From positions 310,001 through 374,000 of the forward strand of contig NZ_PEFL01000003.1 of assembly GCF_002754475.1 (NCBI RefSeq): a stretch of DNA of 64,000 bases, in the 5' to 3' direction. The notes under the pieces were generated by a model that saw nothing but the letters and a program-made list of their open reading frames with translations, ran no database searches and was not told the origin of the DNA. Positions 1-64,000 of the stretch are shown piece by piece. Source of the stretch: Comamonas sp. 26 (GTDB taxonomy: Bacteria > Pseudomonadota > Gammaproteobacteria > Burkholderiales > Burkholderiaceae_C). Positions within the stretch are counted from its first letter, which is position 1, and each line of letters starts with the position of its first letter. Position numbers and translations under genes: made by a program.

Positions 1-160
1 TGGGGGTCGCCGCTGCTTTCACTTTATCGGTCATATCTGAACCCTTATCGAGTAAAAAGGTCATATTTGACCGTCATACGAAATTTCTCAGCTGGATACC
101 AGTGCGTTGTTAAAAACGGCCAGATAAGGGACAGTATTTAGATTAAGAAGTCATAACTGA
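1..160. mobile_element. Possible end of an IS21-like insertion sequence
   Basis: Three related 11-base units, GTCATATCTGA (30-40), GTCATATTTGA (60-70) and GTCATAACTGA (150-160), are spaced 30 and 90 bases apart. Repeated short transposase-binding sites near the ends are typical of the IS21 family, and the general look (GGTCA-type units ahead of GTCATAC) fits. No istA or istB gene is inside the window; it would have to lie to the left of base 1. The assignment is an inference from layout, and the units could be operators instead. Confidence 0.3.
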
Positions 161-403
161 CTCTTTGTTGTAGAGTCGGGCGCGAGACCTCAAATGGAGA
201 TTGCCACGCCCCCCCTAGCTCAAAGCCCCTAGATGCTCGGACCAGCTGTTCTCTTCGGCTTGCTCCCGCTTGACCGCAGGCAGGACTCGTGACCTAGGTA
301 GTGCCTGCGCTTCCTGGTCGAAAGAGCGCCCTGCACCGTGTTGACTCCGCCGAAGATTTCTTCGGCAAAGAAAAGACCACAGCAGCTTGCGCTACCGTGG
401 TCT

Positions 404-430
404 GGGCGTGTCCGAATTTTTGTGTAAACG
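404..430. repeat. Terminal inverted repeat of an IS256-family element
   Basis: The stretch contains GTCCGAATTTTTGTGTAAAC, which resembles the IS256 terminal repeat (GTCCG, a short AT-rich run, then TGTGTAAA). It sits 11 bases beyond the stop codon of the transposase tail at 441, which is the expected place for the transposase-distal end. The partner repeat is not present, so only one end of the element survives here. Confidence 0.5.
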
Positions 431-440
431 GTTCGGACTA

Positions 441-593
441 TCAGTTGATAGAGATGCGGTCTGCGAACTCAATGGTAAAGCGTGTCAGTGCAGCTTTCCA
501 ATCCCGGATGGGCATGCTCCACTTCTGGCTGATGTTGCGCAAAGCCAGGTAAAACAGCTTGGTCAGCGCTTCGTCGCTAGGGAAGTCTCGTTG
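441..593 (-). pseudogene. IS256-family transposase, C-terminal remnant
   Basis: The last 50 or so residues of a reading frame that ends at 441 contain ALRNISQKWSMPIRDWKAAL followed by RFTIEFADRI. This is the conserved C-terminus of IS256-family (MULE-related) transposases. The catalytic DDE part is missing: upstream of about 593 the same frame turns into unrelated residues, so the gene was cut by a later rearrangement. The fragment cannot encode an active transposase. Together with the terminal repeat at 404-430 it marks the left part of the window as an old insertion site next to the arsenic genes. Confidence 0.7.
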
Positions 594-826
594 CAAGAGA
601 CAGCCATATCCGACGGGTACTTCCAATGATGCGCTTGTACCATCCTCGCTTTTGCTCAAGTGCGTATTCCGGTTGAATTGACCGCCTGTTCCGGTTGCGA
701 CTGACCAGGCTGCTGGTCGTGACCGGCTGAGTTCGGACGGGAGCAGTCCTTCAACGGCTCCCGGCAAGCGACTGCTTCGGACCTGAAAGCGGCGGCGCTA
801 TCGTCCAGTTTTGCAACTATCAGAGG
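594..826. other. Non-coding junction DNA between IS remnant and arsA
   Basis: No credible gene is seen. Two copies of TTCCGGTTG occur 22 bases apart (667-675 and 689-697), each followed after a few bases by a TGACC-type sequence. This arrangement again looks like the repeated end sites of an IS21-type element, but it is too short to be sure. The stretch ends at the stop codon of arsA, so it may also hold that gene's terminator, although no clear hairpin with a T-run was found. Confidence 0.3.
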
Positions 827-2602
827 TCACTCAGACTGCGTCACCAGCTTGGACAACTCATCAATGCCTACCGGCGGTTTTGCAAGCCATTGCAATGCAA
901 ATACTTTCTTGGCCAGCCGTTCGGAAACACGTGCAATTTGTTTTGCTTCTCCGGATAGGCGGGCAGTTAGCAGCGGGTCCCTGGTTCCGGTTGCCAGAAT
1001 GCTCTTGTTAATTACCCAGGCGAAAGGCTCAACCTTGGCTCTGCGCAAATCCTCTTGTAATGCCTCAGCCTGCGACACAGGCGTCGTTTCGGGAAGTGTG
1101 ACGAGAATGATTTTGGTGTACTCGGGGTCTTGCAGCCTCATCAATGGGGTAACAACCCGAGCGGAGGTTTTTCCTTTAAACTCCTGCATCATTTGACGGT
1201 GATAAGCCCCCGTGGCATCCATGAGCAACATGGAATGCCCGGTCGGTGCAGTATCCAGAACAACGAAGGAATTGCGCGCTTCACTCACCACGTGTGAAAA
1301 CGCATGAAATACAGCGACTTCCTCTGTACAAGGTGAACGCAAGTCTTCCTGCAACAAGGCGCGCTCTTGTTCGTTCAATCCCGCGCCCTTGGACGCCATG
1401 ATTTTCTCGACATAGCGCTGGGTTTCAATGGTGGGGTCGATGCGGTCCACACGCAGACCGTCAACGGCACCGTCCAGGGTAGCCGCCAAGTGTGAGGCCG
1501 GGTCAGTCGTGCTCAAATGCACGGACTTTCCGCGCTGGACCAGACCCAAGGCCAGGGCAGCCGCGATGGTCGTTTTTCCAACCCCGCCTTTTCCCATCAC
1601 CATGATGAGTCCTTTGTCGGCGTGAGCCAGCTCGTCCACCAGGGCATCCAGGCCCATGCCTTGCTTCATCGTGGGAAAGTGCTCGGCTGTCATGCCTGAA
1701 ACAATTGACGTGCCGGGATGAAGAAGTGCCCGTAAGGCCGGTAAGCCAACCGTGTCAAAAGCTCGCAGCGGGACTTGGTCCTGATGCAGCGCACGCAGGT
1801 TCTGAGGCATTTCATCGATGGCTTGCTGACCCAGCGATTCCATAGCACTGGCGACAGCGTCTTGTTTGTCGGTCGCTCTGAACAAACCGTTGACGATGAG
1901 CCACTGGTTACTCAAACCCAAAGCCTTGAGCTCCTCGGATGTTCGTGACGCTTCCACTATCGCCCCCTTTTCTGGGCGGGTGACCAGAACAACCGTCGTG
2001 AGGGCTGGATTGGACAAGGCATCGAGGGCCGCTTTGAACCGAAGTTCCTGCATCTTCAGGCCCGAGTGCGGACCCAAACAGGAGGCACCGCGGTCATTTC
2101 CAGCCAGGAATCCTGTCCAGGCCTTTGGCAGGCTCAGCAGGCGCAGGGTGTGTCCCGTCGGAGCCGTATCAAAAATGACGTGGTCGTAGTCCTGGTTCTC
2201 CTCAGACAACAGTACAGAAAATTCGTCAAAAGATGCAATCTCTGTCGTGCATGCCCCAGATAGCTGTTCCTTCACTGTTGAAATCTCAGCATCAGAGGAT
2301 TCCTGGCTCATCTGCTGAATGACTCGTTGCCTGTAAGCCTCGGCAGCGACATCCGGGTCAATATTCAATACGGACAGGCCAGGCGCACCGGGCACAGGTG
2401 TTGGCTGGTTGCTCAGTGGAGCGCCAAGCATTTCATCCAAGTTTGAAGCCGAATCCGTACTGACTAGCAAGACCTTCTTGCCTGCATCCACCAATTGCAA
2501 AGCAACGGCAGCGGACAGAGATGTTTTGCCAACGCCCCCTTTGCCCGTGAAGAAGATGTGCCTTGTAGGATGATTCAATAGACTCAGTGTTTCCGGCTTC
2601 AT
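827..2602 (-). CDS. arsA: Arsenite/antimonite efflux ATPase ArsA
   Basis: ArsA is the cytosolic ATPase that drives arsenite and antimonite export through the ArsB membrane channel. The 591-residue protein has the usual two homologous halves. Each has a GKGGVGKT Walker A loop (residues 20-27 and again near 340) and a DTAPTGH switch motif. The three cysteines that bind the metalloid in the E. coli plasmid protein appear to be conserved: in SGACTTE and ASCLGPH of the first half and SPCTEEV of the second. Length matches the family. No arsB, arsD or arsR lies next to it in the window, which is odd because arsA normally follows arsD and precedes arsB. Those genes may have been lost in the rearrangements seen on both sides. 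Identification is firm; function without a local arsB is uncertain. Confidence 0.93.
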   Translation of the reverse strand: MKPETLSLLNHPTRHIFFTGKGGVGKTSLSAAVALQLVDAGKKVLLVSTDSASNLDEMLGAPLSNQPTPVPGAPGLSVLNIDPDVAAEAYRQRVIQQMSQESSDAEISTVKEQLSGACTTEIASFDEFSVLLSEENQDYDHVIFDTAPTGHTLRLLSLPKAWTGFLAGNDRGASCLGPHSGLKMQELRFKAALDALSNPALTTVVLVTRPEKGAIVEASRTSEELKALGLSNQWLIVNGLFRATDKQDAVASAMESLGQQAIDEMPQNLRALHQDQVPLRAFDTVGLPALRALLHPGTSIVSGMTAEHFPTMKQGMGLDALVDELAHADKGLIMVMGKGGVGKTTIAAALALGLVQRGKSVHLSTTDPASHLAATLDGAVDGLRVDRIDPTIETQRYVEKIMASKGAGLNEQERALLQEDLRSPCTEEVAVFHAFSHVVSEARNSFVVLDTAPTGHSMLLMDATGAYHRQMMQEFKGKTSARVVTPLMRLQDPEYTKIILVTLPETTPVSQAEALQEDLRRAKVEPFAWVINKSILATGTRDPLLTARLSGEAKQIARVSERLAKKVFALQWLAKPPVGIDELSKLVTQSE

Positions 2603-2703
2603 GACTCATTTCAGTTGGTTGAGCGAGGTAATTCCCGTCTTATACGCCCCAGACTTCTCCTGGACCTGACGATGACCGAGTAAATGACCACCTTGTCCAG
2701 CGA

Positions 2704-3279
2704 CTACTGCTTCAACATGCGTTCATGGCCCTCCATGGCATCTTTGCCATGGTCTGAGAGTTGGGCATCAAACCATTTGTGCAAAGCGGCGACCAGGTTG
2801 GCATCTACAGTCTTGTAGGTCAACTCAGCACCTCCTTTGACATCTTTGTAGGCGATGGCTATTTGACCGGGTTTAGCGGCCTTCAACTCCGCCAATCCCG
2901 GCATGTCTTGACCATGAATGTGGCTGGGACCGGAGAAGTCGCCTTGGAGAAACTGTGCACGAATCTCTTGCAAGTGCTTGCGAACCAGTTTCTCCTGCGC
3001 TTTGTCGGAGGGCATCTTGGCCACCACACGCTGCACGCCGCCTTCTGCATTCTTGGTGAAAATGTGGGTCGTGGCAGGTAGGCTGAAGGGCATGACATCT
3101 TTGCCGCGCGCCGACACCTCCGCTTGCCGTTGAGCATCTGCCATCATTTTCATGTGTGCCGCATGGTCCATTTTGGAGTGGTCCATCATCATCGGGGTCG
3201 TGGTCTGGGCCTGTGCCATTGCAGCAATCAAGGTGATGACGAAAGTCAGTCCAAGGCGTTTGTTCATGGTGTTTTTCAT
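2704..3279 (-). CDS. Secreted His/Met-rich protein, metal-resistance associated
   Basis: The 191-residue product starts with a signal peptide ending in AMAQAQ, then a short Met/His stretch (MMMDHSKMDHAAHMKMM) of the kind that binds copper in periplasmic proteins. The rest, including PFSLPATTHIF and SGPSHIHGQDMPG, belongs to a conserved proteobacterial family that is often mislabelled aspartate carbamoyltransferase in databases; it has no transcarbamoylase features. A periplasmic metal-binding or metal-protective role is inferred from the metal-ligand-rich N-terminus and from arsA and arsH on either side. The start at MKNTMNKRLG is chosen because it gives an intact signal peptide; an ATG upstream at 3321 would add a hydrophilic tail. 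The gene is 101 bases upstream of arsA on the same strand. Confidence 0.6.
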   Translation of the reverse strand: MKNTMNKRLGLTFVITLIAAMAQAQTTTPMMMDHSKMDHAAHMKMMADAQRQAEVSARGKDVMPFSLPATTHIFTKNAEGGVQRVVAKMPSDKAQEKLVRKHLQEIRAQFLQGDFSGPSHIHGQDMPGLAELKAAKPGQIAIAYKDVKGGAELTYKTVDANLVAALHKWFDAQLSDHGKDAMEGHERMLKQ

Positions 3280-3451
3280 ATTGAAGTTGTACTCATGCCC
3301 TGTATTTCTGGAGGCATCCAAATCGAAGCCATAGAGCTGTTACTTATAAAAGGCGGCCTTGCAGCGAAGCGGAACTTCAGGATGTCAGCTCGCAAGATTG
3401 CGTCGGGTCGTTCTGCGACGGGCAGCCTACCGTCCAGCAGGCTTTGGACAA

Positions 3452-4078
3452 TTAAATCGATGCTTGATTCACGCGCTTTGATAGCTCCGCAGCCGTCTCT
3501 TTGCGCTCACTGTAGCGGTCTACCAAGTAGGGGGACACATCCCGGGTGAGTAACGTGAATTTCATCAATTCCTCCAGCACATCCACGATGCGGTCGTAGT
3601 AGCTGGAAGGCTTCATGCGGTTGTCGTCACCAAACTCCAGGAACGCCTTAGCAACTGAAGACTGGTTGGGAATGGTCAGCATGCGCATCCAGCGGCCCAG
3701 AATACGCATTTGGTTCACTGCATTGAAAGACTGCGAGCCGCCACAGACTTGCATGACTGCCAACGTTTTTCCCTGGGTGGGCCGAATCGCACCTTCGGAC
3801 AATGGAAGCCAGTCAATTTGCGTTTTCATCACACCTGTCATGGCTCCGTGACGCTCAGGTGAGCACCACACCATGCCCTCACTCCATCGCGTCAGCTCGC
3901 GCAGCTCCTGAACCTTGGGGTGATTCACTGACGCATCATCTACCAATGGGAGCCCGGTGGGGTTGAAGACCTTCACCTCAGCCCCCAACGCTTTGAGCAC
4001 CCGCGCAGACTCTTCAATCACCAGTCGGCTAAAAGACCGTTCACGCAAAGAGCCATACAGTAAGAGGATGCGCGGTGC
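3452..4078 (-). pseudogene. arsH: ArsH organoarsenical oxidase/FMN reductase, 5'-truncated
   Basis: ArsH is an NADPH-dependent FMN enzyme of the flavodoxin fold that oxidises trivalent organoarsenicals. The remnant keeps the family's signature from [14 protein letters not shown] (flavin phosphate loop) through [30 protein letters not shown] and [15 protein letters not shown] to the natural C-terminus. The roughly 30-40 residues that normally precede PRILLLYGS are absent, and no start codon precedes them: the DNA upstream of about 4078 reads as the end of macB in another frame. A TTG at 4048 could in principle start a product lacking part of the flavin loop, but it has no ribosome site. I call it a pseudogene created by a deletion that fused it to macB. 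Confidence 0.8.
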
Positions 4079-5967
4079 ACCGCACAGGCAAATGCCCCCA
4101 GCATGGCTTTCACCGAAAAAATCACGGGTACGCCCGAGACAAGAAGCGCCATTCCTATGCCCAGCCCTGCAAGCAGGCCAACACCCCCACCCACAATGGT
4201 CACCATGCTGGCTTCCGTCAGGAACTGACGCAGGATGTCACGCTGCCGAGCCCCCACCGCCATGCGAATGCCGATCTCCCTGGTCCGCTCGCGCACCGTC
4301 ATCAGCATCACGTTCATGACTCCGATGCCGCCAACCACCAGTGAAACGGCCGCAATCAATCCCAGCATCACGGCCATGCTCTGGCGCGTTGCTGCTTCTG
4401 CCTGAATACGAGCGGCTGCATTGCCGATGCCGAAGTCTTCCCGCCCCCCGTGCCGCGCTAGCAGAAGGCTGCGGATGGATTGCTCGGCTTCATGAACCAG
4501 CTCCGAGGAGCAGGCCTCCACAACCACATAGTCGGGCTGTGTCTGCGCTTGATAGACTCTTGCGCGCCCCGACTGATAGGGAATGAAGACCATGTCGTCA
4601 TAGTCCTGGGCACCAGAGTCAGCCCCACGCTCGCTCATGACACCGATGACTTCGAATGCTGAGTTCCCGATGATCAGCTGCAGACCCAAGGGATTGGCTA
4701 CCTCCGGGAAAAAATGCTGGTACGCCTTGTGACCTATCACCACCAGCGGGGCCAGATCGCGGTCTTCCACATCGGTGAAGTAACGGCCTTGGGCCACACT
4801 CCAGTGGTGAACCAGTGGCATTTCCTGGCTGGCGGCAAACACATAGAGCTGCTTGTCGGCCTTGCCATAGCGCACCGTGACAGGGTCTCCGATGACAGGC
4901 ATTACTCTGCGTATCGCTGGCAACTCCTGCATGGCAGCAAGATCGTCTTCGGTGATCTGGCCCGCAGGCCCACCGCTGGCCGGTGGTTTGCTTCCCATAT
5001 AGAGAATGGCCGTTCCCATGGTGCCCATCTGCTCAACCACTTTGCGCCGTGCACCTTCACCAATGGCCAGCATGACGATCACCGAGGCCACACCGATCAC
5101 GATGCCCAGCAAAGTCAGGCTGGTGCGTACCCGGTTCATGCGCATGCCGCGCCAGGCACTGCGTGCCGCTTCGGAAATTTCAGCCACCCACGAAATTGCC
5201 GACGTTGCGGTGTTTCGCTTCGAGGTCAAGGGCGGAAGCTCGCCACGAGCGTGAATGCCATCAGGGGCACTGTCATTGACGACACGTCCATCGCTGATTT
5301 CGATGACACGCCTTGCCTGGGCTGCAACTTCGCGATCATGCGTAATCACAATGATGGTGTGCCCCGCATCGGCCAGCTCGCGCAGCAAGGCCATCACCTC
5401 GGCACCGCTATGCGAGTCAAGAGCCCCTGTCGGCTCATCGGCCAGGATGATGTGGCCGCCGTTCATCAACGCTCGCGCAATAGACACGCGCTGCTGCTGC
5501 CCACCCGAGAGTTGATTGGGGCGATTGCTCAAGCGTGATCCCAGCCCCAGACGCTCAAGCAAAAGCTGAGCTCTGTGCACCCGCTGCTCCTTGGGCAGAC
5601 CTGCGTAAATCGCCGGCATCTGCACATTCTCCGAAGCGCTTTCACTGGAAATCAGGTGGTAGCCCTGAAACACGAAACCAAAGGCTTCACGACGCAACCA
5701 GGCCAAGGCATCCGAGTCCAGCGTGGACACGTCCTGCCCTTGAAATTGATAGCAACCTTCGCTTGCCTTATCAAGGCAACCCAGGATATTCATCAAAGTG
5801 GACTTGCCCGAGCCGGAGCTGCCGACGACGGCCACATACTCGCCCGCGCGAATATCCAGATCAATGCCGTGCAACACGGTCACCGACGGCTGTTCACCCA
5901 CTCCGCCATAGTGCTTGCGAATGCCACGCAGCGAAATCAGCGCAACCGGCTCCATCGCACTCACCAT
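4018..5967 (-). pseudogene. macB: MacB-type ABC exporter, 3' end replaced (truncated)
   Basis: MacB-type proteins are inner-membrane ABC exporters that use ATP to push substrates, here probably a siderophore or peptide, through MacA and TolC. The N-terminal ATPase has GSSGSGKST (Walker A, about residue 50), LSGGQQQR (signature) and ILADEPTGALD (Walker B). A first membrane helix follows near residue 280, then the periplasmic core, then VVGGIGVMNVMLMTVRERTREIG and a third helix. The normal last helix and cytoplasmic tail ending in PARKAS-like residues are missing: after AFACAV the frame runs for about 20 unrelated residues inside arsH and stops at 4018. Such a protein lacks one of four membrane helices and is probably inactive. 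The ATG at 5967 overlaps the macA stop codon. Confidence 0.8.
4072..4083. other. Deletion junction macB::arsH
   Basis: On the minus strand MacB homology ends at about AFACAV and ArsH homology begins at about PRILLLYGS, and both fall within a few bases of 4072-4083. The joint itself is the perfect 12-base palindrome GCGGTGCACCGC. Both genes lose sequence here, macB its 3' end and arsH its 5' end, so a single deletion or recombination joined them. Confidence 0.7.
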
Positions 5968-7142
5968 TGCAGCCACCGCAGACCGCCAGGGATCATGGTT
6001 TCGCCAACGATGACGCGCTCGCCCTCGGCCACACCATCGAGCACCTGGACCTGGTGGCGGCTTCGCACCCCCAGCTTCACGCTTCGCAGCTCAGGTTGCT
6101 GTTTAGATGTCAGCACCCGAACACTCTGCGATTGCTGGTCCTTTTGCGACTGCAGCGCAGTCAATGGAACCGTCAAGGTCTGCTGCGCGCTACCGGTCAC
6201 AAAGACCACCTGGGCCGTCATCTGCGGCAGCAACTCCGCGTCCTTGTTATCCACATCAAACAATGCCGTATAGGTTACGGCCTTGGTAGCTGCTGCGGGT
6301 GTCGCCGCATTGCCTGCGGCGGGTACGACGCTGGCCGGAGGCGCAGGCAGTACCTGTCTCACCTTGCCGTTCCAGCGCCGAGCCTGTTCCTGACCCGCAC
6401 TCCCCAGAGTGGTGAAATAGACCGGCATGTCCGCGGTCACGCGCCGCACATCGGCTTCCGATACATCGGTCCAGACCGTCATGGCCGTCAGATCGGCAAT
6501 GCGCAAAATATTGGGTGTCTGGTAGGTCGCATTCAGGGTCTGCCCTTCGCGTGCATCCACAGACACGACCGTGCCAGACATCGGCGCATAGATGCGGGTA
6601 TAGCCCAGACGGGCTTCATCCGCTTTGAGGCTGGCCTGCGTTTGCTGCATCTGCGCCTTGAGATGGTCAATGCGCGCCGCCGCTCCTGCTACCTGGGCCT
6701 CGGCAATCTGCACGTCTTCCTGCCTTGTAGCCTCTTCGGCTGCCAGTTGCTGCTGTCGCAGCAATTGCTGGCGGGCCAGTTTCAGCTGCGCCTGCTGCTC
6801 TGCAATCTGGGCTCGCAAGCTTGCCAACGATGCTCTTCCCGCATCCACGGTGGCGCGCTGGACACTGGGATCAATTTCGACCAGCAATGCACCCTTCTCG
6901 ACTTTGGCCCCCGGGCTCACCAACAAACGGGTAATCTGCCCTGAAACCTGTGCTCCTACATCCACATAAGTTAAAGGCTGCAAAGTGCCAATGGCCGTGA
7001 CGGTGGATTCCACATCGCCGCGCTGCACCGAAGCACTTTGGTACTCAACCCGTGAGCGACTTCCCCACCACAGAGCAGCGCCTGCAGCACAGACCAGAAG
7101 CAGCCCGAGGCCGCCCCAGCGTTTGAGTTTTCCCACCGTCAT
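5961..7142 (-). CDS. macA: MacA-type periplasmic adaptor protein
   Basis: This 393-residue membrane-fusion protein links the MacB exporter to an outer-membrane TolC channel. It has one N-terminal membrane anchor (LGLLLVCAAGAALWWG, about residues 12-28). A lipoyl half-motif (YVDVGAQVSGQITRLLVSPG) and a long coiled-coil hairpin rich in Gln, Arg and Ala (about residues 100-170) follow. The second lipoyl half (YTRIYAPMSGTVVSVDAREG) and the beta-barrel and membrane-proximal domains complete it. Length is typical. The stop codon overlaps the macB start in ATGGTGA, indicating translational coupling. DUF3325 ends 109 bases upstream on the same strand, so it is likely part of the iron-uptake operon and may serve siderophore export. 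Confidence 0.88.
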   Translation of the reverse strand: MTVGKLKRWGGLGLLLVCAAGAALWWGSRSRVEYQSASVQRGDVESTVTAIGTLQPLTYVDVGAQVSGQITRLLVSPGAKVEKGALLVEIDPSVQRATVDAGRASLASLRAQIAEQQAQLKLARQQLLRQQQLAAEEATRQEDVQIAEAQVAGAAARIDHLKAQMQQTQASLKADEARLGYTRIYAPMSGTVVSVDAREGQTLNATYQTPNILRIADLTAMTVWTDVSEADVRRVTADMPVYFTTLGSAGQEQARRWNGKVRQVLPAPPASVVPAAGNAATPAAATKAVTYTALFDVDNKDAELLPQMTAQVVFVTGSAQQTLTVPLTALQSQKDQQSQSVRVLTSKQQPELRSVKLGVRSRHQVQVLDGVAEGERVIVGETMIPGGLRWLQW

Positions 7143-7251
7143 GAACGTCGCACTTTCCAGAAAACAATTCGCAGTCGCTGCTGAAACGCATGCTCAAGGC
7201 ATGAGTTGGAGCGATTGAAGATCCAAAGCCAAACAGGCGTAGAGGTGACCG

Positions 7252-7593
7252 TCACCAGAGGCAACTGACTGCACCCAGCAGCGCCATCACGGCAGCAGCT
7301 ACCGCAAAATTCCGAGCCGACCAGGAGAGCCCTGCGACTGTCGCGAGCGCACCCAGACTCCAGAAACCCAGCACCAGCGCAGTACTAACCGTTGCGCTCC
7401 AACTGCGAATGGCCGGTAGCCAGACTGCCAGTAAAAGTAGGAATCCCAGCACACGCAGCGCCATGCGATGTGCTGCAGGCACCTCATCCAGTGGCTTCAA
7501 TTGCGCGTAATGACGATCCATGGCAAGGGCCAACGCCGTCATTCCTCCCATTGAAAGAGCCAGAGCCTGCAAAGATGATTGCCACAGAGTCAT
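7252..7593 (-). CDS. DUF3325 family small membrane protein
   Basis: The 113-residue protein has three to four predicted membrane helices (for example LGFLLLLAVWLPAI and FAVAAAVMALLGAVSCLW) and the ALAMDRHYAQL segment seen in DUF3325 proteins. Members are small inner-membrane proteins found next to PepSY proteins and TonB-dependent receptors in iron-uptake loci; their biochemical role is unknown to me. The start codon overlaps the stop codon of the PepSY gene (ATGA), so the two are translated together. Confidence 0.65.
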   Translation of the reverse strand: MTLWQSSLQALALSMGGMTALALAMDRHYAQLKPLDEVPAAHRMALRVLGFLLLLAVWLPAIRSWSATVSTALVLGFWSLGALATVAGLSWSARNFAVAAAVMALLGAVSCLW

Positions 7594-9302
7594 GAGAGGC
7601 TCCCTTGCTTGGCGGCATTGGCGTCCACCACCGCAGACAAGTCTTTCGACACTTCACGAGGCATCTGTTTTCGCACAGGCTTCGGCCTGCGCATCCAGAA
7701 CAAAGCAGCGACAGCCGCCACCCCGACCACAATGGCAAAAAGCTCGACTCCTGCGCTTTCCCAGTCCCCCTCCAGAAGATATCCAACAAGGTGATCTCCG
7801 GTGGCCAGGAAGTTCAGCACAGGCAGCAGAAGACACAGCACAGCCAGCGCCGTCATCTGATCACGCCATGCCATTGGCGGCGACCTCAATAGCGCATGCA
7901 GAAGAGCCAGAATCCAGAGCGCAAAAAACGACACTAGCTCCCATCTGGAGCGTTGCGAAAGCTCGATGGGGAGCAAACGATTGGCCCACAAAAAGCCCAC
8001 GCAAGCGATGCCCAGCCCCACAATGGCTGCCACATTCAAAGCCTCAACCATCCGGTAGACCGTCGAGGTGCTGGCTCCAAACTCCCCCTGGTGCTTGCTG
8101 CGCCGCTTGACCATGAAGAGGATCGCCCCCGTCGCCATCATGGCGCTGCCGGCCAGGCCACAAACGAAGTACACCCACTTCAGCGGAAAACCGCCATAAG
8201 TAGCCATATGCAGCCCACCTATCACCGATTGCGTGAGTGAAGCCGCACCGCCGCTCACATCGCCAGGCAGGCGCAGCTGCTGCAGCTCTCCGGTGGCAGC
8301 CGAGAACATGGCCATGCCACTGGTGGAACTGAGACGCTTGTTCAGATCATCGGCGGCATTCCATCCATAAACGCCAACGCGTGCAGCAGCATCTCCGGGG
8401 TAATCAATCACCACCGCGCGCACCGGTTGCCCGATCAGCTCTTGCCCACGCAACACCAAGGGCTCCAGATCCGGCACTTGCATGGGCTGCCCCGAGCGCT
8501 GTGGCTTACCCGGTTCATTCAGCGCCACTTGAAACGACTTGAGGGCTTCGGCACTGCTGCCATAGTAGGCAGCAATACCTGCAGGCATGAAGGTCGAGCA
8601 AGATATGGCGATGCCTGTGTAGGCAATCATGAACTGGAAAGGCAGAGTCAGCACCGCCACGGCGTTGTGCATGTCCAGCCAGCTTCTCTGCCCTTTGCTG
8701 GAGCGAAAGGTGAAGAAATCCTTGAAGATTCGTCTATGGGTGATCACTCCGCTGACCAGCGCTACCAGCATGGCAAGCGCGGCGATGCCGACAATCCAGA
8801 GGCCAACCTGCCCCGCATGAAGCTGGTAATGAAAATCCACAAAATGATGGCCACCTTCGGTCTGACGCACCTTGGGTGCATCAGCAGCGTCCACGGCATT
8901 GCCAGACTTGGGATCGAGTTCCACCGCAGCGTACTGCCCATTGGCATCAAACCAGTAGACGCGTAAATCGCCGCCCCCTTGGGCATCTGCAGGCCAAAGC
9001 TCCCACATTCCCGCACCCGGGTGCTGCCGCTTCATATAGGCCATGCCCCACTGCAGCCGCTGGCTCAGAGAAGACTCCACTTCTTGTGCAGAGCCTGTAG
9101 AGCGCGCCTCGGCTTGCTCATGTGCATGATGCTCCGGTGTCATCCAATGGGTGATCGGCTCCTCGAATACGGCCAGAGTCCCAGTCAGGAAAACGGCATA
9201 CAGAAGCCAGGAGAACCATAAGCCACACCAGGTATGCAACCAAGCCTGCGCCTGACGAAAACTGCCTTGGCCGGCACCAAATTCATTCTTTGACTGCGCC
9301 AT
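7590..9302 (-). CDS. PepSY-associated membrane protein, iron-uptake type
   Basis: This 570-residue inner-membrane protein has the PepSY-associated helix pattern. One helix lies near residue 25 (LWFSWLLYAVFLTGTLAVF), a large periplasmic PepSY region follows, then a second helix (LWIVGIAALAMLVALVSGVI) followed by the HRRIFKDFFTFR loop. A helix beginning MHNAVAVLTLPFQF follows, and several more near the C-terminus. Such proteins accompany siderophore receptors and are thought to help reduce or release iron at the inner membrane; that role is inferred from family context. The ATG at 9302 follows a GAAGGGG ribosome site and overlaps the stop of the DUF3649 gene (TGATG). A longer reading frame exists upstream but lies inside DUF3649. 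Confidence 0.8.
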   Translation of the reverse strand: MAQSKNEFGAGQGSFRQAQAWLHTWCGLWFSWLLYAVFLTGTLAVFEEPITHWMTPEHHAHEQAEARSTGSAQEVESSLSQRLQWGMAYMKRQHPGAGMWELWPADAQGGGDLRVYWFDANGQYAAVELDPKSGNAVDAADAPKVRQTEGGHHFVDFHYQLHAGQVGLWIVGIAALAMLVALVSGVITHRRIFKDFFTFRSSKGQRSWLDMHNAVAVLTLPFQFMIAYTGIAISCSTFMPAGIAAYYGSSAEALKSFQVALNEPGKPQRSGQPMQVPDLEPLVLRGQELIGQPVRAVVIDYPGDAAARVGVYGWNAADDLNKRLSSTSGMAMFSAATGELQQLRLPGDVSGGAASLTQSVIGGLHMATYGGFPLKWVYFVCGLAGSAMMATGAILFMVKRRSKHQGEFGASTSTVYRMVEALNVAAIVGLGIACVGFLWANRLLPIELSQRSRWELVSFFALWILALLHALLRSPPMAWRDQMTALAVLCLLLPVLNFLATGDHLVGYLLEGDWESAGVELFAIVVGVAAVAALFWMRRPKPVRKQMPREVSKDLSAVVDANAAKQGSLS

Positions 9303-9595
9303 CACAGCCCCTTCAGGTACAACAAAGCGGCGGCTCCAGCGAGCATTACCAATATCAGAATGCTCAGCACGGCCCATATCCGTCGCGGTGAGGCCGGGGA
9401 GAACGCCCAAATCACGGCTGCGACATACCACAGCCAACTGGATTGCATGCCTCCCACAACCGCCTCAACACGCGCTTGGCTCATGGCGCCACATAGGACG
9501 ACCCAGGCGCTGGAGATGGCATAGCCCCCCAGCACCGCTGCAGCTACGCGCGCGCCCACACCCCAGCCAGAATGCGATGCATCAGTTTGCGACAT
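9302..9595 (-). CDS. DUF3649 family small membrane protein
   Basis: The 97-residue product has three helices (VAAAVLGGYAISSAWVVLCG; SSWLWYVAAVIWAFSP; WAVLSILILVMLAGAAALLY) and the AAVLGGYA and AVIWAFS pattern of DUF3649. Genes of this family sit between a TonB-dependent receptor and a PepSY protein in many Burkholderiales and Pseudomonas iron loci, exactly as here. Its molecular role is not known. It lies 12 bases after the receptor gene and overlaps the next gene, so it belongs to one transcript. Confidence 0.65.
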   Translation of the reverse strand: MSQTDASHSGWGVGARVAAAVLGGYAISSAWVVLCGAMSQARVEAVVGGMQSSWLWYVAAVIWAFSPASPRRIWAVLSILILVMLAGAAALLYLKGL

Positions 9596-9607
9596 TGCTA
9601 AGCCTCT

Positions 9608-11830
9608 TCAAAACCGGCCCTTGAGGGACAAAGTCACCGAGCGCTTTTCACCGTAGAAGTTGCCATAGCCCGCATAGCCAACCGTGCTGTAGTAGGTTTT
9701 GTCAAACAAATTGCCCACATTCATGGCAACGCTCCAATCCTTGTTGAAGGCATAAGCCACGCGAGCCGACCAAACGGCATAGCCCGGAGATGTGAAGTTG
9801 TAGGGCGTCCAGGCTCCGTCATAGCGACCTGTCGACGGGTTGTAAGCGCTAATCCCTGAAGCCCGGTAATTTGAGCTTTGCGCCACAACGCCACCACCAA
9901 CGCTCCAGCCACGCAAGTCACCACTCATGCGGTAGTCCGCCCAGGCCTTGAACAAATGACGAGGCGTCACCGTGCTGAACTGAGCACTGTCTTTACGTCG
10001 ATCTTCGTTGCTGTTGTAGGTATAGCCCACAGCCAGCTGCAGGTTGGGAGTGATTCGACCCGTCATCTCCAGGTCAATACCTTGGCTCAACTTGAAACCA
10101 TCGCGGAAGTAGCAGCAGCCACCACGCCAATCAGTCTGGGGATAGGCCGGGTCATACACTGCTTCGCCTTTTTTATCGGTACGAAACAAGGCAGCACTGG
10201 CAATCAAATTGGGATTCAACTCACTCTTGATGCCCAGCTCGTAGGTGCGACCACGAACCGGATCCAGCGGCGTTCCTGGCAGGGGAGCTGAAAATTTTCC
10301 GGCTTGAGACTGATAAATTTCCGCCGTGCTGAAGTACAGATTGGTCGACTTGGTCAGCTCATGCACCAGGCCCATATAGGGCACAAAAACATTGGACTCG
10401 CGGCTATTCGCGGTGAGCGCTCCGTTCATGTCATGCTGTGTATTGCGATCCTGCAGCACATAGCGTCCGCCAAGCACAACGGCCCAACGCTCCACTGGGC
10501 GCAAACGCACAGATCCGTAGAAGCCGCTTTTTTGCGTTTTGGTATGTGATCCGCTGGTCCAGTCACCAAGAGGGTAGCCAGGGTCCTCGGGTGGAACTCG
10601 ATTAAAGACGTCAGCAGGACCCACTCGCGGCCACAAGCTTCGATAGGAATTGCTGGCTCGATGCTGATCGAAGCCCAGGATTACATCGTGCCGCTGGCCA
10701 AACGCATCAAAGCCACCCTGCAAGTTGATATCAAAGCTGGTTTCACGCTCGCGGGACTTGGCCTGATGAATCCACCAATCAGCCCCCTCCAGCGTGATGG
10801 GGTCTGGCGAATTTTCAATCTCCGCGCCATTCACCCCCTCATTGAAACGGGTGTGTCTCAGCTGGGTCTTGAGCAGCCAGTCATTGCTGAGCTGATGTTC
10901 CAGCTTGGCAAATACAGTGGTGTTTTCGCGATTAATCCAGTTCCAGGGGGCACCAAAGTTGGTATTGCGCGGGAAGCCAATATCGGTGCCATCGGCATAC
11001 CGAGGAAGACTCGCATTGAAGCCTGTATTTCTATCTTTTTGATAGCTAGCACCAAGCGTCGCGACTGTGCTGGAGGTCAAATCGAGCTCCATCGCGCCAT
11101 ACAGCATCTGCCGTTTGAGCTTGGATGGCTCCGCCATTTCCTTGCGGTCATGGTTGACGGCAACAAACCGGCCACGCAGAGTTCCGCTTGCGTTCAACGA
11201 CCCCGTGGTGTCGATCTCGGCGCGATAGTTGCTCATCGTTCCACCGGAAAGCATCACTTGCGTCTGGCGTTTGGCCTGTGGTCTTTTGTAGGTGAAATTT
11301 AGAACCCCACCCGCTTCACCGGCACCAAACAGACCGTCAGCCCCGCGCAGAACACTGACGCTATCGAATTGCGCCATGTCCAGGCTGCGACTCCCAGAAC
11401 GGCTTGAACTGGCCGCTCCGCCATCGAATCGGAAATTGGTGATGCTCATGCCACGGGAAAGATAGGTCGTATCCAGCCAGCTCTCTTCGCGAGTGACCCC
11501 GGTGGTGTAGTTCATCACATCATCCAGCGTGCGCATGGCCTGATCGTCCATACGCTGACGAGTCACCACGGTCACAGACTGCGGCACCTCTTTCAAAGAC
11601 TGGGCCGTCTTGCCTACTTCGACCCCAGCAGCCACATAGGAGTCACTGGACTCTGCGTAAACATTGGGGATCGCCTTCTCCTGAACCGTCACTTCCGAAA
11701 GTGTGGGCGCGACATCCTGCTGTGCATGAGCGATGCAAGGCAGCAGACAGACCATGCTGACCGCCAAGGATGTGGCGTGGAGACGAAATGGCAAAGCCCC
11801 ACCTACGGGGCAAAAAGAGCGTTCTAGCAT
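9608..11830 (-). CDS. TonB-dependent siderophore receptor
   Basis: The 740-residue outer-membrane receptor imports a ferric siderophore, powered by TonB. A signal peptide ends at CIAHAQQ. The TonB box region lies near LSEVTVQE, the plug domain includes KEVPQSVTVVTRQRMDDQ and YTTGVTREESW, and a 22-strand barrel ends in the typical aromatic residue (LSLKGRF). The plug sequence places it with FhuE/FpvA-like receptors; the ligand cannot be read from sequence. It is the first gene of a leftward operon with DUF3649, PepSY, DUF3325, macA and macB. A Fur-box-like inverted repeat lies about 120 bases upstream (11952-11966), so it is probably iron-repressed. Confidence 0.92.
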   Translation of the reverse strand: MLERSFCPVGGALPFRLHATSLAVSMVCLLPCIAHAQQDVAPTLSEVTVQEKAIPNVYAESSDSYVAAGVEVGKTAQSLKEVPQSVTVVTRQRMDDQAMRTLDDVMNYTTGVTREESWLDTTYLSRGMSITNFRFDGGAASSSRSGSRSLDMAQFDSVSVLRGADGLFGAGEAGGVLNFTYKRPQAKRQTQVMLSGGTMSNYRAEIDTTGSLNASGTLRGRFVAVNHDRKEMAEPSKLKRQMLYGAMELDLTSSTVATLGASYQKDRNTGFNASLPRYADGTDIGFPRNTNFGAPWNWINRENTTVFAKLEHQLSNDWLLKTQLRHTRFNEGVNGAEIENSPDPITLEGADWWIHQAKSRERETSFDINLQGGFDAFGQRHDVILGFDQHRASNSYRSLWPRVGPADVFNRVPPEDPGYPLGDWTSGSHTKTQKSGFYGSVRLRPVERWAVVLGGRYVLQDRNTQHDMNGALTANSRESNVFVPYMGLVHELTKSTNLYFSTAEIYQSQAGKFSAPLPGTPLDPVRGRTYELGIKSELNPNLIASAALFRTDKKGEAVYDPAYPQTDWRGGCCYFRDGFKLSQGIDLEMTGRITPNLQLAVGYTYNSNEDRRKDSAQFSTVTPRHLFKAWADYRMSGDLRGWSVGGGVVAQSSNYRASGISAYNPSTGRYDGAWTPYNFTSPGYAVWSARVAYAFNKDWSVAMNVGNLFDKTYYSTVGYAGYGNFYGEKRSVTLSLKGRF

Positions 11831-12247
11831 GAGCGTTTCAATGACAAACGAGGTTTTCTCTTCGGGCTAGGAATGATCATCAACAGCCGAAGAACCAATA
11901 ACGCTGTGGCTAGAACGGAGACACCGTATGCGGGCTACCAGCAAATATAAATGAGAATAATTCTCTATTCCATTATCGCCGATTGTAAATATTGCGTAAA
12001 AAAACTCAACTGCTTTGTAAATTGGACAAGACCCACCGCAGCCTGCAATCACCAGATTTGTCTTTGCAGCTCACAGCCGTATTGCGACCGCTCGGTCACC
12101 GCTAAATAGCGGTCATCTGAGTGTCGATGTCGGCGGCTTCCGAGGACGGGTTTTAGGCGAACAGTCGACGTGGCCGTCAACTGCAGTTGGGGTTCCGCTA
12201 TCAAGGCTCATGAACAGGCATAGCCGCCCTTTAGCGGACTGACCTTC
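11831..12247. other. Intergenic region upstream of the iron operon
   Basis: The stretch lies between the end of the AraC gene and the start of the receptor gene, both on the minus strand. It holds the Fur-box-like site (11952-11966) and a short perfect inverted repeat ACCGCT-AAAT-AGCGGT at 12098-12113. It also has the word TGTCGGCGGC near 12127, which recurs near 15099 after leuA. No gene is credible here. The hairpin has no T-run, so it is not a standard terminator; it may be part of a decayed intergenic repeat. Confidence 0.5.
11952..11966. promoter_or_regulatory. Fur-box-like operator
   Basis: TGAGAAT-A-ATTCTCT is a 7-1-7 inverted repeat with a single mismatched pair, close to the Fur consensus core TGATAAT-A-ATTATCA. 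It sits in an AT-rich segment upstream of the TonB-dependent receptor. The position and form imply iron-dependent repression of the receptor-to-macB operon. Confidence 0.7.
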
Positions 12248-13063
12248 TTAAATTTCTCTGGTGCCTGCAGCCGATGCTAGAAACTCCGATGGAGGGCAGC
12301 CAAAGATCTTCTTGAATGCCACAGAGTAGGCGCTATGGCTTTCATAGCCGCTTTCCAAGGCGACAGAGGTGATCGGCATGCCCTGCAGCAGCATCTCCAT
12401 GGATTTCAGCAAGCGCATTTTTTGACGCCATTTGCCAAAGTTCATGCCCGTGCTTTTCAGAAAGCGGCGATGCAAGGTCTTGGAGGTCATCGCATGGTCT
12501 TGCGCTACCACCTCGGCGTTGGTCGCTTGCGCAGGATCAAGCATCAGGCTTTCACAAATCTTGCCCATCAAATCATCGTTGGGCCAGGGCAGGTGAAACG
12601 GCAAATGCGCTACCGTTTTCAACTCTTCAACCAGCAATTGGCCTAAAAGGGCATCGCGCGCTTGAAACGGTGGTTCATGAGGCGTCTTCACCAAGGCGGT
12701 GATGAGTTCACGCATTAAGGGCGATACATGCACCACGCAATCATTTTTCGGCAGTTGCGCGGCATAGCGCTCGGCAACAAAGATGCCATGTGCCGTGACT
12801 GCAGTCACGGCGGTGAGCTGGTGTTGTACTGACGGGCACAGCCAGACCGCCGTCGTCGGCGGCACCAGCCACTGCCCCGTTGAGGCCTGCACCAGCAGGA
12901 CTCCTGTCGATGCATAGATCAGATGTCCACGCGAATGGCTGTGCAGCGGCACGACATGCGCTGCAGGGTAGCGCTCGACCACGCCCGTCACCGGCAAGTC
13001 TGAAGTTTGTGCGTGGCGTAGATCTAGTGCGTGGCCGCCGCGTTCCGGCGAAGCAAAGCCCAT
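12248..13063 (-). CDS. AraC family transcriptional regulator
   Basis: The 271-residue regulator has an N-terminal cupin-like ligand domain (VVPLHSHSRGHLIYASTG, about residues 35-60) and a C-terminal pair of helix-turn-helix motifs ending in ITSVALESGYESHSAYSVAFKKIFGCPPSEFL, the AraC signature. The effector is unknown. The ATG at 13063 is preferred; a TTG at 13087 would add eight residues. The gene is divergent from leuA with about 270 bases between them. That gap holds an inverted repeat GGGAA-N11-TTCCC (13094-13114) near this gene's start, a possible operator for self-control or for control of leuA. Confidence 0.85.
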   Translation of the reverse strand: MGFASPERGGHALDLRHAQTSDLPVTGVVERYPAAHVVPLHSHSRGHLIYASTGVLLVQASTGQWLVPPTTAVWLCPSVQHQLTAVTAVTAHGIFVAERYAAQLPKNDCVVHVSPLMRELITALVKTPHEPPFQARDALLGQLLVEELKTVAHLPFHLPWPNDDLMGKICESLMLDPAQATNAEVVAQDHAMTSKTLHRRFLKSTGMNFGKWRQKMRLLKSMEMLLQGMPITSVALESGYESHSAYSVAFKKIFGCPPSEFLASAAGTREI

Positions 13064-13093
13064 GGGATGAATGTCCAAATTGATCAAACAAAT

Positions 13094-13114
13094 GGGAATT
13101 TATTGATAGTTCCC
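13094..13114. promoter_or_regulatory. Inverted repeat between AraC gene and leuA
   Basis: GGGAA and TTCCC arms are separated by 11 bases, a centre-to-centre spacing of 16, and are flanked by A-runs on the left and T-runs on the right. The site lies 31 bases upstream of the AraC start codon. It could be an operator for the divergent pair; no experimental consensus is known to me. Confidence 0.35.
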
Positions 13115-13213
13115 TTTTGGGTGGCAGTCTAAAGTCCAAACATTGCTTCCCACAAGTCTTTTCCCGTGAACCTCTCGCACACGCTATCGCTATGCCTGCT
13201 CGCCCTGACATCT

Positions 13214-13275
13214 GGTCGGGGTCCGTACGCATGCGCTTGCGAATGGTCCCACGCTGGTTTCCCCAGACCCCGACC
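13214..13275 (+). other. Long-range stem in the leuA leader region
   Basis: GGTCGGGGTC (13214-13223) and GACCCCGACC (13266-13275) are exact reverse complements separated by 42 bases. They lie 60-120 bases upstream of the leuA start. In an mRNA they could form a strong stem, which might act in attenuation. No run of leucine codons was found in short leader frames, so leucine-dependent attenuation is not supported. Confidence 0.35.
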
Positions 13276-13334
13276 TTAGCCAGCTCCTTGGAGCAGGGAA
13301 GCCAGCAGCCCAATTCCCAAATTCTGAGGTTCCC

Positions 13335-15001
13335 ATGCTGGCTCACCCTTCCCAAAAATACCGTGCATTTCCCATGGTCGATTTGCCTGATCGCCAATGG
13401 CCTTCACGTGCCCTGACACAAGCGCCCACCTGGCTGTCCACCGACTTGCGTGACGGCAACCAGGCATTGTTTGAACCCATGAACCGCGAGCGCAAGTTGC
13501 GTTTGTTCCAAGAACTGGTGCGCATTGGTTTCAAGGAAATTGAAGTGGGCTTTCCGTCCGCCTCGCAAACCGATTTTGAGATCGTGCGCCATCTGATAGA
13601 CGCGCGTTTGATCCCCGATGACGTGACCCCCATGGTCATCACTCAGCTGCGCGAGGATCTGATTACCACCACGGTACAAAGCGTCGCTGGAGCCCGGCGT
13701 GTGATCGTGCATCTGTACAACGCGATTGCGCCTGCGTTCCGCGAGATCGTCTTTGGCATGGCAGTGCCTCAAATCATCGCGTTGGTAGAGCACCATATCC
13801 AGTTGCTGAAACGTCTGACGCAAGACCATCCGGAGACCGAATGGGTGCTGCAGTACTCGCCAGAGACATTCTGTATGGCGGAGCTGGAGGTGTCGCTGCA
13901 AGTGTGCAACGCCGCCATCGCTGCCTGGGATGCCGGCCCCGAACGGCCCATGATCATCAACCTGCCCACCACCGTGGAGGTCTCAACTCCCAATGTCTTT
14001 GCCGACCAGATCGAATGGATGGATCGCCGTTTGGCGAGGCGCGAACATATTGTCCTGTCTGTCCACCCCACAACGACCGCGGCACAGGCATCGCCTGCGC
14101 AGAGCAAGCGCTGCTCGCAGGTGCTCAACGCCTGGAAGGCTGCTTGTTCGGCAATGGGGAGCGCAGCGGCAACCTGGATGTGGTGACGCTGGCCTTGAAT
14201 CTCTACACCCAAGGAATCGCTCCAGGCCTGGATTTTTCAGACATCGCAGGCGTCGCGCGCATCGCGGAAGAATGCACGGCTTTGCCGATTCACCCACGCC
14301 ACCCCTATGTCGGAGATCTGGTGTTTACCGCATTCTCCGGCTCGCACCAGGATGCGATTGCCAAAGGCTTTGCGGCGCAAAAACCCGATGCATTGTGGCG
14401 TGTGCCCTATCTGCCCGTGGACCCCAAAGATCTTGGTCGTACTTACGACAGCATTGTCCGGGTCAATAGCCAATCAGGCAAAGGCGGGATCTCCTACCTG
14501 CTCCAGCGGGACCACGGCATCGTGATGCCCAGACGCATGCAAGTCGAATTCAGTGCCATCGTTCAAGCCATGGCCGATGGCAGCGAAACGGAGTTGTCGA
14601 GCCAACAAATCTGGGACTTGTTTGAAGCCACCTATCTACACCCGGACAAGGTGGTGAACAACGCCCGGTATGTCGGGTATCGCTTGCTTGACGATGCACA
14701 GGGGCAAGGCATTGAACTGCAATGGATGAGCCCCGAACAGCAGTTGCAGACCCGTATTGGCACTGGCAATGGCCCGATTGCCGCGACCGTCGCCGCACTG
14801 AATCTGCCACTGCGTATCGACAGCTACGAGGAGCGCAGCTTGGGCACGGGAGCAGATGCCTGTGCGCTGGCGATCGTGGAAGCAACCTATCCGGGTGTTC
14901 CGGGTTCCAGGTTTGGCGTGGGTAAGGATGCCAATATCGTGACGGCCTCGGTGCTGGCTGTTTTGAATGCAGCCATGAGGTTCGATCGCTCCATCAATTA
15001 A
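13335..15001 (+). pseudogene. leuA: 2-isopropylmalate synthase LeuA, frameshifted
   Basis: LeuA joins acetyl-CoA and 2-oxoisovalerate in the first committed step of leucine synthesis. Corrected length is about 555 residues, fitting the long form of the family. The N-terminal part reads WLSTDLRDGNQALFEPM and EIEVGFPSASQTDF. The C-terminal part reads [26 protein letters not shown] and carries the regulatory domain. The two parts are in different frames. One C is missing in the run at 14066-14069, exactly in the VHPHND metal-binding motif; restoring it rejoins the frames with no lost residue. It is either a real single-base inactivation or a homopolymer sequencing error; the otherwise intact residues suggest recent loss or error. 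A GAGG ribosome site precedes the ATG. Confidence 0.85.
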
Positions 15002-15309
15002 AGTGGTTCTAGCTACCGTGCTTTAGGTTCGCCTGTGCGGGGTAGCTACTTAACGACGGCTTCAAGCTGCGAGCTGACGTAGGGGCTTCAACATCGAATG
15101 TCGGCGGCGATCAACAGCTGAACTTGATGGACTCTGGCTGAAATCTCCAAGAATCGGCATTCAAGGATTTCCGCATCCCTTGCCGGAGACCACCCCGTCC
15201 CGGCCCCTTGACGACGATTCACCCTGCCTTCAGGCAAAATCCAGACGATCGGGGCAAGCTTGGCATCAGATCTGCCGGGAAGCCCACCTTGAAGAATGGA
15301 ACAACATCA
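15002..15309. other. Intergenic region after leuA
   Basis: Arms AGCTACC (15011-15017) and GGTAGCT (15041-15047) form a 7-base stem just after the leuA stop codon and may act as its terminator, although no T-run follows. The rest contains no credible gene or clear promoter. Confidence 0.35.
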
Positions 15310-15750
15310 ATGGCACTGACGAAGAAGGGCGAGTTCTGCTACGGGACGACGTCCGGCGACACCCAAGCCGAGCTGCGTAGCTACAGCGTTGCGAATCGCC
15401 ATGAGGCCGTCCGGTTTGCCTCGTCCAAATGCAATTGCGGGTGCCGGACTTTTGCGCTGCAGACCGATGAAGAAGCCGGCGTGGCAATCCGCACCTGCAC
15501 CGACTGCGGGCAGAAACACCTGATGGGCGACAGCGCGGACTACGTTGAAGAGGCCGCCCCCGAGGCGCACGAGTGCGTGTGCGAGAACGAGGTGTTCGAG
15601 CTGATGTCCGGCGTCTCCGTGTACGAGGGTACACATGACGTGCGCTGGTACTACATCGCTTGCCACTGCGTGGAATGCAATCTGGTTGGGGTCTTCGCAG
15701 ACTGGAAGTGTGAAGCGGGTGATGCGGCGGCCTTCCTCGCCAAGGTATGA
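15310..15750 (+). CDS. Hypothetical Cys-rich, probably zinc-binding protein
   Basis: I do not recognise this 146-residue protein. It carries four close cysteine groups: CNCGCRTF (near residue 41), CTDCGQKH (near 63), CVCENE (near 90) and CHCVEC (near 123). The first two look like a zinc ribbon split across a beta-hairpin. It has no signal peptide or membrane helix and is acidic in its second half. The start at MALTKKGEFCYG is chosen because residues upstream look non-coding; a longer start exists at 15208. It stands alone between leuA and an IS30 remnant, which fits acquisition with mobile DNA. A nucleic-acid or metal-dependent role is only a guess. Confidence 0.5.
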   Translation: MALTKKGEFCYGTTSGDTQAELRSYSVANRHEAVRFASSKCNCGCRTFALQTDEEAGVAIRTCTDCGQKHLMGDSADYVEEAAPEAHECVCENEVFELMSGVSVYEGTHDVRWYYIACHCVECNLVGVFADWKCEAGDAAAFLAKV

Positions 15751-15804
15751 GCGCGAGCCCCCGCAGAGATCATGCTCGCAGGCTCGAGCGGCCGAGGAGT
15801 GTCA

Positions 15805-15920
15805 TTAGGTGTCGGTGGACTTGGCTGTATCAATGACGGCAATCACTGGCGGATTCAACCGGTCGAACATCTCAGCGGGTGTGTCGAAGCCTAGCGTCTT
15901 ACGACGTCCTCTCATCTCAA
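15805..15920 (-). pseudogene. IS30-family transposase, C-terminal remnant
   Basis: The frame contains RGRRKTLGFDTPAEMFDRL, which matches the conserved end of IS30-family transposases (NxRPRKTLGF-TPAE). Upstream of about 15920 the frame becomes AT-rich and unrelated, so the catalytic core is gone. It is a transposition scar, not a functional gene. Confidence 0.55.
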
Positions 15921-15957
15921 GCCGTGTATCCAGAAAAATCGTAACCCTTTGATTTTT

Positions 15958-15981
15958 AATGAGATAAAATCTCATTTTTTT
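15958..15981 (+). terminator. Hairpin with T-run
   Basis: AATGAGAT and ATCTCATT form an 8-base stem with an AAA loop, followed by seven Ts. It has the form of an intrinsic terminator on the plus strand; the small loop leaves open that it is an operator palindrome instead. Confidence 0.4.
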
Positions 15982-16009
15982 GAATCCGCTACAGAAATAG
16001 CACGCAATC

Positions 16010-16039
16010 AAGCGCCAAACTGCTGTTGGGCGCTTTTTT
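16010..16039 (+). terminator. Hairpin with T-run ahead of YkgJ-like gene
   Basis: AGCGCC (16011-16016) pairs with GGCGCT (16029-16034), followed by TTTTT. It ends only 16 bases before the start codon at 16056, so it could attenuate transcription into that gene. Confidence 0.4.
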
Positions 16040-16055
16040 GTTGCTGAGAAAAATC

Positions 16056-16463
16056 ATGAAATCCTCCATCCGAATCGTCGATGTAGATCGACTCGAAACC
16101 TGGAGCCAGTACAAGGCAGGCATGTGCGACAGCTGCGCGGCCAACTGCTGCACCATGCCGCTGGAAGTGCGCTTGCCTGATCTGGTGCGCCTTGAGCTGG
16201 TGGACCCGTTTGAGGTCGAGAACATTGAGCCCAAACTGATTGCCAAGCGCCTGATGAAAATGCGCTTGATTGACCACTTCAACCCCAAGCACGAGATCTT
16301 CACCATGGCTCGCAGGGCCGGTGGGGACTGCAATTTTCTGGATAAAAAAACACGCCGCTGCACGGTGTATGAAAAGCGGCCAGAGACTTGTCGCCTGCAC
16401 CCGAAAAAAGGCCCTAAGCCGGGCTTCTGTGCTTACGGCAACAAGGCTCTTTCGCAGATTTAA
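16056..16463 (+). CDS. YkgJ-family cysteine cluster protein
   Basis: The 135-residue protein has the conserved cysteine pattern of the YkgJ/UPF0153 family: CDSCAANCC near residue 27, then GGDCNFLDKKTRRCTVYEKRPETCRLHP. These cysteines probably bind zinc or an iron-sulfur cluster; the family's function is not settled. No signal peptide or helix is present. The start MKSSIRIVDVD is used because the preceding codons overlap the hairpin at 16010-16039. It converges with the histidine kinase gene, with 17 bases between their ends. Confidence 0.75.
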   Translation: MKSSIRIVDVDRLETWSQYKAGMCDSCAANCCTMPLEVRLPDLVRLELVDPFEVENIEPKLIAKRLMKMRLIDHFNPKHEIFTMARRAGGDCNFLDKKTRRCTVYEKRPETCRLHPKKGPKPGFCAYGNKALSQI

Positions 16464-16480
16464 ACCAAGGCTTCAGGTGC

Positions 16481-17878
16481 TCATGCATCCATCACCGCAG
16501 GCAGCCATATGCGCGCCATCATGCCCGGGTGACTGTTGTGAAAGCTGAGCTTTCCACCATGCAGCTGAACGATGGCCAGCACGCTGGCAAGGCCCAGCCC
16601 GTAGCCTTGCCGATCGGATTCGGCACGATAAAAACGGGTGGTCATCTGCTCAATCGTCTGGGCGTCTGCACCGGGGCCTTTGTCCTGCACCGTAATCTCT
16701 ACGCCCCATGCGCCATCGCTGCCGTTTTCCTGTGCTGATGCAGTAGTCAAGAGCACGTCAGCGCCGTTCTCATCTGTAGTTGATGCTCCGTATTTGATAG
16801 CATTATCAACAAGATTGGATACGGCGCTGGCGATCAGGTCACCGTCGCCCAATGCCTGCACACCGGCCTGTACATCCAGTCTCAGTGCACCGCCTGCGTC
16901 TTCCACCAGCGGCTCATAAAAGTCCACCACATCGACCAGCAAGGCCTGCAAATCAACAGGTGCAAAGCGCTTGCGGCTGGCACCGCTTTCGACCTCTGCA
17001 ATCTGCAAAAGTTTTTCAAAAACAACGCCCAGTTCGGCCACTTCTTCGGCCACCAGCGCCAGCGTAGCGGACTGCATTTCGGGGCTGGCCTGCTGTGCAT
17101 TGCGAAGGCGCAGAAGAATGCGTGTGAGCGGTGTTCTGAGGTTGTGCGCAATGCTGTTGGAGACATGACGTATGCCTTCCATCAGCTGCTCCAGACGATC
17201 AAGCATTGCGTTGATATCGCGGTTGAGCAGCGTAAATTCATCGCCGCGCTGATCCACCGGAATGCGTTGTCGTAAATCACCAGCCGCCACGCGCGACATG
17301 GTGCTGCGAATGGCGGCAGCGCGCTCATCCACTACACGCCTGAAGACGATGGCGCCAATCAGGGCCATGATGCAAGCGGCAATGGCGGCCAGCAAACTGG
17401 CCTGACCAAACAGATCTTCCATATCGCGCTGCAGCTGCATGTCGCTGCCGGCGGCCAGCAAGTTTCCATTGGGCATTTCGACCACGGCAACACGCCCGAC
17501 GACCAGTCTCCCACCGCGCTTGACGGTCAGCTCGCGCACCCCCATGGTGGTGAGTTTTCGGTGCGGAAAAACCTCGGCATTGCTGACGATGGGTTCACCA
17601 TCGCGGTCCATGAGAATGAGGATTTCCGTGTCGGTGTTCACGCCATCACGGATGGTTTGCAGAATTTCGTTTTCCAGCGCTCCGGGGCCGTATTTCGCGG
17701 AGTGTTCCATCAATCTGCGCACATGGTTTTCGGCCTGTTTGTCGAGCCGCACGCGCACCACACCCACCGTCTGCACATAGAAGACTGCGAGCACGATGGT
17801 CATGGTCAGCACCATGAGACCGCCATAGCTGAGTGCCAGCCTGAAAGCCAGCGAACTCCAGGGTCTGGAGCGCTGCAT
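16481..17878 (-). CDS. Two-component sensor histidine kinase
   Basis: The 465-residue kinase senses an extracytoplasmic signal and phosphorylates the regulator encoded just upstream. Helices near residues 11-32 (LALSYGGLMVLTMTIVLAVFYV) and 155-178 bracket a periplasmic domain; a HAMP segment follows. The HisKA box is SNSIAHNLRTPLTRIL with the phospho-accepting His. The ATP domain shows NLVDNAIKYG, DKGPGAD and GYGLGLASVLAIV. Its start overlaps the regulator's stop codon (TGATG). With czcC, czcA and czcB upstream on the same strand, a CzcS/CusS-like metal-sensing role is likely. Confidence 0.87.
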   Translation of the reverse strand: MQRSRPWSSLAFRLALSYGGLMVLTMTIVLAVFYVQTVGVVRVRLDKQAENHVRRLMEHSAKYGPGALENEILQTIRDGVNTDTEILILMDRDGEPIVSNAEVFPHRKLTTMGVRELTVKRGGRLVVGRVAVVEMPNGNLLAAGSDMQLQRDMEDLFGQASLLAAIAACIMALIGAIVFRRVVDERAAAIRSTMSRVAAGDLRQRIPVDQRGDEFTLLNRDINAMLDRLEQLMEGIRHVSNSIAHNLRTPLTRILLRLRNAQQASPEMQSATLALVAEEVAELGVVFEKLLQIAEVESGASRKRFAPVDLQALLVDVVDFYEPLVEDAGGALRLDVQAGVQALGDGDLIASAVSNLVDNAIKYGASTTDENGADVLLTTASAQENGSDGAWGVEITVQDKGPGADAQTIEQMTTRFYRAESDRQGYGLGLASVLAIVQLHGGKLSFHNSHPGMMARIWLPAVMDA

Positions 17879-18582
17879 CAGACCACCTCAGGCAGGTCTT
17901 GCGGATGATCCGAGAGGCTGTAACCCACGCCGCGCACGGTGTGGATCAGCGGTGTTGGGAAGCCTTTATCCACCTTGCCACGCAGGCGGCTGATGTGAAC
18001 ATCAATCACATTGGTCTGCGGGTCAAAACGGTAGTCCCAGACCGACTCCAGCAACATGGTGCGCGTGACAATCTGGTGTGCGTGCTGCATGAGAAATGCC
18101 AGCAGACGAAATTCACGCGGTTGCAGCGAAAGCGGCTGCCCTGCACGTTCTGCGCTGCGCGAGATGAGGTTGACGCGCAGGTCTGCCAGATACATCTCGC
18201 GTGTAGGTGCGGGAATCTGTGCACGGCGCACCAGCGCTTCAAGCCGGGCCGACAGTTCGGAGAAAGCAAAAGGCTTGGTCAAGTAGTCATCACAGCCGGC
18301 ACGCAGGCCACGCACTCTCTCGTCTGTAGCAGACAACGCGCTCAGGACAAGCACTGGCGTCTGTTTCCCCATGGAGCGCAGCGTCTGCAAAATCTGCAGT
18401 CCGTCAAAGCCATTGGGCAGCATGCGGTCGAGGATGATGACGTCCCAGTTCTCGCCCACAGCCTGAGCAATGCCTTGCACGCCATCACCGCAGACGTTGA
18501 CATGCGCACCTTGCTGGCGCAGCCCTTCAGCGATGTAACGCGCGTTGAGCGCATCGTCTTCGATGATGAGGTAGCGGTACAT
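17878..18582 (-). CDS. OmpR-family response regulator
   Basis: The 234-residue DNA-binding regulator has a receiver domain (YLIIEDDALNARY; phospho-acceptor Asp in VIILDRMLPNG; Lys in YLTKPF). A winged-helix domain ends in NVIDVHISRLRGKVDKG and LIHTVRGVGYSL. It is the partner of the adjacent kinase and probably controls the czc genes. The start MYRYLIIEDD is where family members usually begin. An in-frame ATG at 18699 just after AGGAG would add a proline/alanine-rich tail of 39 residues and cannot be excluded. Confidence 0.87.
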   Translation of the reverse strand: MYRYLIIEDDALNARYIAEGLRQQGAHVNVCGDGVQGIAQAVGENWDVIILDRMLPNGFDGLQILQTLRSMGKQTPVLVLSALSATDERVRGLRAGCDDYLTKPFAFSELSARLEALVRRAQIPAPTREMYLADLRVNLISRSAERAGQPLSLQPREFRLLAFLMQHAHQIVTRTMLLESVWDYRFDPQTNVIDVHISRLRGKVDKGFPTPLIHTVRGVGYSLSDHPQDLPEVV

Positions 18583-18712
18583 GCGATATCGGTCTGCCGT
18601 TGGGGGATGAATACTATAAGCCGTGGACTCTCCCTCTGCATTGGGTAAAGCATCAGACAGCGCAGCAGCCGCAGGAGGTGGGGCCGGAATTTGCGCCATC
18701 TCCTGCTCGCTC

Positions 18713-20017
18713 TCAAGGCTGAATCTGGGGCAGATCACCACTGGCCAGACGCACTTCCCACTCGGCATCCAGCATGTCCTTGACCAGTTCAAGGTGCTCA
18801 AGCCTGTGCTCGTTGATGGAGCCCAGCGCGTCGATCAACTCCAGAATCGTGCCCTTGCCCAGTTTGTAAGCGTCTTGCGCCATCTGGTGCAGCGGGGCGA
18901 TTTGGGCGAGTCCTTCTTTTTCATAGTCGCGCACCGCTGTGCGGCGCAGCGAAAGCTGCTGCAGCGCACGTTGCAGTTCTGACTGCGCAGCAAGCACTGC
19001 GGCATCGCGACGCAGCTCGGCCTGATCGGCTTCCACCTTGGCTCGCTCAATAGGTCCTTGACGACGGTCGAAAAGCGGTATTTCAACGCTCACCCCGACC
19101 TGATTAAAGCTGCCATCTACGCTATTGCGGATGCGGGAAAGGCCAAAGGATGGCGTGGGCAAAGCCTCGCGCTGTTCCAGTTTGATTTTCTGGCGCGCAC
19201 GATCCAGCTCTGCCTGACTGGCGCGCAGACTGGGCAACTGGGTTTGCGCAGTGTTCCAGAGCTGGTCATACGCGGGCGCTTTGCGCAAGTCTGTGGCTTG
19301 CAAGCTGCCTTCCACACGCACCTTCCACTGGGGCAAGGCAGCAATGCTGGCTACGCGCGCCGCAGCATCACGCAAAGCGGCCTGCGCCTTGCTGACTTGC
19401 ATGCTCATCTGGGCTTGCTGCAGGTTCAGGCGTGCACCATCATAACGACTACGTGTGCCGGCCTCAATCTGGCCTTTGACGATAAAACCCGCCTTCTCCA
19501 ATTCATCGCGGGCTGCCAGCCAGACTTGATAGCGCTGCTGGGCCACCAGAAGCTCGTTAAACGCGTGCGCAGCATCGCTAAGGGTGGTTGCTACTGCGAC
19601 ATCCGAATTCGCTGCAGCGGCCTGCTCACCGAGCCGCGCGTTTTCAATGCGCATGCCGCGCTGGCCGAAGATGGGAATGGCCTGCTCCACACCCCATTCC
19701 TTCTCACCGCGCTTATTGAAGTAATGGGCTACCGGGTTGGAAAAAGTTGCTGCCGTTTTGCTGTCGGCCTTGGCCAGATCCAGTTGCATGCGATCTGCTG
19801 CAAGCGCGGGCTGGTTTTGCACCACGATGCGCAGATATTCCTGCAAGGTCACTGGTTGTACTGGAGCCGCCACCTGCCCGGCGATGCGCTCTGCGCCCGT
19901 ACTCAAGGTCGGCGTTACAGCCGCATCAGCGGCATGGCTGGTTACGCTAAAAGTGCCGCAGCACAAGGCGGCAGCCATTGCAAGAGAGTGCCACTTAGTC
20001 ATTTTGAGCGCCTTCAT
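18713..20017 (-). CDS. czcC: CzcC-like outer-membrane channel (TolC family)
   Basis: The 434-residue protein is the outer-membrane part of a three-protein metal exporter. It has a signal peptide ending in SHAADA and the long alpha-helical repeats of the TolC family, with EWGVEQAIPIFGQRG and FNQVGVSVEIPLFDRRQGPIE as the two paired barrel segments. The ATG at 20017 follows AGGAAG at a good distance and overlaps the end of czcA by 23 bases, showing translational coupling. In the operon order czcB-czcA-czcC it is the last structural gene, with the two-component system directly behind it. Confidence 0.85.
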   Translation of the reverse strand: MKALKMTKWHSLAMAAALCCGTFSVTSHAADAAVTPTLSTGAERIAGQVAAPVQPVTLQEYLRIVVQNQPALAADRMQLDLAKADSKTAATFSNPVAHYFNKRGEKEWGVEQAIPIFGQRGMRIENARLGEQAAAANSDVAVATTLSDAAHAFNELLVAQQRYQVWLAARDELEKAGFIVKGQIEAGTRSRYDGARLNLQQAQMSMQVSKAQAALRDAAARVASIAALPQWKVRVEGSLQATDLRKAPAYDQLWNTAQTQLPSLRASQAELDRARQKIKLEQREALPTPSFGLSRIRNSVDGSFNQVGVSVEIPLFDRRQGPIERAKVEADQAELRRDAAVLAAQSELQRALQQLSLRRTAVRDYEKEGLAQIAPLHQMAQDAYKLGKGTILELIDALGSINEHRLEHLELVKDMLDAEWEVRLASGDLPQIQP

Positions 20018-23000
20018 CACGTTCTTCCTGCGTCATCATGTTCTTGGGGCCAAGCCAGGCATATAACACGGGCAGCAGCACCAGTGCCACCAGTGGCAGC
20101 ACAACCATGCCGCCGACGATGACCGAGGCGAAGGGGCGCTGCGTTTCGCTACCCACGCCAGTGGAAAGCGCCATGGGCAGCAAACCCAGCAGCGCCAGCA
20201 AAGCCACCAGAATGATGGAACGCATGCGCTCTGCCGTGCCTTCGATCAGCGCCTGCATCAAAGGCATGCCCTGACGGCGTAAATCTTCTACCGCAGAGAC
20301 CACCAGCAAGCCCGCCAAAGCTACCTGCCCCAGCAGCGCAATAAAGCCGATAGCCGCGCTAATGGACAGCTCGATATTCGCCATATGCAGGGCCGCAATA
20401 CCGCCCACCATGGCAAACGGGGCACACAGCAAAATGATGCTGGCACTACGTGCCTGACCCAGCGCACCAAACAGCAGTGCATAGACCACAATCAGTGACA
20501 GAGGAATCACCACCTTCAGGCGTGCAGCAGCGCGCTGCTGGTTTTCCCATTCACCGCCCCACTGAGCGATATAGCCTTCTGGCAGCTTCACGTTCTGCTT
20601 GAAAGTAGCCAGCGTGTCTTTCACCACCGAGCCGATATCGCGCCCCTCCACGTTGAATTTGAGCGCCATGTAGCGCGCATTGCCTTCGCGAAAAATAGAA
20701 GAGTTACCGATCTTCATGCTGACCGTTCCAACCGAGCCCAGAGGGACAGAGCCACCGTCAGGCAAAGGTATGGCGATGTTGCGAATGCGCTCTTCATCCA
20801 TGCGATCCACATAGGGCAAACGCACGCGCACAGGAACAGGGTATTCGCCCTCCCACAAGGTGGTTGCGACATTGCCTGCCAAGGCCACTTCAAGCGTCTT
20901 CTGAGCGTCTTCCATGGCGATGCCCTGACGAGCCAGGGCCTGACGGTCAAACTCCACATGCACCTGTGGAGCGGGGGCATCGCGGTACAAGTCCAGATCG
21001 ACCACACCATCAATGCCCTTCACCAGACCCTTGGTCTGCTGAAGAATGCCGCGCAGCGTCGGAATATCAGGGCCAAACAGCTTGAGAACCACCTGACCAC
21101 GCGCCCCCGATGTGGACTCCTCCACGCTGTCACGGATAGGTTGCGCAAAGTTAAAGGCCACACCCGGAATTTCACCCAGCGTTGCACGCATTTCTTCGAT
21201 CAGCGCGGGCTTGTTCAAGCCCTTGCGCCATTCGCCATGCGGCTTCAGACGTACCAGCACCTTGGCAAGGTTGAGCGTCTCGTTATCGGTGCCAGATTCA
21301 GGTCGGCCCTGCTCTGTGGTCACGGTGAGGACTTCAGGGAAGACCTTGAGACGCAGGCGTACATCGCGCAGCACTTCCTGGCCTTTTTCCAGAGAGATGG
21401 AAGCAGGCATCTGCACCAGCACATAGGCATCGCCTTCGTCCAGTTCAGGCAAGAATTCGGTGCCCAACCATTTGGCAGAAAAACCAGCAACCACCAGCAC
21501 GCTTACAAACACGGCGATCACTGCGGTGCGGCTTTTGGCGGTGCTCAGAATGCGGCCAATCCAGTGCTGATAACCGTGGTGCGCGCGGTCAAAAATCTTG
21601 GGCTCTTCCACCATCACATGCTTGGGCTTGAGCAGCAGCGCACACAGCGCTGGCACCAACCCCATGGCAAACACCAGCGCACCCAGCAGCGCAAAGCTGT
21701 AGGTCATGGCCAGCGGACGGAAGATGCGGCCTTCAATGCTTTGCAACGAGAACACTGGGATCAGCGCAGCAATCACGATCGCCATGGCAAACAGCGTGGG
21801 TTTGGCCACGGCCACAGCCGAATCCACAATGATGTGGCGCATGTCATTCGCTGTCTGCGGTTTTCGCAGCCGCGCATTGCGAAGTATGTTTTCCGCCAGC
21901 ACCACCGCACCATCCACCATGATGCCGAAGTCGATAGCGCCCATGGAAATCAGATTAGCCGGCATGCCCAGCGCATGCAGGCCAATAAAGGCGACCAGCA
22001 ACGACAAAGGAATCACCGTCGCAACGATCAGCGAACCACGCAGGCTGCGTAAGAAGAGCCACAGTACAGCCACGATCAGCGTGGCACCAAACAGCAGGTT
22101 GTGCTGCACGGTTTTAAGAGTGTGGCCCACCAGATCGGAGCGGTCATAGTTGGTGACCATCTTCATGCCTTCAGGCAGGCCACCGTTGTTGAGTTCTTCT
22201 ACCTTGGCGTGAATATCATCGAGCACGATGGAGGGGTTGGCACCGCGCTTGAGCAGCACAATGCCCTGCACCACGTCGTTCTGATCATCCATGCCAACAG
22301 AGCCCTGGCGCGGTGTGTGCGACTGCACTACACGCGCCACATCACCAATCGTCACAGGGGCCTTGCCGCGCATGGCAACCACCACATCCTGAATCTCCTG
22401 TGGAGTGCGCAACAAGCCAATGCCACGAATGATGAAGGACTGCTCGCCACGGCGCATCAGACCACCACCCACATTGCGGTTGGACTTGGAAAGCGCATCG
22501 CTCACATCATCCAGGCTCAGACCCAGGCTGTAGAGTTTTTCAGGGTCTACTTCCACGTGGAATTCTTTGACGAAGCCACCAATACTCACCACATCAGCCA
22601 CGCCTTGCACTTGCTTGAGAACGCGCACTACATGCCATTCTTGCTCGGTGCGAAGCTGCGCCAGCGTGTGTTTATCGCTTTGCAAGCGGTAGTAAAAAAC
22701 CTTGCCCAGCGGCGTGTAGTCCGGTGCCATTTCTGGCGTCACACCATTAGGCAAATTGGCCTGTGGCAAACGCTGGGAAACCTCGGCACGCGAGTTAAAG
22801 CTATTGGCGTTGTCATCAAAGACAAGGTTGATCATGGAGAGGCCGAAATAGCTCTCCGATCGCAGTGCCGTCAGCCCCGGCGTGCCGTTCAACTCGCGCT
22901 CTAGCGGCTGAGTGATCTGGCGCTCTACTTCTTCGGGGGCAAGCCCCGGCGCCTGGGTAATCACACCCACCTGCACATTGGTCACATCGGGGTAGGCCTC

Positions 23001-23108
23001 GATGGCGGTCTGTAGATAGGCGTACACGCCATAAATGGCGATGGCGAGGGTGACGCTCAGCGCCACCAGACGTCGATGAACGACGAAGGAAATAAACGAA
23101 CGCAGCAT
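19995..23108 (-). CDS. czcA: CzcA-like heavy-metal RND pump
   Basis: The 1037-residue inner-membrane pump exchanges protons for divalent metal ions. The helix-4 motif GAIDFGIMVDGAVVLAEN matches the DFG...VDGAVV form seen in the cobalt/zinc/cadmium group of HME-RND pumps and differs from the copper/silver (CusA) form. The N-terminus IYGVYAYLQTAIEAYPDVTNVQV, the large periplasmic loops and the helices near residue 860 onward are complete, and length is normal. An AGGAG site precedes the ATG. The metal specificity is inferred from the motif only. Confidence 0.92.
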   Translation of the reverse strand: MLRSFISFVVHRRLVALSVTLAIAIYGVYAYLQTAIEAYPDVTNVQVGVITQAPGLAPEEVERQITQPLERELNGTPGLTALRSESYFGLSMINLVFDDNANSFNSRAEVSQRLPQANLPNGVTPEMAPDYTPLGKVFYYRLQSDKHTLAQLRTEQEWHVVRVLKQVQGVADVVSIGGFVKEFHVEVDPEKLYSLGLSLDDVSDALSKSNRNVGGGLMRRGEQSFIIRGIGLLRTPQEIQDVVVAMRGKAPVTIGDVARVVQSHTPRQGSVGMDDQNDVVQGIVLLKRGANPSIVLDDIHAKVEELNNGGLPEGMKMVTNYDRSDLVGHTLKTVQHNLLFGATLIVAVLWLFLRSLRGSLIVATVIPLSLLVAFIGLHALGMPANLISMGAIDFGIMVDGAVVLAENILRNARLRKPQTANDMRHIIVDSAVAVAKPTLFAMAIVIAALIPVFSLQSIEGRIFRPLAMTYSFALLGALVFAMGLVPALCALLLKPKHVMVEEPKIFDRAHHGYQHWIGRILSTAKSRTAVIAVFVSVLVVAGFSAKWLGTEFLPELDEGDAYVLVQMPASISLEKGQEVLRDVRLRLKVFPEVLTVTTEQGRPESGTDNETLNLAKVLVRLKPHGEWRKGLNKPALIEEMRATLGEIPGVAFNFAQPIRDSVEESTSGARGQVVLKLFGPDIPTLRGILQQTKGLVKGIDGVVDLDLYRDAPAPQVHVEFDRQALARQGIAMEDAQKTLEVALAGNVATTLWEGEYPVPVRVRLPYVDRMDEERIRNIAIPLPDGGSVPLGSVGTVSMKIGNSSIFREGNARYMALKFNVEGRDIGSVVKDTLATFKQNVKLPEGYIAQWGGEWENQQRAAARLKVVIPLSLIVVYALLFGALGQARSASIILLCAPFAMVGGIAALHMANIELSISAAIGFIALLGQVALAGLLVVSAVEDLRRQGMPLMQALIEGTAERMRSIILVALLALLGLLPMALSTGVGSETQRPFASVIVGGMVVLPLVALVLLPVLYAWLGPKNMMTQEERDEGAQND

Positions 23109-23128
23109 GGTTCAGGCTCCTGCCAGGA

Positions 23129-24292
23129 CTACAGAAGCTGGCTGGCTGCGCCGTCAAGCAGCAGACCACCACGCACCACAATTTTTTCGCCCACCTTAAG
23201 GCCAGAGATCACCGGCACCATGCCGCGCGATGGACGCCCCAGAGTCACCTTGCGCGCCTCAAACTGGTTGTTCTCGTGCTGCACATAGACCACGCTAAGG
23301 CTTTCATCCTTGATGAGCACGGCGCTCACGGGGATCAGCATCTCTTGCAGGTTGGAAAGCTGCACACCCACCTTGGCCTGCATGCCAGGACGCAGCACGG
23401 GGTTCTGCTCGCTCAGCTCCACCACCACTGCGGCGCGGCGCGATTCTTTATCCAGCGTAGCCCCCAGATGACGAACCGTACCCTTGAGGGGTTTGGCCAG
23501 TTGCGGTACTTCAACCTGAACAGCGCTGCCTAGGCGAATGCCAGGCAAGTCGGACTCAAACACCTCGGCCACCACATTCATGGCCTGCGGGTCACCAATC
23601 ATGAACAGTGCAGCACCTGGGTCAGCCGCATTGCCAACCACAGCCTTGCGCTCGGCCACGATGCCTGCACGCGGGGCGCGCAGTTCAATGCGATCGCCAC
23701 CGCCGGAGCCCAGCAGTGCAGCTGTGCCTTGAGCACGGCCCAGCTCTTGCGATGTTTCACGCAGCTTGGCCTGAGCAGCACGCAGATCGACCTCAACGCC
23801 CACGCCCTTGTTCACCATGTTTTGCTGACGCTGGGCTTCAACCACCGCCACATCGTGGGCGGTCTTGGCTGCGGCCACGTCATAGCGTGTGCGCAGTGCA
23901 TCGGGGCTGACCAGCGTCGCCAGCAAATCGCCGGCCTTGACCATATCGCCCACATGCGCGTTGACGGTGACCACGCGCGCCGAGATGGGTACAGAAGCCG
24001 ATGCCACACGATCTTCCACAAACGCCACATGCGCAGGAGCCCAGGCCATTTGCAAGCCTTGAGGGTCTGTCACCGCCGCAATATCCAGCATCTTCACGGA
24101 CTCAGGCTTGACCTGCAAAAAGCCCTTGGGCAGGGAAGCCGCAGTGTTTTGTGCGCCCTCTGTCGCTTTAGAGGCGTCGCACCCGCTGAGCAAGCCAGCC
24201 AAAGCAACGGCCATAGCCGCCACAGACAGTTTTGCCACTGTCTTGGTTGGTAAATGCGCCGCTGCCGGCAGTCCCACAAGGCTCTTGTTCAT
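23129..24292 (-). CDS. czcB: CzcB-like periplasmic adaptor lipoprotein
   Basis: The 387-residue membrane-fusion protein joins CzcA to CzcC. A lipobox LAGLLSGCDAS near residue 38 predicts a lipid anchor. The lipoyl halves (RVVTVNAHVGDMVKAGDLLATL and RIELRAPRAGIVAERKAVVG), a short coiled-coil and a barrel domain (VQVEVPQLAKPLKGTVRHLG) are in order. It is the first gene of the leftward czcBAC operon. An inverted repeat (24400-24415) lies about 110 bases upstream and may bind the response regulator. Confidence 0.88.
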   Translation of the reverse strand: MNKSLVGLPAAAHLPTKTVAKLSVAAMAVALAGLLSGCDASKATEGAQNTAASLPKGFLQVKPESVKMLDIAAVTDPQGLQMAWAPAHVAFVEDRVASASVPISARVVTVNAHVGDMVKAGDLLATLVSPDALRTRYDVAAAKTAHDVAVVEAQRQQNMVNKGVGVEVDLRAAQAKLRETSQELGRAQGTAALLGSGGGDRIELRAPRAGIVAERKAVVGNAADPGAALFMIGDPQAMNVVAEVFESDLPGIRLGSAVQVEVPQLAKPLKGTVRHLGATLDKESRRAAVVVELSEQNPVLRPGMQAKVGVQLSNLQEMLIPVSAVLIKDESLSVVYVQHENNQFEARKVTLGRPSRGMVPVISGLKVGEKIVVRGGLLLDGAASQLL

Positions 24293-24399
24293 CGTTCACC
24301 CTTTTTCGATGGCTGGAAAGTGAAGAGCTTCAGCACCGCTTCTCTTCCAGTGATGGCGCCATGCTAGGAACAGCGGCAAGCCTATTGGGTGACGCACGC

Positions 24400-24415
24400 A
24401 TTACGGTTTGGTAAG
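24400..24415. promoter_or_regulatory. Possible regulator site upstream of czcB
   Basis: ATTAC and GTAAG arms separated by six bases lie about 110 bases upstream of the czcB start. TTAC-type half sites with such spacing are common for OmpR-family regulators, and the operon encodes one. The link is inferred. Confidence 0.3.
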
Positions 24416-24548
24416 GGACGGACAGTAGCTGCAACCCAGTCCGCGCGCGCCCTCACGCTGACCAGAACTCAGTCAGCTCTGAACACGCAACAGCTTTGAT
24501 TTGCCTGTTTTTTCATCAAGGCAAAGTAAACACGCCTGAATTGCCTAA

Positions 24549-24571
24549 AAAACAGGCGATCAGCCTGTTTT
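24549..24571. terminator. Perfect inverted repeat, possible bidirectional terminator
   Basis: AAAACAGGC and GCCTGTTTT are exact complements around a GATCA loop and are flanked by A- and T-runs on the two sides. It could stop transcription entering the AT-rich region from either direction. Confidence 0.35.
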
Positions 24572-24719
24572 CTCGTGTGATTTTTCATACATGAGTACTA
24601 AGAGTATCTAGATATCGTCAGATCAGGTCGACAGCTGGCTCAAGCCATGTTTTCAATAAAAGTGCTCTCAATCCCTTGTATAGCTTTGGATATCTACTAT
24701 CAAAAGAAGAGCTACCGAG

Positions 24720-25125
24720 TTATCCATTCGGTGGATAAATTGAAGATCCGTGCCTCTGTTTTTCAAGAAATCAACACAAAAAGCAGATCTGGCATACAAA
24801 TCACGTTTTGAGCAGCTACAGAAGAAAAACTAGCCAGGATAAAACGCATGAAATAACGAGCTTCATAGCTGTGGATAAATTACATGTTCTCCGAACTTAG
24901 AGAGCCACAATAAGCGTGAACAACCTTAACCACAGCACTTGAAAACTAGCAATTTTTCACTCTTAAAGCGAATTTTCAAATTCTAGAAAAACCTATTTAT
25001 TCATAAAAATTTAACAACCTTATCAACAACTATTACTACATAGTTATCTCCAAGATACAAACAAGCTCCATCAGCGTCACTTCTGTGGATAAGTTTCTTG
25101 AAAACTACGTTTCAGACAATCCACA
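24720..25125. other. DnaA-box cluster A (candidate origin, left half)
   Basis: Exact TTATCCACA boxes occur on the minus strand at 24870-24878 and 25084-25092. One-mismatch boxes are TTAACCACA (24926-24934), TTATCAACA (25020-25028) and the minus-strand box at 24730-24738. That last box pairs with TTATCCATT (24720-24728) to form a perfect 7-5-7 palindrome. Weaker matches lie at 25044-25052 and 25117-25125. The DNA between 24941 and 25075 is very AT-rich, as expected for an unwinding element. Confidence 0.7.
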
Positions 25126-25324
25126 ATTAAAATGAACAAGTCCTCCTCAAGTGGTGGAAAAGATTACTCATATACACCTCCGAGATACATCTGTAGAACA
25201 TACGAAAATCATCGATTTGTATGCTGTATTGCATAAGAAATTCAATCTTATTTAATACATATCCCTGTACGAATACTTATAAAACGCTAAAGCACAGTGC
25301 CTTTGCGTCTCGAAAAGCGCTGAA

Positions 25325-27499
25325 ATGCACGAAAAAAAGTGGGCTGAAGAGGCCCTGAATTCCTTTGATGCCGTCGTTGGAGCCATGCCAGGATTTCGCA
25401 GCCGTGAAGGGCAGCGAAAAATGGCAGCTCAAATCGCAAAAACGCTGAGCGAAGCCCAGCTCGGAAAAGTCGATGAAGACGATCCAGAACCCCGCCGGGC
25501 CATTGCCGTGGTGCAGGCCGGAACAGGCGTGGGAAAGTCGCTGGCCTACAGCATCCCGGCCATCCGCATGGCGCTGTCGCGTGGCACGCGTGTGCTGATA
25601 TCCACCGCAACGGTGGCGCTGCAAGAGCAGTTGGTAAACAAGGATTTGCCGGCACTGGCCGCCAAGCTCGATCAGCCCTTCAAATTCGCGCTGGCCAAGG
25701 GCCGTGGCCGCTTTGTCTGCAAACTCAAGCTGGAGCGACTTGCCAGTACGGGCGAAGCGCAGGATGAGGAAATAGACGATCTTTTTGGCGATGAAAAGGC
25801 CCAGACCAAGATCAATCGGCCCCAGCACGAGCTGCAGGCCCGCATGCAGTTCTACAAATCCATGGCAGATGCGCTGGCAACCGAGGCATGGAGTGGCGAC
25901 CGCGATTCGCTAGAAACGCCGCCAGAGCCCGAGGCATGGAGCCCCGTGGCCGCAGAGTCATCGTCTTGCACTGGCAAGCACTGCCCTGCTTTCAGCAACT
26001 GCGTTTATTACGAGCGCCGCAAGGACCTGGTAGCCGCGCAAGTCATTGTGGCCAATCATGATTTGCTGCTTTCCTCGCTCGGCTCCAAGCTGCTTCCGGA
26101 TCTGGATAACTGCCTGCTGATCCTTGATGAGGCGCACCACCTGCCCTCCACCGCGCTCGATCAATTTGCAGGCGAGATGGACCTGAGCCGCCTGACCTGG
26201 ATCGACAAACTGGCCAGCCGTGCGCTGCGCGTGAACCAGGTCGCTGAAGTGGAAGAGCTGGCCGATTTGCCCAAGCACGCAGGTCAGCTGCGCCTGCAGA
26301 TGCAGGAGCTGGCCAGACTGGTCATGGAGCAGTACGGAGAGGCCCTTAAATCGCAAAAAGACAGCTATGGGCCGCCTAGGGTACGGGCGGCCCGCGGAAT
26401 GCTGCCTGAGACGCTTTTAGAGCCTTTGGGCCTTATTGCGCACCATGCCGATGGCTTTCTGGATGCGCTGCGTGCTGTTTCCAAAGCGCTGCGTGCAGAA
26501 ATCAAGGACAAGCCCGAGGAAGCACAGCGCCTGTCCACCATCTATGCGCAGGTCGGGGCACTCGCACCGCGGCTGGAAGCCATCTCCAACACCACTCAAT
26601 TGCTTTTGCAGCAAAGCGGGCAGGATGGCGAGAGCACGACGGTGCCCAACGCCAAGTGGTTCACGCTGGAGATGGACGGGGAATTCATTGCCGTCAAGGC
26701 TCACGCCAGCCCCATTCAGCCGGGTTCCACCCTGCGCCGGCACCTGTGGTCGCAGGTCAGAGGCGCAGTGCTGACCTCTGCCACGCTGGCCAGTTGCGGC
26801 CATTTCGACTTCTTTTTGCGTGAGGCTGGGCTGGTCAACGACCCCTCAGTCACCACGCTGGAAGTACCCAGCCCCTTCGACTATGCCCGCCAAGGCACGC
26901 TAGTGGCCCGGGAGACGGCCGCAGACCCGCGTGAAGCGGCCCGCTTTACCGAGGAGATGGTCGAGGCCTTGCTGAACGATCTAAGCCGCATACAGGCCGG
27001 TGCGCTGGTCTTGTTCACATCCCGCGAGCAAATGCGGCAGGCGGTGGATGCGCTATCCACCAGCATGCGCAATCAGGTGCTGGTCCAAACCGCCTTGCCC
27101 CGCCAGACCTTGCTGGCGCGCCACCGCGAAGCCGTGGAAACGGGCGAGCCTTCCATCATCTTCGGCATGCAATCTTTTGGTGAAGGGCTGGATCTGCCCG
27201 GTGCGCTGTGCGAGTCGCTGTTCATCACCAAGCTGCCTTTTGCCCCGCCCGACGACCCGGTGGGTGAAGCAAGAGCCGAATGGCTGCGCAGCAGTGGCCG
27301 CAACCCCTTCAACGAACTGGTTGTGCCTGCCACGGCCATTCGCCTGGCGCAGTGGGTAGGACGCGCCATTCGAACCGAAGAAGACCAGGCCCATGTGTAC
27401 TGCTATGACCGCCGCCTGACAGGCACCAGCTATGGCCAGTTGCTCATCAAGAGCCTGCCGCCATTCACCCTGCAACGCAGGCCGGTTCAAGCTGTTTGA
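25325..27499 (+). CDS. dinG: ATP-dependent DNA helicase DinG
   Basis: DinG is a superfamily 2 helicase related to XPD that unwinds DNA 5' to 3' and resolves R-loops and G-quadruplexes. The 724-residue protein has QAGTGVGKSLAYS (Walker A, about residue 64) and DEAHHLP (Walker B). Four cysteines for an iron-sulfur cluster lie at FVCKL and in SCTGKHCPAFSNCVYY. The final motif reads AQWVGRAIRTEEDQ. No strong ribosome site precedes the ATG, and there is no other start nearby because upstream DNA is non-coding. The gene is placed between two AT-rich DnaA-box clusters. Two terminator-like hairpins follow it. A helicase inside a candidate origin is suggestive, but DinG is not a known initiator. Confidence 0.92.
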   Translation: MHEKKWAEEALNSFDAVVGAMPGFRSREGQRKMAAQIAKTLSEAQLGKVDEDDPEPRRAIAVVQAGTGVGKSLAYSIPAIRMALSRGTRVLISTATVALQEQLVNKDLPALAAKLDQPFKFALAKGRGRFVCKLKLERLASTGEAQDEEIDDLFGDEKAQTKINRPQHELQARMQFYKSMADALATEAWSGDRDSLETPPEPEAWSPVAAESSSCTGKHCPAFSNCVYYERRKDLVAAQVIVANHDLLLSSLGSKLLPDLDNCLLILDEAHHLPSTALDQFAGEMDLSRLTWIDKLASRALRVNQVAEVEELADLPKHAGQLRLQMQELARLVMEQYGEALKSQKDSYGPPRVRAARGMLPETLLEPLGLIAHHADGFLDALRAVSKALRAEIKDKPEEAQRLSTIYAQVGALAPRLEAISNTTQLLLQQSGQDGESTTVPNAKWFTLEMDGEFIAVKAHASPIQPGSTLRRHLWSQVRGAVLTSATLASCGHFDFFLREAGLVNDPSVTTLEVPSPFDYARQGTLVARETAADPREAARFTEEMVEALLNDLSRIQAGALVLFTSREQMRQAVDALSTSMRNQVLVQTALPRQTLLARHREAVETGEPSIIFGMQSFGEGLDLPGALCESLFITKLPFAPPDDPVGEARAEWLRSSGRNPFNELVVPATAIRLAQWVGRAIRTEEDQAHVYCYDRRLTGTSYGQLLIKSLPPFTLQRRPVQAV

Positions 27500-27507
27500 T
27501 GACACTG

Positions 27508-27545
27508 GCGAAGAGGCTTTTTCAGGCTTCTTCGCGCCATTTTTG
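27508..27545 (+). terminator. dinG terminator, first hairpin
   Basis: GCGAAGA (27508-27514) pairs with TCTTCGC (27529-27535) and is followed by GCCATTTTT. It starts nine bases after the dinG stop codon. Confidence 0.5.
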
Positions 27546-27614
27546 TGGCGTTTTTCACGCCTCTTAGCCTGCTGCACCAGCCGTCTATTTCATGCCTGGC
27601 ATCGGCATGAGCAC

Positions 27615-27645
27615 AAGCCTTTTTGCACCAAAAGGCTTTTGTAAT
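27615..27645 (+). terminator. dinG terminator, second hairpin
   Basis: AAGCCTTTT (27615-27623) pairs exactly with AAAAGGCTT (27630-27638) around a six-base loop, followed by a T-rich tail. It is a strong intrinsic terminator form and closes off transcription before the second DnaA-box cluster. Confidence 0.65.
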
Positions 27646-28026
27646 TTTTCTAACACTTGAAGGGGTGGAGTTGGGTGGAGGATCAATGACTCCAGCCTCC
27701 CAACCTTCCTAGTGATTCGTTGTGCTCTCGCATCCAGTCGCTCAGCGATTGCGCTGTGATCAACAGCTGGAGTTCATCAGACACGATGAGTTCGCATCAC
27801 TTCGCAATGGGCGTGGCTTCTCGCAACGGTGCCATCCACAAGTTCTTTGCTTTTGACCTGCAGCTGTGGGCAGGCTGCAAAGGAGCAATTGAAGGCGTCT
27901 TCAGAAAAATCGTTTGAAAACAATGGCGTAAAGACCATTGAATTTTTTTGAATGCACTGCTATCGCCTGCCTGCAATGGGCAGTGTGGCTTTACGGAATA
28001 GCTATCCCCAGCTGTTTATAACATTC

Positions 28027-28895
28027 TGTGGATAACTTCCTTCACCAAGGACTTGTTATTGAACTTTATCCCCAACTCTTGATGTTGAGGCTGCGCATCT
28101 TACGCCAATTTTTTGAGTTCTGACGCGTCAATTTTTCTAAAGCCATTTTTTCCTGCTCTCACCCTCTGTAGAGAGGCTTTGAGACACCTGATTGACGGAA
28201 GTTCAAACCCACACACATTGCGCAATCTTGGGTTTGCCTTTGGTTGTTCTTTAGATTTCTTATAAATATTTAGTCGTAGTAGTAAGGATCTCATGTTCCT
28301 GTTGATAACTATCAAAAATTGATAAAAATCAACCATCTTGGGTTCTGATAAACATGGAGACAGATGATGGCTACTGCTGTCCTCCATTCATGAACAACTT
28401 GCAAGGTTTAAGAATTTCTGTGGACAACATCTAAGTTGATATGGCGTTATCCACAAAAATTCATATCTCATGAATAAATAAGAAAAACGCTGTTTATCAA
28501 GTAAATACAAGCATTATTAGCTATGCTTTTTATAGTGAATAACTAAAGAAGACCTGATTGGGCACATCAGGTTTGAGGGATGTGAAGTACCCCGAGGGCT
28601 TTCTCAACAATCTGAGCAACCCATTTTTTATTCAATGCGTGCAGGTATGCTGTGCAAACTTTGGCTTTAGTTGTTATTGCTAATCTTATATTTTTACTTA
28701 GTAGTAATAGTAAGTGACCCACTTAATTGTGGATAAGTAATAAATTTCAATAAAAATCAACGACTTAAGATTTATTTAAGTCTGTGGCTGAAGATCAACT
28801 CCTGCTGTCCTTGATTTGGGAATAACTTTTTCAAACTGGGAATATCTGTGGAAAACATGAAAATTTCTCTATTCTTATCACCATGTTTATACACA
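28027..28895. other. DnaA-box cluster B (candidate origin, right half)
   Basis: Exact boxes are at 28027-28035 (minus), 28447-28455 (plus) and 28728-28736 (minus). One-mismatch boxes are TTATCCCCA (28066-28074), TGTTGATAA (28300-28308), TGTGGACAA (28419-28427), TGTGGAAAA (28847-28855) and TTATACACA (28887-28895). AT-rich tracts lie between them, notably 28470-28550 and 28670-28780. With cluster A this makes five exact 9-mers in about 2.4 kb of non-coding DNA, far above chance. Confidence 0.7.
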
Positions 28896-28921
28896 GGCCT
28901 GTTTGACTGATGACAGACATG

Positions 28922-28945
28922 AAAAAGCCACCCGGAGGTGGCTTT
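28922..28945 (-). terminator. pagL terminator
   Basis: AAAGCCACC and GGTGGCTTT pair exactly around a four-base loop; on the minus strand the stem is followed by a T-run. It lies 25 bases past the pagL stop codon. Confidence 0.75.
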
Positions 28946-28969
28946 GCCTGGTTGCAGCTGTCTGGCTGA

Positions 28970-29533
28970 CTAGAAGTACCGTGCGTATCGGAGCTGGAGA
29001 AAGTTTGCGCCGGGGTTGGGTTCCTTGATTCCTGCATTGGAGTGGTGCTCCAGCCGTAAGCTGATTTCGTTTTTCAGCTGCTCGCCAAACAGGTAGCCGA
29101 CTCCCAGGTGACTGGCAAAGTTGTAGCGCGTTGAGAACTCTTTGTGGTCTGTGATGTAGCGATGGTTGGTGGCATAGCTCACGCCCAGCCCTGCTTGCAG
29201 AAACCAGGGTGATTGGCCTTGTGCGGGGCGCCAGCGCAATGTGGGTTGTGCTCCCAGAACCCAGGTCGAACGATTGCCGCCCTGGTAATCGGCCGACCAG
29301 CGACTGACCGAGAGATCCCAGTAGCCTGTCAGCTTGCCCGAGCCTAGTGCGTAGCTCCAGTTCCAGGGGAGCATGACGCCGCCGGTCCAGCTGTCTGTGC
29401 CATGTTCTGAGGCACCGTATTGCAGGTATACGCCTGTGGCCGAGTTCTGCACAGACTGTGCATGGGCTGACAGGCTGAGCAGCGCTGGAGCCAGCAACAT
29501 GACAAATGTTTTTGCTATCTGCAGCTTTTTCAT
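28970..29533 (-). CDS. pagL: Lipid A 3-O-deacylase PagL
   Basis: PagL is an outer-membrane enzyme that removes the 3-position acyl chain from lipid A and so alters surface charge and immune recognition. The 187-residue protein has a signal peptide ending in LSAHAQS and an eight-strand barrel pattern. Its catalytic His-Ser pair lies in LEHHSNAGIKEPNPG near residue 165. It ends in an aromatic residue (RYARYF), typical of barrel assembly. Length is normal for the family. It is a single-gene unit with its own terminator. Confidence 0.87.
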   Translation of the reverse strand: MKKLQIAKTFVMLLAPALLSLSAHAQSVQNSATGVYLQYGASEHGTDSWTGGVMLPWNWSYALGSGKLTGYWDLSVSRWSADYQGGNRSTWVLGAQPTLRWRPAQGQSPWFLQAGLGVSYATNHRYITDHKEFSTRYNFASHLGVGYLFGEQLKNEISLRLEHHSNAGIKEPNPGANFLQLRYARYF

Positions 29534-29689
29534 GGCAAAGATCCTTCCAGTGTCTGGAATACGGGGCGTTATCGATCTGCTTGAATGGCCTGAATTTCGT
29601 ATGCTCTGTGGAAATGAATCTAGATCTTTGTTAATAAATGTGCTGTCGGCAAGCGATTGCGCTTGCAGTCAGCCAATGGATATCGTGCA

Positions 29690-29725
29690 AAAGAAAAAGC
29701 CCCCGGTCATGACGACCGGGGGCTT
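29690..29725 (-). terminator. Terminator of the Spy-like gene
   Basis: GCCCCCGGTC (29699-29708) and GACCGGGGGC (29714-29723) form a perfect 10-base stem with a five-base loop; on the minus strand the stem is followed by TTTTTC. It lies about 25 bases beyond the stop codon at 29749. Confidence 0.8.
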
Positions 29726-29748
29726 GTTGATTGCAGCTTCAGTTCAGC

Positions 29749-30303
29749 TTACTTGGTGGCGGGAGCAGGCGCTGCGGGGCGTTCCTGACCGGGTTTGCCG
29801 CCATGGTGACCGTGGTGGTGCTCACCGCGCTGGTGATGCATGCGCAGCGAGGCCGCGTCGAATGTCTTTTGCTGCTCTGCATTGAGCTGAGCGTAGAAGG
29901 CCTTGGTGGCGTCGGCACGGCGGTCCATTTCAGCATCACGCTTGGCGCGCATCTCACGCATCTTGTCGATGCGCTGGGGCGTGGTCAGCTTGGCAAATGC
30001 GTCACGGTCGCTGGGGGCAGGGCGCTCACCGGGCTTCATGGCGTTGGTGTACGTGGTCCAGGCGGACTCCTGAGCGGGGGTCAGCTTCAGGTCGGCCTTG
30101 AGCTTGGCCATACGTTCCTGCATGTGTTCCATGCGATCACCGCGCTTGTCACTACGTTGATGCTTATGGTGCTCTGGGGCTTTTTGGGTTGCTGCTGGCT
30201 GCTCTGCAGTGGCAGCAGTCTGTGCGAAGCTGGGCAGGCTCAAAGAAGCGAGCAGGGCAGTGGCAACAGCGGCGCCGGTGATGGTTTGGCGAAAGCGGGT
30301 CAT
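29749..30303 (-). CDS. Spy/CpxP-like periplasmic LTXXQ protein
   Basis: The 184-residue secreted protein has a signal peptide ending in LPSFAQTA and two LTXXQ-type motifs (LKLTPAQESAW and LNAEQQKTFD) that mark the Spy/CpxP family of envelope chaperones and metal-stress sensors. Between them is a charged helix (KMREMRAKRDAEMDRRAD). The C-terminus is His-rich (HHQRGEHHHGHHGG), so it may bind metal. The ATG at 30303 follows AAAAGGAAT. A longer frame upstream has no coding character. It probably acts in envelope stress; the specific inducer is unknown. Confidence 0.75.
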   Translation of the reverse strand: MTRFRQTITGAAVATALLASLSLPSFAQTAATAEQPAATQKAPEHHKHQRSDKRGDRMEHMQERMAKLKADLKLTPAQESAWTTYTNAMKPGERPAPSDRDAFAKLTTPQRIDKMREMRAKRDAEMDRRADATKAFYAQLNAEQQKTFDAASLRMHHQRGEHHHGHHGGKPGQERPAAPAPATK

Positions 30304-30563
30304 GTCATATTCCTTTTCAGTTGAAGTGGAAGAAGTGGCCGCTCGGTCTGCGTCTTGAAAGGCATTCGGCAGCGGATGGATGAAGTGTGGGGCGCTCATG
30401 TTTCTGTCACGTGAGGTTTTGCAGCCGCTCTGTAAAGTATTGAGAAGATTAGGCGGCTCTGACTGCGCAACAATGGATGCATGGGCTGCTTTGGCAGCCG
30501 ATTTTTTCCGTGAGACTCCGCTGCGGGATCTCACGACGATTGAAGGTTTAGCAAAGGTTTTTG

Positions 30564-31598
30564 ATGTTCAAGAACATGATTGTTTATCGCATTGCCGAAA
30601 GCTGGCAGGGCGATCTGCAGGTGCTGGAAGATGCGCTGCAAAAGACGGTGTTTGCCGAGTGCGGCGCGACGCAGGAACGCTCGGTCGGCTGGATGCCACC
30701 GCGTGGCGAGCAGCATGGCCCGCTGGCCGAATCGGTGGCTGGGCAATGGGTGATGCGCTTCATGAGCGAATCCAAGATGCTGCCTGCCAGCGTGCTCAAC
30801 CGCAGGGTTAACGAAAAGGCCGCACACATTGAAGCGACGGAAGGCCGCAAGCCGGGCAAGAAAGAGAAAAAAGACCTGAAGGACGAGGCCAAGCTGGATC
30901 TGCTGCCCATGGCTTTTACCAAGCAAGGTGCCATGTGGGTCTGGATTGACCCGCAGGCGCGTACGCTGGTGCTCGATACCAGTGCGCAAGGCCGTGCCGA
31001 TGAGATCGTCACGCTGCTGGTCGAAGGCCTGCCCGGCTTTGCGCTGGCACTGGTGGACACTCAGACCAGCCCGCAGGCGGCCATGGCGCACTGGCTGATG
31101 ACGCAAGAGCCACCCGCAGGCTTTGCGGTGGACCGCGAATGTGAACTGAAGGCTGCCGACGAATCCAAGGCCGTGGTGCGCTACGCACGCCACCCGCTGG
31201 ATATTGACGAGGTGCGCCAGCATATCGAGCACGGCAAGATGCCCACCAAGCTGGCCATGACCTGGGATGACCGCGTGAGCTTTGTGCTGACCGAAGGCCT
31301 GCAGATCAAGAAGATTGCGCTGCTGGATGCGGTGATGGATGGCCAGTCGCAAGACGATGGCGGTTTTGATACCGATGTGACCATTGCCACCGGCGAGTTG
31401 TCACGCCTGATTCCTGATCTGATCGAGGCGCTGGGCGGTGAAGGCCGTACCGGTCTGGGCGAGTGGCTGCCTGCTTCTTTGCGCGCCACGCCTGCTGAAA
31501 CCTTGCCCGTGCGACTGGCCCAAGGCCGCAGCCAAGGCACGGTGACCGGTCCGGCTGCAGCGCCTGCCGATACCGCTCCCGAAGAAGCACCCTTCTGA
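30564..31598 (+). CDS. rdgC: Recombination-associated protein RdgC
   Basis: RdgC is a nucleoid-associated ring protein that binds double-stranded DNA and restrains RecA. The 344-residue sequence begins MFKNMIVYRI and includes SVGWMPPRG, NRRVNEKAAHIEATEGRKPGKKE and FPCR-like acidic and basic stretches; it aligns along the usual RdgC length apart from a longer Ala/Pro tail. AAAGG precedes the ATG by a suitable gap. It sits about 1.6 kb from DnaA-box cluster B. It ends before a copy of the 80-base intergenic repeat and a bidirectional terminator. Confidence 0.88.
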   Translation: MFKNMIVYRIAESWQGDLQVLEDALQKTVFAECGATQERSVGWMPPRGEQHGPLAESVAGQWVMRFMSESKMLPASVLNRRVNEKAAHIEATEGRKPGKKEKKDLKDEAKLDLLPMAFTKQGAMWVWIDPQARTLVLDTSAQGRADEIVTLLVEGLPGFALALVDTQTSPQAAMAHWLMTQEPPAGFAVDRECELKAADESKAVVRYARHPLDIDEVRQHIEHGKMPTKLAMTWDDRVSFVLTEGLQIKKIALLDAVMDGQSQDDGGFDTDVTIATGELSRLIPDLIEALGGEGRTGLGEWLPASLRATPAETLPVRLAQGRSQGTVTGPAAAPADTAPEEAPF

Positions 31599-31611
31599 TG
31601 CTATTGAAGGT

Positions 31612-31691
31612 ATAGCTGCTTGCGCTTTATAAATAATGATTTGGAAATGTTTTGATGCTAAAACATTGAAAGAACAAGCGCAAGAAGCTAT
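31612..31691. repeat. Intergenic inverted-repeat element, copy 1 (80 bp)
   Basis: The left arm ATAGCTGCTTGCGCTT and the right arm AAGCGCAAGAAGCTAT are inverted repeats with a single mismatch, 80 bases from end to end, with an AT-rich interior. Related arms recur at 35971, 43509, 46089, 49786 and 59663. No gene is encoded. Confidence 0.65.
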
Positions 31692-31703
31692 CAAAAAATC
31701 ATA

Positions 31704-31739
31704 AAAAGGCCTGCCAGATTACTCTGACAGGCCTTTTTT
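31704..31739. terminator. Bidirectional terminator between rdgC and thiolase gene
   Basis: AAAAGGCCTG and CAGGCCTTTT form a strong stem with further pairing in the loop (CAG/CTG), flanked by A- and T-runs. It serves both convergent genes. Confidence 0.75.
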
Positions 31740-31771
31740 GTAGGGCGTTTTAAAGCCGTTGAAGCAGCGGA

Positions 31772-32959
31772 TTACACGCGCTCAAAAATCGCTGCAATGC
31801 CTTGGCCACCGCCGATGCACATAGTCACCAGAGCGTAGCGGCCACCGGTGCGGTGCAGCTCGTAAATTGCCTTGGTGGCGATGATGGCTCCGGTAGCGCC
31901 CACGGGGTGACCCAGCGAGATGCCAGAGCCGTTGGGGTTGACCTTGGCGGGGTCCATACCTAGCTCCTGAATGACGGCACAGGCCTGGGCGGCGAAGGCT
32001 TCGTTGGCTTCGATGACGTCCATGTCCTGAATCTTCAGGCCGGTGCGGGCCAGTACCTTTTGCGTGGCGGGCACGGGGCCGATACCCATGTATGCAGGCT
32101 CCACACCGGCGTGAGAATAGCCGACCAGACGGGCCAGAGGCTTGGCACCCGAGGACTTCAGGGCCTGCTCGCTCATCATCAGCACGGCGGCAGCGCCGTC
32201 ATTGATGCCGGAGGCATTGCCGGCGGTCACAGTGCCGCCTTCCTTTTTGAACGCGGGCTTCATGCCGGCCAGTGTTTCCAGCGTGGTGGTGGCGCGCACA
32301 TGCTCGTCGGTGTCAAACAGCACCACGCCCTTGCGGGTGGCGATTTCGATGGGAACGATCTGTTCCTTGAAGCGACCGGCTTCAATGGCGGCAGCGGCGC
32401 GCTGCTGGCTGAGAACTGCCAGTTCGTCCTGCATGGTGCGGCTGATGTTGTAGCGCTCGGCCACGTTTTCAGCGGTGATGCCCATGTGCATTTTTTGCCA
32501 TGGATCGTGCAGGATGCCCAGCATGTAGTCGATGCTTTTGGCGTCGCCCATGCGTGCGCCCCAGCGTGAAGCCATGTCGAAGTAGGGGCCACGGCTCATG
32601 GATTCGGAGCCGGCGCCAATTGCTACCTCGCAGTCGCCCAGTGCAATGGATTGCGCAGCCGAAACGATGGCTTGCAGACCCGAGCCGCACAGACGGTTGA
32701 CGTTGTAGGCGGGAGTTTCGATGGGGCAGCCAGCATCCACAGCGGCCACGCGGGACAGATAGGCGTCGCGGGTTTCAGTGGGGATGACGTTGCCCATGAC
32801 GACGTGGCCCACGGTGTCGGCCGCAATGCCTGCGCGCTCAATGGCGGCTTTGACCACGGTGGTGGCCATTTGGGCATTGGGAACGTCCTTGAGGCCGCCA
32901 CCAAAGGTACCGATGGCTGTGCGCGCTGCGCTGACGACGAAGATGTCTCGGGTGCTCAT
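31772..32959 (-). CDS. Acetyl-CoA acetyltransferase (thiolase)
   Basis: The 395-residue enzyme condenses two acetyl-CoA to acetoacetyl-CoA or splits beta-ketoacyl-CoA. It has the nucleophilic Cys in NRLCGSGLQAI (about residue 89), the His in SLGHPVGATGA (about 350) and the second active-site Cys in MCIGGGQG (about 380). Its length and sequence fit the PhaA/BktB group, so it may supply polyhydroxyalkanoate synthesis or finish fatty-acid and aromatic breakdown. A GGAGGAG site precedes the ATG at 32959. No phaB or phaC is adjacent. Confidence 0.9.
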   Translation of the reverse strand: MSTRDIFVVSAARTAIGTFGGGLKDVPNAQMATTVVKAAIERAGIAADTVGHVVMGNVIPTETRDAYLSRVAAVDAGCPIETPAYNVNRLCGSGLQAIVSAAQSIALGDCEVAIGAGSESMSRGPYFDMASRWGARMGDAKSIDYMLGILHDPWQKMHMGITAENVAERYNISRTMQDELAVLSQQRAAAAIEAGRFKEQIVPIEIATRKGVVLFDTDEHVRATTTLETLAGMKPAFKKEGGTVTAGNASGINDGAAAVLMMSEQALKSSGAKPLARLVGYSHAGVEPAYMGIGPVPATQKVLARTGLKIQDMDVIEANEAFAAQACAVIQELGMDPAKVNPNGSGISLGHPVGATGAIIATKAIYELHRTGGRYALVTMCIGGGQGIAAIFERV

Positions 32960-33122
32960 GTTGTTTGTCTCCTCCATTGCGAGAGCAATGGTTACTGATC
33001 TATGCGTGGATGGTCTTGAAGTGAATGAGAGCGTTCACATCCATTTCGTCGCATATTTTGCAATAAATGTTGCGTTGCAGCATGTCTCATTGTTGACGAC
33101 TGGCAGTCGAAAAAATGAGACA

Positions 33123-33138
33123 GGTTTCACGTGAAACC
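33123..33138. other. parS-like centromere site 1
   Basis: GGTTTCACGTGAAACC contains the full 14-base parS core GTTTCACGTGAAAC; only the outermost pair differs from the consensus TGTTTCACGTGAAACA, and the palindrome is kept. It overlaps the stop codon of cueR. Confidence 0.85.
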
Positions 33139-33675
33139 CGGGTCAAGCGTTTTCGGAGACTTTTCCTCAGGCTGCAGCCTTGCTGCGGCGTCTGGGCGTG
33201 GGGGTAATGGGCTCGCGTGATGAGCAGGCGACAGATCGGTGTCGGCGCTGGCCAGATCGTCGAGGATGGGACAGTCGGGCCGGTCATCGCCATGGCAGCA
33301 ATGCACCAGCGTCTGCAAAGTGCGCTGCATGGACTGCATGGCGGCAATGCGCTCGGCCAGCGCGGCAATATGCTTTTGCGCAATGGTCTTGACCTGATTG
33401 CTGGCACGGTCCTGGTTTTGCCACAGGCCGAGCAGGGTGGCGATCTCATCCATGGAAAAGCCCAGATCACGCCCGCGGCGGATAAAGCGCAGCGCGTGCA
33501 CATCGGCCTCCGTGTACTGGCGGTAGCCGCTGTCTGTGCGGTGAACGGGTGCCAGCAGGCCTAGTGATTCGTAGTGGCGCACCATGCGCGGCGACACCCC
33601 GGCACGGCGTGCGGCTTCGCCGATGACGACAGGCCAGTTTTGAGCGATTTTTTGCGTTGATGGTTGGCTAGGCAT
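33127..33675 (-). CDS. cueR: Cu(I)-responsive MerR-family regulator CueR
   Basis: The 182-residue activator senses cytosolic Cu(I) and turns on copper export genes. The N-terminal winged helix reads VIGEAARRAGVSPRMVRHYESLGL and GYRQYTEADVHALRFIRRGRDLGFSMDEI. The dimer helix ends in CCHGDDRPDCPIL, carrying the metal-binding Cys pair of CueR-type proteins. About 40 extra residues follow, rich in Pro and Ala. It is the second gene of a copZ-cueR unit, 77 bases after copZ, so it probably activates its own synthesis through the promoter at 34000-34030. Confidence 0.87.
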   Translation of the reverse strand: MPSQPSTQKIAQNWPVVIGEAARRAGVSPRMVRHYESLGLLAPVHRTDSGYRQYTEADVHALRFIRRGRDLGFSMDEIATLLGLWQNQDRASNQVKTIAQKHIAALAERIAAMQSMQRTLQTLVHCCHGDDRPDCPILDDLASADTDLSPAHHASPLPPRPDAAARLQPEEKSPKTLDPGFT

Positions 33676-33752
33676 GGTGCTCCTCGAAAAAACGCGCCAG
33701 CGGCCCTTTGATGACTTGCATGAGGCGCTGGCGCTGTGGTGTGAGAGCTGGC

Positions 33753-33947
33753 TCAGGCGACCTTGTAGCCTTCTTCGGCAATGGCGGCTTGCAGTGCATC
33801 GCGGCTGGCGCTGCTGTCCACCTCAACGCGGTTGGCGGAACGGTCGATCTTGATCTGGGCCTGGGCGTCAATGCCTTGAATGGCGTTGGTGACAGCGCGT
33901 TCGCAATGGCCACAGGTCATGCCTTGAACTTCAAAAACTTGTTGCAT
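33753..33947 (-). CDS. copZ: Copper chaperone CopZ-like
   Basis: The 64-residue protein is a single heavy-metal-associated domain with the metal site GMTCGHC near residue 10. It carries Cu(I) in the cytosol to a copper ATPase or to CueR. AAGGAG precedes the ATG. No copper ATPase gene lies beside it in the window. Its promoter has the MerR-family layout. Confidence 0.87.
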   Translation of the reverse strand: MQQVFEVQGMTCGHCERAVTNAIQGIDAQAQIKIDRSANRVEVDSSASRDALQAAIAEEGYKVA

Positions 33948-33999
33948 GGATCAGCTCCTTCAGAGGTGAGCCACCGGGCTGGTGGACTCTATGATTTGA

Positions 34000-34030
34000 A
34001 TGTTCAACCCTAACATCATGGCAAGGTCAA
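34000..34030 (-). promoter_or_regulatory. CueR-type promoter of copZ-cueR
   Basis: On the minus strand TTGACC (-35) and GAACAT (-10) are separated by exactly 19 bases, the long spacer that MerR-family activators correct by DNA twisting. The spacer begins TTGCCATG and ends TTAGGGTT, a partial dyad like known copper-regulator sites. The -10 box lies about 50 bases upstream of the copZ start codon. Confidence 0.8.
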
Positions 34031-34216
34031 GCGCTTTTCAAAACATGAGCACCGGCAGGGTTGATAAGTCGCAAAGCATGCCGATAAGAACTTGTCATAT
34101 TGCAGGTCGCCATGGTGCAAGTGCTTTGGTTGTGGCCTTTTTGTTTGTTGACAATTTGAAACAATTGCTGTTTCTGGTGTAAAAGATGCCGGTCTTTCAA
34201 AGTCGAGGGGGGATTC

Positions 34217-35902
34217 ATGAGTCTGTTGGAAATGATGCGGGGTTTCACCATCCGCACACGCATGCTGGGCGCCATTGGTGTGGTGATGGTTTTGCTGGGA
34301 TTGCTGGGAGGCGCTGGCATGCTGGGGATGTCGCGCATTCAGGATATGAGCCAGGATTTTCGGAACAATGCCTTTGCAAAATCAGGCCATATGGCGCAAT
34401 TGCGCATAGAGCTGGGCGGCATCCGCATCAGTGAAAAAGACATGGTCATCCAGTACGAGAAGCCTGAGGAAGTGATCAAGGCCAATCAGCAGTGGAGCAA
34501 GTTCATCGACCAATCCAAGGCCACGCTGGGCAAGTTTATGACCGATCAGAGCGCAGAAGATGCGCTGCTGGCCAAGAGCATCACTGAGCGCATAGACAGC
34601 TATCGCAAGCTGTTTGAGCCGGTGGCACGCCAGCTGGAAGCTGGGGGCTATGACTCGGCAACCACGGCCAATCGCATGAGCGGCAAGGCGCTGGCCGAAA
34701 TGGCCGAGGCCGACAAGTTGCTGGCCCAGCTCGACAGCTTGCTGCGTCAGCAGTCAGATGCGCTGACCGCGGCTGAGCGCAAGGTGGCTGAGCAAACGCG
34801 CTGGTTGTTTATCGCGGCGGTGGTGCTGGCTCTGGTGGTGGTGATTCCGCTGACCTTGCTGAATATGCTGTCCATCTGCCAGCCGCTGGAAAGCGCCCGC
34901 CAGATGGCCTTGACGATTGCTGGTGGGGATCTCTCGCGCAAGGCGCATGTCAGCGGCAAGGATGAGCTGACCGATCTGCAGCAGGCGCTGGATGAAATGC
35001 AGCAATCGCTGAGCAGCACGGTGGCGCAAGTGCGCGACGCCAGCGGCAACATTGCCACGGCCAGCCAAGAGATTGCGACGGGCAACCAGGACCTGTCTGC
35101 CAGAACCGAGCAGACGGCCAGCAACCTGCAGGAAACCGTGGCTTCTCTGGCCCAGTTGACGGCTACTGTGCAGCAGACGGCATCGTCGTCGCAGCTGGCC
35201 AATCAGCTGGCTGCTTCGGCATCTTCCACCGCCGTGCAAGGCGGTCAGATCGTGGGTCAGGCCGTGAACAGCATGCAGGAGATTTCAGGCTCCAGCCGCA
35301 AGATTGGCGACATCATCGGGCTGATTGATTCCATCGCATTCCAGACCAATATTCTGGCGCTGAATGCAGCGGTAGAAGCCGCTCGCGCAGGCGAGCAAGG
35401 CCGCGGTTTTGCCGTGGTGGCATCTGAGGTGCGCAGTCTGGCCAAGCGCTCGGCCGAAGCGGCCAATGAAATCAAGACGCTGATCAACACCAGCGTGCAG
35501 AGCGTGGATGTGGGCGCGCGCCAGGTGGAGAGTGCGGGCAAGGCCATGCAGGACACGGTGGACAGCGCCAAGCGCGTGGGCGACATCATTGGCGAGATCA
35601 CTGCGGCGTCCAGCGAGCAGTCTCTGGGTATTAGCCAGGTGAATCAGGCCGTGGGTGATATTGACCGCATGACGCAGCAAAACGCGGCGCTGGTGGAAGA
35701 GTCTGCCGCAGCTGCCGAATCGCTGCGCGAGCAGGCGGCAAGGCTGGCGCAACTGGTCAGCCAGTTTCAACTGGCGGGTGGTTCTGTGCAGGCCGCGATG
35801 CGTGCTGGGCCAGGGCCGCGCCGGAGTCCACCTCCGGCGGTGACGTCGGTTGGAAAGGCTGCCTTGCCTAAGCAAAAGTCCCCGTTGCTGGAACATGCAT
35901 AA
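34217..35902 (+). CDS. Methyl-accepting chemotaxis protein
   Basis: The 561-residue receptor has a helix near residues 17-37, a periplasmic four-helix-bundle domain, a second helix near 196-216, a HAMP linker and the signalling hairpin with [20 protein letters not shown] and [19 protein letters not shown]. It passes ligand signals to CheA. The C-terminus lacks the NWETF-like tether for CheR and instead ends in a Pro- and Lys-rich tail. The ligand is unknown. A GGGGGG run serves as the ribosome site. Confidence 0.9.
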
Positions 35903-35921
35903 GCGCTAAGTCACGCCAATA

Positions 35922-35957
35922 AAAAAAGCCCGGTTGCAGCAATGCGCCGGGCTTTTT
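35922..35957. terminator. Bidirectional terminator between chemoreceptor and OYE gene
   Basis: AAAAAAGCCCGG pairs with CCGGGCTTTTT around a short loop, with A- and T-runs on both sides; it can stop both convergent genes. Confidence 0.75.
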
Positions 35958-35970
35958 GCTTTCAATTCAG

Positions 35971-36006
35971 TAGCTGCCAGCGCAATCAATGAAAGCGCTG
36001 GAAGCT
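35971..36006. repeat. Intergenic inverted-repeat element, short copy
   Basis: AGCTGCCAGCGC and GCGCTGGAAGCT are inverted arms with one mismatch, at the same position as in copy 1, but the interior is only about 11 bases. It lies between a terminator and the end of the OYE gene. Confidence 0.5.
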
Positions 36007-36013
36007 GTTTTAA

Positions 36014-37132
36014 CTATGAATGAGCGATAGCAGGGTAGTCGGTATAGCCGTCTTCGCCACCGCCATAAAAGCGTTTGCTGTCCCACGCATTGAGCGGCAG
36101 ATTGGCCTGCAGGCGGTGCACCAGATCGGGGTTGGAGATATAGGCTTTGCCAAAGGCCACCACGTCGGCGTAACCGCTTTCAACGGCGTTCATGGCCATC
36201 TGTCGGTCATAGCCGTTGTTGACCATCCACGCGCCCTTGCCACCTGCGGTGCGGTAGGCCTGCTTGAGTGCGTGGTAGTCAAACGGCCTGTCAGCCAGCT
36301 CGCGCGGGCCACCGGTCGAGCCTTCAATTACGTGGATATAGGACAGGCCCAGTGGAGCCAGCTGGCGCATCAGATGCTCAAACAGCGCTTGCGGGTTTTC
36401 GTCCGTAATGTCGTTGGCCGGAGTGACGGGCGAGATGCGAATGCCCACCTTGCCGCCGCCAATGGCATCGGCCACAGAGAGCATGCATTCGCGCACCAGA
36501 CGGCAGCGGTTTTCGATGCTGCCGCCGTAATCGTCGGTACGGTTATTGGTGCTGGTTTTGAGGAATTGATCAAGCAGATAGCCATTGGCGGCATGCAGCT
36601 CCACACCATCAAAACCGGCAGATTTAACGGCCTCAACTGCGGCAACGGTGAAGCTGTGGACGATTCCCGGAAGCTCCTCAGACTGCAGTGCGCGCGGTGC
36701 AGAGGTGGGGAGGAAGTTGCCCTCGCCAGTCTTTGGGTCGATCAAATAGGTCTTGGACTGGGCAGTCAAGGCCGATGGCGCAACAGGCGCGTGGTTGCCG
36801 GGCTGCAGTGTCGTATGAGAAATACGGCCTACATGCCAGAGCTGGGTGACGATGCGACCGCCCTTTGCATGAACGGCGTGGGTCACTTTTTTCCAGGCCT
36901 GCAGCTGCTCTTCACTATAGAGGCCGGGCACGTCAGAGTAGCCCTGAGCCTGCGCGCTGATGGCCGTGCCTTCGCTGATCAGCAGACCTGCCGAGGCGCG
37001 CTGTACATAGTAAGTCTGCATTGCCGGTGTGGGCACCGCATTAGGTGCCCGGTTACGCGTCAGTGGCGCCATGGCAATGCGGTTGGGCAGGCGCAGGCTA
37101 CCTGCTTCAATCGGATCAAACAGAGAGGGCAT
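36014..37132 (-). CDS. Old yellow enzyme family alkene reductase (NemA-like)
   Basis: The 372-residue FMN enzyme reduces activated C=C bonds or nitro groups with NADPH. MAPLTRNRA (phosphate and FMN contacts), QLWHVGRISH, VELHAANGYLLDQFL (substrate-binding His-Ala-Ala-Asn) and NRTDDYGGSIENR are the family landmarks. It most resembles N-ethylmaleimide reductase. GGAG precedes the ATG. It follows a glutathione transferase on the same strand, and both handle electrophiles, although a hairpin lies between them. Confidence 0.88.
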   Translation of the reverse strand: MPSLFDPIEAGSLRLPNRIAMAPLTRNRAPNAVPTPAMQTYYVQRASAGLLISEGTAISAQAQGYSDVPGLYSEEQLQAWKKVTHAVHAKGGRIVTQLWHVGRISHTTLQPGNHAPVAPSALTAQSKTYLIDPKTGEGNFLPTSAPRALQSEELPGIVHSFTVAAVEAVKSAGFDGVELHAANGYLLDQFLKTSTNNRTDDYGGSIENRCRLVRECMLSVADAIGGGKVGIRISPVTPANDITDENPQALFEHLMRQLAPLGLSYIHVIEGSTGGPRELADRPFDYHALKQAYRTAGGKGAWMVNNGYDRQMAMNAVESGYADVVAFGKAYISNPDLVHRLQANLPLNAWDSKRFYGGGEDGYTDYPAIAHS

Positions 37133-37146
37133 GCAAAGCTCCAGAT

Positions 37147-37180
37147 GAAAAAAAGCCCGATGAATGACCGAGCTTTTTTG
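37147..37180 (-). terminator. Terminator between GST and OYE genes
   Basis: AAAAAAAGC...GCTTTTTT arms with an imperfect CCG/CGA top form a hairpin with T-runs on either strand. It implies separate transcripts for the two genes. Confidence 0.5.
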
Positions 37181-37198
37181 TAAACAGATGCGGAAAAT

Positions 37199-37807
37199 TT
37201 ACTTGATCAGGCCTTCGGCCTTCATGGTTGCCTGTACCGATGGGCGGGCCAGAATGCTCTCACGGTAGGCTGCAAGGTGCTTGAGGCTGGAGATATCCAG
37301 ACCCACAAATTGGGCCCAACCTGTCACGGTGAACAGATAGGCATCGGCCACGGTGAATTGGTCGCCCATCAGAAAGGATTTGTTGGCCAGTTGCTCATTG
37401 ACCCAGCTCAGGCGCGTGAGCACATTGGCACGCACCGTAGGCTTGAAGTCTTCAGGAGTCGTCGGGTTGAAGAGGGGGCCGAAAGCCTTGTGCACTTCGG
37501 TACCGATGAAGTTCAGCCACTCCTGCAGGTGATATCGCGCCATGGTGCCATTGGCAGGCGCCAGGTTCTTTTCGGGGGCCAGATCCGCAAGGTATTGCAC
37601 GATGGCGGGACCTTCGTGCAAGGTGTCTCCGTTATCCAGCACCAGAAAGGGCACATAGCCCAGAGGATTGATGCTGTAGTAGTCAGTGCCATCCTGGAGC
37701 TTGTGGCTCTTGGTGCTGACCATTACGGCCTCATGCTGCAGGCCTGCTTCATGCAGCACGATGTGCGGAGACATTGAGCAGGCGCCGGGGCTGTAGTAAA
37801 GCTTCAT
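37199..37807 (-). CDS. gstA: Glutathione S-transferase, beta-class like
   Basis: The 202-residue cytosolic enzyme conjugates glutathione to electrophiles. It starts MKLYYSPGACSMSPHIVLHEAGL, with the Cys and Ser of beta-class enzymes at residues 10-11. The thioredoxin-like domain has the cis-Pro in GYVPFLVLDNGDTLHEGPAI, and the helical domain has FTVADAYLF. The start at 37807 gives the standard N-terminus; a longer frame to 37915 has no coding look. Confidence 0.87.
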   Translation of the reverse strand: MKLYYSPGACSMSPHIVLHEAGLQHEAVMVSTKSHKLQDGTDYYSINPLGYVPFLVLDNGDTLHEGPAIVQYLADLAPEKNLAPANGTMARYHLQEWLNFIGTEVHKAFGPLFNPTTPEDFKPTVRANVLTRLSWVNEQLANKSFLMGDQFTVADAYLFTVTGWAQFVGLDISSLKHLAAYRESILARPSVQATMKAEGLIK

Positions 37808-37908
37808 GGTGAGTGGCTTTCGTTCAGTTGAAAAGACAAGCCGCCATGCTAAACCGGATACGCTTCTGCGACATGCAGGAGGCTGACAGTGACCCGTCTC
37901 CAGGTGGG

Positions 37909-38319
37909 TCAACAAAGATCCAGACTGGGCAAGAGATCGTTCAGGTAGAGCAAGGCGTCGTTGCCACTGGCCGTTGACATCTGTGCCAGAGATATTTCCT
38001 CATCCACTTCGGCATATGCGATGGACCAGCCTTTGAACTTGCGCTCTGCCTGCATGGGGCCATGCAGCTGTAGCTTTACATCCATGTGCCGCTGATCTTT
38101 TTTGATGCTGGTCAGTACATCCTCCAGCTTTTGTGCCGGACCTTCCAGGTACTGGCAAAAACGGGAACCATCAAAAATCAGAATACCGGTCAGTCCTAAA
38201 TGCAGGTTCTTTTCCCGCGATGTGCGAACGATGTCGCCCACGCACTCAACAGGCTGCGACGGTTCGAAAACACTGCAGTACAGAAAAGCGTGAAGTGCGG
38301 AGGCTGTAGACACGGTCAA
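37909..38319 (-). CDS. BLUF-domain blue-light sensor
   Basis: The 136-residue protein is almost wholly a BLUF domain, which binds FAD and senses blue light. The photochemical Tyr is in AFLYCSV, Asn and Arg are in SREKNLHLGLTG, Gln is in FCQYLEG, and Trp is in FKGWSIAY. It has no output domain, so it must act through a partner protein. There is no ATG: the start is either TTG at 38319 or GTG at 38313, and no strong ribosome site is visible, which suggests low expression. Neighbours give no clear partner. Confidence 0.8.
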   Translation of the reverse strand: MTVSTASALHAFLYCSVFEPSQPVECVGDIVRTSREKNLHLGLTGILIFDGSRFCQYLEGPAQKLEDVLTSIKKDQRHMDVKLQLHGPMQAERKFKGWSIAYAEVDEEISLAQMSTASGNDALLYLNDLLPSLDLC

Positions 38320-38403
38320 TCTTGATAGAGGTTGAGATGGCTTGATCGTAGAGGATGAAACCTATTTTTTAGGTGAAAAGTATTCCGCAATAACCAGCTT
38401 GCC

Positions 38404-38979
38404 TTATTGAAACCGTCGTGCAGCCCATAGGACTTGCTCGACCAAGGCCTGCATGGCCTGTTGATCATGGCTGCGCTGCAGCTGGTTTTGCATATCAAAC
38501 GCATCAGCGGCATGTGCCACCGCATGGCTGCGCGGTGCAACCCAGCATTGCAGATTCAATAGCAGTGGGGCGAGGTGTGACTGGGCGCGCAGCCCACCCA
38601 TGCCACCCGGCGAAGCACTGGCCATGCCTACTACCTTGTTGCGAAAGGGCAGCGTGCCGTCAGACCACAGAGCATCGCCCTTCACGGGGCTGGAGGCCCA
38701 GTCGATGGCATTTTTAAGCAGGGCAGGATAGCTGCCGTTGTACTCAGGGCTGCAGATAATCCAGGCCGAATGGCTGTGCATGGCCTGCTTGAGCCGGATG
38801 ACATCGGCAGGTGTGCCGCGAGCTTCCAGATCCGCGTTGTAGAGCGGAATATCAAAGTCCGAAAGTTCCAGCAACGTGGCTTGTGCGCCTTGTTGCTCTG
38901 CAATAGCCGCAGCCGCCTTGGCCAACTTGCGGTTGTACGATTCTTGGCGGGTACTGCCCGCAAAAATGAGGATGTTCAT
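38404..38979 (-). CDS. NADPH-dependent FMN reductase
   Basis: The 191-residue flavodoxin-fold enzyme has the phosphate loop FAGSTRQESYN near residue 7 and CSPEYNGSYPALLKNAIDW, typical of the NADPH-dependent FMN reductase (ChrR/YieF-like) family. It reduces flavin, quinones or metals. It is divergent from mnmG, and a perfect parS site (39053-39068) lies in the gap. Confidence 0.85.
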   Translation of the reverse strand: MNILIFAGSTRQESYNRKLAKAAAAIAEQQGAQATLLELSDFDIPLYNADLEARGTPADVIRLKQAMHSHSAWIICSPEYNGSYPALLKNAIDWASSPVKGDALWSDGTLPFRNKVVGMASASPGGMGGLRAQSHLAPLLLNLQCWVAPRSHAVAHAADAFDMQNQLQRSHDQQAMQALVEQVLWAARRFQ

Positions 38980-39052
38980 GCTGTCATTGCAGCACAGGGC
39001 CGGCGCATTTTTCCTTCAAAAATAGGCCTCTCAGGGCAAACGCCAGGGTTCA

Positions 39053-39068
39053 TGTTTCACGTGAAACA
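39053..39068. other. parS centromere site 2
   Basis: TGTTTCACGTGAAACA is an exact match to the bacterial parS consensus, located in the divergent gap upstream of mnmG. Confidence 0.95.
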
Positions 39069-39231
39069 CCTGCCTCAACCCTTGCCAAGGCATTGTTGCG
39101 GCAATGGTGGGAAAATTGCGGGTTCCCCGCAGGGCAGGACATGAGATGAACACATGTCTGCCTGCCATGAGAGCCGAGGCATGGTTGCTTCGTGCAGGGG
39201 CAAGGGCCGGGCGAGGCCCCGGAGCAAGAAC

Positions 39232-41196
39232 ATGTTGTACCCACAGGAATTTGATGTGATCGTGGTCGGTGGCGGCCATGCCGGCACCGAGGCTGCGCTG
39301 GCCGCTGCGCGTATGGGCAGCAAAACATTGCTGCTGACCCACAATATCGAAACCCTGGGGCAGATGAGCTGCAACCCCAGCATCGGCGGTATTGGCAAGG
39401 GCCATCTGGTCAAAGAGGTTGATGCGCTGGGCGGTGCCATGGCATTGGCCACAGACAAGGGCGGTATTCAGTTCCGCATCTTGAACAGCTCCAAAGGCCC
39501 TGCCGTGCGCGCTACGCGTGCTCAGGCTGACCGTATTTTGTATAAGGCAGCCATCCGCGAGATGCTGGAGAACCAGCCGAATCTCTGGCTGTTTCAGCAG
39601 GCCGTTGATGACCTGATGGTCGAGGGTGACCGTGTGGTCGGTGCCGTGACCCAGGTCGGCCTCAAGTTCCGCAGCCGCACCGTGGTGCTGACGGCTGGGA
39701 CTTTTCTTGACGGCAAGATCCACGTGGGTCTGAACAATTACGCGGCTGGCCGTGCTGGTGATCCTCCCGCCGTGTCGCTGTCTGCTCGCTTGAAGGAGCT
39801 GAAGCTGCCCCAGGGCCGCCTCAAGACCGGAACGCCTCCTCGGATTGATGGTCGCTCCATCGATTTCCGCCAGTGTGACGAGCAGCCCGGTGACGGCATG
39901 CCCGGAGGCGTGAACGAGGGCGAAGTGCCCGTGTTCAGCTTCATGGGCAACCGCGCCATGCACCCCAAGCAGATGCCCTGCTGGATCACGCATACCAATG
40001 CGCGCACCCACGAGATCATTCGCAGCGGTTTTGATCGCAGCCCCATGTTCACCGGCAAGATCGAGGGCGTGGGCCCACGCTACTGCCCTAGCGTGGAAGA
40101 CAAAATCAATCGCTTTGCCGACAAGGAAAGCCACCAGATTTTCCTGGAACCCGAAGGACTGACTACCAACGAGTTCTATCCCAACGGCATCTCCACCAGC
40201 CTGCCATTCGACATTCAGTACGAACTGGTGCGCAGCATGAAGGGCATGGAGAACGCGCATATCCTGCGACCTGGCTACGCCATCGAGTACGACTACTTTG
40301 ACCCTCGCTCGCTCAAGAGCAGCTTTGAGACCAAGCAGATTCAGGGGCTGTTTTTTGCGGGTCAGATCAACGGTACGACTGGCTATGAAGAGGCGGCAGC
40401 CCAAGGTTTGTTCGCAGGCCTGAACGCCGCGCTGCAATGCCGTGGTGAAGGCCCATGGATGCCCGGGCGCGATGAAGCCTATCTGGGGGTACTGGTCGAT
40501 GATCTGATTACCAAGGGTGTGAACGAGCCCTATCGCATGTTCACCAGCCGCGCTGAGTTCCGTCTGCAGCTGCGTGAAGACAACGCCGACATGCGCTTGA
40601 CCGAACAAGGTCGCCGCATGGGTCTGGTTGACGATGCCCGCTGGGATTCATTCAGTCGCAAGCGCGAAGCTGTTTCACGTGAAACAGAGCGCCTCAAGTC
40701 CACCTGGGTGAACCCCCGCGTGGTGTCGAACGAAGAGGCTGAGCGAGTACTAGGCAAGGCCATGGAGCGCGAATACAACCTGTTCGATCTGCTGCGCCGC
40801 CCCGGTGTCGATTACGAAAAGCTCGCGAGCATGAACGAAGGCCAGTACGCAACTGCCGCCGTTCTGCCCGAGGCTCTGGGTGAGCTAAGTGCTTCGGTTA
40901 TTGAGCAGGTGGAGATTACGGCCAAGTACTCCGGCTATATCGATCGCCAAAAAGATGAGGTGGAGCGTGCTGCGCATTTTGAGCGTCTGCGCCTGCCTGC
41001 GGACTTTGACTACATGTCGGTCTCAGCCCTGTCTTTTGAAGTGCGTCAGACGCTGCAAAAGCATCGCCCTGAAACACTGGGTCAGGCTTCCCGTATGTCC
41101 GGGGTGACACCCGCAGCTATCTCGCTGCTCTTGGTTCACCTGAAAAAAGGCGGCTTCAAGGGCTTCACCGCACAGAATGAAGAGGCATCGGCATGA
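39232..41196 (+). CDS. mnmG: tRNA uridine-5-carboxymethylaminomethyl enzyme MnmG (GidA)
   Basis: MnmG, with MnmE, modifies the wobble uridine of several tRNAs using FAD and a folate. The 654-residue protein has the FAD motif [14 protein letters not shown] near residue 8, [17 protein letters not shown] near 46, and [17 protein letters not shown] near 395. It keeps the conserved C-terminal helical domain. GGAGC precedes the ATG at 39232. A perfect parS site is embedded in its coding sequence at 40671-40686 (residues AVSRET). Its stop overlaps the rsmG start (ATGA). Confidence 0.97.
40671..40686. other. parS centromere site 3 (inside mnmG)
   Basis: TGTTTCACGTGAAACA, an exact parS site, is read in frame as part of Ala-Val-Ser-Arg-Glu-Thr in MnmG. 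The codon choice therefore serves both protein and chromosome segregation. Confidence 0.95.
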
Positions 41197-41852
41197 GCCA
41201 GGCATTGCGTACCCAACTCGAACAAGGCATTCAGGCGCTGAAGCTGGAGCTGGCTTCTACACAGGTTGATCTGCTTATGTCCTTCATGGATCTGCTGCAG
41301 AAGTGGAACAAGGTCTACAACCTGACCTCCGTGCGTGACCCGCAGGAAATGCTGACGCATCATTTGCTCGACAGTCTGACCGCGGTACCCGCTCTGCTGC
41401 GCCATGTGAATACGCTTCCGGTAGAAGAGGGCAAGCGACTGCCTTTGCTGGACGTTGGCTCGGGCGGCGGCTTACCCGGCGTGGTTTTTGCCATCTGCTG
41501 CCCACAGATCGATGTGAACTGTGTGGACACCGTGGGCAAGAAAGCGGCCTTCATTCAGCAAGTGGCGGCGTCGCTGCGCTTGCCTAATCTGCACGGCATT
41601 CATGACCGGGTGGAAAACCTCAAGACCCAGTACCCTGTCATTAGCTGCCGTGCTTTTGCATCGTTGGTGGATTTCACTACCTGGTCGCGCAAGGCATTGG
41701 CCGACGGCGGTATCTGGTTTGCCATGAAGGCCAAACATCCCGATGAAGAGATTACAGCCCTGCCTGCCGACGTGCAGGTGTTTCACGTGGAACCTTTGCA
41801 GGTTCCTGGCTTGGATGTCGAGCGCTGCGTGATCTGGATGAAAATTGAGTAA
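41193..41852 (+). CDS. rsmG: 16S rRNA m7G527 methyltransferase RsmG (GidB)
   Basis: RsmG methylates G527 of 16S rRNA with SAM. The 219-residue enzyme has [25 protein letters not shown], the SAM motif [17 protein letters not shown] near residue 88, and the ISCRAFASL segment. It is translationally coupled to mnmG. A degenerate parS-like sequence lies near its 3' end (41779-41794). Confidence 0.95.
41779..41794. other. Degenerate parS-like site 4 (inside rsmG)
   Basis: TGTTTCACGTGGAACC matches parS at 14 of 16 positions, both changes being in the right half. It encodes Val-Phe-His-Val-Glu in RsmG. Binding by ParB is possible but likely weaker. Confidence 0.5.
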
Positions 41853-41940
41853 CCCCCTGAGCGGCTTTGCCGCTTCCCCCTGAAAGGGGGACGACGCCTT
41901 CGCCGCAGGGCGGCCCTTGCTCGGCGTCTCTGGTCTGGGG
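41853..41940. repeat. Multi-hairpin intergenic repeat, Comamonadaceae type
   Basis: Starting in the rsmG stop region, the sequence has stacked hairpins: GCGGC-TTT-GCCGC, CCCCCT-GAA-AGGGGG, and GACGCC paired with GGCGTC. From memory, closely similar CCCCCTGAG...GGACGACGCC sequences are scattered in Comamonas, Acidovorax and Variovorax genomes. Here it probably serves as the rsmG terminator. No other full copy was found in this window. Confidence 0.6.
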
Positions 41941-42075
41941 CGATAGCGTGTCAGTCGCAGATGGGCGACAGCAAAATGGTTTTTTACACACTGAAGCAAG
42001 CAACATCTGTGCAATGCAGATGCGTTAGTGATGGCCCTCGCATAAACTTGCTGTTTTCCATCGCGCAGGGTTTGA

Positions 42076-42687
42076 ATGTTTGGCATCTCTGATTACGGCG
42101 CTTTTGCTGCGGCCGTCACCGTTTTCTTGCTGATACCAGGGCCCGGTAATCTGGCCTTGATTACCTCGACAGGCAAGGGCGGATGGAGGGGCGGTATCGC
42201 ATGCTGTCTGGGGGTGATGGCTGCCGATCAGGTGCTGATGTGGCTGGCCGTTGCCGGTGTGGCGGCAGTGCTGGCTGCCTATCCAGCGGCGTTCAATGCG
42301 GTGCAATGGGTAGGGGCGGCTTATCTGGCCTGGCTGGGCTACAAGCTGTTGACGGCCAAGCCCGGCGATGCCCCGGCCATTGATATTCAGCCACGCCAGT
42401 ATTTTCGCCAGGGTGCGCTGATCACCTTGATGAACCCCAAGGCCATCGTGTTCTATATGGCATTTTTCCCCATGTTTGTGGATCCTGCAAAGCATCAGGG
42501 AGTCGTCACCTTTGGCGTGATGGCAGCCACAGTTGCGGTGATTACTTTGATTTACAGCGTCATCGTGGTGACGCTGACGAAGCTGCTGGCAGAGCGTTTG
42601 CGTGCCAACCCTGCGGTGGTGAAGTGGCTGGAAAAAACAGCCGGAGTGTTTCTGATCGGTTTTGGCCTCAAGCTGGCCGCCAACTAA
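42076..42687 (+). CDS. LysE/RhtB family amino-acid exporter
   Basis: The 203-residue inner-membrane protein has six helices and the family start FAAAVTVFLLIPGPGNLALITSTGKGGWRGG, plus ITLMNPKAIVFYMAFFPMFVD. Such proteins export amino acids such as homoserine, threonine or lysine; the substrate is not readable here. It lies between rsmG and parA on the same strand, 13 bases before parA, so it may be co-transcribed with it. Confidence 0.87.
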   Translation: MFGISDYGAFAAAVTVFLLIPGPGNLALITSTGKGGWRGGIACCLGVMAADQVLMWLAVAGVAAVLAAYPAAFNAVQWVGAAYLAWLGYKLLTAKPGDAPAIDIQPRQYFRQGALITLMNPKAIVFYMAFFPMFVDPAKHQGVVTFGVMAATVAVITLIYSVIVVTLTKLLAERLRANPAVVKWLEKTAGVFLIGFGLKLAAN

Positions 42688-42700
42688 AAAGAGAAGTTCA

Positions 42701-43471
42701 ATGGCCAAAATTTTCTGCGTTGCCAATCAAAAGGGTGGAGTGGGCAAGACCACCACCACGGTCAATCTCGCCGCGGGCTTGGCCAAGGTCGGCCAACGTG
42801 TGCTGTTGATTGACCTGGACCCCCAGGGCAATGCCACCATGGGGTCAGGGGTGGACAAGCGCGCACTGGAGCTGACGGTCTATGACGTGCTGCTGGAAAA
42901 CGCCAGCATCAAGGAAGTGGCCATCAAGTCCGAGCAGGTGGGCTATGACGTTCTGGGTGCCAACCGCGAGCTGTCGGGTGCCGAGATTGAGTTGGTGTCG
43001 CTGGAGCGCCGCAATGACCGCCTCAGGACCGCGCTGCAAAGCGTGAACGCCGATTACGACTTTGTGTTGATTGACTGCCCGCCCTCGCTGTCCATGCTGA
43101 CCTTGAACGGCCTGTGCTCCGCCCACGGCGTGATCGTGCCCATGCAGTGTGAATACTTTGCGCTGGAAGGCCTGACCGATCTGGTCAACACCATCAAGCA
43201 GGTGCACGCCAATATGAACCCTGATCTGGAGATCATCGGCCTGCTGCGCGTGATGTTTGATCCGCGCACCACGCTGCAGCAGCAGGTCAGCGACCAGCTC
43301 AAGGAACACTTTGGCGACAAGGTGTTCGACACCGTGATTCCGCGCAATGTGCGCCTGGCCGAAGCACCCAGCTACGGCCTGCCCGGCGTGGTGTTTGATG
43401 CATCTGCCAAGGGCAGCAAGGCCTTTGTCGAGTTTGCGGAAGAAATGGTGCGTCGCATCAAGAAGAAGTGA
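42701..43471 (+). CDS. parA: Chromosome partitioning ATPase ParA
   Basis: ParA (Soj) is a Walker-type ATPase that binds DNA non-specifically and pulls ParB-parS complexes apart. The 256-residue protein has the deviant Walker A KGGVGKTTTTVNLAAGLA near residue 11, LIDLDPQGNATMGSG, and DFVLIDCPPSLSMLTLNGL. It is the short chromosomal type without an N-terminal HTH. The start at 42701 follows AGAGAAG. A perfect parS site begins immediately after the stop codon. Confidence 0.96.
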   Translation: MAKIFCVANQKGGVGKTTTTVNLAAGLAKVGQRVLLIDLDPQGNATMGSGVDKRALELTVYDVLLENASIKEVAIKSEQVGYDVLGANRELSGAEIELVSLERRNDRLRTALQSVNADYDFVLIDCPPSLSMLTLNGLCSAHGVIVPMQCEYFALEGLTDLVNTIKQVHANMNPDLEIIGLLRVMFDPRTTLQQQVSDQLKEHFGDKVFDTVIPRNVRLAEAPSYGLPGVVFDASAKGSKAFVEFAEEMVRRIKKK

Positions 43472-43487
43472 TGTTTCACGTGAAACA
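43472..43487. other. parS centromere site 5 (after parA)
   Basis: TGTTTCACGTGAAACA is an exact parS site beginning directly after the parA stop codon, between parA and the hydrolase gene. Confidence 0.95.
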
Positions 43488-43508
43488 GCACACGACCCCA
43501 TATCAATC

Positions 43509-43524
43509 AAGCGCTTGCAGCTAT
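43509..43524. repeat. Intergenic repeat arm at the hydrolase start
   Basis: AAGCGCTTGCAGCTAT resembles the right arm of the intergenic repeat seen in full at 31612-31691. Its last bases run into the ATG of the hydrolase gene. Confidence 0.4.
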
Positions 43525-44071
43525 GACATCTGAAGCATTGAATCCGCAGGATGTCTGGCTGCTTCCCGGTTGGCAAAACTCGGACGCCGGTCACTGGCAG
43601 AGCCTATGGCAGCAGCAATTTGGCTTTCAGCGGCTGGAGCAGCACAACTGGCAGCACCCGCTGCGCGGTGACTGGAGCATTCGGCTGCAAGAGACTGTGC
43701 TTGATGCCCCCGGCCCCGTCACGCTGGTAGCGCACAGTCTGGGCTGCGTGCTGGTGGCGTGGTGGGCTGCACATTCGCAGGTCGCCAAGACCAAGGTGCG
43801 CGGCGCTTTGCTGGTGGCACCCGGTGATACGGAGCAGGAAGGCCTGCGCGGAGTACTGTCCGGCTGGTCGCCTGTGCTGCTGCAGAAGCTACCCTTCCCA
43901 TCGATACTGGTGGGCAGCGACAACGACCCGAATTGCTCTCTGGCGCGGGCGCAGACCATGGCCGATGGCTGGGGCAGCCGCTTTGTGAATGCAGGCGCTG
44001 CGGGCCATATCAACACCGCCAGCGGATTAGGACTCTGGGATGACGGCCTTGCGCTACTCAAGACCCTTTAA
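43523..44071 (+). CDS. RBBP9/YdeN-type alpha/beta hydrolase
   Basis: The 182-residue serine hydrolase starts with WLLPGWQNSDAGHWQSLW, typical of the RBBP9/YdeN family. It has the nucleophile in LVAHSLGCVLVAWW (about residue 72), an Asp in GSDNDPNC and the catalytic His in GAAGHINTASG. Substrate is unknown. It sits between parA and parB, 15 bases before parB, an unusual place because parA and parB are normally adjacent. It may be needed only as a passenger of the operon. Confidence 0.83.
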   Translation: MTSEALNPQDVWLLPGWQNSDAGHWQSLWQQQFGFQRLEQHNWQHPLRGDWSIRLQETVLDAPGPVTLVAHSLGCVLVAWWAAHSQVAKTKVRGALLVAPGDTEQEGLRGVLSGWSPVLLQKLPFPSILVGSDNDPNCSLARAQTMADGWGSRFVNAGAAGHINTASGLGLWDDGLALLKTL

Positions 44072-44086
44072 GGAAAGATTTCAGCA

Positions 44087-45016
44087 ATGGTGACTAAGAA
44101 ACCCAAGGGCCTGGGACGTGGTCTGGAAGCCCTGCTGGGCCCCAAGGTCAGCGAAAAAGAAGCTAGCACTGTCAGCGGTGCTGTGGCGAATTTGCCCAGC
44201 ACACTGGCGCTCAATGTGATGGTGGCAGGCCAGTACCAGCCGCGCACGCGCATGGATGAAGGCGCGCTGTACGAACTGGCCGAAAGCATCAAGGTGCAGG
44301 GCATCATGCAGCCGATTCTGGTGCGCCAGCTCAGCAAGGGCGAGCATTCGGGCAAGTACGAAATCATTGCCGGTGAACGCCGTTTTCGTGCCGCGCATAT
44401 CGCGGGTCTGGCCGAGGTGCCGGTGCTGGTGCGCGAAGTCCCTGATGAAGCTGCCGCTGCGATGGCGCTGATTGAGAATATTCAGCGCGAAGACCTGAAC
44501 CCGCTGGAGGAGGCGCAAGGCCTTGCCCGTCTGGTCAAGGAGTTTGGCCTGACCCATGAGCAGACTGCACAGGCGGTGGGCCGCTCGCGCAGCGCAGCCA
44601 CCAATTTGCTGCGCTTGCTGAATCTGGCTGAACCTGTGCAGACCATGCTGATGGCTGGCGATATCGACATGGGCCACGCCCGTGCGCTGCTGGCGCTGGA
44701 CCGCGCCACTCAGATCACGGCGGGCAACCAGATTGCCGCCAAGAAAATGTCGGTGCGCGAGGCGGAATCGCTGGTTAAAAAGATTGGTGCCGAGTTCAAT
44801 CTCACGCGCCAGAAGGTCAAGAAGGATGGCAAGTCACGCGACGTCAAACGCATCGAAGAAGAGCTGTCTGACCTGCTGACTGCCGATGTGGAAGTGCGCA
44901 TCAAGAAGACCGTGCGCCGCCAAGGCAAGCTGCATGAAATGGGCGAAATTGCCATTCAGTTTGGCTCGCTCGAAGAGCTGAACGGCATCATCGAAAAGCT
45001 GCGCGGCGAAGTCTGA
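44087..45016 (+). CDS. parB: Chromosome partitioning protein ParB
   Basis: ParB binds parS and spreads on DNA as a CTP-dependent clamp. The 309-residue protein begins KPKGLGRGLEALLGPK. It has GQYQPRTRMDE, the CTP-binding motifs GERRFRAA and ENIQREDLNPLEEA, an HTH that reads THEQTAQAVGRSRSAATNLL, and a C-terminal dimer domain ending ELNGIIEKLRGEV. Four good parS sites in the window are its expected targets. A strong terminator follows. Confidence 0.96.
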   Translation: MVTKKPKGLGRGLEALLGPKVSEKEASTVSGAVANLPSTLALNVMVAGQYQPRTRMDEGALYELAESIKVQGIMQPILVRQLSKGEHSGKYEIIAGERRFRAAHIAGLAEVPVLVREVPDEAAAAMALIENIQREDLNPLEEAQGLARLVKEFGLTHEQTAQAVGRSRSAATNLLRLLNLAEPVQTMLMAGDIDMGHARALLALDRATQITAGNQIAAKKMSVREAESLVKKIGAEFNLTRQKVKKDGKSRDVKRIEEELSDLLTADVEVRIKKTVRRQGKLHEMGEIAIQFGSLEELNGIIEKLRGEV

Positions 45017-45035
45017 TTGAGGCTTAAAAAATAAA

Positions 45036-45062
45036 AAAGAGCATCCTCACGGATGCTCTTTT
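45036..45062. terminator. Bidirectional terminator after parB
   Basis: AAAAGAGCATCC and GGATGCTCTTTT pair exactly around a TCAC loop, serving parB and the convergent aldolase-like gene. Confidence 0.85.
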
Positions 45063-45080
45063 GCATTCAGCAGCTGCGTT

Positions 45081-45857
45081 TTAATGGCTGTAGCTGGGGT
45101 CTGTTTTGTGGAGTTTGCGCAGCAGTGCCGGCCATGCAAACTGGCCGCCCAGCCCACCGGTTTGCACCTTCATCGCATGGGCCACGCCTTCAATGATTTG
45201 TGGATGAACCTGCGTCAGTTCAGTGCCGCCGGACTGGGCCGAAATTTGAATTTGGCAAGCCGATTCAAACACGTACATCGATAGAAATGCATCGGCAATC
45301 GTGCTGCCGCAGACCAGCAAGCCGTGGTTGCGCAGCATGAGGAAATTGGCCCCGCTCATGTCTGCGACCAGCCTTGGCTTTTCCTCTTCGCGGAAGGCCA
45401 CGCCTTCATAGCCGTGATAGGCCAGCGAGCCCAGCACAAACGTGCTTTGCTGGCTGATGGGCAGCAGGCCATTCTTCTGCGCAGCGACTGCTACGCCGGC
45501 ACGCGTGTGGGTATGAATCACGCATTGCGCATCGGCCCGCGCTTCATGCACGGCGCTGTGAATGACGAAGCCCGCAGGGTTTACGGGGAAGGGCGAGTCC
45601 ATGAGTTTGTTGCAGCCCAGGTCCACCTTGATGAGGGATGAGGCCGTGATCTCGTCAAACATCAGCCCGTAGGGGTTGATGAGAAAGTGGTGCTCAGGCC
45701 CCGGTAGCCTGGCGCTGATATGGGTGAAGACCAGATCGCTCCAGCCATACAGCGCCACCAGCCGGTAACAGGCCGCGAGGTCCACGCGCAGCTGCCACTC
45801 CTCGGGGCTGACCAGATGCTGCACGCTGGGGATATTCAGGCTGGGTGCGGATGTCAT
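45081..45857 (-). CDS. Class II aldolase/adducin family protein
   Basis: The 258-residue protein has the zinc-binding HTHTRAGVAVA motif near residue 115, GWSDLVFTHISARLPG near 39, and MLRNHGLLVCGSTIADAF with a further His. The family includes fuculose- and ribulose-phosphate aldolases and adducin-like proteins of unknown activity; the wording of the sequence fits the adducin-like group more than a sugar-phosphate aldolase. It follows the M20 peptidase gene on the same strand, with a terminator between. Confidence 0.8.
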   Translation of the reverse strand: MTSAPSLNIPSVQHLVSPEEWQLRVDLAACYRLVALYGWSDLVFTHISARLPGPEHHFLINPYGLMFDEITASSLIKVDLGCNKLMDSPFPVNPAGFVIHSAVHEARADAQCVIHTHTRAGVAVAAQKNGLLPISQQSTFVLGSLAYHGYEGVAFREEEKPRLVADMSGANFLMLRNHGLLVCGSTIADAFLSMYVFESACQIQISAQSGGTELTQVHPQIIEGVAHAMKVQTGGLGGQFAWPALLRKLHKTDPSYSH

Positions 45858-46013
45858 GGCGGCTCTCTTTCATCGTTGATGCCTTGAATGTAGAGACTCG
45901 CCTGGCTGCAGTCTGTTGGCTAGGTGACAGAAGCGGGAATGAGGTGTTGGCATTCGCCTTGAGCACAGGAATCAGACAGCCACAGTCTTTAGCCACGGCT
46001 TACATTGCACCCG

Positions 46014-46047
46014 CCCATAAAAAAGGAGCTTGCAGCGCAAGCTCCTT
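46014..46047 (-). terminator. Terminator of the M20 peptidase gene
   Basis: AAGGAGCTTGC and GCAAGCTCCTT form an 11-base perfect stem with a three-base loop, followed on the minus strand by a run of Ts. Confidence 0.75.
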
Positions 46048-46088
46048 ATGGTTTTTAGATCGCTTCAGACTTGAAATCAATGCAAATC

Positions 46089-46104
46089 AAGCGTTGGAAG
46101 CTAT
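46089..46104. repeat. Intergenic repeat arm
   Basis: AAGCGTTGGAAGCTAT matches the right arm of the intergenic repeat (31676-31691) with three differences and is followed by the same CAAAAAA-like tail. It lies just downstream of the M20 peptidase gene. Confidence 0.4.
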
Positions 46105-46114
46105 CAAAAAATTC

Positions 46115-47389
46115 TCACTTGATCTGGCCTTGCGACAGGTCCTGAATCATGCGCGCTGCGAGATACAGGCGCGGAGCGATGGTGCTGATCTGCACATATT
46201 CGGCATCGTTGGAGTGTGCGCCATAGCCCGACAGGCCAAAGCCTTCAATCACACCGCCCTTGGCCTTGAGTGCGGCAAAGGCTGCATCTGTGCCGCCGCC
46301 CGTTGCCTTGTCCATGACCTTCATGGGCAGTTGCAGTTCCTTGTCGTAAATGCCTTGCGCGTGCTTGGCCAGCTTGAGCGCGACGGCATTGGCCTCCAGC
46401 GGTGGGCGGCGCACTTCAAACTTCAGCTCCACCTTGCTGGCGGGCAGCAGCTTGTGGCTGATCTTCTCGCGCATGGCTTTTTCCAGCGCGCCAAAATCTT
46501 CAACGCGCAGTGCGCGGGCATCGGCCTGAGCGGTGGATTCTGCTGGGACCACATTGCGATTGGTGCCGGCTTTGGAGACGGTCCAGTTCAGCTTGAGTCC
46601 TTGCTCGGGCTTGGACAGATCCTTCATCTGCAAAATCTGGTGCGAGATTTCGTACAGCGAATTCACGCCGTCTTCGGGCTTGGCGCCTGCGTGCGATGCC
46701 TTGCCAATCACCTTCAGATAGGCCGAGCCAATGCCGCTGGTGGCCAGACGCAGGCTGCCGTCGGTGCCGCCTCCTTCAAAGCTGAACACGGCATCCTGCT
46801 CGGCACCCAGACGCGTGATGGTGTTGCGTGCGCCGGGCGAGCTGATTTCTTCATCGCCGTTGATCAGCACGGTCAGCGTGCCGTAGTTGTCTATGCCCAG
46901 CTTCTTGAGCAGCGGGGCGATATGCATGATCAGCGCCACGCCTTGTTTGTCGTCTGCAATACCCAGACCATAGGCCTTGTCGCCGTCAACGCGAAACGGC
47001 TGGTCTTTGAGCATGCCGGGCAGATAGACCGTGTCCATGTGCGCAATCAGCATGATGCGGCTTGTGCCTTTGCCCTTGAATTCGGCGTGCACCATGGGGC
47101 CGACTTTCTCGGGCGTGTCATCCAGTCGGTAGATGTCGGTGGGCTCGATCACCTCGGCCTTGGCTCCCTGTGCGCGCAGCTTGCCGGCGATGTATTCGGC
47201 AATCTTTTTCACGCCTTCCACATCCTTGCTGCCAGACTCGATGTGCACCAGATCACGCAGCGTATCCAGATAGGGTTGCTGCTCTTTTTTAGCCTGCTCC
47301 AGTAGCTCGGCCTGAGGCGCGGCATGGGCCGCACCAAAGGCCAGTACCAGCGCCAGAGGCAGGGTGCGCAGCAAGGGGGAAGAGGGCAT
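46115..47389 (-). CDS. M20 family metallopeptidase (glutamate carboxypeptidase-like)
   Basis: The 424-residue zinc enzyme is secreted: a signal peptide ends in FGAAHAAPQ. Metal ligands are visible in LIAHMDTVYLP, GIADDKQG, NGDEEISSPGA and YGAHSNDAEY. It resembles carboxypeptidase G2 (folate-cleaving glutamate carboxypeptidase) in overall layout, but the substrate is uncertain. AGGAGAC precedes the ATG. Confidence 0.87.
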   Translation of the reverse strand: MPSSPLLRTLPLALVLAFGAAHAAPQAELLEQAKKEQQPYLDTLRDLVHIESGSKDVEGVKKIAEYIAGKLRAQGAKAEVIEPTDIYRLDDTPEKVGPMVHAEFKGKGTSRIMLIAHMDTVYLPGMLKDQPFRVDGDKAYGLGIADDKQGVALIMHIAPLLKKLGIDNYGTLTVLINGDEEISSPGARNTITRLGAEQDAVFSFEGGGTDGSLRLATSGIGSAYLKVIGKASHAGAKPEDGVNSLYEISHQILQMKDLSKPEQGLKLNWTVSKAGTNRNVVPAESTAQADARALRVEDFGALEKAMREKISHKLLPASKVELKFEVRRPPLEANAVALKLAKHAQGIYDKELQLPMKVMDKATGGGTDAAFAALKAKGGVIEGFGLSGYGAHSNDAEYVQISTIAPRLYLAARMIQDLSQGQIK

Positions 47390-47553
47390 GAAAAGTCTCC
47401 TGAGGTCTATGAATAGTGCGAATCAGCTTAGCAGCCGATTAGCGTGTTTTGAGAAGTTGCGTATTGGGATTTACGCTAGGCGGGATGGGTGCAAAAAAGC
47501 CCTGCAGCGTTCGCGTACAGGGCTTGTGGGGTGCATATGGCCGGGCCAGTCAA

Positions 47554-48831
47554 TCAGGCTGCGGGAGCCAGAGCGGCCTTGCTTTTCTTGCTGACGCCAT
47601 CACCCACGATGACGGCCGACACCACGGACAGCACCAGCGCAATGGCCGAGCCGTAGAACACCGCGTTGTTCATCTGATGATCAAGCATGTAGCCAAACAC
47701 GGGGGCGGCCAGACAGAAGCCCAGATCCAGACCCGAATACACCGTGCCATAGACGCGGCCTGTCGCGCCGGGGGGCGCTGCGCGCTTGATGAGCATGTCT
47801 CGTGATGGCCCTGCAAGGCCGGTACCCAGACCCGCCAGCGATGCAACCACCACGGCCACCATGGCGGGTAGCCAGCCCGTGCCGACGATGAACAGCAGCA
47901 GGCCTGAGCCCAGCATGCAGATCGAGATCACTGTCTCCAGTCGCTTCACGCGGCCTACCAGAAAGCCGCCAACCACCATGCCGGCTGCGCCGCAGAGCAT
48001 GTAGCCGGTGACGATCAGTGCTGTGACCGACAGTGGTAGGCCGTACATGGACTGCATGGCGGGGCTGGCAAAGGTCTGGATGGCGCTGAGCGCGCAGGTG
48101 CTCCAGAAGAAGAAGGAGAAGCACAGCCACACCGACGGCAGTTTCATGAAGGCCATGGGGTGCTCTTGCGGGGCCGCAACGGCTACGGCGGGCTTGTCCG
48201 CGGCTTTGATTGCGTCAGCGCGGTCATTCAGTGCATCGCGGTTGAGCACCATGATGACCAGCACCACCAGTGCCCACATGGCACCGCAAAAGCAGGCCGT
48301 GCGCCAGGAGCCGGTAGCGGTGGTGATGCCCGCCATGAACACGGGTGCCAGTGCCCAGCCGATATTGCCCGACAGGCCGTGTACCGAGAAGGCATGGCCT
48401 ATGCGCTGCTGCGATACGCGCTTGTTCAGAATGGTGAAGTCCACTGGGTGGAAGGGCGCATTGCCCAGACCCGCAAAGAACGACGCGGCCAGCAGCATGG
48501 CATAGCCCTGTGCCGTGCTGGCGATCAGACCCGCGACCGTGAAACTGCCCAGCGCGGCAAACAGAATGGGGCGCGCGCCAAAACGGTCTACCGCAAAGCC
48601 GGCCAGCGCCTGCCCGGTGCCGGAGACAATGAAGAACAGCGAGACCAGCACGCTGAGTTCTGAATAGCTGTAGCCAAAATCCTTGATCAGCCATGGGAAC
48701 AGCGGCGGCAGCAGCAGGTGAAAGAAGTGCGAGGAGCCGTGAGCAAGGCCGATGAGGCCAATCGTGCGCGCATCGCTGCGCAGCGTCTCTGGCGCCTGGT
48801 TTTGAGGTGTTGTAGAGGCAGGGCGGGTCAT
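47554..48831 (-). CDS. MFS transporter
   Basis: The 425-residue protein has 12 predicted helices. The first half reads GLIGLAHGSSHFFHLLLPPLFPWL and FAVDRFGARPILFAALG (the MFS loop 2-3 motif). The second half reads MYGLPLSVTALIVTGYMLCGAAGMVVGGFLVGR and GLAGPSRDMLIKRAAP. The FSR (fosmidomycin resistance)-like layout suggests drug or metabolite efflux, without certainty. The ATG at 48831 is chosen over two upstream ATGs because it leaves a 77-base divergent promoter gap to the AraC gene, its likely regulator. Confidence 0.85.
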   Translation of the reverse strand: MTRPASTTPQNQAPETLRSDARTIGLIGLAHGSSHFFHLLLPPLFPWLIKDFGYSYSELSVLVSLFFIVSGTGQALAGFAVDRFGARPILFAALGSFTVAGLIASTAQGYAMLLAASFFAGLGNAPFHPVDFTILNKRVSQQRIGHAFSVHGLSGNIGWALAPVFMAGITTATGSWRTACFCGAMWALVVLVIMVLNRDALNDRADAIKAADKPAVAVAAPQEHPMAFMKLPSVWLCFSFFFWSTCALSAIQTFASPAMQSMYGLPLSVTALIVTGYMLCGAAGMVVGGFLVGRVKRLETVISICMLGSGLLLFIVGTGWLPAMVAVVVASLAGLGTGLAGPSRDMLIKRAAPPGATGRVYGTVYSGLDLGFCLAAPVFGYMLDHQMNNAVFYGSAIALVLSVVSAVIVGDGVSKKSKAALAPAA

Positions 48832-48908
48832 ATGTCGCATCTTAGGCAGAAGGCTTGCGTCTTGTATGCGATAGTCTGCCAATTGCTATCGCGGGTAAGC
48901 CAACCATC

Positions 48909-49790
48909 ATGACCAGCCTTCAAGCGCCAGAGCCGCTGCGTGCGGGCAAAGCCACCGCCTATGTGGAGACGCTGACGCCGCATCTCTATGTGCCAACGGC
49001 CGAGCGCCCGGTGCGTGCCAAATGCCGCTGGCTGGAGGCCGATACCCAGGTCAAGCCGCATCGCCACCCCTGGGGGCAACTGGCCATCTCTACCACGGGC
49101 ACCATCCGGCTCACGGTGGCGCAAGGCACATACATCGTGCCGCCATCGCGTGCGCTATGGGTGCCGCCGGGCATGGAGCATGCGGTGACCATGGTGGAAA
49201 GCGCCGATCTGCGCACCCTGTACTTTTTTCAGACCCATGGCCGCTGCGGCCCTGATGTGGGGCCGGAGGAAGAAATCGCCTGGCGGCAATGCCGTGTGCT
49301 CAATGCCTCAGACCTGCTGCGCGCCGTGGTGCGCGAGCTGCCCACGGTGCCCGATGACAGCCTGAACCTGTCTGACCAGGACAAGGCGCGCGAGCATCAT
49401 TTGAGCGAGCTGCTGCTCGATGAACTGCGCCGCGCCAGCGCCGTGCAGCTGGGTGTGAACCTGCCGCAGGACAAGCGCCTGCGCCTGCTGTGCGAGGCCG
49501 TGCTGGAAGACCCCACGCGCTTTGAAACGCTGGAAGACTGGGCTCGTGACACAGGGGCCAGCCCGCGCACCGTGGCGCGTCTGTTCCGTCAGCAGCTTGA
49601 GTGCAGTTTTACCCAGTGGCGCCAGCAAGTGGTGCTGGCCCATGCCGTGAGTCTGGCGGCGCGCAACTGGCCCATTCAGCGCATAGCGGCCGAGCTGGAC
49701 TACAGCCCCAGCGCCTTCAGCGCCATGGTGCGCCGCACGGTGGGTATGCCGCCCGCCCAGTTCTTTGGCATGCATACGCAAAAGTTATAG
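48909..49790 (+). CDS. AraC family transcriptional regulator
   Basis: The 293-residue regulator has a cupin sensor domain (VKPHRHPWGQLAISTTGTIRL near residue 55) and a C-terminal HTH pair (WARDTGASPRTVARLFRQQ; IQRIAAELDYSPSAFSAMVRRTVGMPPAQFF). It is divergent from the MFS transporter, which it probably controls. The stop codon TAG lies inside a copy of the intergenic repeat, so insertion of that repeat may have set the end of the protein. Confidence 0.87.
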   Translation: MTSLQAPEPLRAGKATAYVETLTPHLYVPTAERPVRAKCRWLEADTQVKPHRHPWGQLAISTTGTIRLTVAQGTYIVPPSRALWVPPGMEHAVTMVESADLRTLYFFQTHGRCGPDVGPEEEIAWRQCRVLNASDLLRAVVRELPTVPDDSLNLSDQDKAREHHLSELLLDELRRASAVQLGVNLPQDKRLRLLCEAVLEDPTRFETLEDWARDTGASPRTVARLFRQQLECSFTQWRQQVVLAHAVSLAARNWPIQRIAAELDYSPSAFSAMVRRTVGMPPAQFFGMHTQKL

Positions 49791-49855
49791 CTGCTTGCGC
49801 TTGATGTACAAGGGCTTGAGGCTTTTTTGACGTGAATTCTTGTGCCGCAGCTCAA
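49786..49855. repeat. Intergenic repeat element at the end of the AraC gene
   Basis: TATAGCTGCTTGCGCTT (49786-49802) is the left arm of the intergenic repeat. The interior is recognisable by GGCTTTTTTGACGTGAA, while the right arm is degenerate. The TAG stop codon of the AraC gene is made by this arm. Confidence 0.5.
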
Positions 49856-49908
49856 AAATATTTGCAGCCGCATGGAATGAAAGCGGCGGCCCTGCGCTCT
49901 TTAGCACC

Positions 49909-50478
49909 ATGATCTTCTCCGCCGAGTCGCGCTACAACCAGTGGGTACGTGAGCATTACCGTTTTTTGCTGCGCAGCGCCTGGGCGCTGACGGGCTCGCG
50001 CGCCACCGCCGAAGACGTGGTGCAGGACTGCTTCACCAGCGCCTGGCGCTTCAGGCACCAGTTGCGGGACCAGAGCATGGCCCGTGCCTGGCTGTTCCAG
50101 ATCATGCGCCGCCATGCCTTTCGCCACTTTGATCCTGCGCAACTACAGGCTCAGCCGCTGGATGAATCGAACGAAGAGAGCATCAACCACCACGATGCGC
50201 TGGATGCGCAGCTGGACGTGGTCAAGGCGCTGGGACGCATCGCTCCTATTCACCGCGAAGTGCTGGTGCTTTACTACTTTGACGACATGACCACGGCGTT
50301 GATGGCCGAGGCGCTGGACATTGCCCCCGGCACCGTGCTCTCGCGTCTGGCAAGGGCGCGTGATGCGCTCAAGACCGCGCTGCAAGAGCCTGCACGCGCA
50401 GCAGTTCCCCGCCATGACGACTCTTCTTCCGCCCCCGCTGCGGCCAGCGTGATTCCGCTGAGAAAGCGCACACCATGA
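49909..50478 (+). CDS. ECF-type RNA polymerase sigma factor
   Basis: The 189-residue protein has sigma region 2 (FLLRSAWALTGSRATAEDVVQDCFTSAWRF) and region 4 (LGRIAPIHREVLVLYYFDDMTTALMAEALDIAPGTVLSRLARARDAL), with no region 1 or 3, typical of extracytoplasmic-function sigma factors. It overlaps the next gene, a membrane-anchored probable anti-sigma factor, by four bases. Both precede sulfite dehydrogenase genes, which suggests that it controls them. Confidence 0.87.
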   Translation: MIFSAESRYNQWVREHYRFLLRSAWALTGSRATAEDVVQDCFTSAWRFRHQLRDQSMARAWLFQIMRRHAFRHFDPAQLQAQPLDESNEESINHHDALDAQLDVVKALGRIAPIHREVLVLYYFDDMTTALMAEALDIAPGTVLSRLARARDALKTALQEPARAAVPRHDDSSSAPAAASVIPLRKRTP

Positions 50479-51053
50479 AACACCAAGATCGCCCCGACGA
50501 AACCGCCTTTGACCTGCGCGCCCGAGCCGAGCTGGCGCTGGCCTTCGAGCCCGGTGAAGCCCCTGGGCACCTGCTGCGCCACACTCCTTGGTACTCGCAC
50601 AGCGGCGTAAAGCGCATGTTTGCGGCGCTGCTGGTGGGTGGGTCTGTCACCGGCGGCGTGTTTGCCATGCGCCCGCCAGAGATGGTGCGCTCGGCCATTG
50701 AGCATGAGTACTACGAGCGCACGCTGCGCGGCCAGTTCGTCCCAGAGGCCGAGATCGCCAAACACATGGACTGGCCTGCAGACCAGAAGCTGCCCGGCTA
50801 CACCCAGCTGATGCGCCCCTGCGATATCGATGGCAGCCGGGCGTATCACCTGACGACCTTCTTTGAAAAAGGCGGCATCGTTACCGTACTGGCCTTCGAC
50901 CAGCCCCTGCAGCTTGCCGACGGGCAGGGCTGGTGGGCTAACACCTACTGGCAGGTAGTGCGTTCACGCGAGGGCCGCCCGCTGGTGCTGATTGCACAGA
51001 AGAAACAGGCTCTGGCCGTCGCATCGCGCGCGCTGGGCCAGGCCGATAGCTGA
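50475..51053 (+). CDS. Probable membrane-anchored anti-sigma factor
   Basis: The 192-residue protein has a cytoplasmic N-terminus of about 45 residues, one membrane helix (MFAALLVGGSVTGGVFAM, about 48-65) and a periplasmic domain. Position and topology mark it as the partner that holds the preceding sigma factor. There is no zinc HxxxCxxC motif, so it would be a non-ZAS anti-sigma factor. The periplasmic part contains RPCDIDGSRAYHLTTFFEKGG; its ligand or signal is unknown. The call rests on gene order and topology. Confidence 0.65.
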   Translation: MKHQDRPDETAFDLRARAELALAFEPGEAPGHLLRHTPWYSHSGVKRMFAALLVGGSVTGGVFAMRPPEMVRSAIEHEYYERTLRGQFVPEAEIAKHMDWPADQKLPGYTQLMRPCDIDGSRAYHLTTFFEKGGIVTVLAFDQPLQLADGQGWWANTYWQVVRSREGRPLVLIAQKKQALAVASRALGQADS

Positions 51054-51101
51054 GCCGTATTCATTCGCCCCACCCTTAACCATAAGTAACGAGGAGACAC
51101 C

Positions 51102-52312
51102 ATGCAACAACCCACATCTCTGCCCCGCCGTCGCCTGCTCGCTGGTAGCGCCAGCGCTTTGGCCGCAGCGGGTCTGGCCAGCTTCCAGAACCAGGCCATG
51201 GCACAAGCCGCAGCGCCCGCCGCCAAGCCCTTGCCCGGCTATGCCAGCTTCAAAAATGCAGACGCGGTGATCGTGCACGGTTCCACCACCATCGAGACCA
51301 AGCGCAGCGCGTTTGGCTCCAGCGTGATCACGCCAACCAATCAGCTGTACGTGCGCAACAACCTGCCCACCCCCCCGAATCCATCGTGGCTGACCGTGAT
51401 GCATGGGCCGTGCAGATTGAGGGCGTCAAAAAGCCCAAGCAACTGACGGTGCGCGAGCTCAAGTCCATGGGTCTGGAGACGGTGACCATGGTGCTGCAAT
51501 GCTCGGGCAATGGCCGTGGCTTCTTCCCCAGCAAGCCCAGCGGCACGCAGTGGACCGTAGGTGCTGCAGGCTGTGTGGTCTGGAGCGGCGTGCCCGTGCG
51601 TGACGTGGTCAAGGCCCTGGGTGGCGTGGCCGACGGCATGGTCTACATGACTGGCACCGGCGGCGAAGTGCTGCCCGCAGGTCTGGACCCCAAGAGCGTG
51701 ATCGTAGAGCGCTCCGTGCCGCTGGCAGCCATGGAGGATGCGCTGCTGGCCTGGGAGATGAATGGCGAGCCCGTGTCACTGGCTCACGGTGGCCCGCTGC
51801 GCCTGATCGTGCCCGGCTACACCGGCGTGAACAACATCAAGTACGTCAAGCAGCTGGCTTTCACCGCCAAGGAAAGCGAAGCGCACATCATGTCGCACGG
51901 CTACCGCATCTCGCCCCCCGGCAGCAAGGGTGACCCCAGCCAGCCTTCGGTGCAGGAGATGAGCGTCAAGTCGTGGATCAACAGCCCTATTCCTGAAGAC
52001 GGCAATCAGGCGGCTGGCACGGTGCAGATTCAGGGCGTGGCCTTTGGCGGCATGAACGCCGTCAAGGGGGTTGAAGTCTCCATCGACGGCGGCAAGACCT
52101 GGAAGCAGGCCCGTCTGGTGGGCCCCGATATGGGCAAGTTCGCATGGCGCCAGTTTGTGCTGCAGGCACAGCTGCCCAAGGGCACTTACCAGCTGGCCAG
52201 CCGCGCGACTGACGTCAAGGGCAATGTGCAGCCCGAAACGCGTGGTGAAAACCAGAGCGGCTACAACAACACCAGCTGGGCCGATCACGCCGTGACCGTC
52301 ACCGTGGCCTGA
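51102..52312 (+). pseudogene. sorA: Sulfite dehydrogenase molybdopterin subunit, frameshifted
   Basis: Members of the sulfite oxidase family oxidise sulfite to sulfate at a molybdenum cofactor. The N-terminal part has a twin-arginine signal (PRRRLLAGSASALAAAGLA). The main part has the Mo-binding Cys in MVLQCSGNGRGFF, LAHGGPLRLIVPGY and a C-terminal dimer domain (VKGVEVSIDGGKTW). The two parts lie in different frames. Adding one C to the seven-C run at 51370-51376 restores an unbroken protein of about 403 residues reading LPTPPESIVADRDAWAV. It may be a sequencing error, a true inactivation, or slippage-based on/off switching. A GAGGAG site precedes the ATG. Confidence 0.8.
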
Positions 52313-52402
52313 TCGCCGCGTCTGTACCCCTCATGCCCGGTGCCGCTACCTGTGGCACTGGGCATGCATTCAGTCCCCGATGAATTGCATTTCCCAAAAA
52401 CA

Positions 52403-52738
52403 ATGATCAAGACTAACTACACCCTCGCCGCTCTGGTGTTGACCGCCTTTGTGGGCACAGCGGCACATGCCGATCAAGCGGCCCAGATGGCGCGCGGCAA
52501 AGAGCTGTTTATTACGGCTTCGGTCCCTGCCTGTGCCGTGTGCCACACCCTGAAGGACGCTGGTACCGAAGGCGCTATCGGCCCTGTGCTGGACGAGCTG
52601 CAGCCCGATGCCGCCCGTGTGGCCCGCGCGCTGAAGGATGGCATTGGTGCCATGCCTTCTTTCAAGGCCACCATGAGCGAAGCCGACATTGCCGCAGTGG
52701 CGCTGTACGTGAGCAAGGCCAGCGGCGGCGCCAAGTAA
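52403..52738 (+). CDS. sorB: c-type cytochrome, SorB-like electron acceptor
   Basis: The 111-residue periplasmic cytochrome has a signal peptide ending in GTAAHADQ, one haem site CAVCH near residue 45 and a distal Met in IGAMPSFKATMSEADIAAVALYVS. It follows the molybdopterin subunit gene by 90 bases and is the expected electron acceptor in a SorAB sulfite dehydrogenase. The symbol is by analogy. Confidence 0.78.
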   Translation: MIKTNYTLAALVLTAFVGTAAHADQAAQMARGKELFITASVPACAVCHTLKDAGTEGAIGPVLDELQPDAARVARALKDGIGAMPSFKATMSEADIAAVALYVSKASGGAK

Positions 52739-52745
52739 GACCGTA

Positions 52746-53498
52746 TCAGCTGCGTTCTGCGTCATCCAGCGGCATGGCGTAGATCCACACCTTGTGGCGG
52801 CTGTTGCCTTCGAGGCAGGCCGTAGCCTCCACCCCCGGCAGCTGGAAGTCCAGGCTGACCAGCCAGCTGCCGGGCTGCATCTCGGTCGCCGCCTTGACGG
52901 CTGCGCGGCCCATGCTCTCGGGTCGCTGGAAGAGATAGACCAGCTGGTAGCCGCTCCAGTCCGCCAGCCAGATATCGCCGCGCCGCACACGCGCCCAAGG
53001 GCAGCGCAGAGCGCAGGCCAGCGTTAACGGCCAGCTCCATTCAAGACCTTGCAAGCGCGCATCTGGCAGTTCGCTGCGCAGTGCGCGCAGGCCATCTCCC
53101 AGGCCACATCCAGCATCCAGCACCACAGCTTGCTCAGGCAGTTTCACCACCTTTGCCAGCCCCTGCAGCGCAAGCGCTGGCGTAGGGAAGACGGGCGCAT
53201 CACGCCAGGCGTTGATGGGGTAGATCAGTAGCAGCAAAGCCAGTGGCAGCAACCAGCCCCACGCGGGCAACTGGCTGGCGCTGAGCACCACAAAGGACAG
53301 AGGAAACCCCGCTGCAATCATCAGCCGACGCCACCAGCTATGGCCCCAGAGGCTGGCGAGTGAGCTGACGACGCCCGCTAGCAACAGGGCCAGCCACCAG
53401 GGAGCGACACGGCTGCATCCAAAAAAAATGACCCAGGAGAGCAGCCAGGTCAGCAAGGCGGGCAAAGGCCAGATCAGCGAGGGCAGATGTTTAAACAT
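52746..53498 (-). CDS. Membrane-anchored SAM-dependent methyltransferase
   Basis: The 250-residue protein starts with about three to four helices (LIWPLPALLTWLLSWVIFFG; WWLALLLAGVVSSLASLWG; WGWLLPLALLLLIYPI). A short class I methyltransferase domain follows, with the SAM loop VVLDAGCGLGDGLRALR near residue 125 and GLEWSWPL as the acidic second motif. It is fixed at the inner membrane with the catalytic part in the cytosol. Substrate is unknown; a lipid or membrane quinone is possible. It ends eight bases from the convergent cytochrome gene. Confidence 0.72.
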   Translation of the reverse strand: MFKHLPSLIWPLPALLTWLLSWVIFFGCSRVAPWWLALLLAGVVSSLASLWGHSWWRRLMIAAGFPLSFVVLSASQLPAWGWLLPLALLLLIYPINAWRDAPVFPTPALALQGLAKVVKLPEQAVVLDAGCGLGDGLRALRSELPDARLQGLEWSWPLTLACALRCPWARVRRGDIWLADWSGYQLVYLFQRPESMGRAAVKAATEMQPGSWLVSLDFQLPGVEATACLEGNSRHKVWIYAMPLDDAERS

Positions 53499-53720
53499 AG
53501 ATCTGATATTTACCAGCCCAGAGCATGGGCAGCATCTGATATGAGCGGCAAATAAGCTATTAAGAAATCAAATCAATCGCCTGTAGCTATTAATTTGGGG
53601 CTTCTTATGAAGACGGACTGAGCGATTTGGCAAGTATTGTCAAGAATGCGTAAAAACCTGCGCAAACTGCTTCGGTATACTTTTTCGGTTTCACCGGCTG
53701 AAAATCAAGGGGAGATATTC

Positions 53721-54323
53721 ATGCGCCTGGTTCTACCAAGCCTTTCTTTGGCCGCTCTTGCACTGGCAGGTTGCGCTGCGCAGTCGCCGCAAGACCAGCT
53801 TGCACCGACGTCGCCTACCGTGCGTCTGTGCGAAGGCAATAACTGTTCAGATCTGCCGCGCAATGTGGCGACCTTCCGTGGCGAGCCCGTCAATCCTGAA
53901 GCCGAGCGCCGCCGTCTGGCGCTGGAGCAGAAGGCCGAGTCAGATCCTCGTGCGGCCTATGACCTGGGTCTGCGCTATCTGCGCGGCGATGGAGTGGAGC
54001 GCAACAGCTATCAGGCCATTGAATGGATGCGCAAGGCCGGTGATGCAGGCAATGGCAATGCGCAGTTTGCGCTGGGACGCCTGTACCTGCTGGGGTTTGA
54101 GGAGATGGGGCCAGACCCCGCAGAAGCCGAGGCCTGGCTGTCGCGCGCAGCGGCCAAGGGCTTCAAGGAAGCCAAGCGCCTGCTGCCTCAGGCACAGGCA
54201 GCCAAACAGAATGCGCAGGCACGCTATCAGGCCATTGAAGACGAGCGCAAGTCCTGGAACACCTGGTACATAAGCGGACCTTATTACATGAGCTGGGGTT
54301 CATCGGGTTGGTACTGGCGCTGA
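53721..54323 (+). CDS. Sel1-repeat lipoprotein
   Basis: The 200-residue protein has a lipobox LAALALAGCAAQ and two Sel1-like repeats (DPRAAYDLGLRYLRGDGVERNS; NGNAQFALGRLYLLGFEEMGPD). Sel1 repeats form helical scaffolds for protein binding. Position after a GGGGAG site favours the start at 53721. It is followed within 50 bases by another lipoprotein gene on the same strand, so the two probably act together at the envelope. Confidence 0.75.
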   Translation: MRLVLPSLSLAALALAGCAAQSPQDQLAPTSPTVRLCEGNNCSDLPRNVATFRGEPVNPEAERRRLALEQKAESDPRAAYDLGLRYLRGDGVERNSYQAIEWMRKAGDAGNGNAQFALGRLYLLGFEEMGPDPAEAEAWLSRAAAKGFKEAKRLLPQAQAAKQNAQARYQAIEDERKSWNTWYISGPYYMSWGSSGWYWR

Positions 54324-54370
54324 TCGCAGATCAGCGGGTTGGTTTTTCATTTTTGTTAGAAAGCATCAAT

Positions 54371-55198
54371 ATGTCCAAGAAGACAACGCTGCGCCTTGCA
54401 GCCATCGCATCCGCACTGGCACTGGGGGGCTGTGTGACTCCCGGTGGCGGCACCATCTCGACCGGCACAGCGCCCACAGCGGCAACCGGTGCAGCGGGCG
54501 GCGCAACCAGCGTGAATGCCAATCCCACGCTGGAGCGTTGCGATGCACCTCTGGGCACGCTGGCGGTGGACGATGGTCGCGGCAAGGAGTGGTATGCCAG
54601 CTTTGGCGCTGCGACCAAGATCACGACCATTGAGCCGCTGATCCGTCTGGCCGTGCAGCAGTCCAACTGCTTTGTGATCACTTCCGTCGGCAACAACCGC
54701 ACGGAAAGCAAGATGTCTGCCATTACCGACAAGCAGCGCAACTCCGGTGAATTCCGTGCCGGCTCCAAGCAGCAAAAGGGCCAGCGCGTGGCTGCTGACT
54801 ACTACATGGAGCCTTCCATCATCATCGACAACGATGCCACCGGTCAGCTGGCTGCCGGCGTGGGCGGCCTGTTCGGCAACGTGGGCTCGTTGATTGGCGG
54901 CGCCATGCAGAGCAAGGCTTCGGTGGTGACGCTGAGCATGTTCGACATCCGCTCCGGCGTGCAGATCTCGATTTCCGAAGGCAATGCCACGGCCACCAAC
55001 TTCGGTGCTGCCATGGGTGCGTTCGGCGGCGGTGTGGGCGGTGGCCTGGGCGGCTTCTCGCGCTCGCCCGAAGGCAAGGCCACCGTGGCCGCTTTCATGG
55101 ACGCCTACAACAACATGGTGATCTCTCTGCGCAATTACAAGGCACAGGAAGTCAAGGGCGGCCTGGGTCGTGGCGGCCAGCTGAAGGTCGGCAAGTAA
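54371..55198 (+). CDS. CsgG/HfaB-like lipoprotein
   Basis: The 275-residue protein has a lipobox ALALGGCVTPG. It also has the pattern of CsgG-type proteins: a short beta start (PLGTLAVDD), LIRLAVQQSNCFVITSVGNNRTE, a YMEPSIII strand, and late strands (VVTLSMFDIRSGVQISISEG). CsgG forms an outer-membrane pore for curli; HfaB anchors holdfasts. No curli genes are nearby, so a general envelope role is more likely. A glycine-rich stretch GAFGGGVGGGLGGF is unusual. Assignment is moderate. Confidence 0.6.
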   Translation: MSKKTTLRLAAIASALALGGCVTPGGGTISTGTAPTAATGAAGGATSVNANPTLERCDAPLGTLAVDDGRGKEWYASFGAATKITTIEPLIRLAVQQSNCFVITSVGNNRTESKMSAITDKQRNSGEFRAGSKQQKGQRVAADYYMEPSIIIDNDATGQLAAGVGGLFGNVGSLIGGAMQSKASVVTLSMFDIRSGVQISISEGNATATNFGAAMGAFGGGVGGGLGGFSRSPEGKATVAAFMDAYNNMVISLRNYKAQEVKGGLGRGGQLKVGK

Positions 55199-55213
55199 GC
55201 TCGCTCCAGCGAC

Positions 55214-55245
55214 AAAAAAGGGCCTGAATATTCAGGCCCTTTTTT
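55214..55245. terminator. Bidirectional terminator
   Basis: AAAAAAGGGCCTGAAT and ATTCAGGCCCTTTTTT are exact complements, a 32-base perfect palindrome with A- and T-runs. It ends both convergent transcription units. Confidence 0.85.
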
Positions 55246-55283
55246 CATGCTTTCGCTTATCGATAAAGCGTTGGCGGCTCTGC

Positions 55284-56711
55284 TTATTGAAGCTGAAAGA
55301 TCTTGCCGGGGTTGAGAATGTTCTTGGGGTCAAGTGCCTGCTTGATGGCCCGCATCATCTGCACCGCGCCAGCACCGGCTTCTTCGAGCAAAAAGTCCTG
55401 CTTGTGGATGCCAATGCCATGTTCGCCCGTGCAGGTACCGCCCAGCGCAATGGCGCGTGCTACCAGCTGGTGGTTGAGCTGCTCGCCCTGCTGGCGCTGG
55501 GCATCGTTATCGGGGTCGATCAAATAGCCGAAGTGGAAGTTGCCATCGCCCACGTGGCCCACCAGGAAGTAGGGAATGCCGCTGGCATCAGCCTCGGTCA
55601 CGCACTCCAGCAATGCATCGGCCAGGCGGCTGATGGGCACGCAGGCATCGGTGGTGATACAGCGGCAGCCGGGCACGCTGGACACGGCGGCAAAGTAGGC
55701 GTTGTGACGTGCGGTAAACAGGCGTGTGCGGTCTTCGGGGCGTTCTGCCCATTCAAAGGCATTGCCACCAAATTCATTGGCAATGTCCTGCACCATTTCC
55801 GCTTGCTCTTTCACGCCCGTTGGCGAGCCGTGGAACTCCATCAGCAGCATGGGTTCTTCACGCAGATCCAGCTTGCTGTAGGCGTTGACCATGCGCACGG
55901 AATTCACATCCACCAGCTCCACGCGAGCAATCGGAATGCCCATCTGAATGGTCTGAATCACGGTGTGCACCGCGTTCTCTATGCTGACAAAAGAGCAGAT
56001 GGCCGCACTCACTGCTTCAGGCAGCGGATAGATGCGCAGCGTGATCTCGGTGAAGATGCCCAGCGTGCCTTCGCTGCCCACCATCAGGCGTGTCAGGTCG
56101 TAGCCTGCGGCGCTCTTCTTGGCACGGTTGCCGGTGCGGATCACGTCGCCATTGGCCGTTACCACCTCGAGAGCCAGCACGTTCTCGCGCATAGTGCCGT
56201 AGCGCACGGCATTGGTGCCGCTGGCGCGGGTAGATGTCATTCCGCCAATCGATGCATCAGCACCGGGGTCTATGGGGAAGAAGAAGCCCGTGTCCTTGAT
56301 CGCATCGTTGAGCGCCTTGCGCGTGATGCCAGGCTGCACAGTAATCGTCAGGTCTTCGGTGTTGACCGAAAGCACCTGCTTCATGCGACTCACATCGATG
56401 GTGATGCCGCCTTGCACGGCCAGCAAATGGCCTTCCAGCGACGAGCCAGCGCCATAGGCAATCACGGGAGCGCCGTACTGGTCGCAGAGCTTGACAGCGT
56501 CTTGCACGTCCTTGGTGGACTCGGCAAACACCACGGCAGCCGGTGGTGGCGCGGCAATCGAGCCTTCATCGCGGCCATGCTGCTCGCGTACCGCCAGAGC
56601 GGTAGAGCACTGGCCGTCAAAGCGTGCGGACAGGGCTTGCAAAAATTCATCAGGAATCGGGCGCTGCACAAATTCAGGCTGCAGCACGGTAGGGGCAACG
56701 GGTGCGTTCAT
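55284..56711 (-). CDS. FAD-linked oxidase (D-lactate/glycolate dehydrogenase type)
   Basis: The 475-residue flavoprotein oxidises a 2-hydroxyacid. The FAD-binding-4 domain has PVIAYGAGSSLEGHLLAVQGGI near residue 90 and GADASIGGMTSTRASGTNAVRYG near 160. The FAD-oxidase C-terminal domain has FLVGHVGDGNFHFGYLIDP and GTCTGEHGIG. It most resembles D-lactate dehydrogenase (cytochrome type) or GlcD. It is divergent from a Bug-type receptor gene, with an 18-base perfect palindrome between them. Confidence 0.87.
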   Translation of the reverse strand: MNAPVAPTVLQPEFVQRPIPDEFLQALSARFDGQCSTALAVREQHGRDEGSIAAPPPAAVVFAESTKDVQDAVKLCDQYGAPVIAYGAGSSLEGHLLAVQGGITIDVSRMKQVLSVNTEDLTITVQPGITRKALNDAIKDTGFFFPIDPGADASIGGMTSTRASGTNAVRYGTMRENVLALEVVTANGDVIRTGNRAKKSAAGYDLTRLMVGSEGTLGIFTEITLRIYPLPEAVSAAICSFVSIENAVHTVIQTIQMGIPIARVELVDVNSVRMVNAYSKLDLREEPMLLMEFHGSPTGVKEQAEMVQDIANEFGGNAFEWAERPEDRTRLFTARHNAYFAAVSSVPGCRCITTDACVPISRLADALLECVTEADASGIPYFLVGHVGDGNFHFGYLIDPDNDAQRQQGEQLNHQLVARAIALGGTCTGEHGIGIHKQDFLLEEAGAGAVQMMRAIKQALDPKNILNPGKIFQLQ

Positions 56712-57011
56712 CAGGGTCTCCAGAGGAGAAAAAGAATACCACCGCAGCTGCGCGGGCGTTGTACGTATTGCGTACTAGAACGGTCGTGCTCAAGTCTGCG
56801 CAAGTGTCGATCCGCGTGTCTGCTGGGACTGGCTGGCATCGCGTATACGCGATGACCAAAAGCGTGCTGCTGTTGGCTTATAGATAAGTTTTGCTCTAGC
56901 TAATGAGAAATGACTGTTTAGCGTTTGAGGGGGGCATGCCTATATTGGGAAGCCTTATGGCGTGCGCTGCAGAGCTCGCTTCAAACCACAAGCAGTTCAG
57001 AGGGCGGAGCT
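56712..57011. promoter_or_regulatory. Divergent promoter region, FAD oxidase / Bug receptor
   Basis: The 300-base gap holds a perfect 18-base palindrome CATCGCGTATACGCGATG (56837-56854) and a second dyad GTACG-TATTG-CGTAC (56761-56775). Both have GTA/TAC half sites such as GntR-family regulators bind. No regulator gene lies beside them. The remainder has no gene. Confidence 0.55.
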
Positions 57012-58010
57012 ATGCGCGATACAGGTCGCAGATCATTCATACAGGGGCTTGCGGGTGTATCGGCGGCATGCGTTTTTGGTGGTGCCATGTCTGCACGAGC
57101 GGTACAGACGCAGCCCTGGCCGACGCGGCCTATCAAGCTGGTTGTGACCTTTCCACCCGGTGGTTCCAGCGATATCGTGGCGCGTGTTCTGGCACCTCTG
57201 CTTTCCGAGAAGCTGGGGCAGAGCATCGTCATTGAAAACAAGCCCGGCGCTGGCTCCTCTATAGGGGCGCAGATCGTGGCCCACAGTGCCAATGACGGCT
57301 ACACGCTGCTGGTCTCCAACTCGGCCGCTATGTCGATTGCTCCTTCGCTGCTGCAAAGTCCCGGTTACGACCCCGTGCGCAGCTTTGAGCACCTGGCCTA
57401 TATCGGTGCAGTGCCCACGGTGTTCGCCGTCCATCCATCGGTGCCTGTCAACACCTTGAGCGAACTGGTGAGCTGGATCAAGGAGCAGCCGGCCCCCGTG
57501 GCCTTTGGCAGTGGCGGCGCGGCCTCGGTTGGGCATCTGGTGGGTGAGCAGTTTGCACAGACGCTGAAGCTACCCATGGAGCATGTGCCCTATCGCGGTG
57601 CAGGGCCCATGCGCGCAGACCTGCTCAGCGGCCATATCAAGATCGCCATTGATGCGTTGCCGCAGAACATCGCGCTGCAAAAACAGGGGCGGCTCAAGCT
57701 GCTGGCCTTGACCTCGCCACGCCGTGTTGCGCAAGCTCCCGCAGTGCCCAGCGTGGCCGAGCTGGGTCTGGCACAGCTGGTGTCCGAAAACTTTGTCGGC
57801 ATATCGGCCCCCGCTGGATTACCCAAGGCATTGGGCGAAAAAATCGCTACCGCCGTGCGGCAGATCAGCGCCCGCGCCGACTTTGCGCAGTCGCTTGAAA
57901 CACAGGGTTTTGTGATGCGCGACATGGAAGCATCCGCCTTCAGCAAATTGATTCCTGACCAGCATCAGGCATGGGCAGGGATTGCCAAAAAAACTGGTGC
58001 TCGACTTTAA
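57012..58010 (+). CDS. Bug-family tripartite tricarboxylate receptor
   Basis: The 332-residue periplasmic protein captures a small acid for a TctAB-type transporter. It has a twin-arginine-like signal (GRRSFIQGLAGVSAACVFGG), then WPTRPIKLVVTFPPGGSSDIVAR, IENKPGAGSSIGAQ and VPYRGAGPMRADLLSGH, the Bug-family landmarks. A GGGCGGAG site supports the start at 57012. Betaproteobacteria carry many such orphan receptors, and no transporter genes are adjacent here. The next gene, encoding a BMP-like protein, follows by 15 bases. Confidence 0.88.
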   Translation: MRDTGRRSFIQGLAGVSAACVFGGAMSARAVQTQPWPTRPIKLVVTFPPGGSSDIVARVLAPLLSEKLGQSIVIENKPGAGSSIGAQIVAHSANDGYTLLVSNSAAMSIAPSLLQSPGYDPVRSFEHLAYIGAVPTVFAVHPSVPVNTLSELVSWIKEQPAPVAFGSGGAASVGHLVGEQFAQTLKLPMEHVPYRGAGPMRADLLSGHIKIAIDALPQNIALQKQGRLKLLALTSPRRVAQAPAVPSVAELGLAQLVSENFVGISAPAGLPKALGEKIATAVRQISARADFAQSLETQGFVMRDMEASAFSKLIPDQHQAWAGIAKKTGARL

Positions 58011-58025
58011 AAATGAGAAAAAACA

Positions 58026-58991
58026 ATGATAAATAACAAGCAGATTTCCCCTAGAAAGCCGCGTTACGCTGTGGTGCTTTTCGGGCCTGAAGGACAGGGT
58101 AGTTTCAATGAGTCCGGCCTGCAGGGCGTGCGCAAGTCCAGGCTTGCAGGGTATGAAGTCGATGTGCTGTGGGTGGCCGCTCAATCCGCACAACAACGGG
58201 CCGAGGAAATGAGCGTGCTGGGCGGTGGCAGCTTCGACCTGATTCTGGCCCACGGCGGTCAGGGCGATGGCCCGGTGCAGATACTGGCCGAGCGCTGGCC
58301 CGCACAAGCTTTTGTGGTCACCCAGGGCAGCTGGAGCGCCCCCAATGTGGCGCGCTATGAGGTCTTGCAGGAACAGTCCGCTTTTCTGGCCGGAGTGCTC
58401 GCCAGCCAGTGGAGCCAGACGGGCAGCGTGGGGCACTTTTCCGGTGAGAAAGTGCCACCCGGCTTGCGTGGCCGTGCGGCTTATGCAGACGGTCTTAGAA
58501 GTGCTGGTTTTCATGGCGATTTGGCCACGCTGTTCTGCGGCCATCAGCATCGGCCCGAGTGGGCGAAAACCTGCGTCTCGCAAATGATCGAGCAGACGGG
58601 TCTGGACATTGTGTTTGCCATGATTGATGGCGGCCGCCCCGGTGTCACCCAGGCCTGCCGCGAACATGGCGCGGTGCAGATTGGCAACGTGCTTAACTGG
58701 GTGGAGCGCGATCCCTCGGTGTTTGTCGCCTCGGCCATTTGCGACTCGGGTGAGGCCTTGTTCCGTGCGATTCAGGATCATGAGCGCGGGGCGCTGCCAC
58801 TGGGCGGCTACCGGGCGTTTGGGCTGGAAGAGCCGGAGCTGGTGCGGCTGGAAATGGGCGCGCGCGTCACCACCAAACACCGGGCTATCGTCGATGAATG
58901 GGCGCATAAGCTGGTGAGCAGCCAGCACCTCATCGAGCTGAGTTATGGTGGTGCCGAGTTCCCCTTGCCGAAAGCAGAATTGGTGAGCTGA
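58026..58991 (+). CDS. BMP/PnrA-like protein without a signal peptide
   Basis: The 321-residue protein has the basic-membrane-protein (PnrA, Med) fold, usually a nucleoside-binding lipoprotein of ABC transporters. Landmarks are VVLFGPEGQGSFNESGLQGV, DLILAHGGQGDGPVQ, FVVTQGSWSAPNVARYEVLQEQSAFLAGVLA, and IDGGRPGVTQACREHGAVQIGN. The N-terminus MINNKQISPRKPRYAV has no signal peptide or lipobox, so the protein is probably cytosolic and may be an intracellular ligand sensor or enzyme-like protein. It is in an operon with the Bug receptor. Confidence 0.75.
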   Translation: MINNKQISPRKPRYAVVLFGPEGQGSFNESGLQGVRKSRLAGYEVDVLWVAAQSAQQRAEEMSVLGGGSFDLILAHGGQGDGPVQILAERWPAQAFVVTQGSWSAPNVARYEVLQEQSAFLAGVLASQWSQTGSVGHFSGEKVPPGLRGRAAYADGLRSAGFHGDLATLFCGHQHRPEWAKTCVSQMIEQTGLDIVFAMIDGGRPGVTQACREHGAVQIGNVLNWVERDPSVFVASAICDSGEALFRAIQDHERGALPLGGYRAFGLEEPELVRLEMGARVTTKHRAIVDEWAHKLVSSQHLIELSYGGAEFPLPKAELVS

Positions 58992-59070
58992 TTGGCATGC
59001 TTGAGGCGAGGGTGTTCCATCGGTCAAGCACAATCAAGGCCTGCAACGCATTGATTCAAAAGGACGACTT

Positions 59071-59643
59071 ATGGGCAACCGCCTCTCGCAAATCGCCACT
59101 CGCACCGGCGACGATGGAACCACCGGCCTGGGTGACAACACCCGCGTATCGAAGAACAGCGGCCGCCCGCACGCCATGGGCGATGTGGACGAGCTGAACT
59201 CCCATATCGGTCTGCTGCTGTGCGAGAACTTGCCGCAGGATGTGCGCGACCTGTTGGTTGAGGTGCAGCACCAGCTGTTCAATCTGGGGGGGGAGCTGTC
59301 CATGCCCGGCTACGAGCTGCTCAAGGACGATGCGCTTTTGCAGCTTGATAACGCGCTGGCCCACTACAACGCCAACCTGCCGCGCCTGCTTGAATTCATC
59401 TTGCCCGCAGGCACACGCGCAGCATCGCAAGCCCATATCTGCCGCACGGTAGCCCGCCGCGCCGAGCGCCATGTGGTGGCGCTGGAGCAGGCAGAAGCCA
59501 TGCGCCCCGCGCCGCGCCAGTATCTGAATCGCTTGTCTGACCTGCTGTTTGTTCTGGCCCGTGTCCTGAACCGTGTGGACGGTGGCGATGATGTGTACTG
59601 GAAGAGTGAGCGACTGGCCAAGAGTCAGGCCGAATCTGAATAA
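59071..59643 (+). CDS. Cob(I)alamin adenosyltransferase, PduO type
   Basis: The 190-residue enzyme transfers the adenosyl group of ATP to cob(I)alamin, making coenzyme B12. The ATP-binding N-terminus TRTGDDGTTGLGDNTRVSKN, DVDELNSHIGLLL, FILPAG and the RTVARRAERHV / NRLSDLLFVLARVLN signature are all present. AGGACG precedes the ATG. No cobalamin riboswitch is visible in the 79-base upstream gap. Confidence 0.92.
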   Translation: MGNRLSQIATRTGDDGTTGLGDNTRVSKNSGRPHAMGDVDELNSHIGLLLCENLPQDVRDLLVEVQHQLFNLGGELSMPGYELLKDDALLQLDNALAHYNANLPRLLEFILPAGTRAASQAHICRTVARRAERHVVALEQAEAMRPAPRQYLNRLSDLLFVLARVLNRVDGGDDVYWKSERLAKSQAESE

Positions 59644-59662
59644 TTGACTGCTATTTAATTCG

Positions 59663-59739
59663 AAGCTGCTTGCGCTTATTAATAAATGGTTTCAAGGCTT
59701 TTTTTCCTTAAGTCATTGATTAGCAAGCGCAGGAAGCTT
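59663..59739. repeat. Intergenic inverted-repeat element, copy 2 (77 bp)
   Basis: AAGCTGCTTGCGCTT (59663-59677) and AAGCGCAGGAAGCTT (59725-59739) are inverted arms with two mismatches. The interior is AT-rich and its length nearly equals that of copy 1 at 31612-31691. It lies between the adenosyltransferase gene and the end of boxA. Confidence 0.6.
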
Positions 59740-59759
59740 CTGTTTTAAGAGCAAATTAC

Positions 59760-61070
59760 TCAGTAAGTTTCGAGGTGAAGACGTCCTTCGCGCTTGAGTT
59801 TTGTGCCCAGATCTTCCCAGCTTAGACCGGCTTGCTGCGCCACATCACACAGGGCCAGCACCACGCCTTCTTCCATGCTTTTAAGGCCGCAGACATAGAT
59901 GTGCGTGTTGTCATCGCGCAGCAGCTCCATCAGGTCTGCGGTACGCTCGCGCATGGCGTCCTGCACATAGCGCTTGGGTTGGCCGGCGATGCGCGAGAAG
60001 GCAAAATTGCTGTCGATGAAGTCCTTGGGCAGGCTTTGCAGCGGGCCGAAATACGGCAGTTCTTGCGGCGTGCGTGCACCAAAAAACAGCAGCAGTTTTC
60101 CACCTTCAAATTTTCCGCTCTTGCGCAGTCTGCGACGCCACTCTGTCATGGCGCGCATGGGCGCACTGCCGGTGCCGGTGCAGATCATCACGATGTGCGA
60201 GCGTGGATGGTTGGGCATCAAAAAGCTGCTGCCAAACGGGCCTATGACCTGCACCTTGTCACCCACCTGCAAATCACACAAATAGTTGCTGGCCACGCCA
60301 CGCACCGCCAAACCTTGGTGATCTTCAACCACGCGTTTTACCGTCAGCGCCAGATTGTTGTAGCCGGGGCGCTCGCCATTGCGTGCGCTGGCAATCGAGT
60401 ACTGGCGTGCCACATGCGGCTTGCCGCTGGCGTCCACACCGGGCGGAATGATGCCCAGCGACTGACCTTCCAGCACAGGAAAAGGCATGGCACCAAAGTC
60501 CAGCACGATGTGGTGCGTCTCGTTGTCAAAACCCGCTTCTGTGCAGTTGAGGTTGCCGACCACGGTGGCCGTCACCGGTGCCTTGGGCCCGTGCAGATTG
60601 GTATAGGCATGGGCAGCCGACCATGGCGGTGTGGTGGCCCCATAACTGGCTGCGCGAAATGCATCGCCGTCGGCACTGCTTGCACCGCTGGCTGCAAGGC
60701 CTGCCGCTGCGGCAATCACGGCCTGTGCCTGACTTAAATCATGCACCTCGGCCGCATTGTCACCACCTTGTGCTGCGGCCAGTGCATCGCCTGAAAGCTC
60801 GGAGGGAAGGCTCTCCCAGCCCAGTTGCTCTTGCACGCCATAGGGCTTGCTGACGGGCACCAAGCGCCAGTTGTCGATGGAGCCCGTGGGGCAGGGCGAA
60901 ATACAGTCCATGCAGCCATTGCACTTGTCTGCCATGACGACGTAGTTGGTGTCGTCATGCGTGATGGCTCCTACCGGGCAGGTTGCCTCGCAGGTGTTGC
61001 AGCGAATGCAGATTTCCGGGTCAATCAGGTGCTGCTTCAGGATGCCGTTTTCAACCAGTGTGGTGCTCAT
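59760..61070 (-). CDS. boxA: Benzoyl-CoA 2,3-epoxidase reductase subunit BoxA
   Basis: BoxA passes electrons from NADPH to the oxygenase BoxB. The 436-residue protein starts with two 4Fe-4S ferredoxin motifs ([16 protein letters not shown] and [17 protein letters not shown]). After a linker it has a ferredoxin-NADP reductase module with RQYSIAS (FAD), [13 protein letters not shown] (NADP) and a C-terminal aromatic end HLETY. Length is normal. GGAGAAG precedes the ATG, 41 bases after boxB on the same strand. Confidence 0.95.
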
Positions 61071-61111
61071 CTTCTTCTCCTGACATGGCGTAAAACTGGC
61101 GCGATCGAGAG

Positions 61112-62539
61112 CTAGTTAAATCTGACGTAATCAAAGTCCACAGGCTGGCGATTGATGCCCATGACGGGCGGTGCAATCCAGCCCGCAAACTTGCCGGGTT
61201 CCAGGCATTGCTTCATCAGCGATGACACATAGTTTCGGTCGTCATTGGTGGCCAGCCATTCGTCTTTTTTGACCTGCCATTCTTGCTCGTTCACGGGGCG
61301 GCCATCAGGGCTTACGCGCACGCCAGCCAGTGCGCCAATCTGGCGGTTAAAGGCTTTGTGCGGAACCGTCAGGCGGAAGTCGATTCCGGCCTTTTCCATC
61401 ACCTTGTTCCAGCGGCCAACGCCTGCATTGCTGTCCTTGATGTAGTCGTCGCGCAGCACCTCGTTCAAGGCGTTGAGCATGGGGACTTCTTTCTCCTGCA
61501 ATTTGCCATCCACCACCTCCAGAACCTTGTAATTCTGGTCGTGCAGCTTGTGGTCGTCTTCGCGTTTTCCTTCTTCATAGCGGCCCTTGAGCCCCGAGCT
61601 GTAGAAGGTTGCCGCATTGCTCGACTGGTCCGCGCCAAACAGGTCAATGGTCACGCTGTAGTGAAAGTTCAGATAGCGCTGAATCGTGGGCAGATCAATG
61701 ACGCCGGCATTGCGCAGCTTGTTTACATCATCGGTCTTGAGTTCATTCATCACCTGGCAGGTGCGAGCCAGCACGCGCGAAACGCCAGACTCGCCCACAA
61801 ACATGTGATGCGCTTCTTCGGTCAGCATGAATTTGGTGGTACGTGCCAGCGGATCGAACGCGCTTTCAGCCAGCGCCGCGAGCTGGAATTTTCCGTCTCT
61901 ATCGGTGAAGTAGGTGAACATGAAAAACGCCAGCCAGTCCGGTGTTTTTTCATTGAAGGCACCGAGGATGCGCGGATTGTTTTCGTCACCGCTTTGGCGC
62001 TCCAGAAGTGCCTCGGCTTCCTCGCGTCCATCACGGCCAAAATGCTTGTGCAGCAGGTAGACCATGGCCCACAGATGGCGGCCTTCTTCCACGTTGACCT
62101 GGAACAGGTTTCGCAGGTCATACAGCGATGGCGCTGTCAGGCCCAGATGGCGTTGCTGCTCCACCGAGGCAGGCTCGGTATCACCCTGTGTGACGATGAT
62201 GCGGCGCAGGTTGGCACGGTGCTCTCCGGGCACGTCTTGCCAGACTTTTTCACCCTTGTGATCACCGAAATGTACGTTGCGATTTTTATCGGCGGGATTG
62301 AGAAAAATGCCCCAGCGATAGTCGCGCATCTTCACGTGACCAAACTGCGCCCAGCCTTGGGGATCAACGCTGACAGCGGTGCGCAGATACACATCGTGAT
62401 TGGTTGATCCTTCGGGGCCTACATCGTCCCACCATTTGATGAAATTGGGCTGCCAGCTCTCCAGTGCACGCTGCAAGGTTCGGTCGCCGCTGAGGTCCAC
62501 GTTGTTGGGGATTTTCTGGCTGTAGTCGATGCTGCTCAT
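61112..62539 (-). CDS. boxB: Benzoyl-CoA 2,3-epoxidase oxygenase subunit BoxB
   Basis: BoxB is a di-iron oxygenase that turns benzoyl-CoA into its 2,3-epoxide. The 475-residue protein has the start [16 protein letters not shown], a first iron-ligand helix ([20 protein letters not shown]) and a second ([19 protein letters not shown]), each with the E-x-x-H type pattern, and the conserved end [27 protein letters not shown] precedes the ATG. It lies 25 bases from boxC. Confidence 0.96.
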
Positions 62540-62564
62540 GGAGGTCTCCTGAATGCTTTGCTTA

Positions 62565-64000
62565 TCAAACGCGATTGAAGTCGAAGCCGGCCTTTTGGCC
62601 TGTTCCGTAAAGCTTCAACGCGCCTTTTTCACCCACGGCATTGGGGCGATTGAAGATCCAGTTCTGCCATGCAGAAAGGCGGCCAAAAATGCGTGTGGCC
62701 ATGTTCTCGTGGCTGGCAAAGCGCAGGTTGGCTTCAAGGCCTGTGAGGGCATCGGGTGACATGGCAGCGCGCTCTTCCATGGCGATGCGGATTTCGTCTT
62801 CCCAGTCGATATCGTCCAGCGATGCGGTAACCAGACCGAGCTGCTGCGCCGCATCGCCATTGAGTGCTTTGCCGACGGCAGCCAGCGCCGCTTCAAGCGG
62901 TGCCGATTCTTCGTAAAAGCGGCGTTGCAGACGGCTTTGGTCATTGACCAGCGGCAGCAAGCCAAAGTTGAATTCGTCAAGCTGAATGACGGGCTCGCGC
63001 TGGGCATCATCGGGCAGCACCAGCATGTAGGCACGGTCGGCGCAGAAGGCCAGCTCGGCCAGCATGCCGGCAAAGCAGGAGCCGGGCTCGATCAGTGCAA
63101 ACAGCGAGCGCGATGACACATCGAGGCGCGCAAAGGTGCGGCGCAGCAGGCCCAGCGTTTGCTGCACCAGCCAGTGGTCTTTGTGTGCGATCAGGCTCTG
63201 GTCTGCGGCCAGCACCGCGGCGGCATCGCCTTCGGTTTTGAGAATCCAGGTGCCCACATCCAGCTCATTGGTGCGCAGGTGCAGGATGGCGTCATCCAGC
63301 TCACGGCCCATGGCCAGCGGCCACCATGCGGCACCTGCGTTTTCAATCGCTTTAATGCTGCTGGGCTGCGAGCCCTGCGGGGCTTTGACAGTGATGGTTG
63401 CGCTGCGCTTGCTGCGGTCAATCTGCACGCTGACATGGGTGTAGTTCAGAGCGTCAGCAGACTCTTGGCGCTGCAGTTTTGTGAGCTGTATTCCTTTGCC
63501 AGATGCCGGGCGTGAGCTTTTTTCGCTCAAAGTAGCTGCACGCTGATTCACGGCTTCGGCAAACTGCGCGGGTTTGGCGATGGCGTCCACCAGTCGCCAG
63601 TCAACCGCGCGCTGGCCGCGCACGCCTTCTACGCTGGTGCAGAAGATGTCGGCGAGGTCATGGCGTACATGGCGCTTGTCGGTCACACGGGTCAGCCCAC
63701 CGGTGCCGGGAAGTACGCCCAGCAGCGGCACTTCGGGCAGCGATACGGAAGATGATCGGTCGTCGATCAGCACGATGTCATCGCAGGCCAGAGCCAGCTC
63801 ATAACCGCCCCCGGCGCAGGCACCGTTGACGGCGGCGAGGAACTTGAGCCCGTCATGCTTTGAGCTGTCTTCCATGCCGTTGCGCGTTTCGTTGGTGAAC
63901 TTGCAGAAGTTCACCTTCCATGCGTGGGACGAGACACCCAGCATGAAGATGTTGGCACCTGAGCAGAAGATGCGGTCTTTGCCACTGGTGACGATGACGG
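62565..64000 (-). CDS. boxC: Benzoyl-CoA-dihydrodiol lyase BoxC (5' end outside window)
   Basis: BoxC hydrolytically opens the benzoyl-CoA epoxide/dihydrodiol ring, releasing formate and a C6 dialdehyde/semialdehyde CoA ester. The visible 478 codons belong to an enoyl-CoA hydratase/isomerase-like protein: VIVTSGKDRIFCSGANIFMLG at the window edge, then FLAAVNGACAGGGYELALACDDIVLID and LPGTGGLTRVTDKR, and the second half with ELAFCADRAYMLVLP, ending AGFDFNRV. The reading frame is open to base 64000, so the start codon is beyond the window. It is the first visible gene of the leftward boxCBA unit. Confidence 0.95.
   Translation of the reverse strand, partial: VIVTSGKDRIFCSGANIFMLGVSSHAWKVNFCKFTNETRNGMEDSSKHDGLKFLAAVNGACAGGGYELALACDDIVLIDDRSSSVSLPEVPLLGVLPGTGGLTRVTDKRHVRHDLADIFCTSVEGVRGQRAVDWRLVDAIAKPAQFAEAVNQRAATLSEKSSRPASGKGIQLTKLQRQESADALNYTHVSVQIDRSKRSATITVKAPQGSQPSSIKAIENAGAAWWPLAMGRELDDAILHLRTNELDVGTWILKTEGDAAAVLAADQSLIAHKDHWLVQQTLGLLRRTFARLDVSSRSLFALIEPGSCFAGMLAELAFCADRAYMLVLPDDAQREPVIQLDEFNFGLLPLVNDQSRLQRRFYEESAPLEAALAAVGKALNGDAAQQLGLVTASLDDIDWEDEIRIAMEERAAMSPDALTGLEANLRFASHENMATRIFGRLSAWQNWIFNRPNAVGEKGALKLYGTGQKAGFDFNRV

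Follow-up and report, generated by a model that had tools for sequence, protein, structure and literature searches.

A probable chromosomal replication origin with two tandem unwinding modules beside dinG in Comamonas sp. 26

The chromosomal origin of replication, oriC, of Comamonas sp. 26 very probably lies in a cluster of DnaA boxes at 28.0–28.9 kb of the window, by which we mean the whole 64,000-nucleotide stretch of DNA analysed here. This right cluster occupies the region between the convergent genes dinG and a pagL-like gene (27500..28969, G+C 0.418). We hold with considerable confidence that it represents an oriC with two tandem unwinding modules that was relocated from dnaA, and that a second box cluster on the other side of dinG, the left cluster, is accessory to it. 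The left cluster lies between a divergent CzcB-like gene and dinG (24293..25324, G+C 0.407). Both clusters stand out from the window as a whole, in which the G+C content is mostly 0.53–0.64.

The position of the origin follows from GC skew. Over 94 contiguous kb (C3:280001-374000) the cumulative skew reaches its minimum at 28227 of the window, within the right cluster and not at dnaA. A preliminary description of this DNA had proposed a candidate bipartite replication origin around dinG, and the part of the proposal that concerns an origin is strongly supported by this skew switch and by the parS sites and parAB genes nearby. In the approximately 13% of the genome that was sampled, the right cluster is the site of the sole negative-to-positive skew switch, away from dnaA, and one origin placed there fits 43 of 44 sampled stretches. 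The fitted terminus falls near C1:2.0 Mb; with the contigs assumed to run in the order C3-C1-C2, the two arms would measure about 2.44 and 2.27 Mb. The terminus was placed from skew alone, because an E. coli-type 25-mer dif pattern gave no match with up to three mismatches. GC skew is a record of long-term history, not of present firing. In 21 of 25 named loci of relatives with a strict BUS, the skew minimum is located at most 700 bp from the trio of the first module (17 of 17 loci examined directly, plus L074, L092, L095 and L097 from positions). It lies elsewhere in L068, L085, L091 and L107, and in L068, L085 and L107 the fetched DNA ends about 2.3 kb or less from the module. Neither in the window nor in any of the 25 loci is the minimum at the left cluster. 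A clear switch was not seen in the stretches fetched from three further genomes (G055, G059 and G063).

A scan of the window with TTATCCACA located exact DnaA boxes at 24870, 25084, 28027, 28447 and 28728, precisely where the preliminary description had placed them, and eight boxes with one mismatch, of which about eight had been noted. Three of the latter belong to the left cluster (24730, 24926, 25020) and five to the right cluster (28066, 28300, 28419, 28847, 28887). The two AT-rich box clusters are thus as had been described, but the remark that no exact box occurs elsewhere in the window has to be corrected, since there is one at 6247. The clustering exceeds chance: two exact boxes on the left and three on the right compare with 0.01 expected in each case, and none of 1000 dinucleotide shuffles equalled either cluster. 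With the looser pattern TTATNCACA and one mismatch, the window as a whole contains 38 matches versus 28.6 expected, a number reached in 3 of 100 shuffles. As this is barely above chance, the DnaA signal resides in the clustering and in the exact boxes. Across the 4.71 Mb of the genome there are 35 exact boxes, compared with 12 in the reversed control, and among the positions listed there are at most two per 4 kb outside the locus formed by the two clusters. The left exact pair by itself is not conspicuous genome-wide; what makes it conspicuous is its conservation.

The right cluster consists of two homologous tandem modules, an internal structure that was absent from the preliminary description. 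Each module comprises a run of DnaA-trios, a 14-nt spacer and three boxes, namely box A, box B at +119 and, in inverted orientation, box C at either +147 or +159; the two boxes A are 428 bp apart. Module 1 (28271..28455, plus strand) has the trios TAG-TCG-TAG-TAG-TAA at 28271-28285, box A at 28300-28308 (TGTTGATAA), box B at 28419 (+119) and the inverted box C at 28447 (+147); its trio run is interrupted by TCG. Module 2 (28699..28895, plus strand) has the five trios TAG-TAG-TAA-TAG-TAA at 28699-28713, an exact box A at 28728-28736, box B at 28847 (+119) and the inverted box C at 28887 (+159), with a match to the IHF consensus from 28755. The right cluster thus twice contains at least three trios, a spacer of 0–16 nt and a box with at most two mismatches. 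Alignment of the modules with each other gave a score of 74, against a mean of 23.5 and a maximum of 41 in 500 shuffles, and no trio module was found in the 560 kb of this genome that were sampled. Upstream of the modules (28027..28074), an exact box at 28027 on the minus strand and a one-mismatch box at 28066 on the plus strand are 39 bp apart, much like boxes B and C of module 2, which are 40 bp apart. Helical phasing of the distance between modules was considered and dropped, as the distances (392-451 bp) were inconsistent with it.

Each module would constitute a DnaA-dependent unwinding unit of about 200 bp. DnaA would bind box A, from where a filament could extend along the single-stranded trios next to it, as has been shown for the BUS of B. 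subtilis; boxes B and C would bring further DnaA, IHF bending might help in module 2, and the helicase would afterwards be loaded on the melted DNA. By nearest-neighbour energy, an AT-rich, easily melted element does adjoin the boxes: within the 64 kb, the 100-bp stretch of lowest stability is in module 2, with its start at 28680 (−1.081; left cluster, 24950, −1.114). The left cluster has such an element too, and the least stable 60-bp window is found there (24987, −1.072; right cluster, 28723, −1.082), which makes a role like that of oriC1 plausible. By this measure the left cluster is as easily melted as the right. Structured RNA was rejected as the cause of conservation, as Rfam gave no match at gathering threshold in 24000-29600. 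Promoter and terminator scans did not rise above shuffles; a strong hairpin (27508-27535) directly follows dinG.

The geometry of the modules is kept in many relatives, although the spacer sequence diverges. Of 59 named dinG loci, 18 have two modules or more, as do 14 of 40 loci upstream of rdgC; the two sets share species. Not even one module was found in the reversed sequences (0 of 59 and 0 of 40). Of the 40 and 34 box-B offsets listed, 34 and 29, respectively, equal 119, and the offset of box C is mostly 147 or 159. The strict single pattern had 40 matches in 29 of 150 genomes of the family, none in the other 121 and none in the reversed control; the strict double pattern occurred in 5 of 399 family genomes. 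At the level of the order, the box-B pattern was found in 4 of 300 genomes, all among the nine genomes of the same family in that draw. At class level the single form was found in 4 of 274 genomes, three of them within the family; the fourth match (G802) is no better than chance, as the reversed control gave three. These low counts across family and order indicate that the strict form is limited to a clade. Within the family, the module occurs singly beside dnaA and as a pair upstream of rdgC; some genera have two or three copies spread over 4–29 kb. It is conceivable, if on balance improbable, that the origin has three parts, in which two tandem-duplicated trio modules of the same polarity both melt and the box element across dinG supplies DnaA by looping, the module being a movable building block. 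On that reading, the position and copy number of origins would evolve by moving or copying one rigid unit.

The dnaA gene is located at C3:289 kb, 45 kb to the left of dinG, and its neighbourhood has one exact box, which precedes the match to dnaA by 113 bp. This box, and the fact that several complete genomes of relatives are numbered from dnaA (e.g. G002, G004, G022 and G027), would fit a true origin at dnaA, with the dinG-side locus only titrating DnaA. We rejected this very improbable alternative on skew and box content: the sampled dnaA region has no trio module, and in G000, G001, G004, G027 and G032 the skew is negative from dnaA and turns positive only from the dinG-side locus. G022 has one positive 10-kb block before the locus. 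In the five dnaA-numbered relatives examined (G002, G004, G022, G027 and G032), position 1 is about 18–44 kb from the inferred origin. The absence of dnaA beside the origin, to which the preliminary description had drawn attention, is thus real, but it is not as unusual as was suggested there: many relatives are arranged likewise, and the oriC of E. coli is beside mnmG. Four other genera of the family carry the module directly 3' of dnaA, from which the origin appears to have moved. We therefore envisage, tentatively as to direction, that the origin may have left an older site directly 3' of dnaA and that its module was duplicated. It would now reside between dinG and the pagL-LTXXQ-rdgC genes, upstream of mnmG-rsmG-parAB-parS.

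Profile searches identified the gene between the clusters as dinG, encoding an ATP-dependent DNA helicase (25325..27499, plus strand; NF008729, 803.2 bits, cut-off 598), in agreement with the preliminary description, which had also placed parS sites and parAB within 17 kb. The right flank of the origin is the PagL-like gene of the lipid A 3-O-deacylase family (28970..29533, minus strand; PF09411, 113.6 bits). The origin-side block continues with a gene for an LTXXQ-motif protein (29749..30534, minus strand; PF07813, 70 bits) and rdgC (30561..31598, plus strand), about 1–2.6 kb upstream of which the modules of relatives are found. Further to the right follow mnmG, rsmG, parA and parB (39154..45016, plus strand; parA/parB 42662-45016); mnmG and rsmG exceed equivalog cut-offs and parB the cut-off of a domain model (TIGR00180), while parA, below the cut-offs shown, was assigned by family only. 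Five parS-like sites are spread over 33123..43487, namely perfect TGTTTCACGTGAAACA sites at 39053, 40671 and 43472 and imperfect ones at 41779 (one mismatch) and 33123 (two mismatches). The four within one mismatch lie at 39.0–43.5 kb of the window, 10–15 kb to the right of the right cluster, and the genome has no others; matches with two mismatches are no commoner than in the control (24 versus 34 reversed).

The exact boxes of the left cluster (24870..24878 and 25084..25092, both minus strand, 214 bp apart) are invariant in an alignment of eight diverged dinG upstream regions, while their surroundings diverge. The left cluster is a genuine, conserved array of DnaA boxes and occurs together with the origin where dinG is close to it. 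Among 73 dinG loci (from 59 + 49 sequences, the rest having too short a flank or dinG outside the stretch), exact left boxes are present in 27 of 39 with a module at most 10.5 kb beyond dinG versus 0 of 34 others, and at least two boxes with up to one mismatch in 31 of 39 versus 1 of 34. The test counted L092 and L097 as far, since their spacers of 12–13 nt escape the 14-nt test, although their BUS is beside dinG. The boxes are thus conserved around dinG in relatives, but the contrast follows clades and is not independent evidence. This conservation, the easily melted stretch and a layout like the oriC1-gene-oriC2 described in parts of PMC8235120 for H. pylori and B. subtilis all speak for a true bipartite origin, in which left boxes (oriC1) and right cluster (oriC2) are both required and dinG, in place of dnaA, is looped out. 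We regard it as a serious possibility, if not the probable one. The gap, 3 kb here, widens to about 6–10 kb in the C. kerstersii/aquatica clade, 12 of the 39 loci near the origin lack exact left boxes, and both the skew minima and the conserved trio modules are on the right. No conserved trio module was found in the left cluster: a weak trio-plus-box match (25020..25038, minus strand, 1-nt spacer) was not accepted, being absent from the 98%-identical relative L049 and probably due to chance. The bipartite part of the earlier proposal is no more than possible. Loci of the datA/DARS type have DnaA boxes without an unwinding element, together with an IHF site, and datA-type loci need IHF. That the left cluster is such a titrating or recycling locus and only the right cluster serves as oriC seems rather unlikely: the missing trio module, the tolerated gap length and a position very near the origin, hence doubled early in replication, agree with it, but the sole IHF-consensus match within both clusters is the one at 28755 on the right, and none was found in 24293-25324, a consensus scan being weak evidence. 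We consider it unlikely that the left boxes control dinG transcription and have no part in initiation. The first exact box does keep a steady distance from the dinG start (−444 to −508 in named loci, except −375 in L061), even with the origin 6–10 kb away; the boxes are, however, 240–455 bp upstream of dinG, which is far for a promoter operator, and none of the 34 loci that showed no module within 10.5 kb has an exact box upstream of dinG. We read the left cluster as an accessory oriC1-like or titrating element, for which 'bipartite' is possibly an apt term; like oriC1/incAB, it might act through looping or local DnaA concentration.

Most descriptions of bacterial origins give them a single unwinding region. 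Among the papers listed in literature searches, some of them judged by title, we found no account of a Comamonas oriC or its DnaA boxes, of a dinG-side origin or of a DnaA-trio oriC with two unwinding units; DoriC may well hold a predicted coordinate. With two homologous unwinding modules at near-constant distance, this clade would allow a direct test of whether two melting sites are in use on one chromosome, and for what reason. The 14/119/147-or-159 geometry offers a ruler for DnaA assembly on DNA, and the family comparison suggests that an origin left dnaA within one bacterial family.

The modules share with the BUS of B. subtilis incC and H. pylori oriC2, as far as the published excerpts describe it, tandem trinucleotides with a central A, a trio strand leading away from the box in the 3' to 5' direction, and a spacer within 0–16 nt (14 in Comamonas sp. 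26, 13 being commonest in the published survey). They differ in the tandem arrangement of two modules whose boxes A are separated by 428 bp, in the additional boxes at the rigid offsets +119 and +147/+159, and in that no box within one mismatch is found immediately next to box A in the window, in contrast to the #6/#7 pair. The oriC of E. coli also has an IHF site after its first box, as after box A in module 2. Like the present locus it adjoins mnmG, not dnaA, according to the part of PMC6669920 that treats it, and has a TGTGGATAA-oriented box with boxes of both orientations after it. The E. coli stretch has other box spacing and no module of the same geometry; homology was rejected, as module scores of 23-30 compare with shuffle maxima of 35-39. 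The passages of PMC4948915 on B. cenocepacia oric1 describe box clusters near the skew minimum with parS and note a second cluster; they name no trio module, and the comparison is by description only. With the bipartite origins of B. subtilis and H. pylori, in the layout given in the PMC8235120 excerpts, the locus shares a box cluster and a box-plus-unwinding cluster with one gene between them. It differs in that this gene is dinG and not dnaA, that the gap ranges from 3 to about 10 kb, and that exact left boxes have been lost in some relatives.

The right cluster of DnaA boxes (27500-28969), beyond the helicase gene dinG (25325-27499, + strand), is very probably the chromosomal replication origin. 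The preliminary description, which had proposed an origin split around dinG, named GC skew, the position of dnaA and box conservation as checks. In 94 kb of contiguous sequence (C3:280001-374000; C1 to C3 are the contigs of the source genome, and the window is C3:310001-374000), the cumulative GC-skew minimum falls inside the right cluster, at window position 28227, and not at dnaA. In 44 stretches drawn from all three contigs, covering about 13% of the genome, skew on C3 is negative to the left of 28227 and positive to its right; it is positive in the first 1.93 Mb of C1 and negative in the remainder of C1 and in C2, the sole departing stretch being C3:500001 (skew −0.001). With the terminus fitted to the same skew samples, the arms measure about 2.44 and 2.27 Mb, if the contigs, oriented as given, close in the order C3-C1-C2. 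At 39.0-43.5 kb are four parS sites, three perfect and one with a single mismatch, and a genome-wide scan found no further site with at most one mismatch; a fifth, parS-like site at 33123 departs from the consensus at two positions, and among two-mismatch matches the reversed control outnumbers the pattern (34 versus 24). The genes mnmG, rsmG, parA and parB lie at 39-45 kb of the window.

A scan of the window recovered all five exact DnaA boxes first described (24870, 25084, 28027, 28447 and 28728), and eight boxes with one mismatch stand beside them (three left, five right). The statement that no exact box occurs elsewhere in the window was wrong, a sixth, isolated one being present at 6247-6255. 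None of 1000 dinucleotide shuffles matched the left cluster (24293-25324), and none of 1000 the right. Genome-wide, 35 exact boxes were found versus 12 for the reversed pattern (4,706,642 bases, 3 contigs), and by their positions nowhere else do more than two lie within 4 kb.

As defined in passages of PMC8287927 and PMC6669920, a basal unwinding system (BUS) comprises a DnaA box separated by a 0-16 nt spacer from three or more trios with a central A. Two such systems occur in the right cluster, both on one strand. In module 1 the trios TAG-TCG-TAG-TAG-TAA (28271-28285) are followed by a 14-nt spacer and box A TGTTGATAA at 28300; in module 2 the trios TAG-TAG-TAA-TAG-TAA (28699-28713) are followed by a 14-nt spacer and box A TGTGGATAA at 28728. 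Both have a box B in the same orientation at +119, and an inverted box C at +147 in module 1 and +159 in module 2. The modules are homologous, with an alignment score of 74 (500 shuffles: mean 23.5, maximum 41). No such module was found elsewhere in 560 kb sampled from the source genome. Of all 100-bp windows in the 64 kb, the one of lowest stability begins at 28680, in module 2, which also holds the sole IHF-consensus match within the two clusters (28755). For 60-bp windows the minimum falls in the left cluster, starting at 24987, so ease of melting does not by itself tell the clusters apart. A 95-aa reading frame overlapping the right cluster (28100-28387, − strand) has no Pfam match and is probably not a gene. 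Another frame, of 386 aa (13841-15001, + strand), aligns with the 2-isopropylmalate synthase model (550 positions) over positions 241-550 only and thus looks N-terminally truncated or mis-started.

The skew minima of relatives favour the right cluster over the left. For 17 named relatives that have both dinG and a BUS, the minimum of the locus as fetched is −119 to +656 bp from where the trios of the first module begin, and in none is it within the left cluster; among them are the C. kerstersii, avium, aquatica, NoAH2 and NTP6 loci, whose first box A is displaced by intervening DNA to 3.5-7 kb beyond dinG. Eight further named BUS loci were judged by positions: four agree with a right-cluster minimum and four disagree, none having it in the left cluster.

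One or more modules with a supporting box B or C were present at 22 of the 59 named dinG loci and at 20 of the 40 rdgC-upstream loci, and two modules at 18 and 14, respectively; the sets share species and are not independent, and many loci in both stop short of the origin or come from genera with the origin elsewhere. Reversed sequences gave none (0/59 and 0/40). The distance between the two A boxes is 392-451 bp, mostly 417-439, and across relatives the spacer is constant in length, at 14, and variable in sequence; in the C. denitrificans group it measures 12-13. Six genomes (G031, G014, G017, G019, G008 and G038) carry one opposite-strand module upstream of rdgC, with a spacer of 14 or 15. 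In the first four, a stretch of about 2 kb there (L183-L186) contains 8-10 exact boxes, and the locus appears to be an inverted, box-rich version of the origin. Where on one contig (G031, G014, G017), the opposite-strand module is about 95-176 kb from dinG.

In the source genome, whose DinG shares 98% identity with the Comamonas suwonensis protein, dnaA (C3:289376-290734, + strand) lies 45 kb left of dinG. One exact DnaA box is found 113 bp upstream of the dnaA match, with no second in the 4.4 kb around it. A strict single pattern of the module gave 40 matches in 29 of 150 family genomes, none in the other 121 and none for the reversed control; beyond the family the module is rare or absent. 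It sits 3' of the dnaA match, no more than 300 bp away, in four of the 29 (G138, G156, G192, G218), 14-259 kb from dnaA on the same contig in fifteen (G000, the source genome, and G002, G055, G056, G102, G110, G164, G171, G177, G206, G212, G216, G229, G233, G238), and on a different contig in ten. From these positions rather than a tree, we infer that it was in the Comamonas/Acidovorax-like part of the family that the origin moved away from dnaA. On the + strand to the left of the origin lie dnaA in G000 and dnaA or dnaN in G001, G004, G022, G027 and G032, so their transcription would run head-on to the leftward fork, as expected had the origin moved past these genes. The record of Comamonas testosteroni NFYY023 (CP044131.1, L102), with the dinG coordinates of G002, apparently begins at dnaA (at 40 in G002), but its modules are at 17.8-18.3 kb, and the inferred origin therefore does not coincide with position 1. 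Some genera have two or three module copies 4-29 kb apart (G056, C1 40086, 49286 and 69354; G233, C69 64475 and 68520; G110, C1 2495910 and 2507367; G238, C1 4504508 and 4515756; G232, C52 79968 and 84229), which could be scattered origin copies; the first two in G056 have identical box spacing (+119 and +159).

Around dinG, the two exact left boxes are invariant blocks in an alignment of eight diverged upstream regions. Exact boxes no more than 800 bp upstream of dinG were counted at the 73 dinG loci whose flanking DNA was long enough: they occur at 27 of the 39 that have a module up to 10.5 kb downstream of dinG and at 0 of the 34 others. Clades are confounded with this contrast, and L092 and L097, placed among the 34, do have a BUS adjoining dinG. 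The D. acidovorans and D. tsuruhatensis loci have one-mismatch left boxes only. A block upstream of dinG at 25118-25141, starting AATCCACAA, is nearly as conserved as the boxes in the eight-sequence alignment. The stretch TTTATTCATAAAAATTTAACA (24996-25016) of the left cluster falls in the 60-bp window of lowest stability and is preserved in most of the eight aligned sequences (not in L053; one change in L052 and L100); it could be a second site of melting.

If the modules work like the unwinding system of B. subtilis, DnaA would attach to box A, spread onto the strand that carries the trios and melt it, with the B and C boxes and IHF supplying and positioning DnaA. Both modules might open, or one might serve the other, and the left cluster may loop to them. 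As portrayed in part of PMC8235120, the H. pylori and B. subtilis origins consist of a box cluster, a gene and a cluster with the unwinding element. The same layout is seen here, except that it is dinG that lies between the clusters and that their distance ranges from 3 to about 10 kb.
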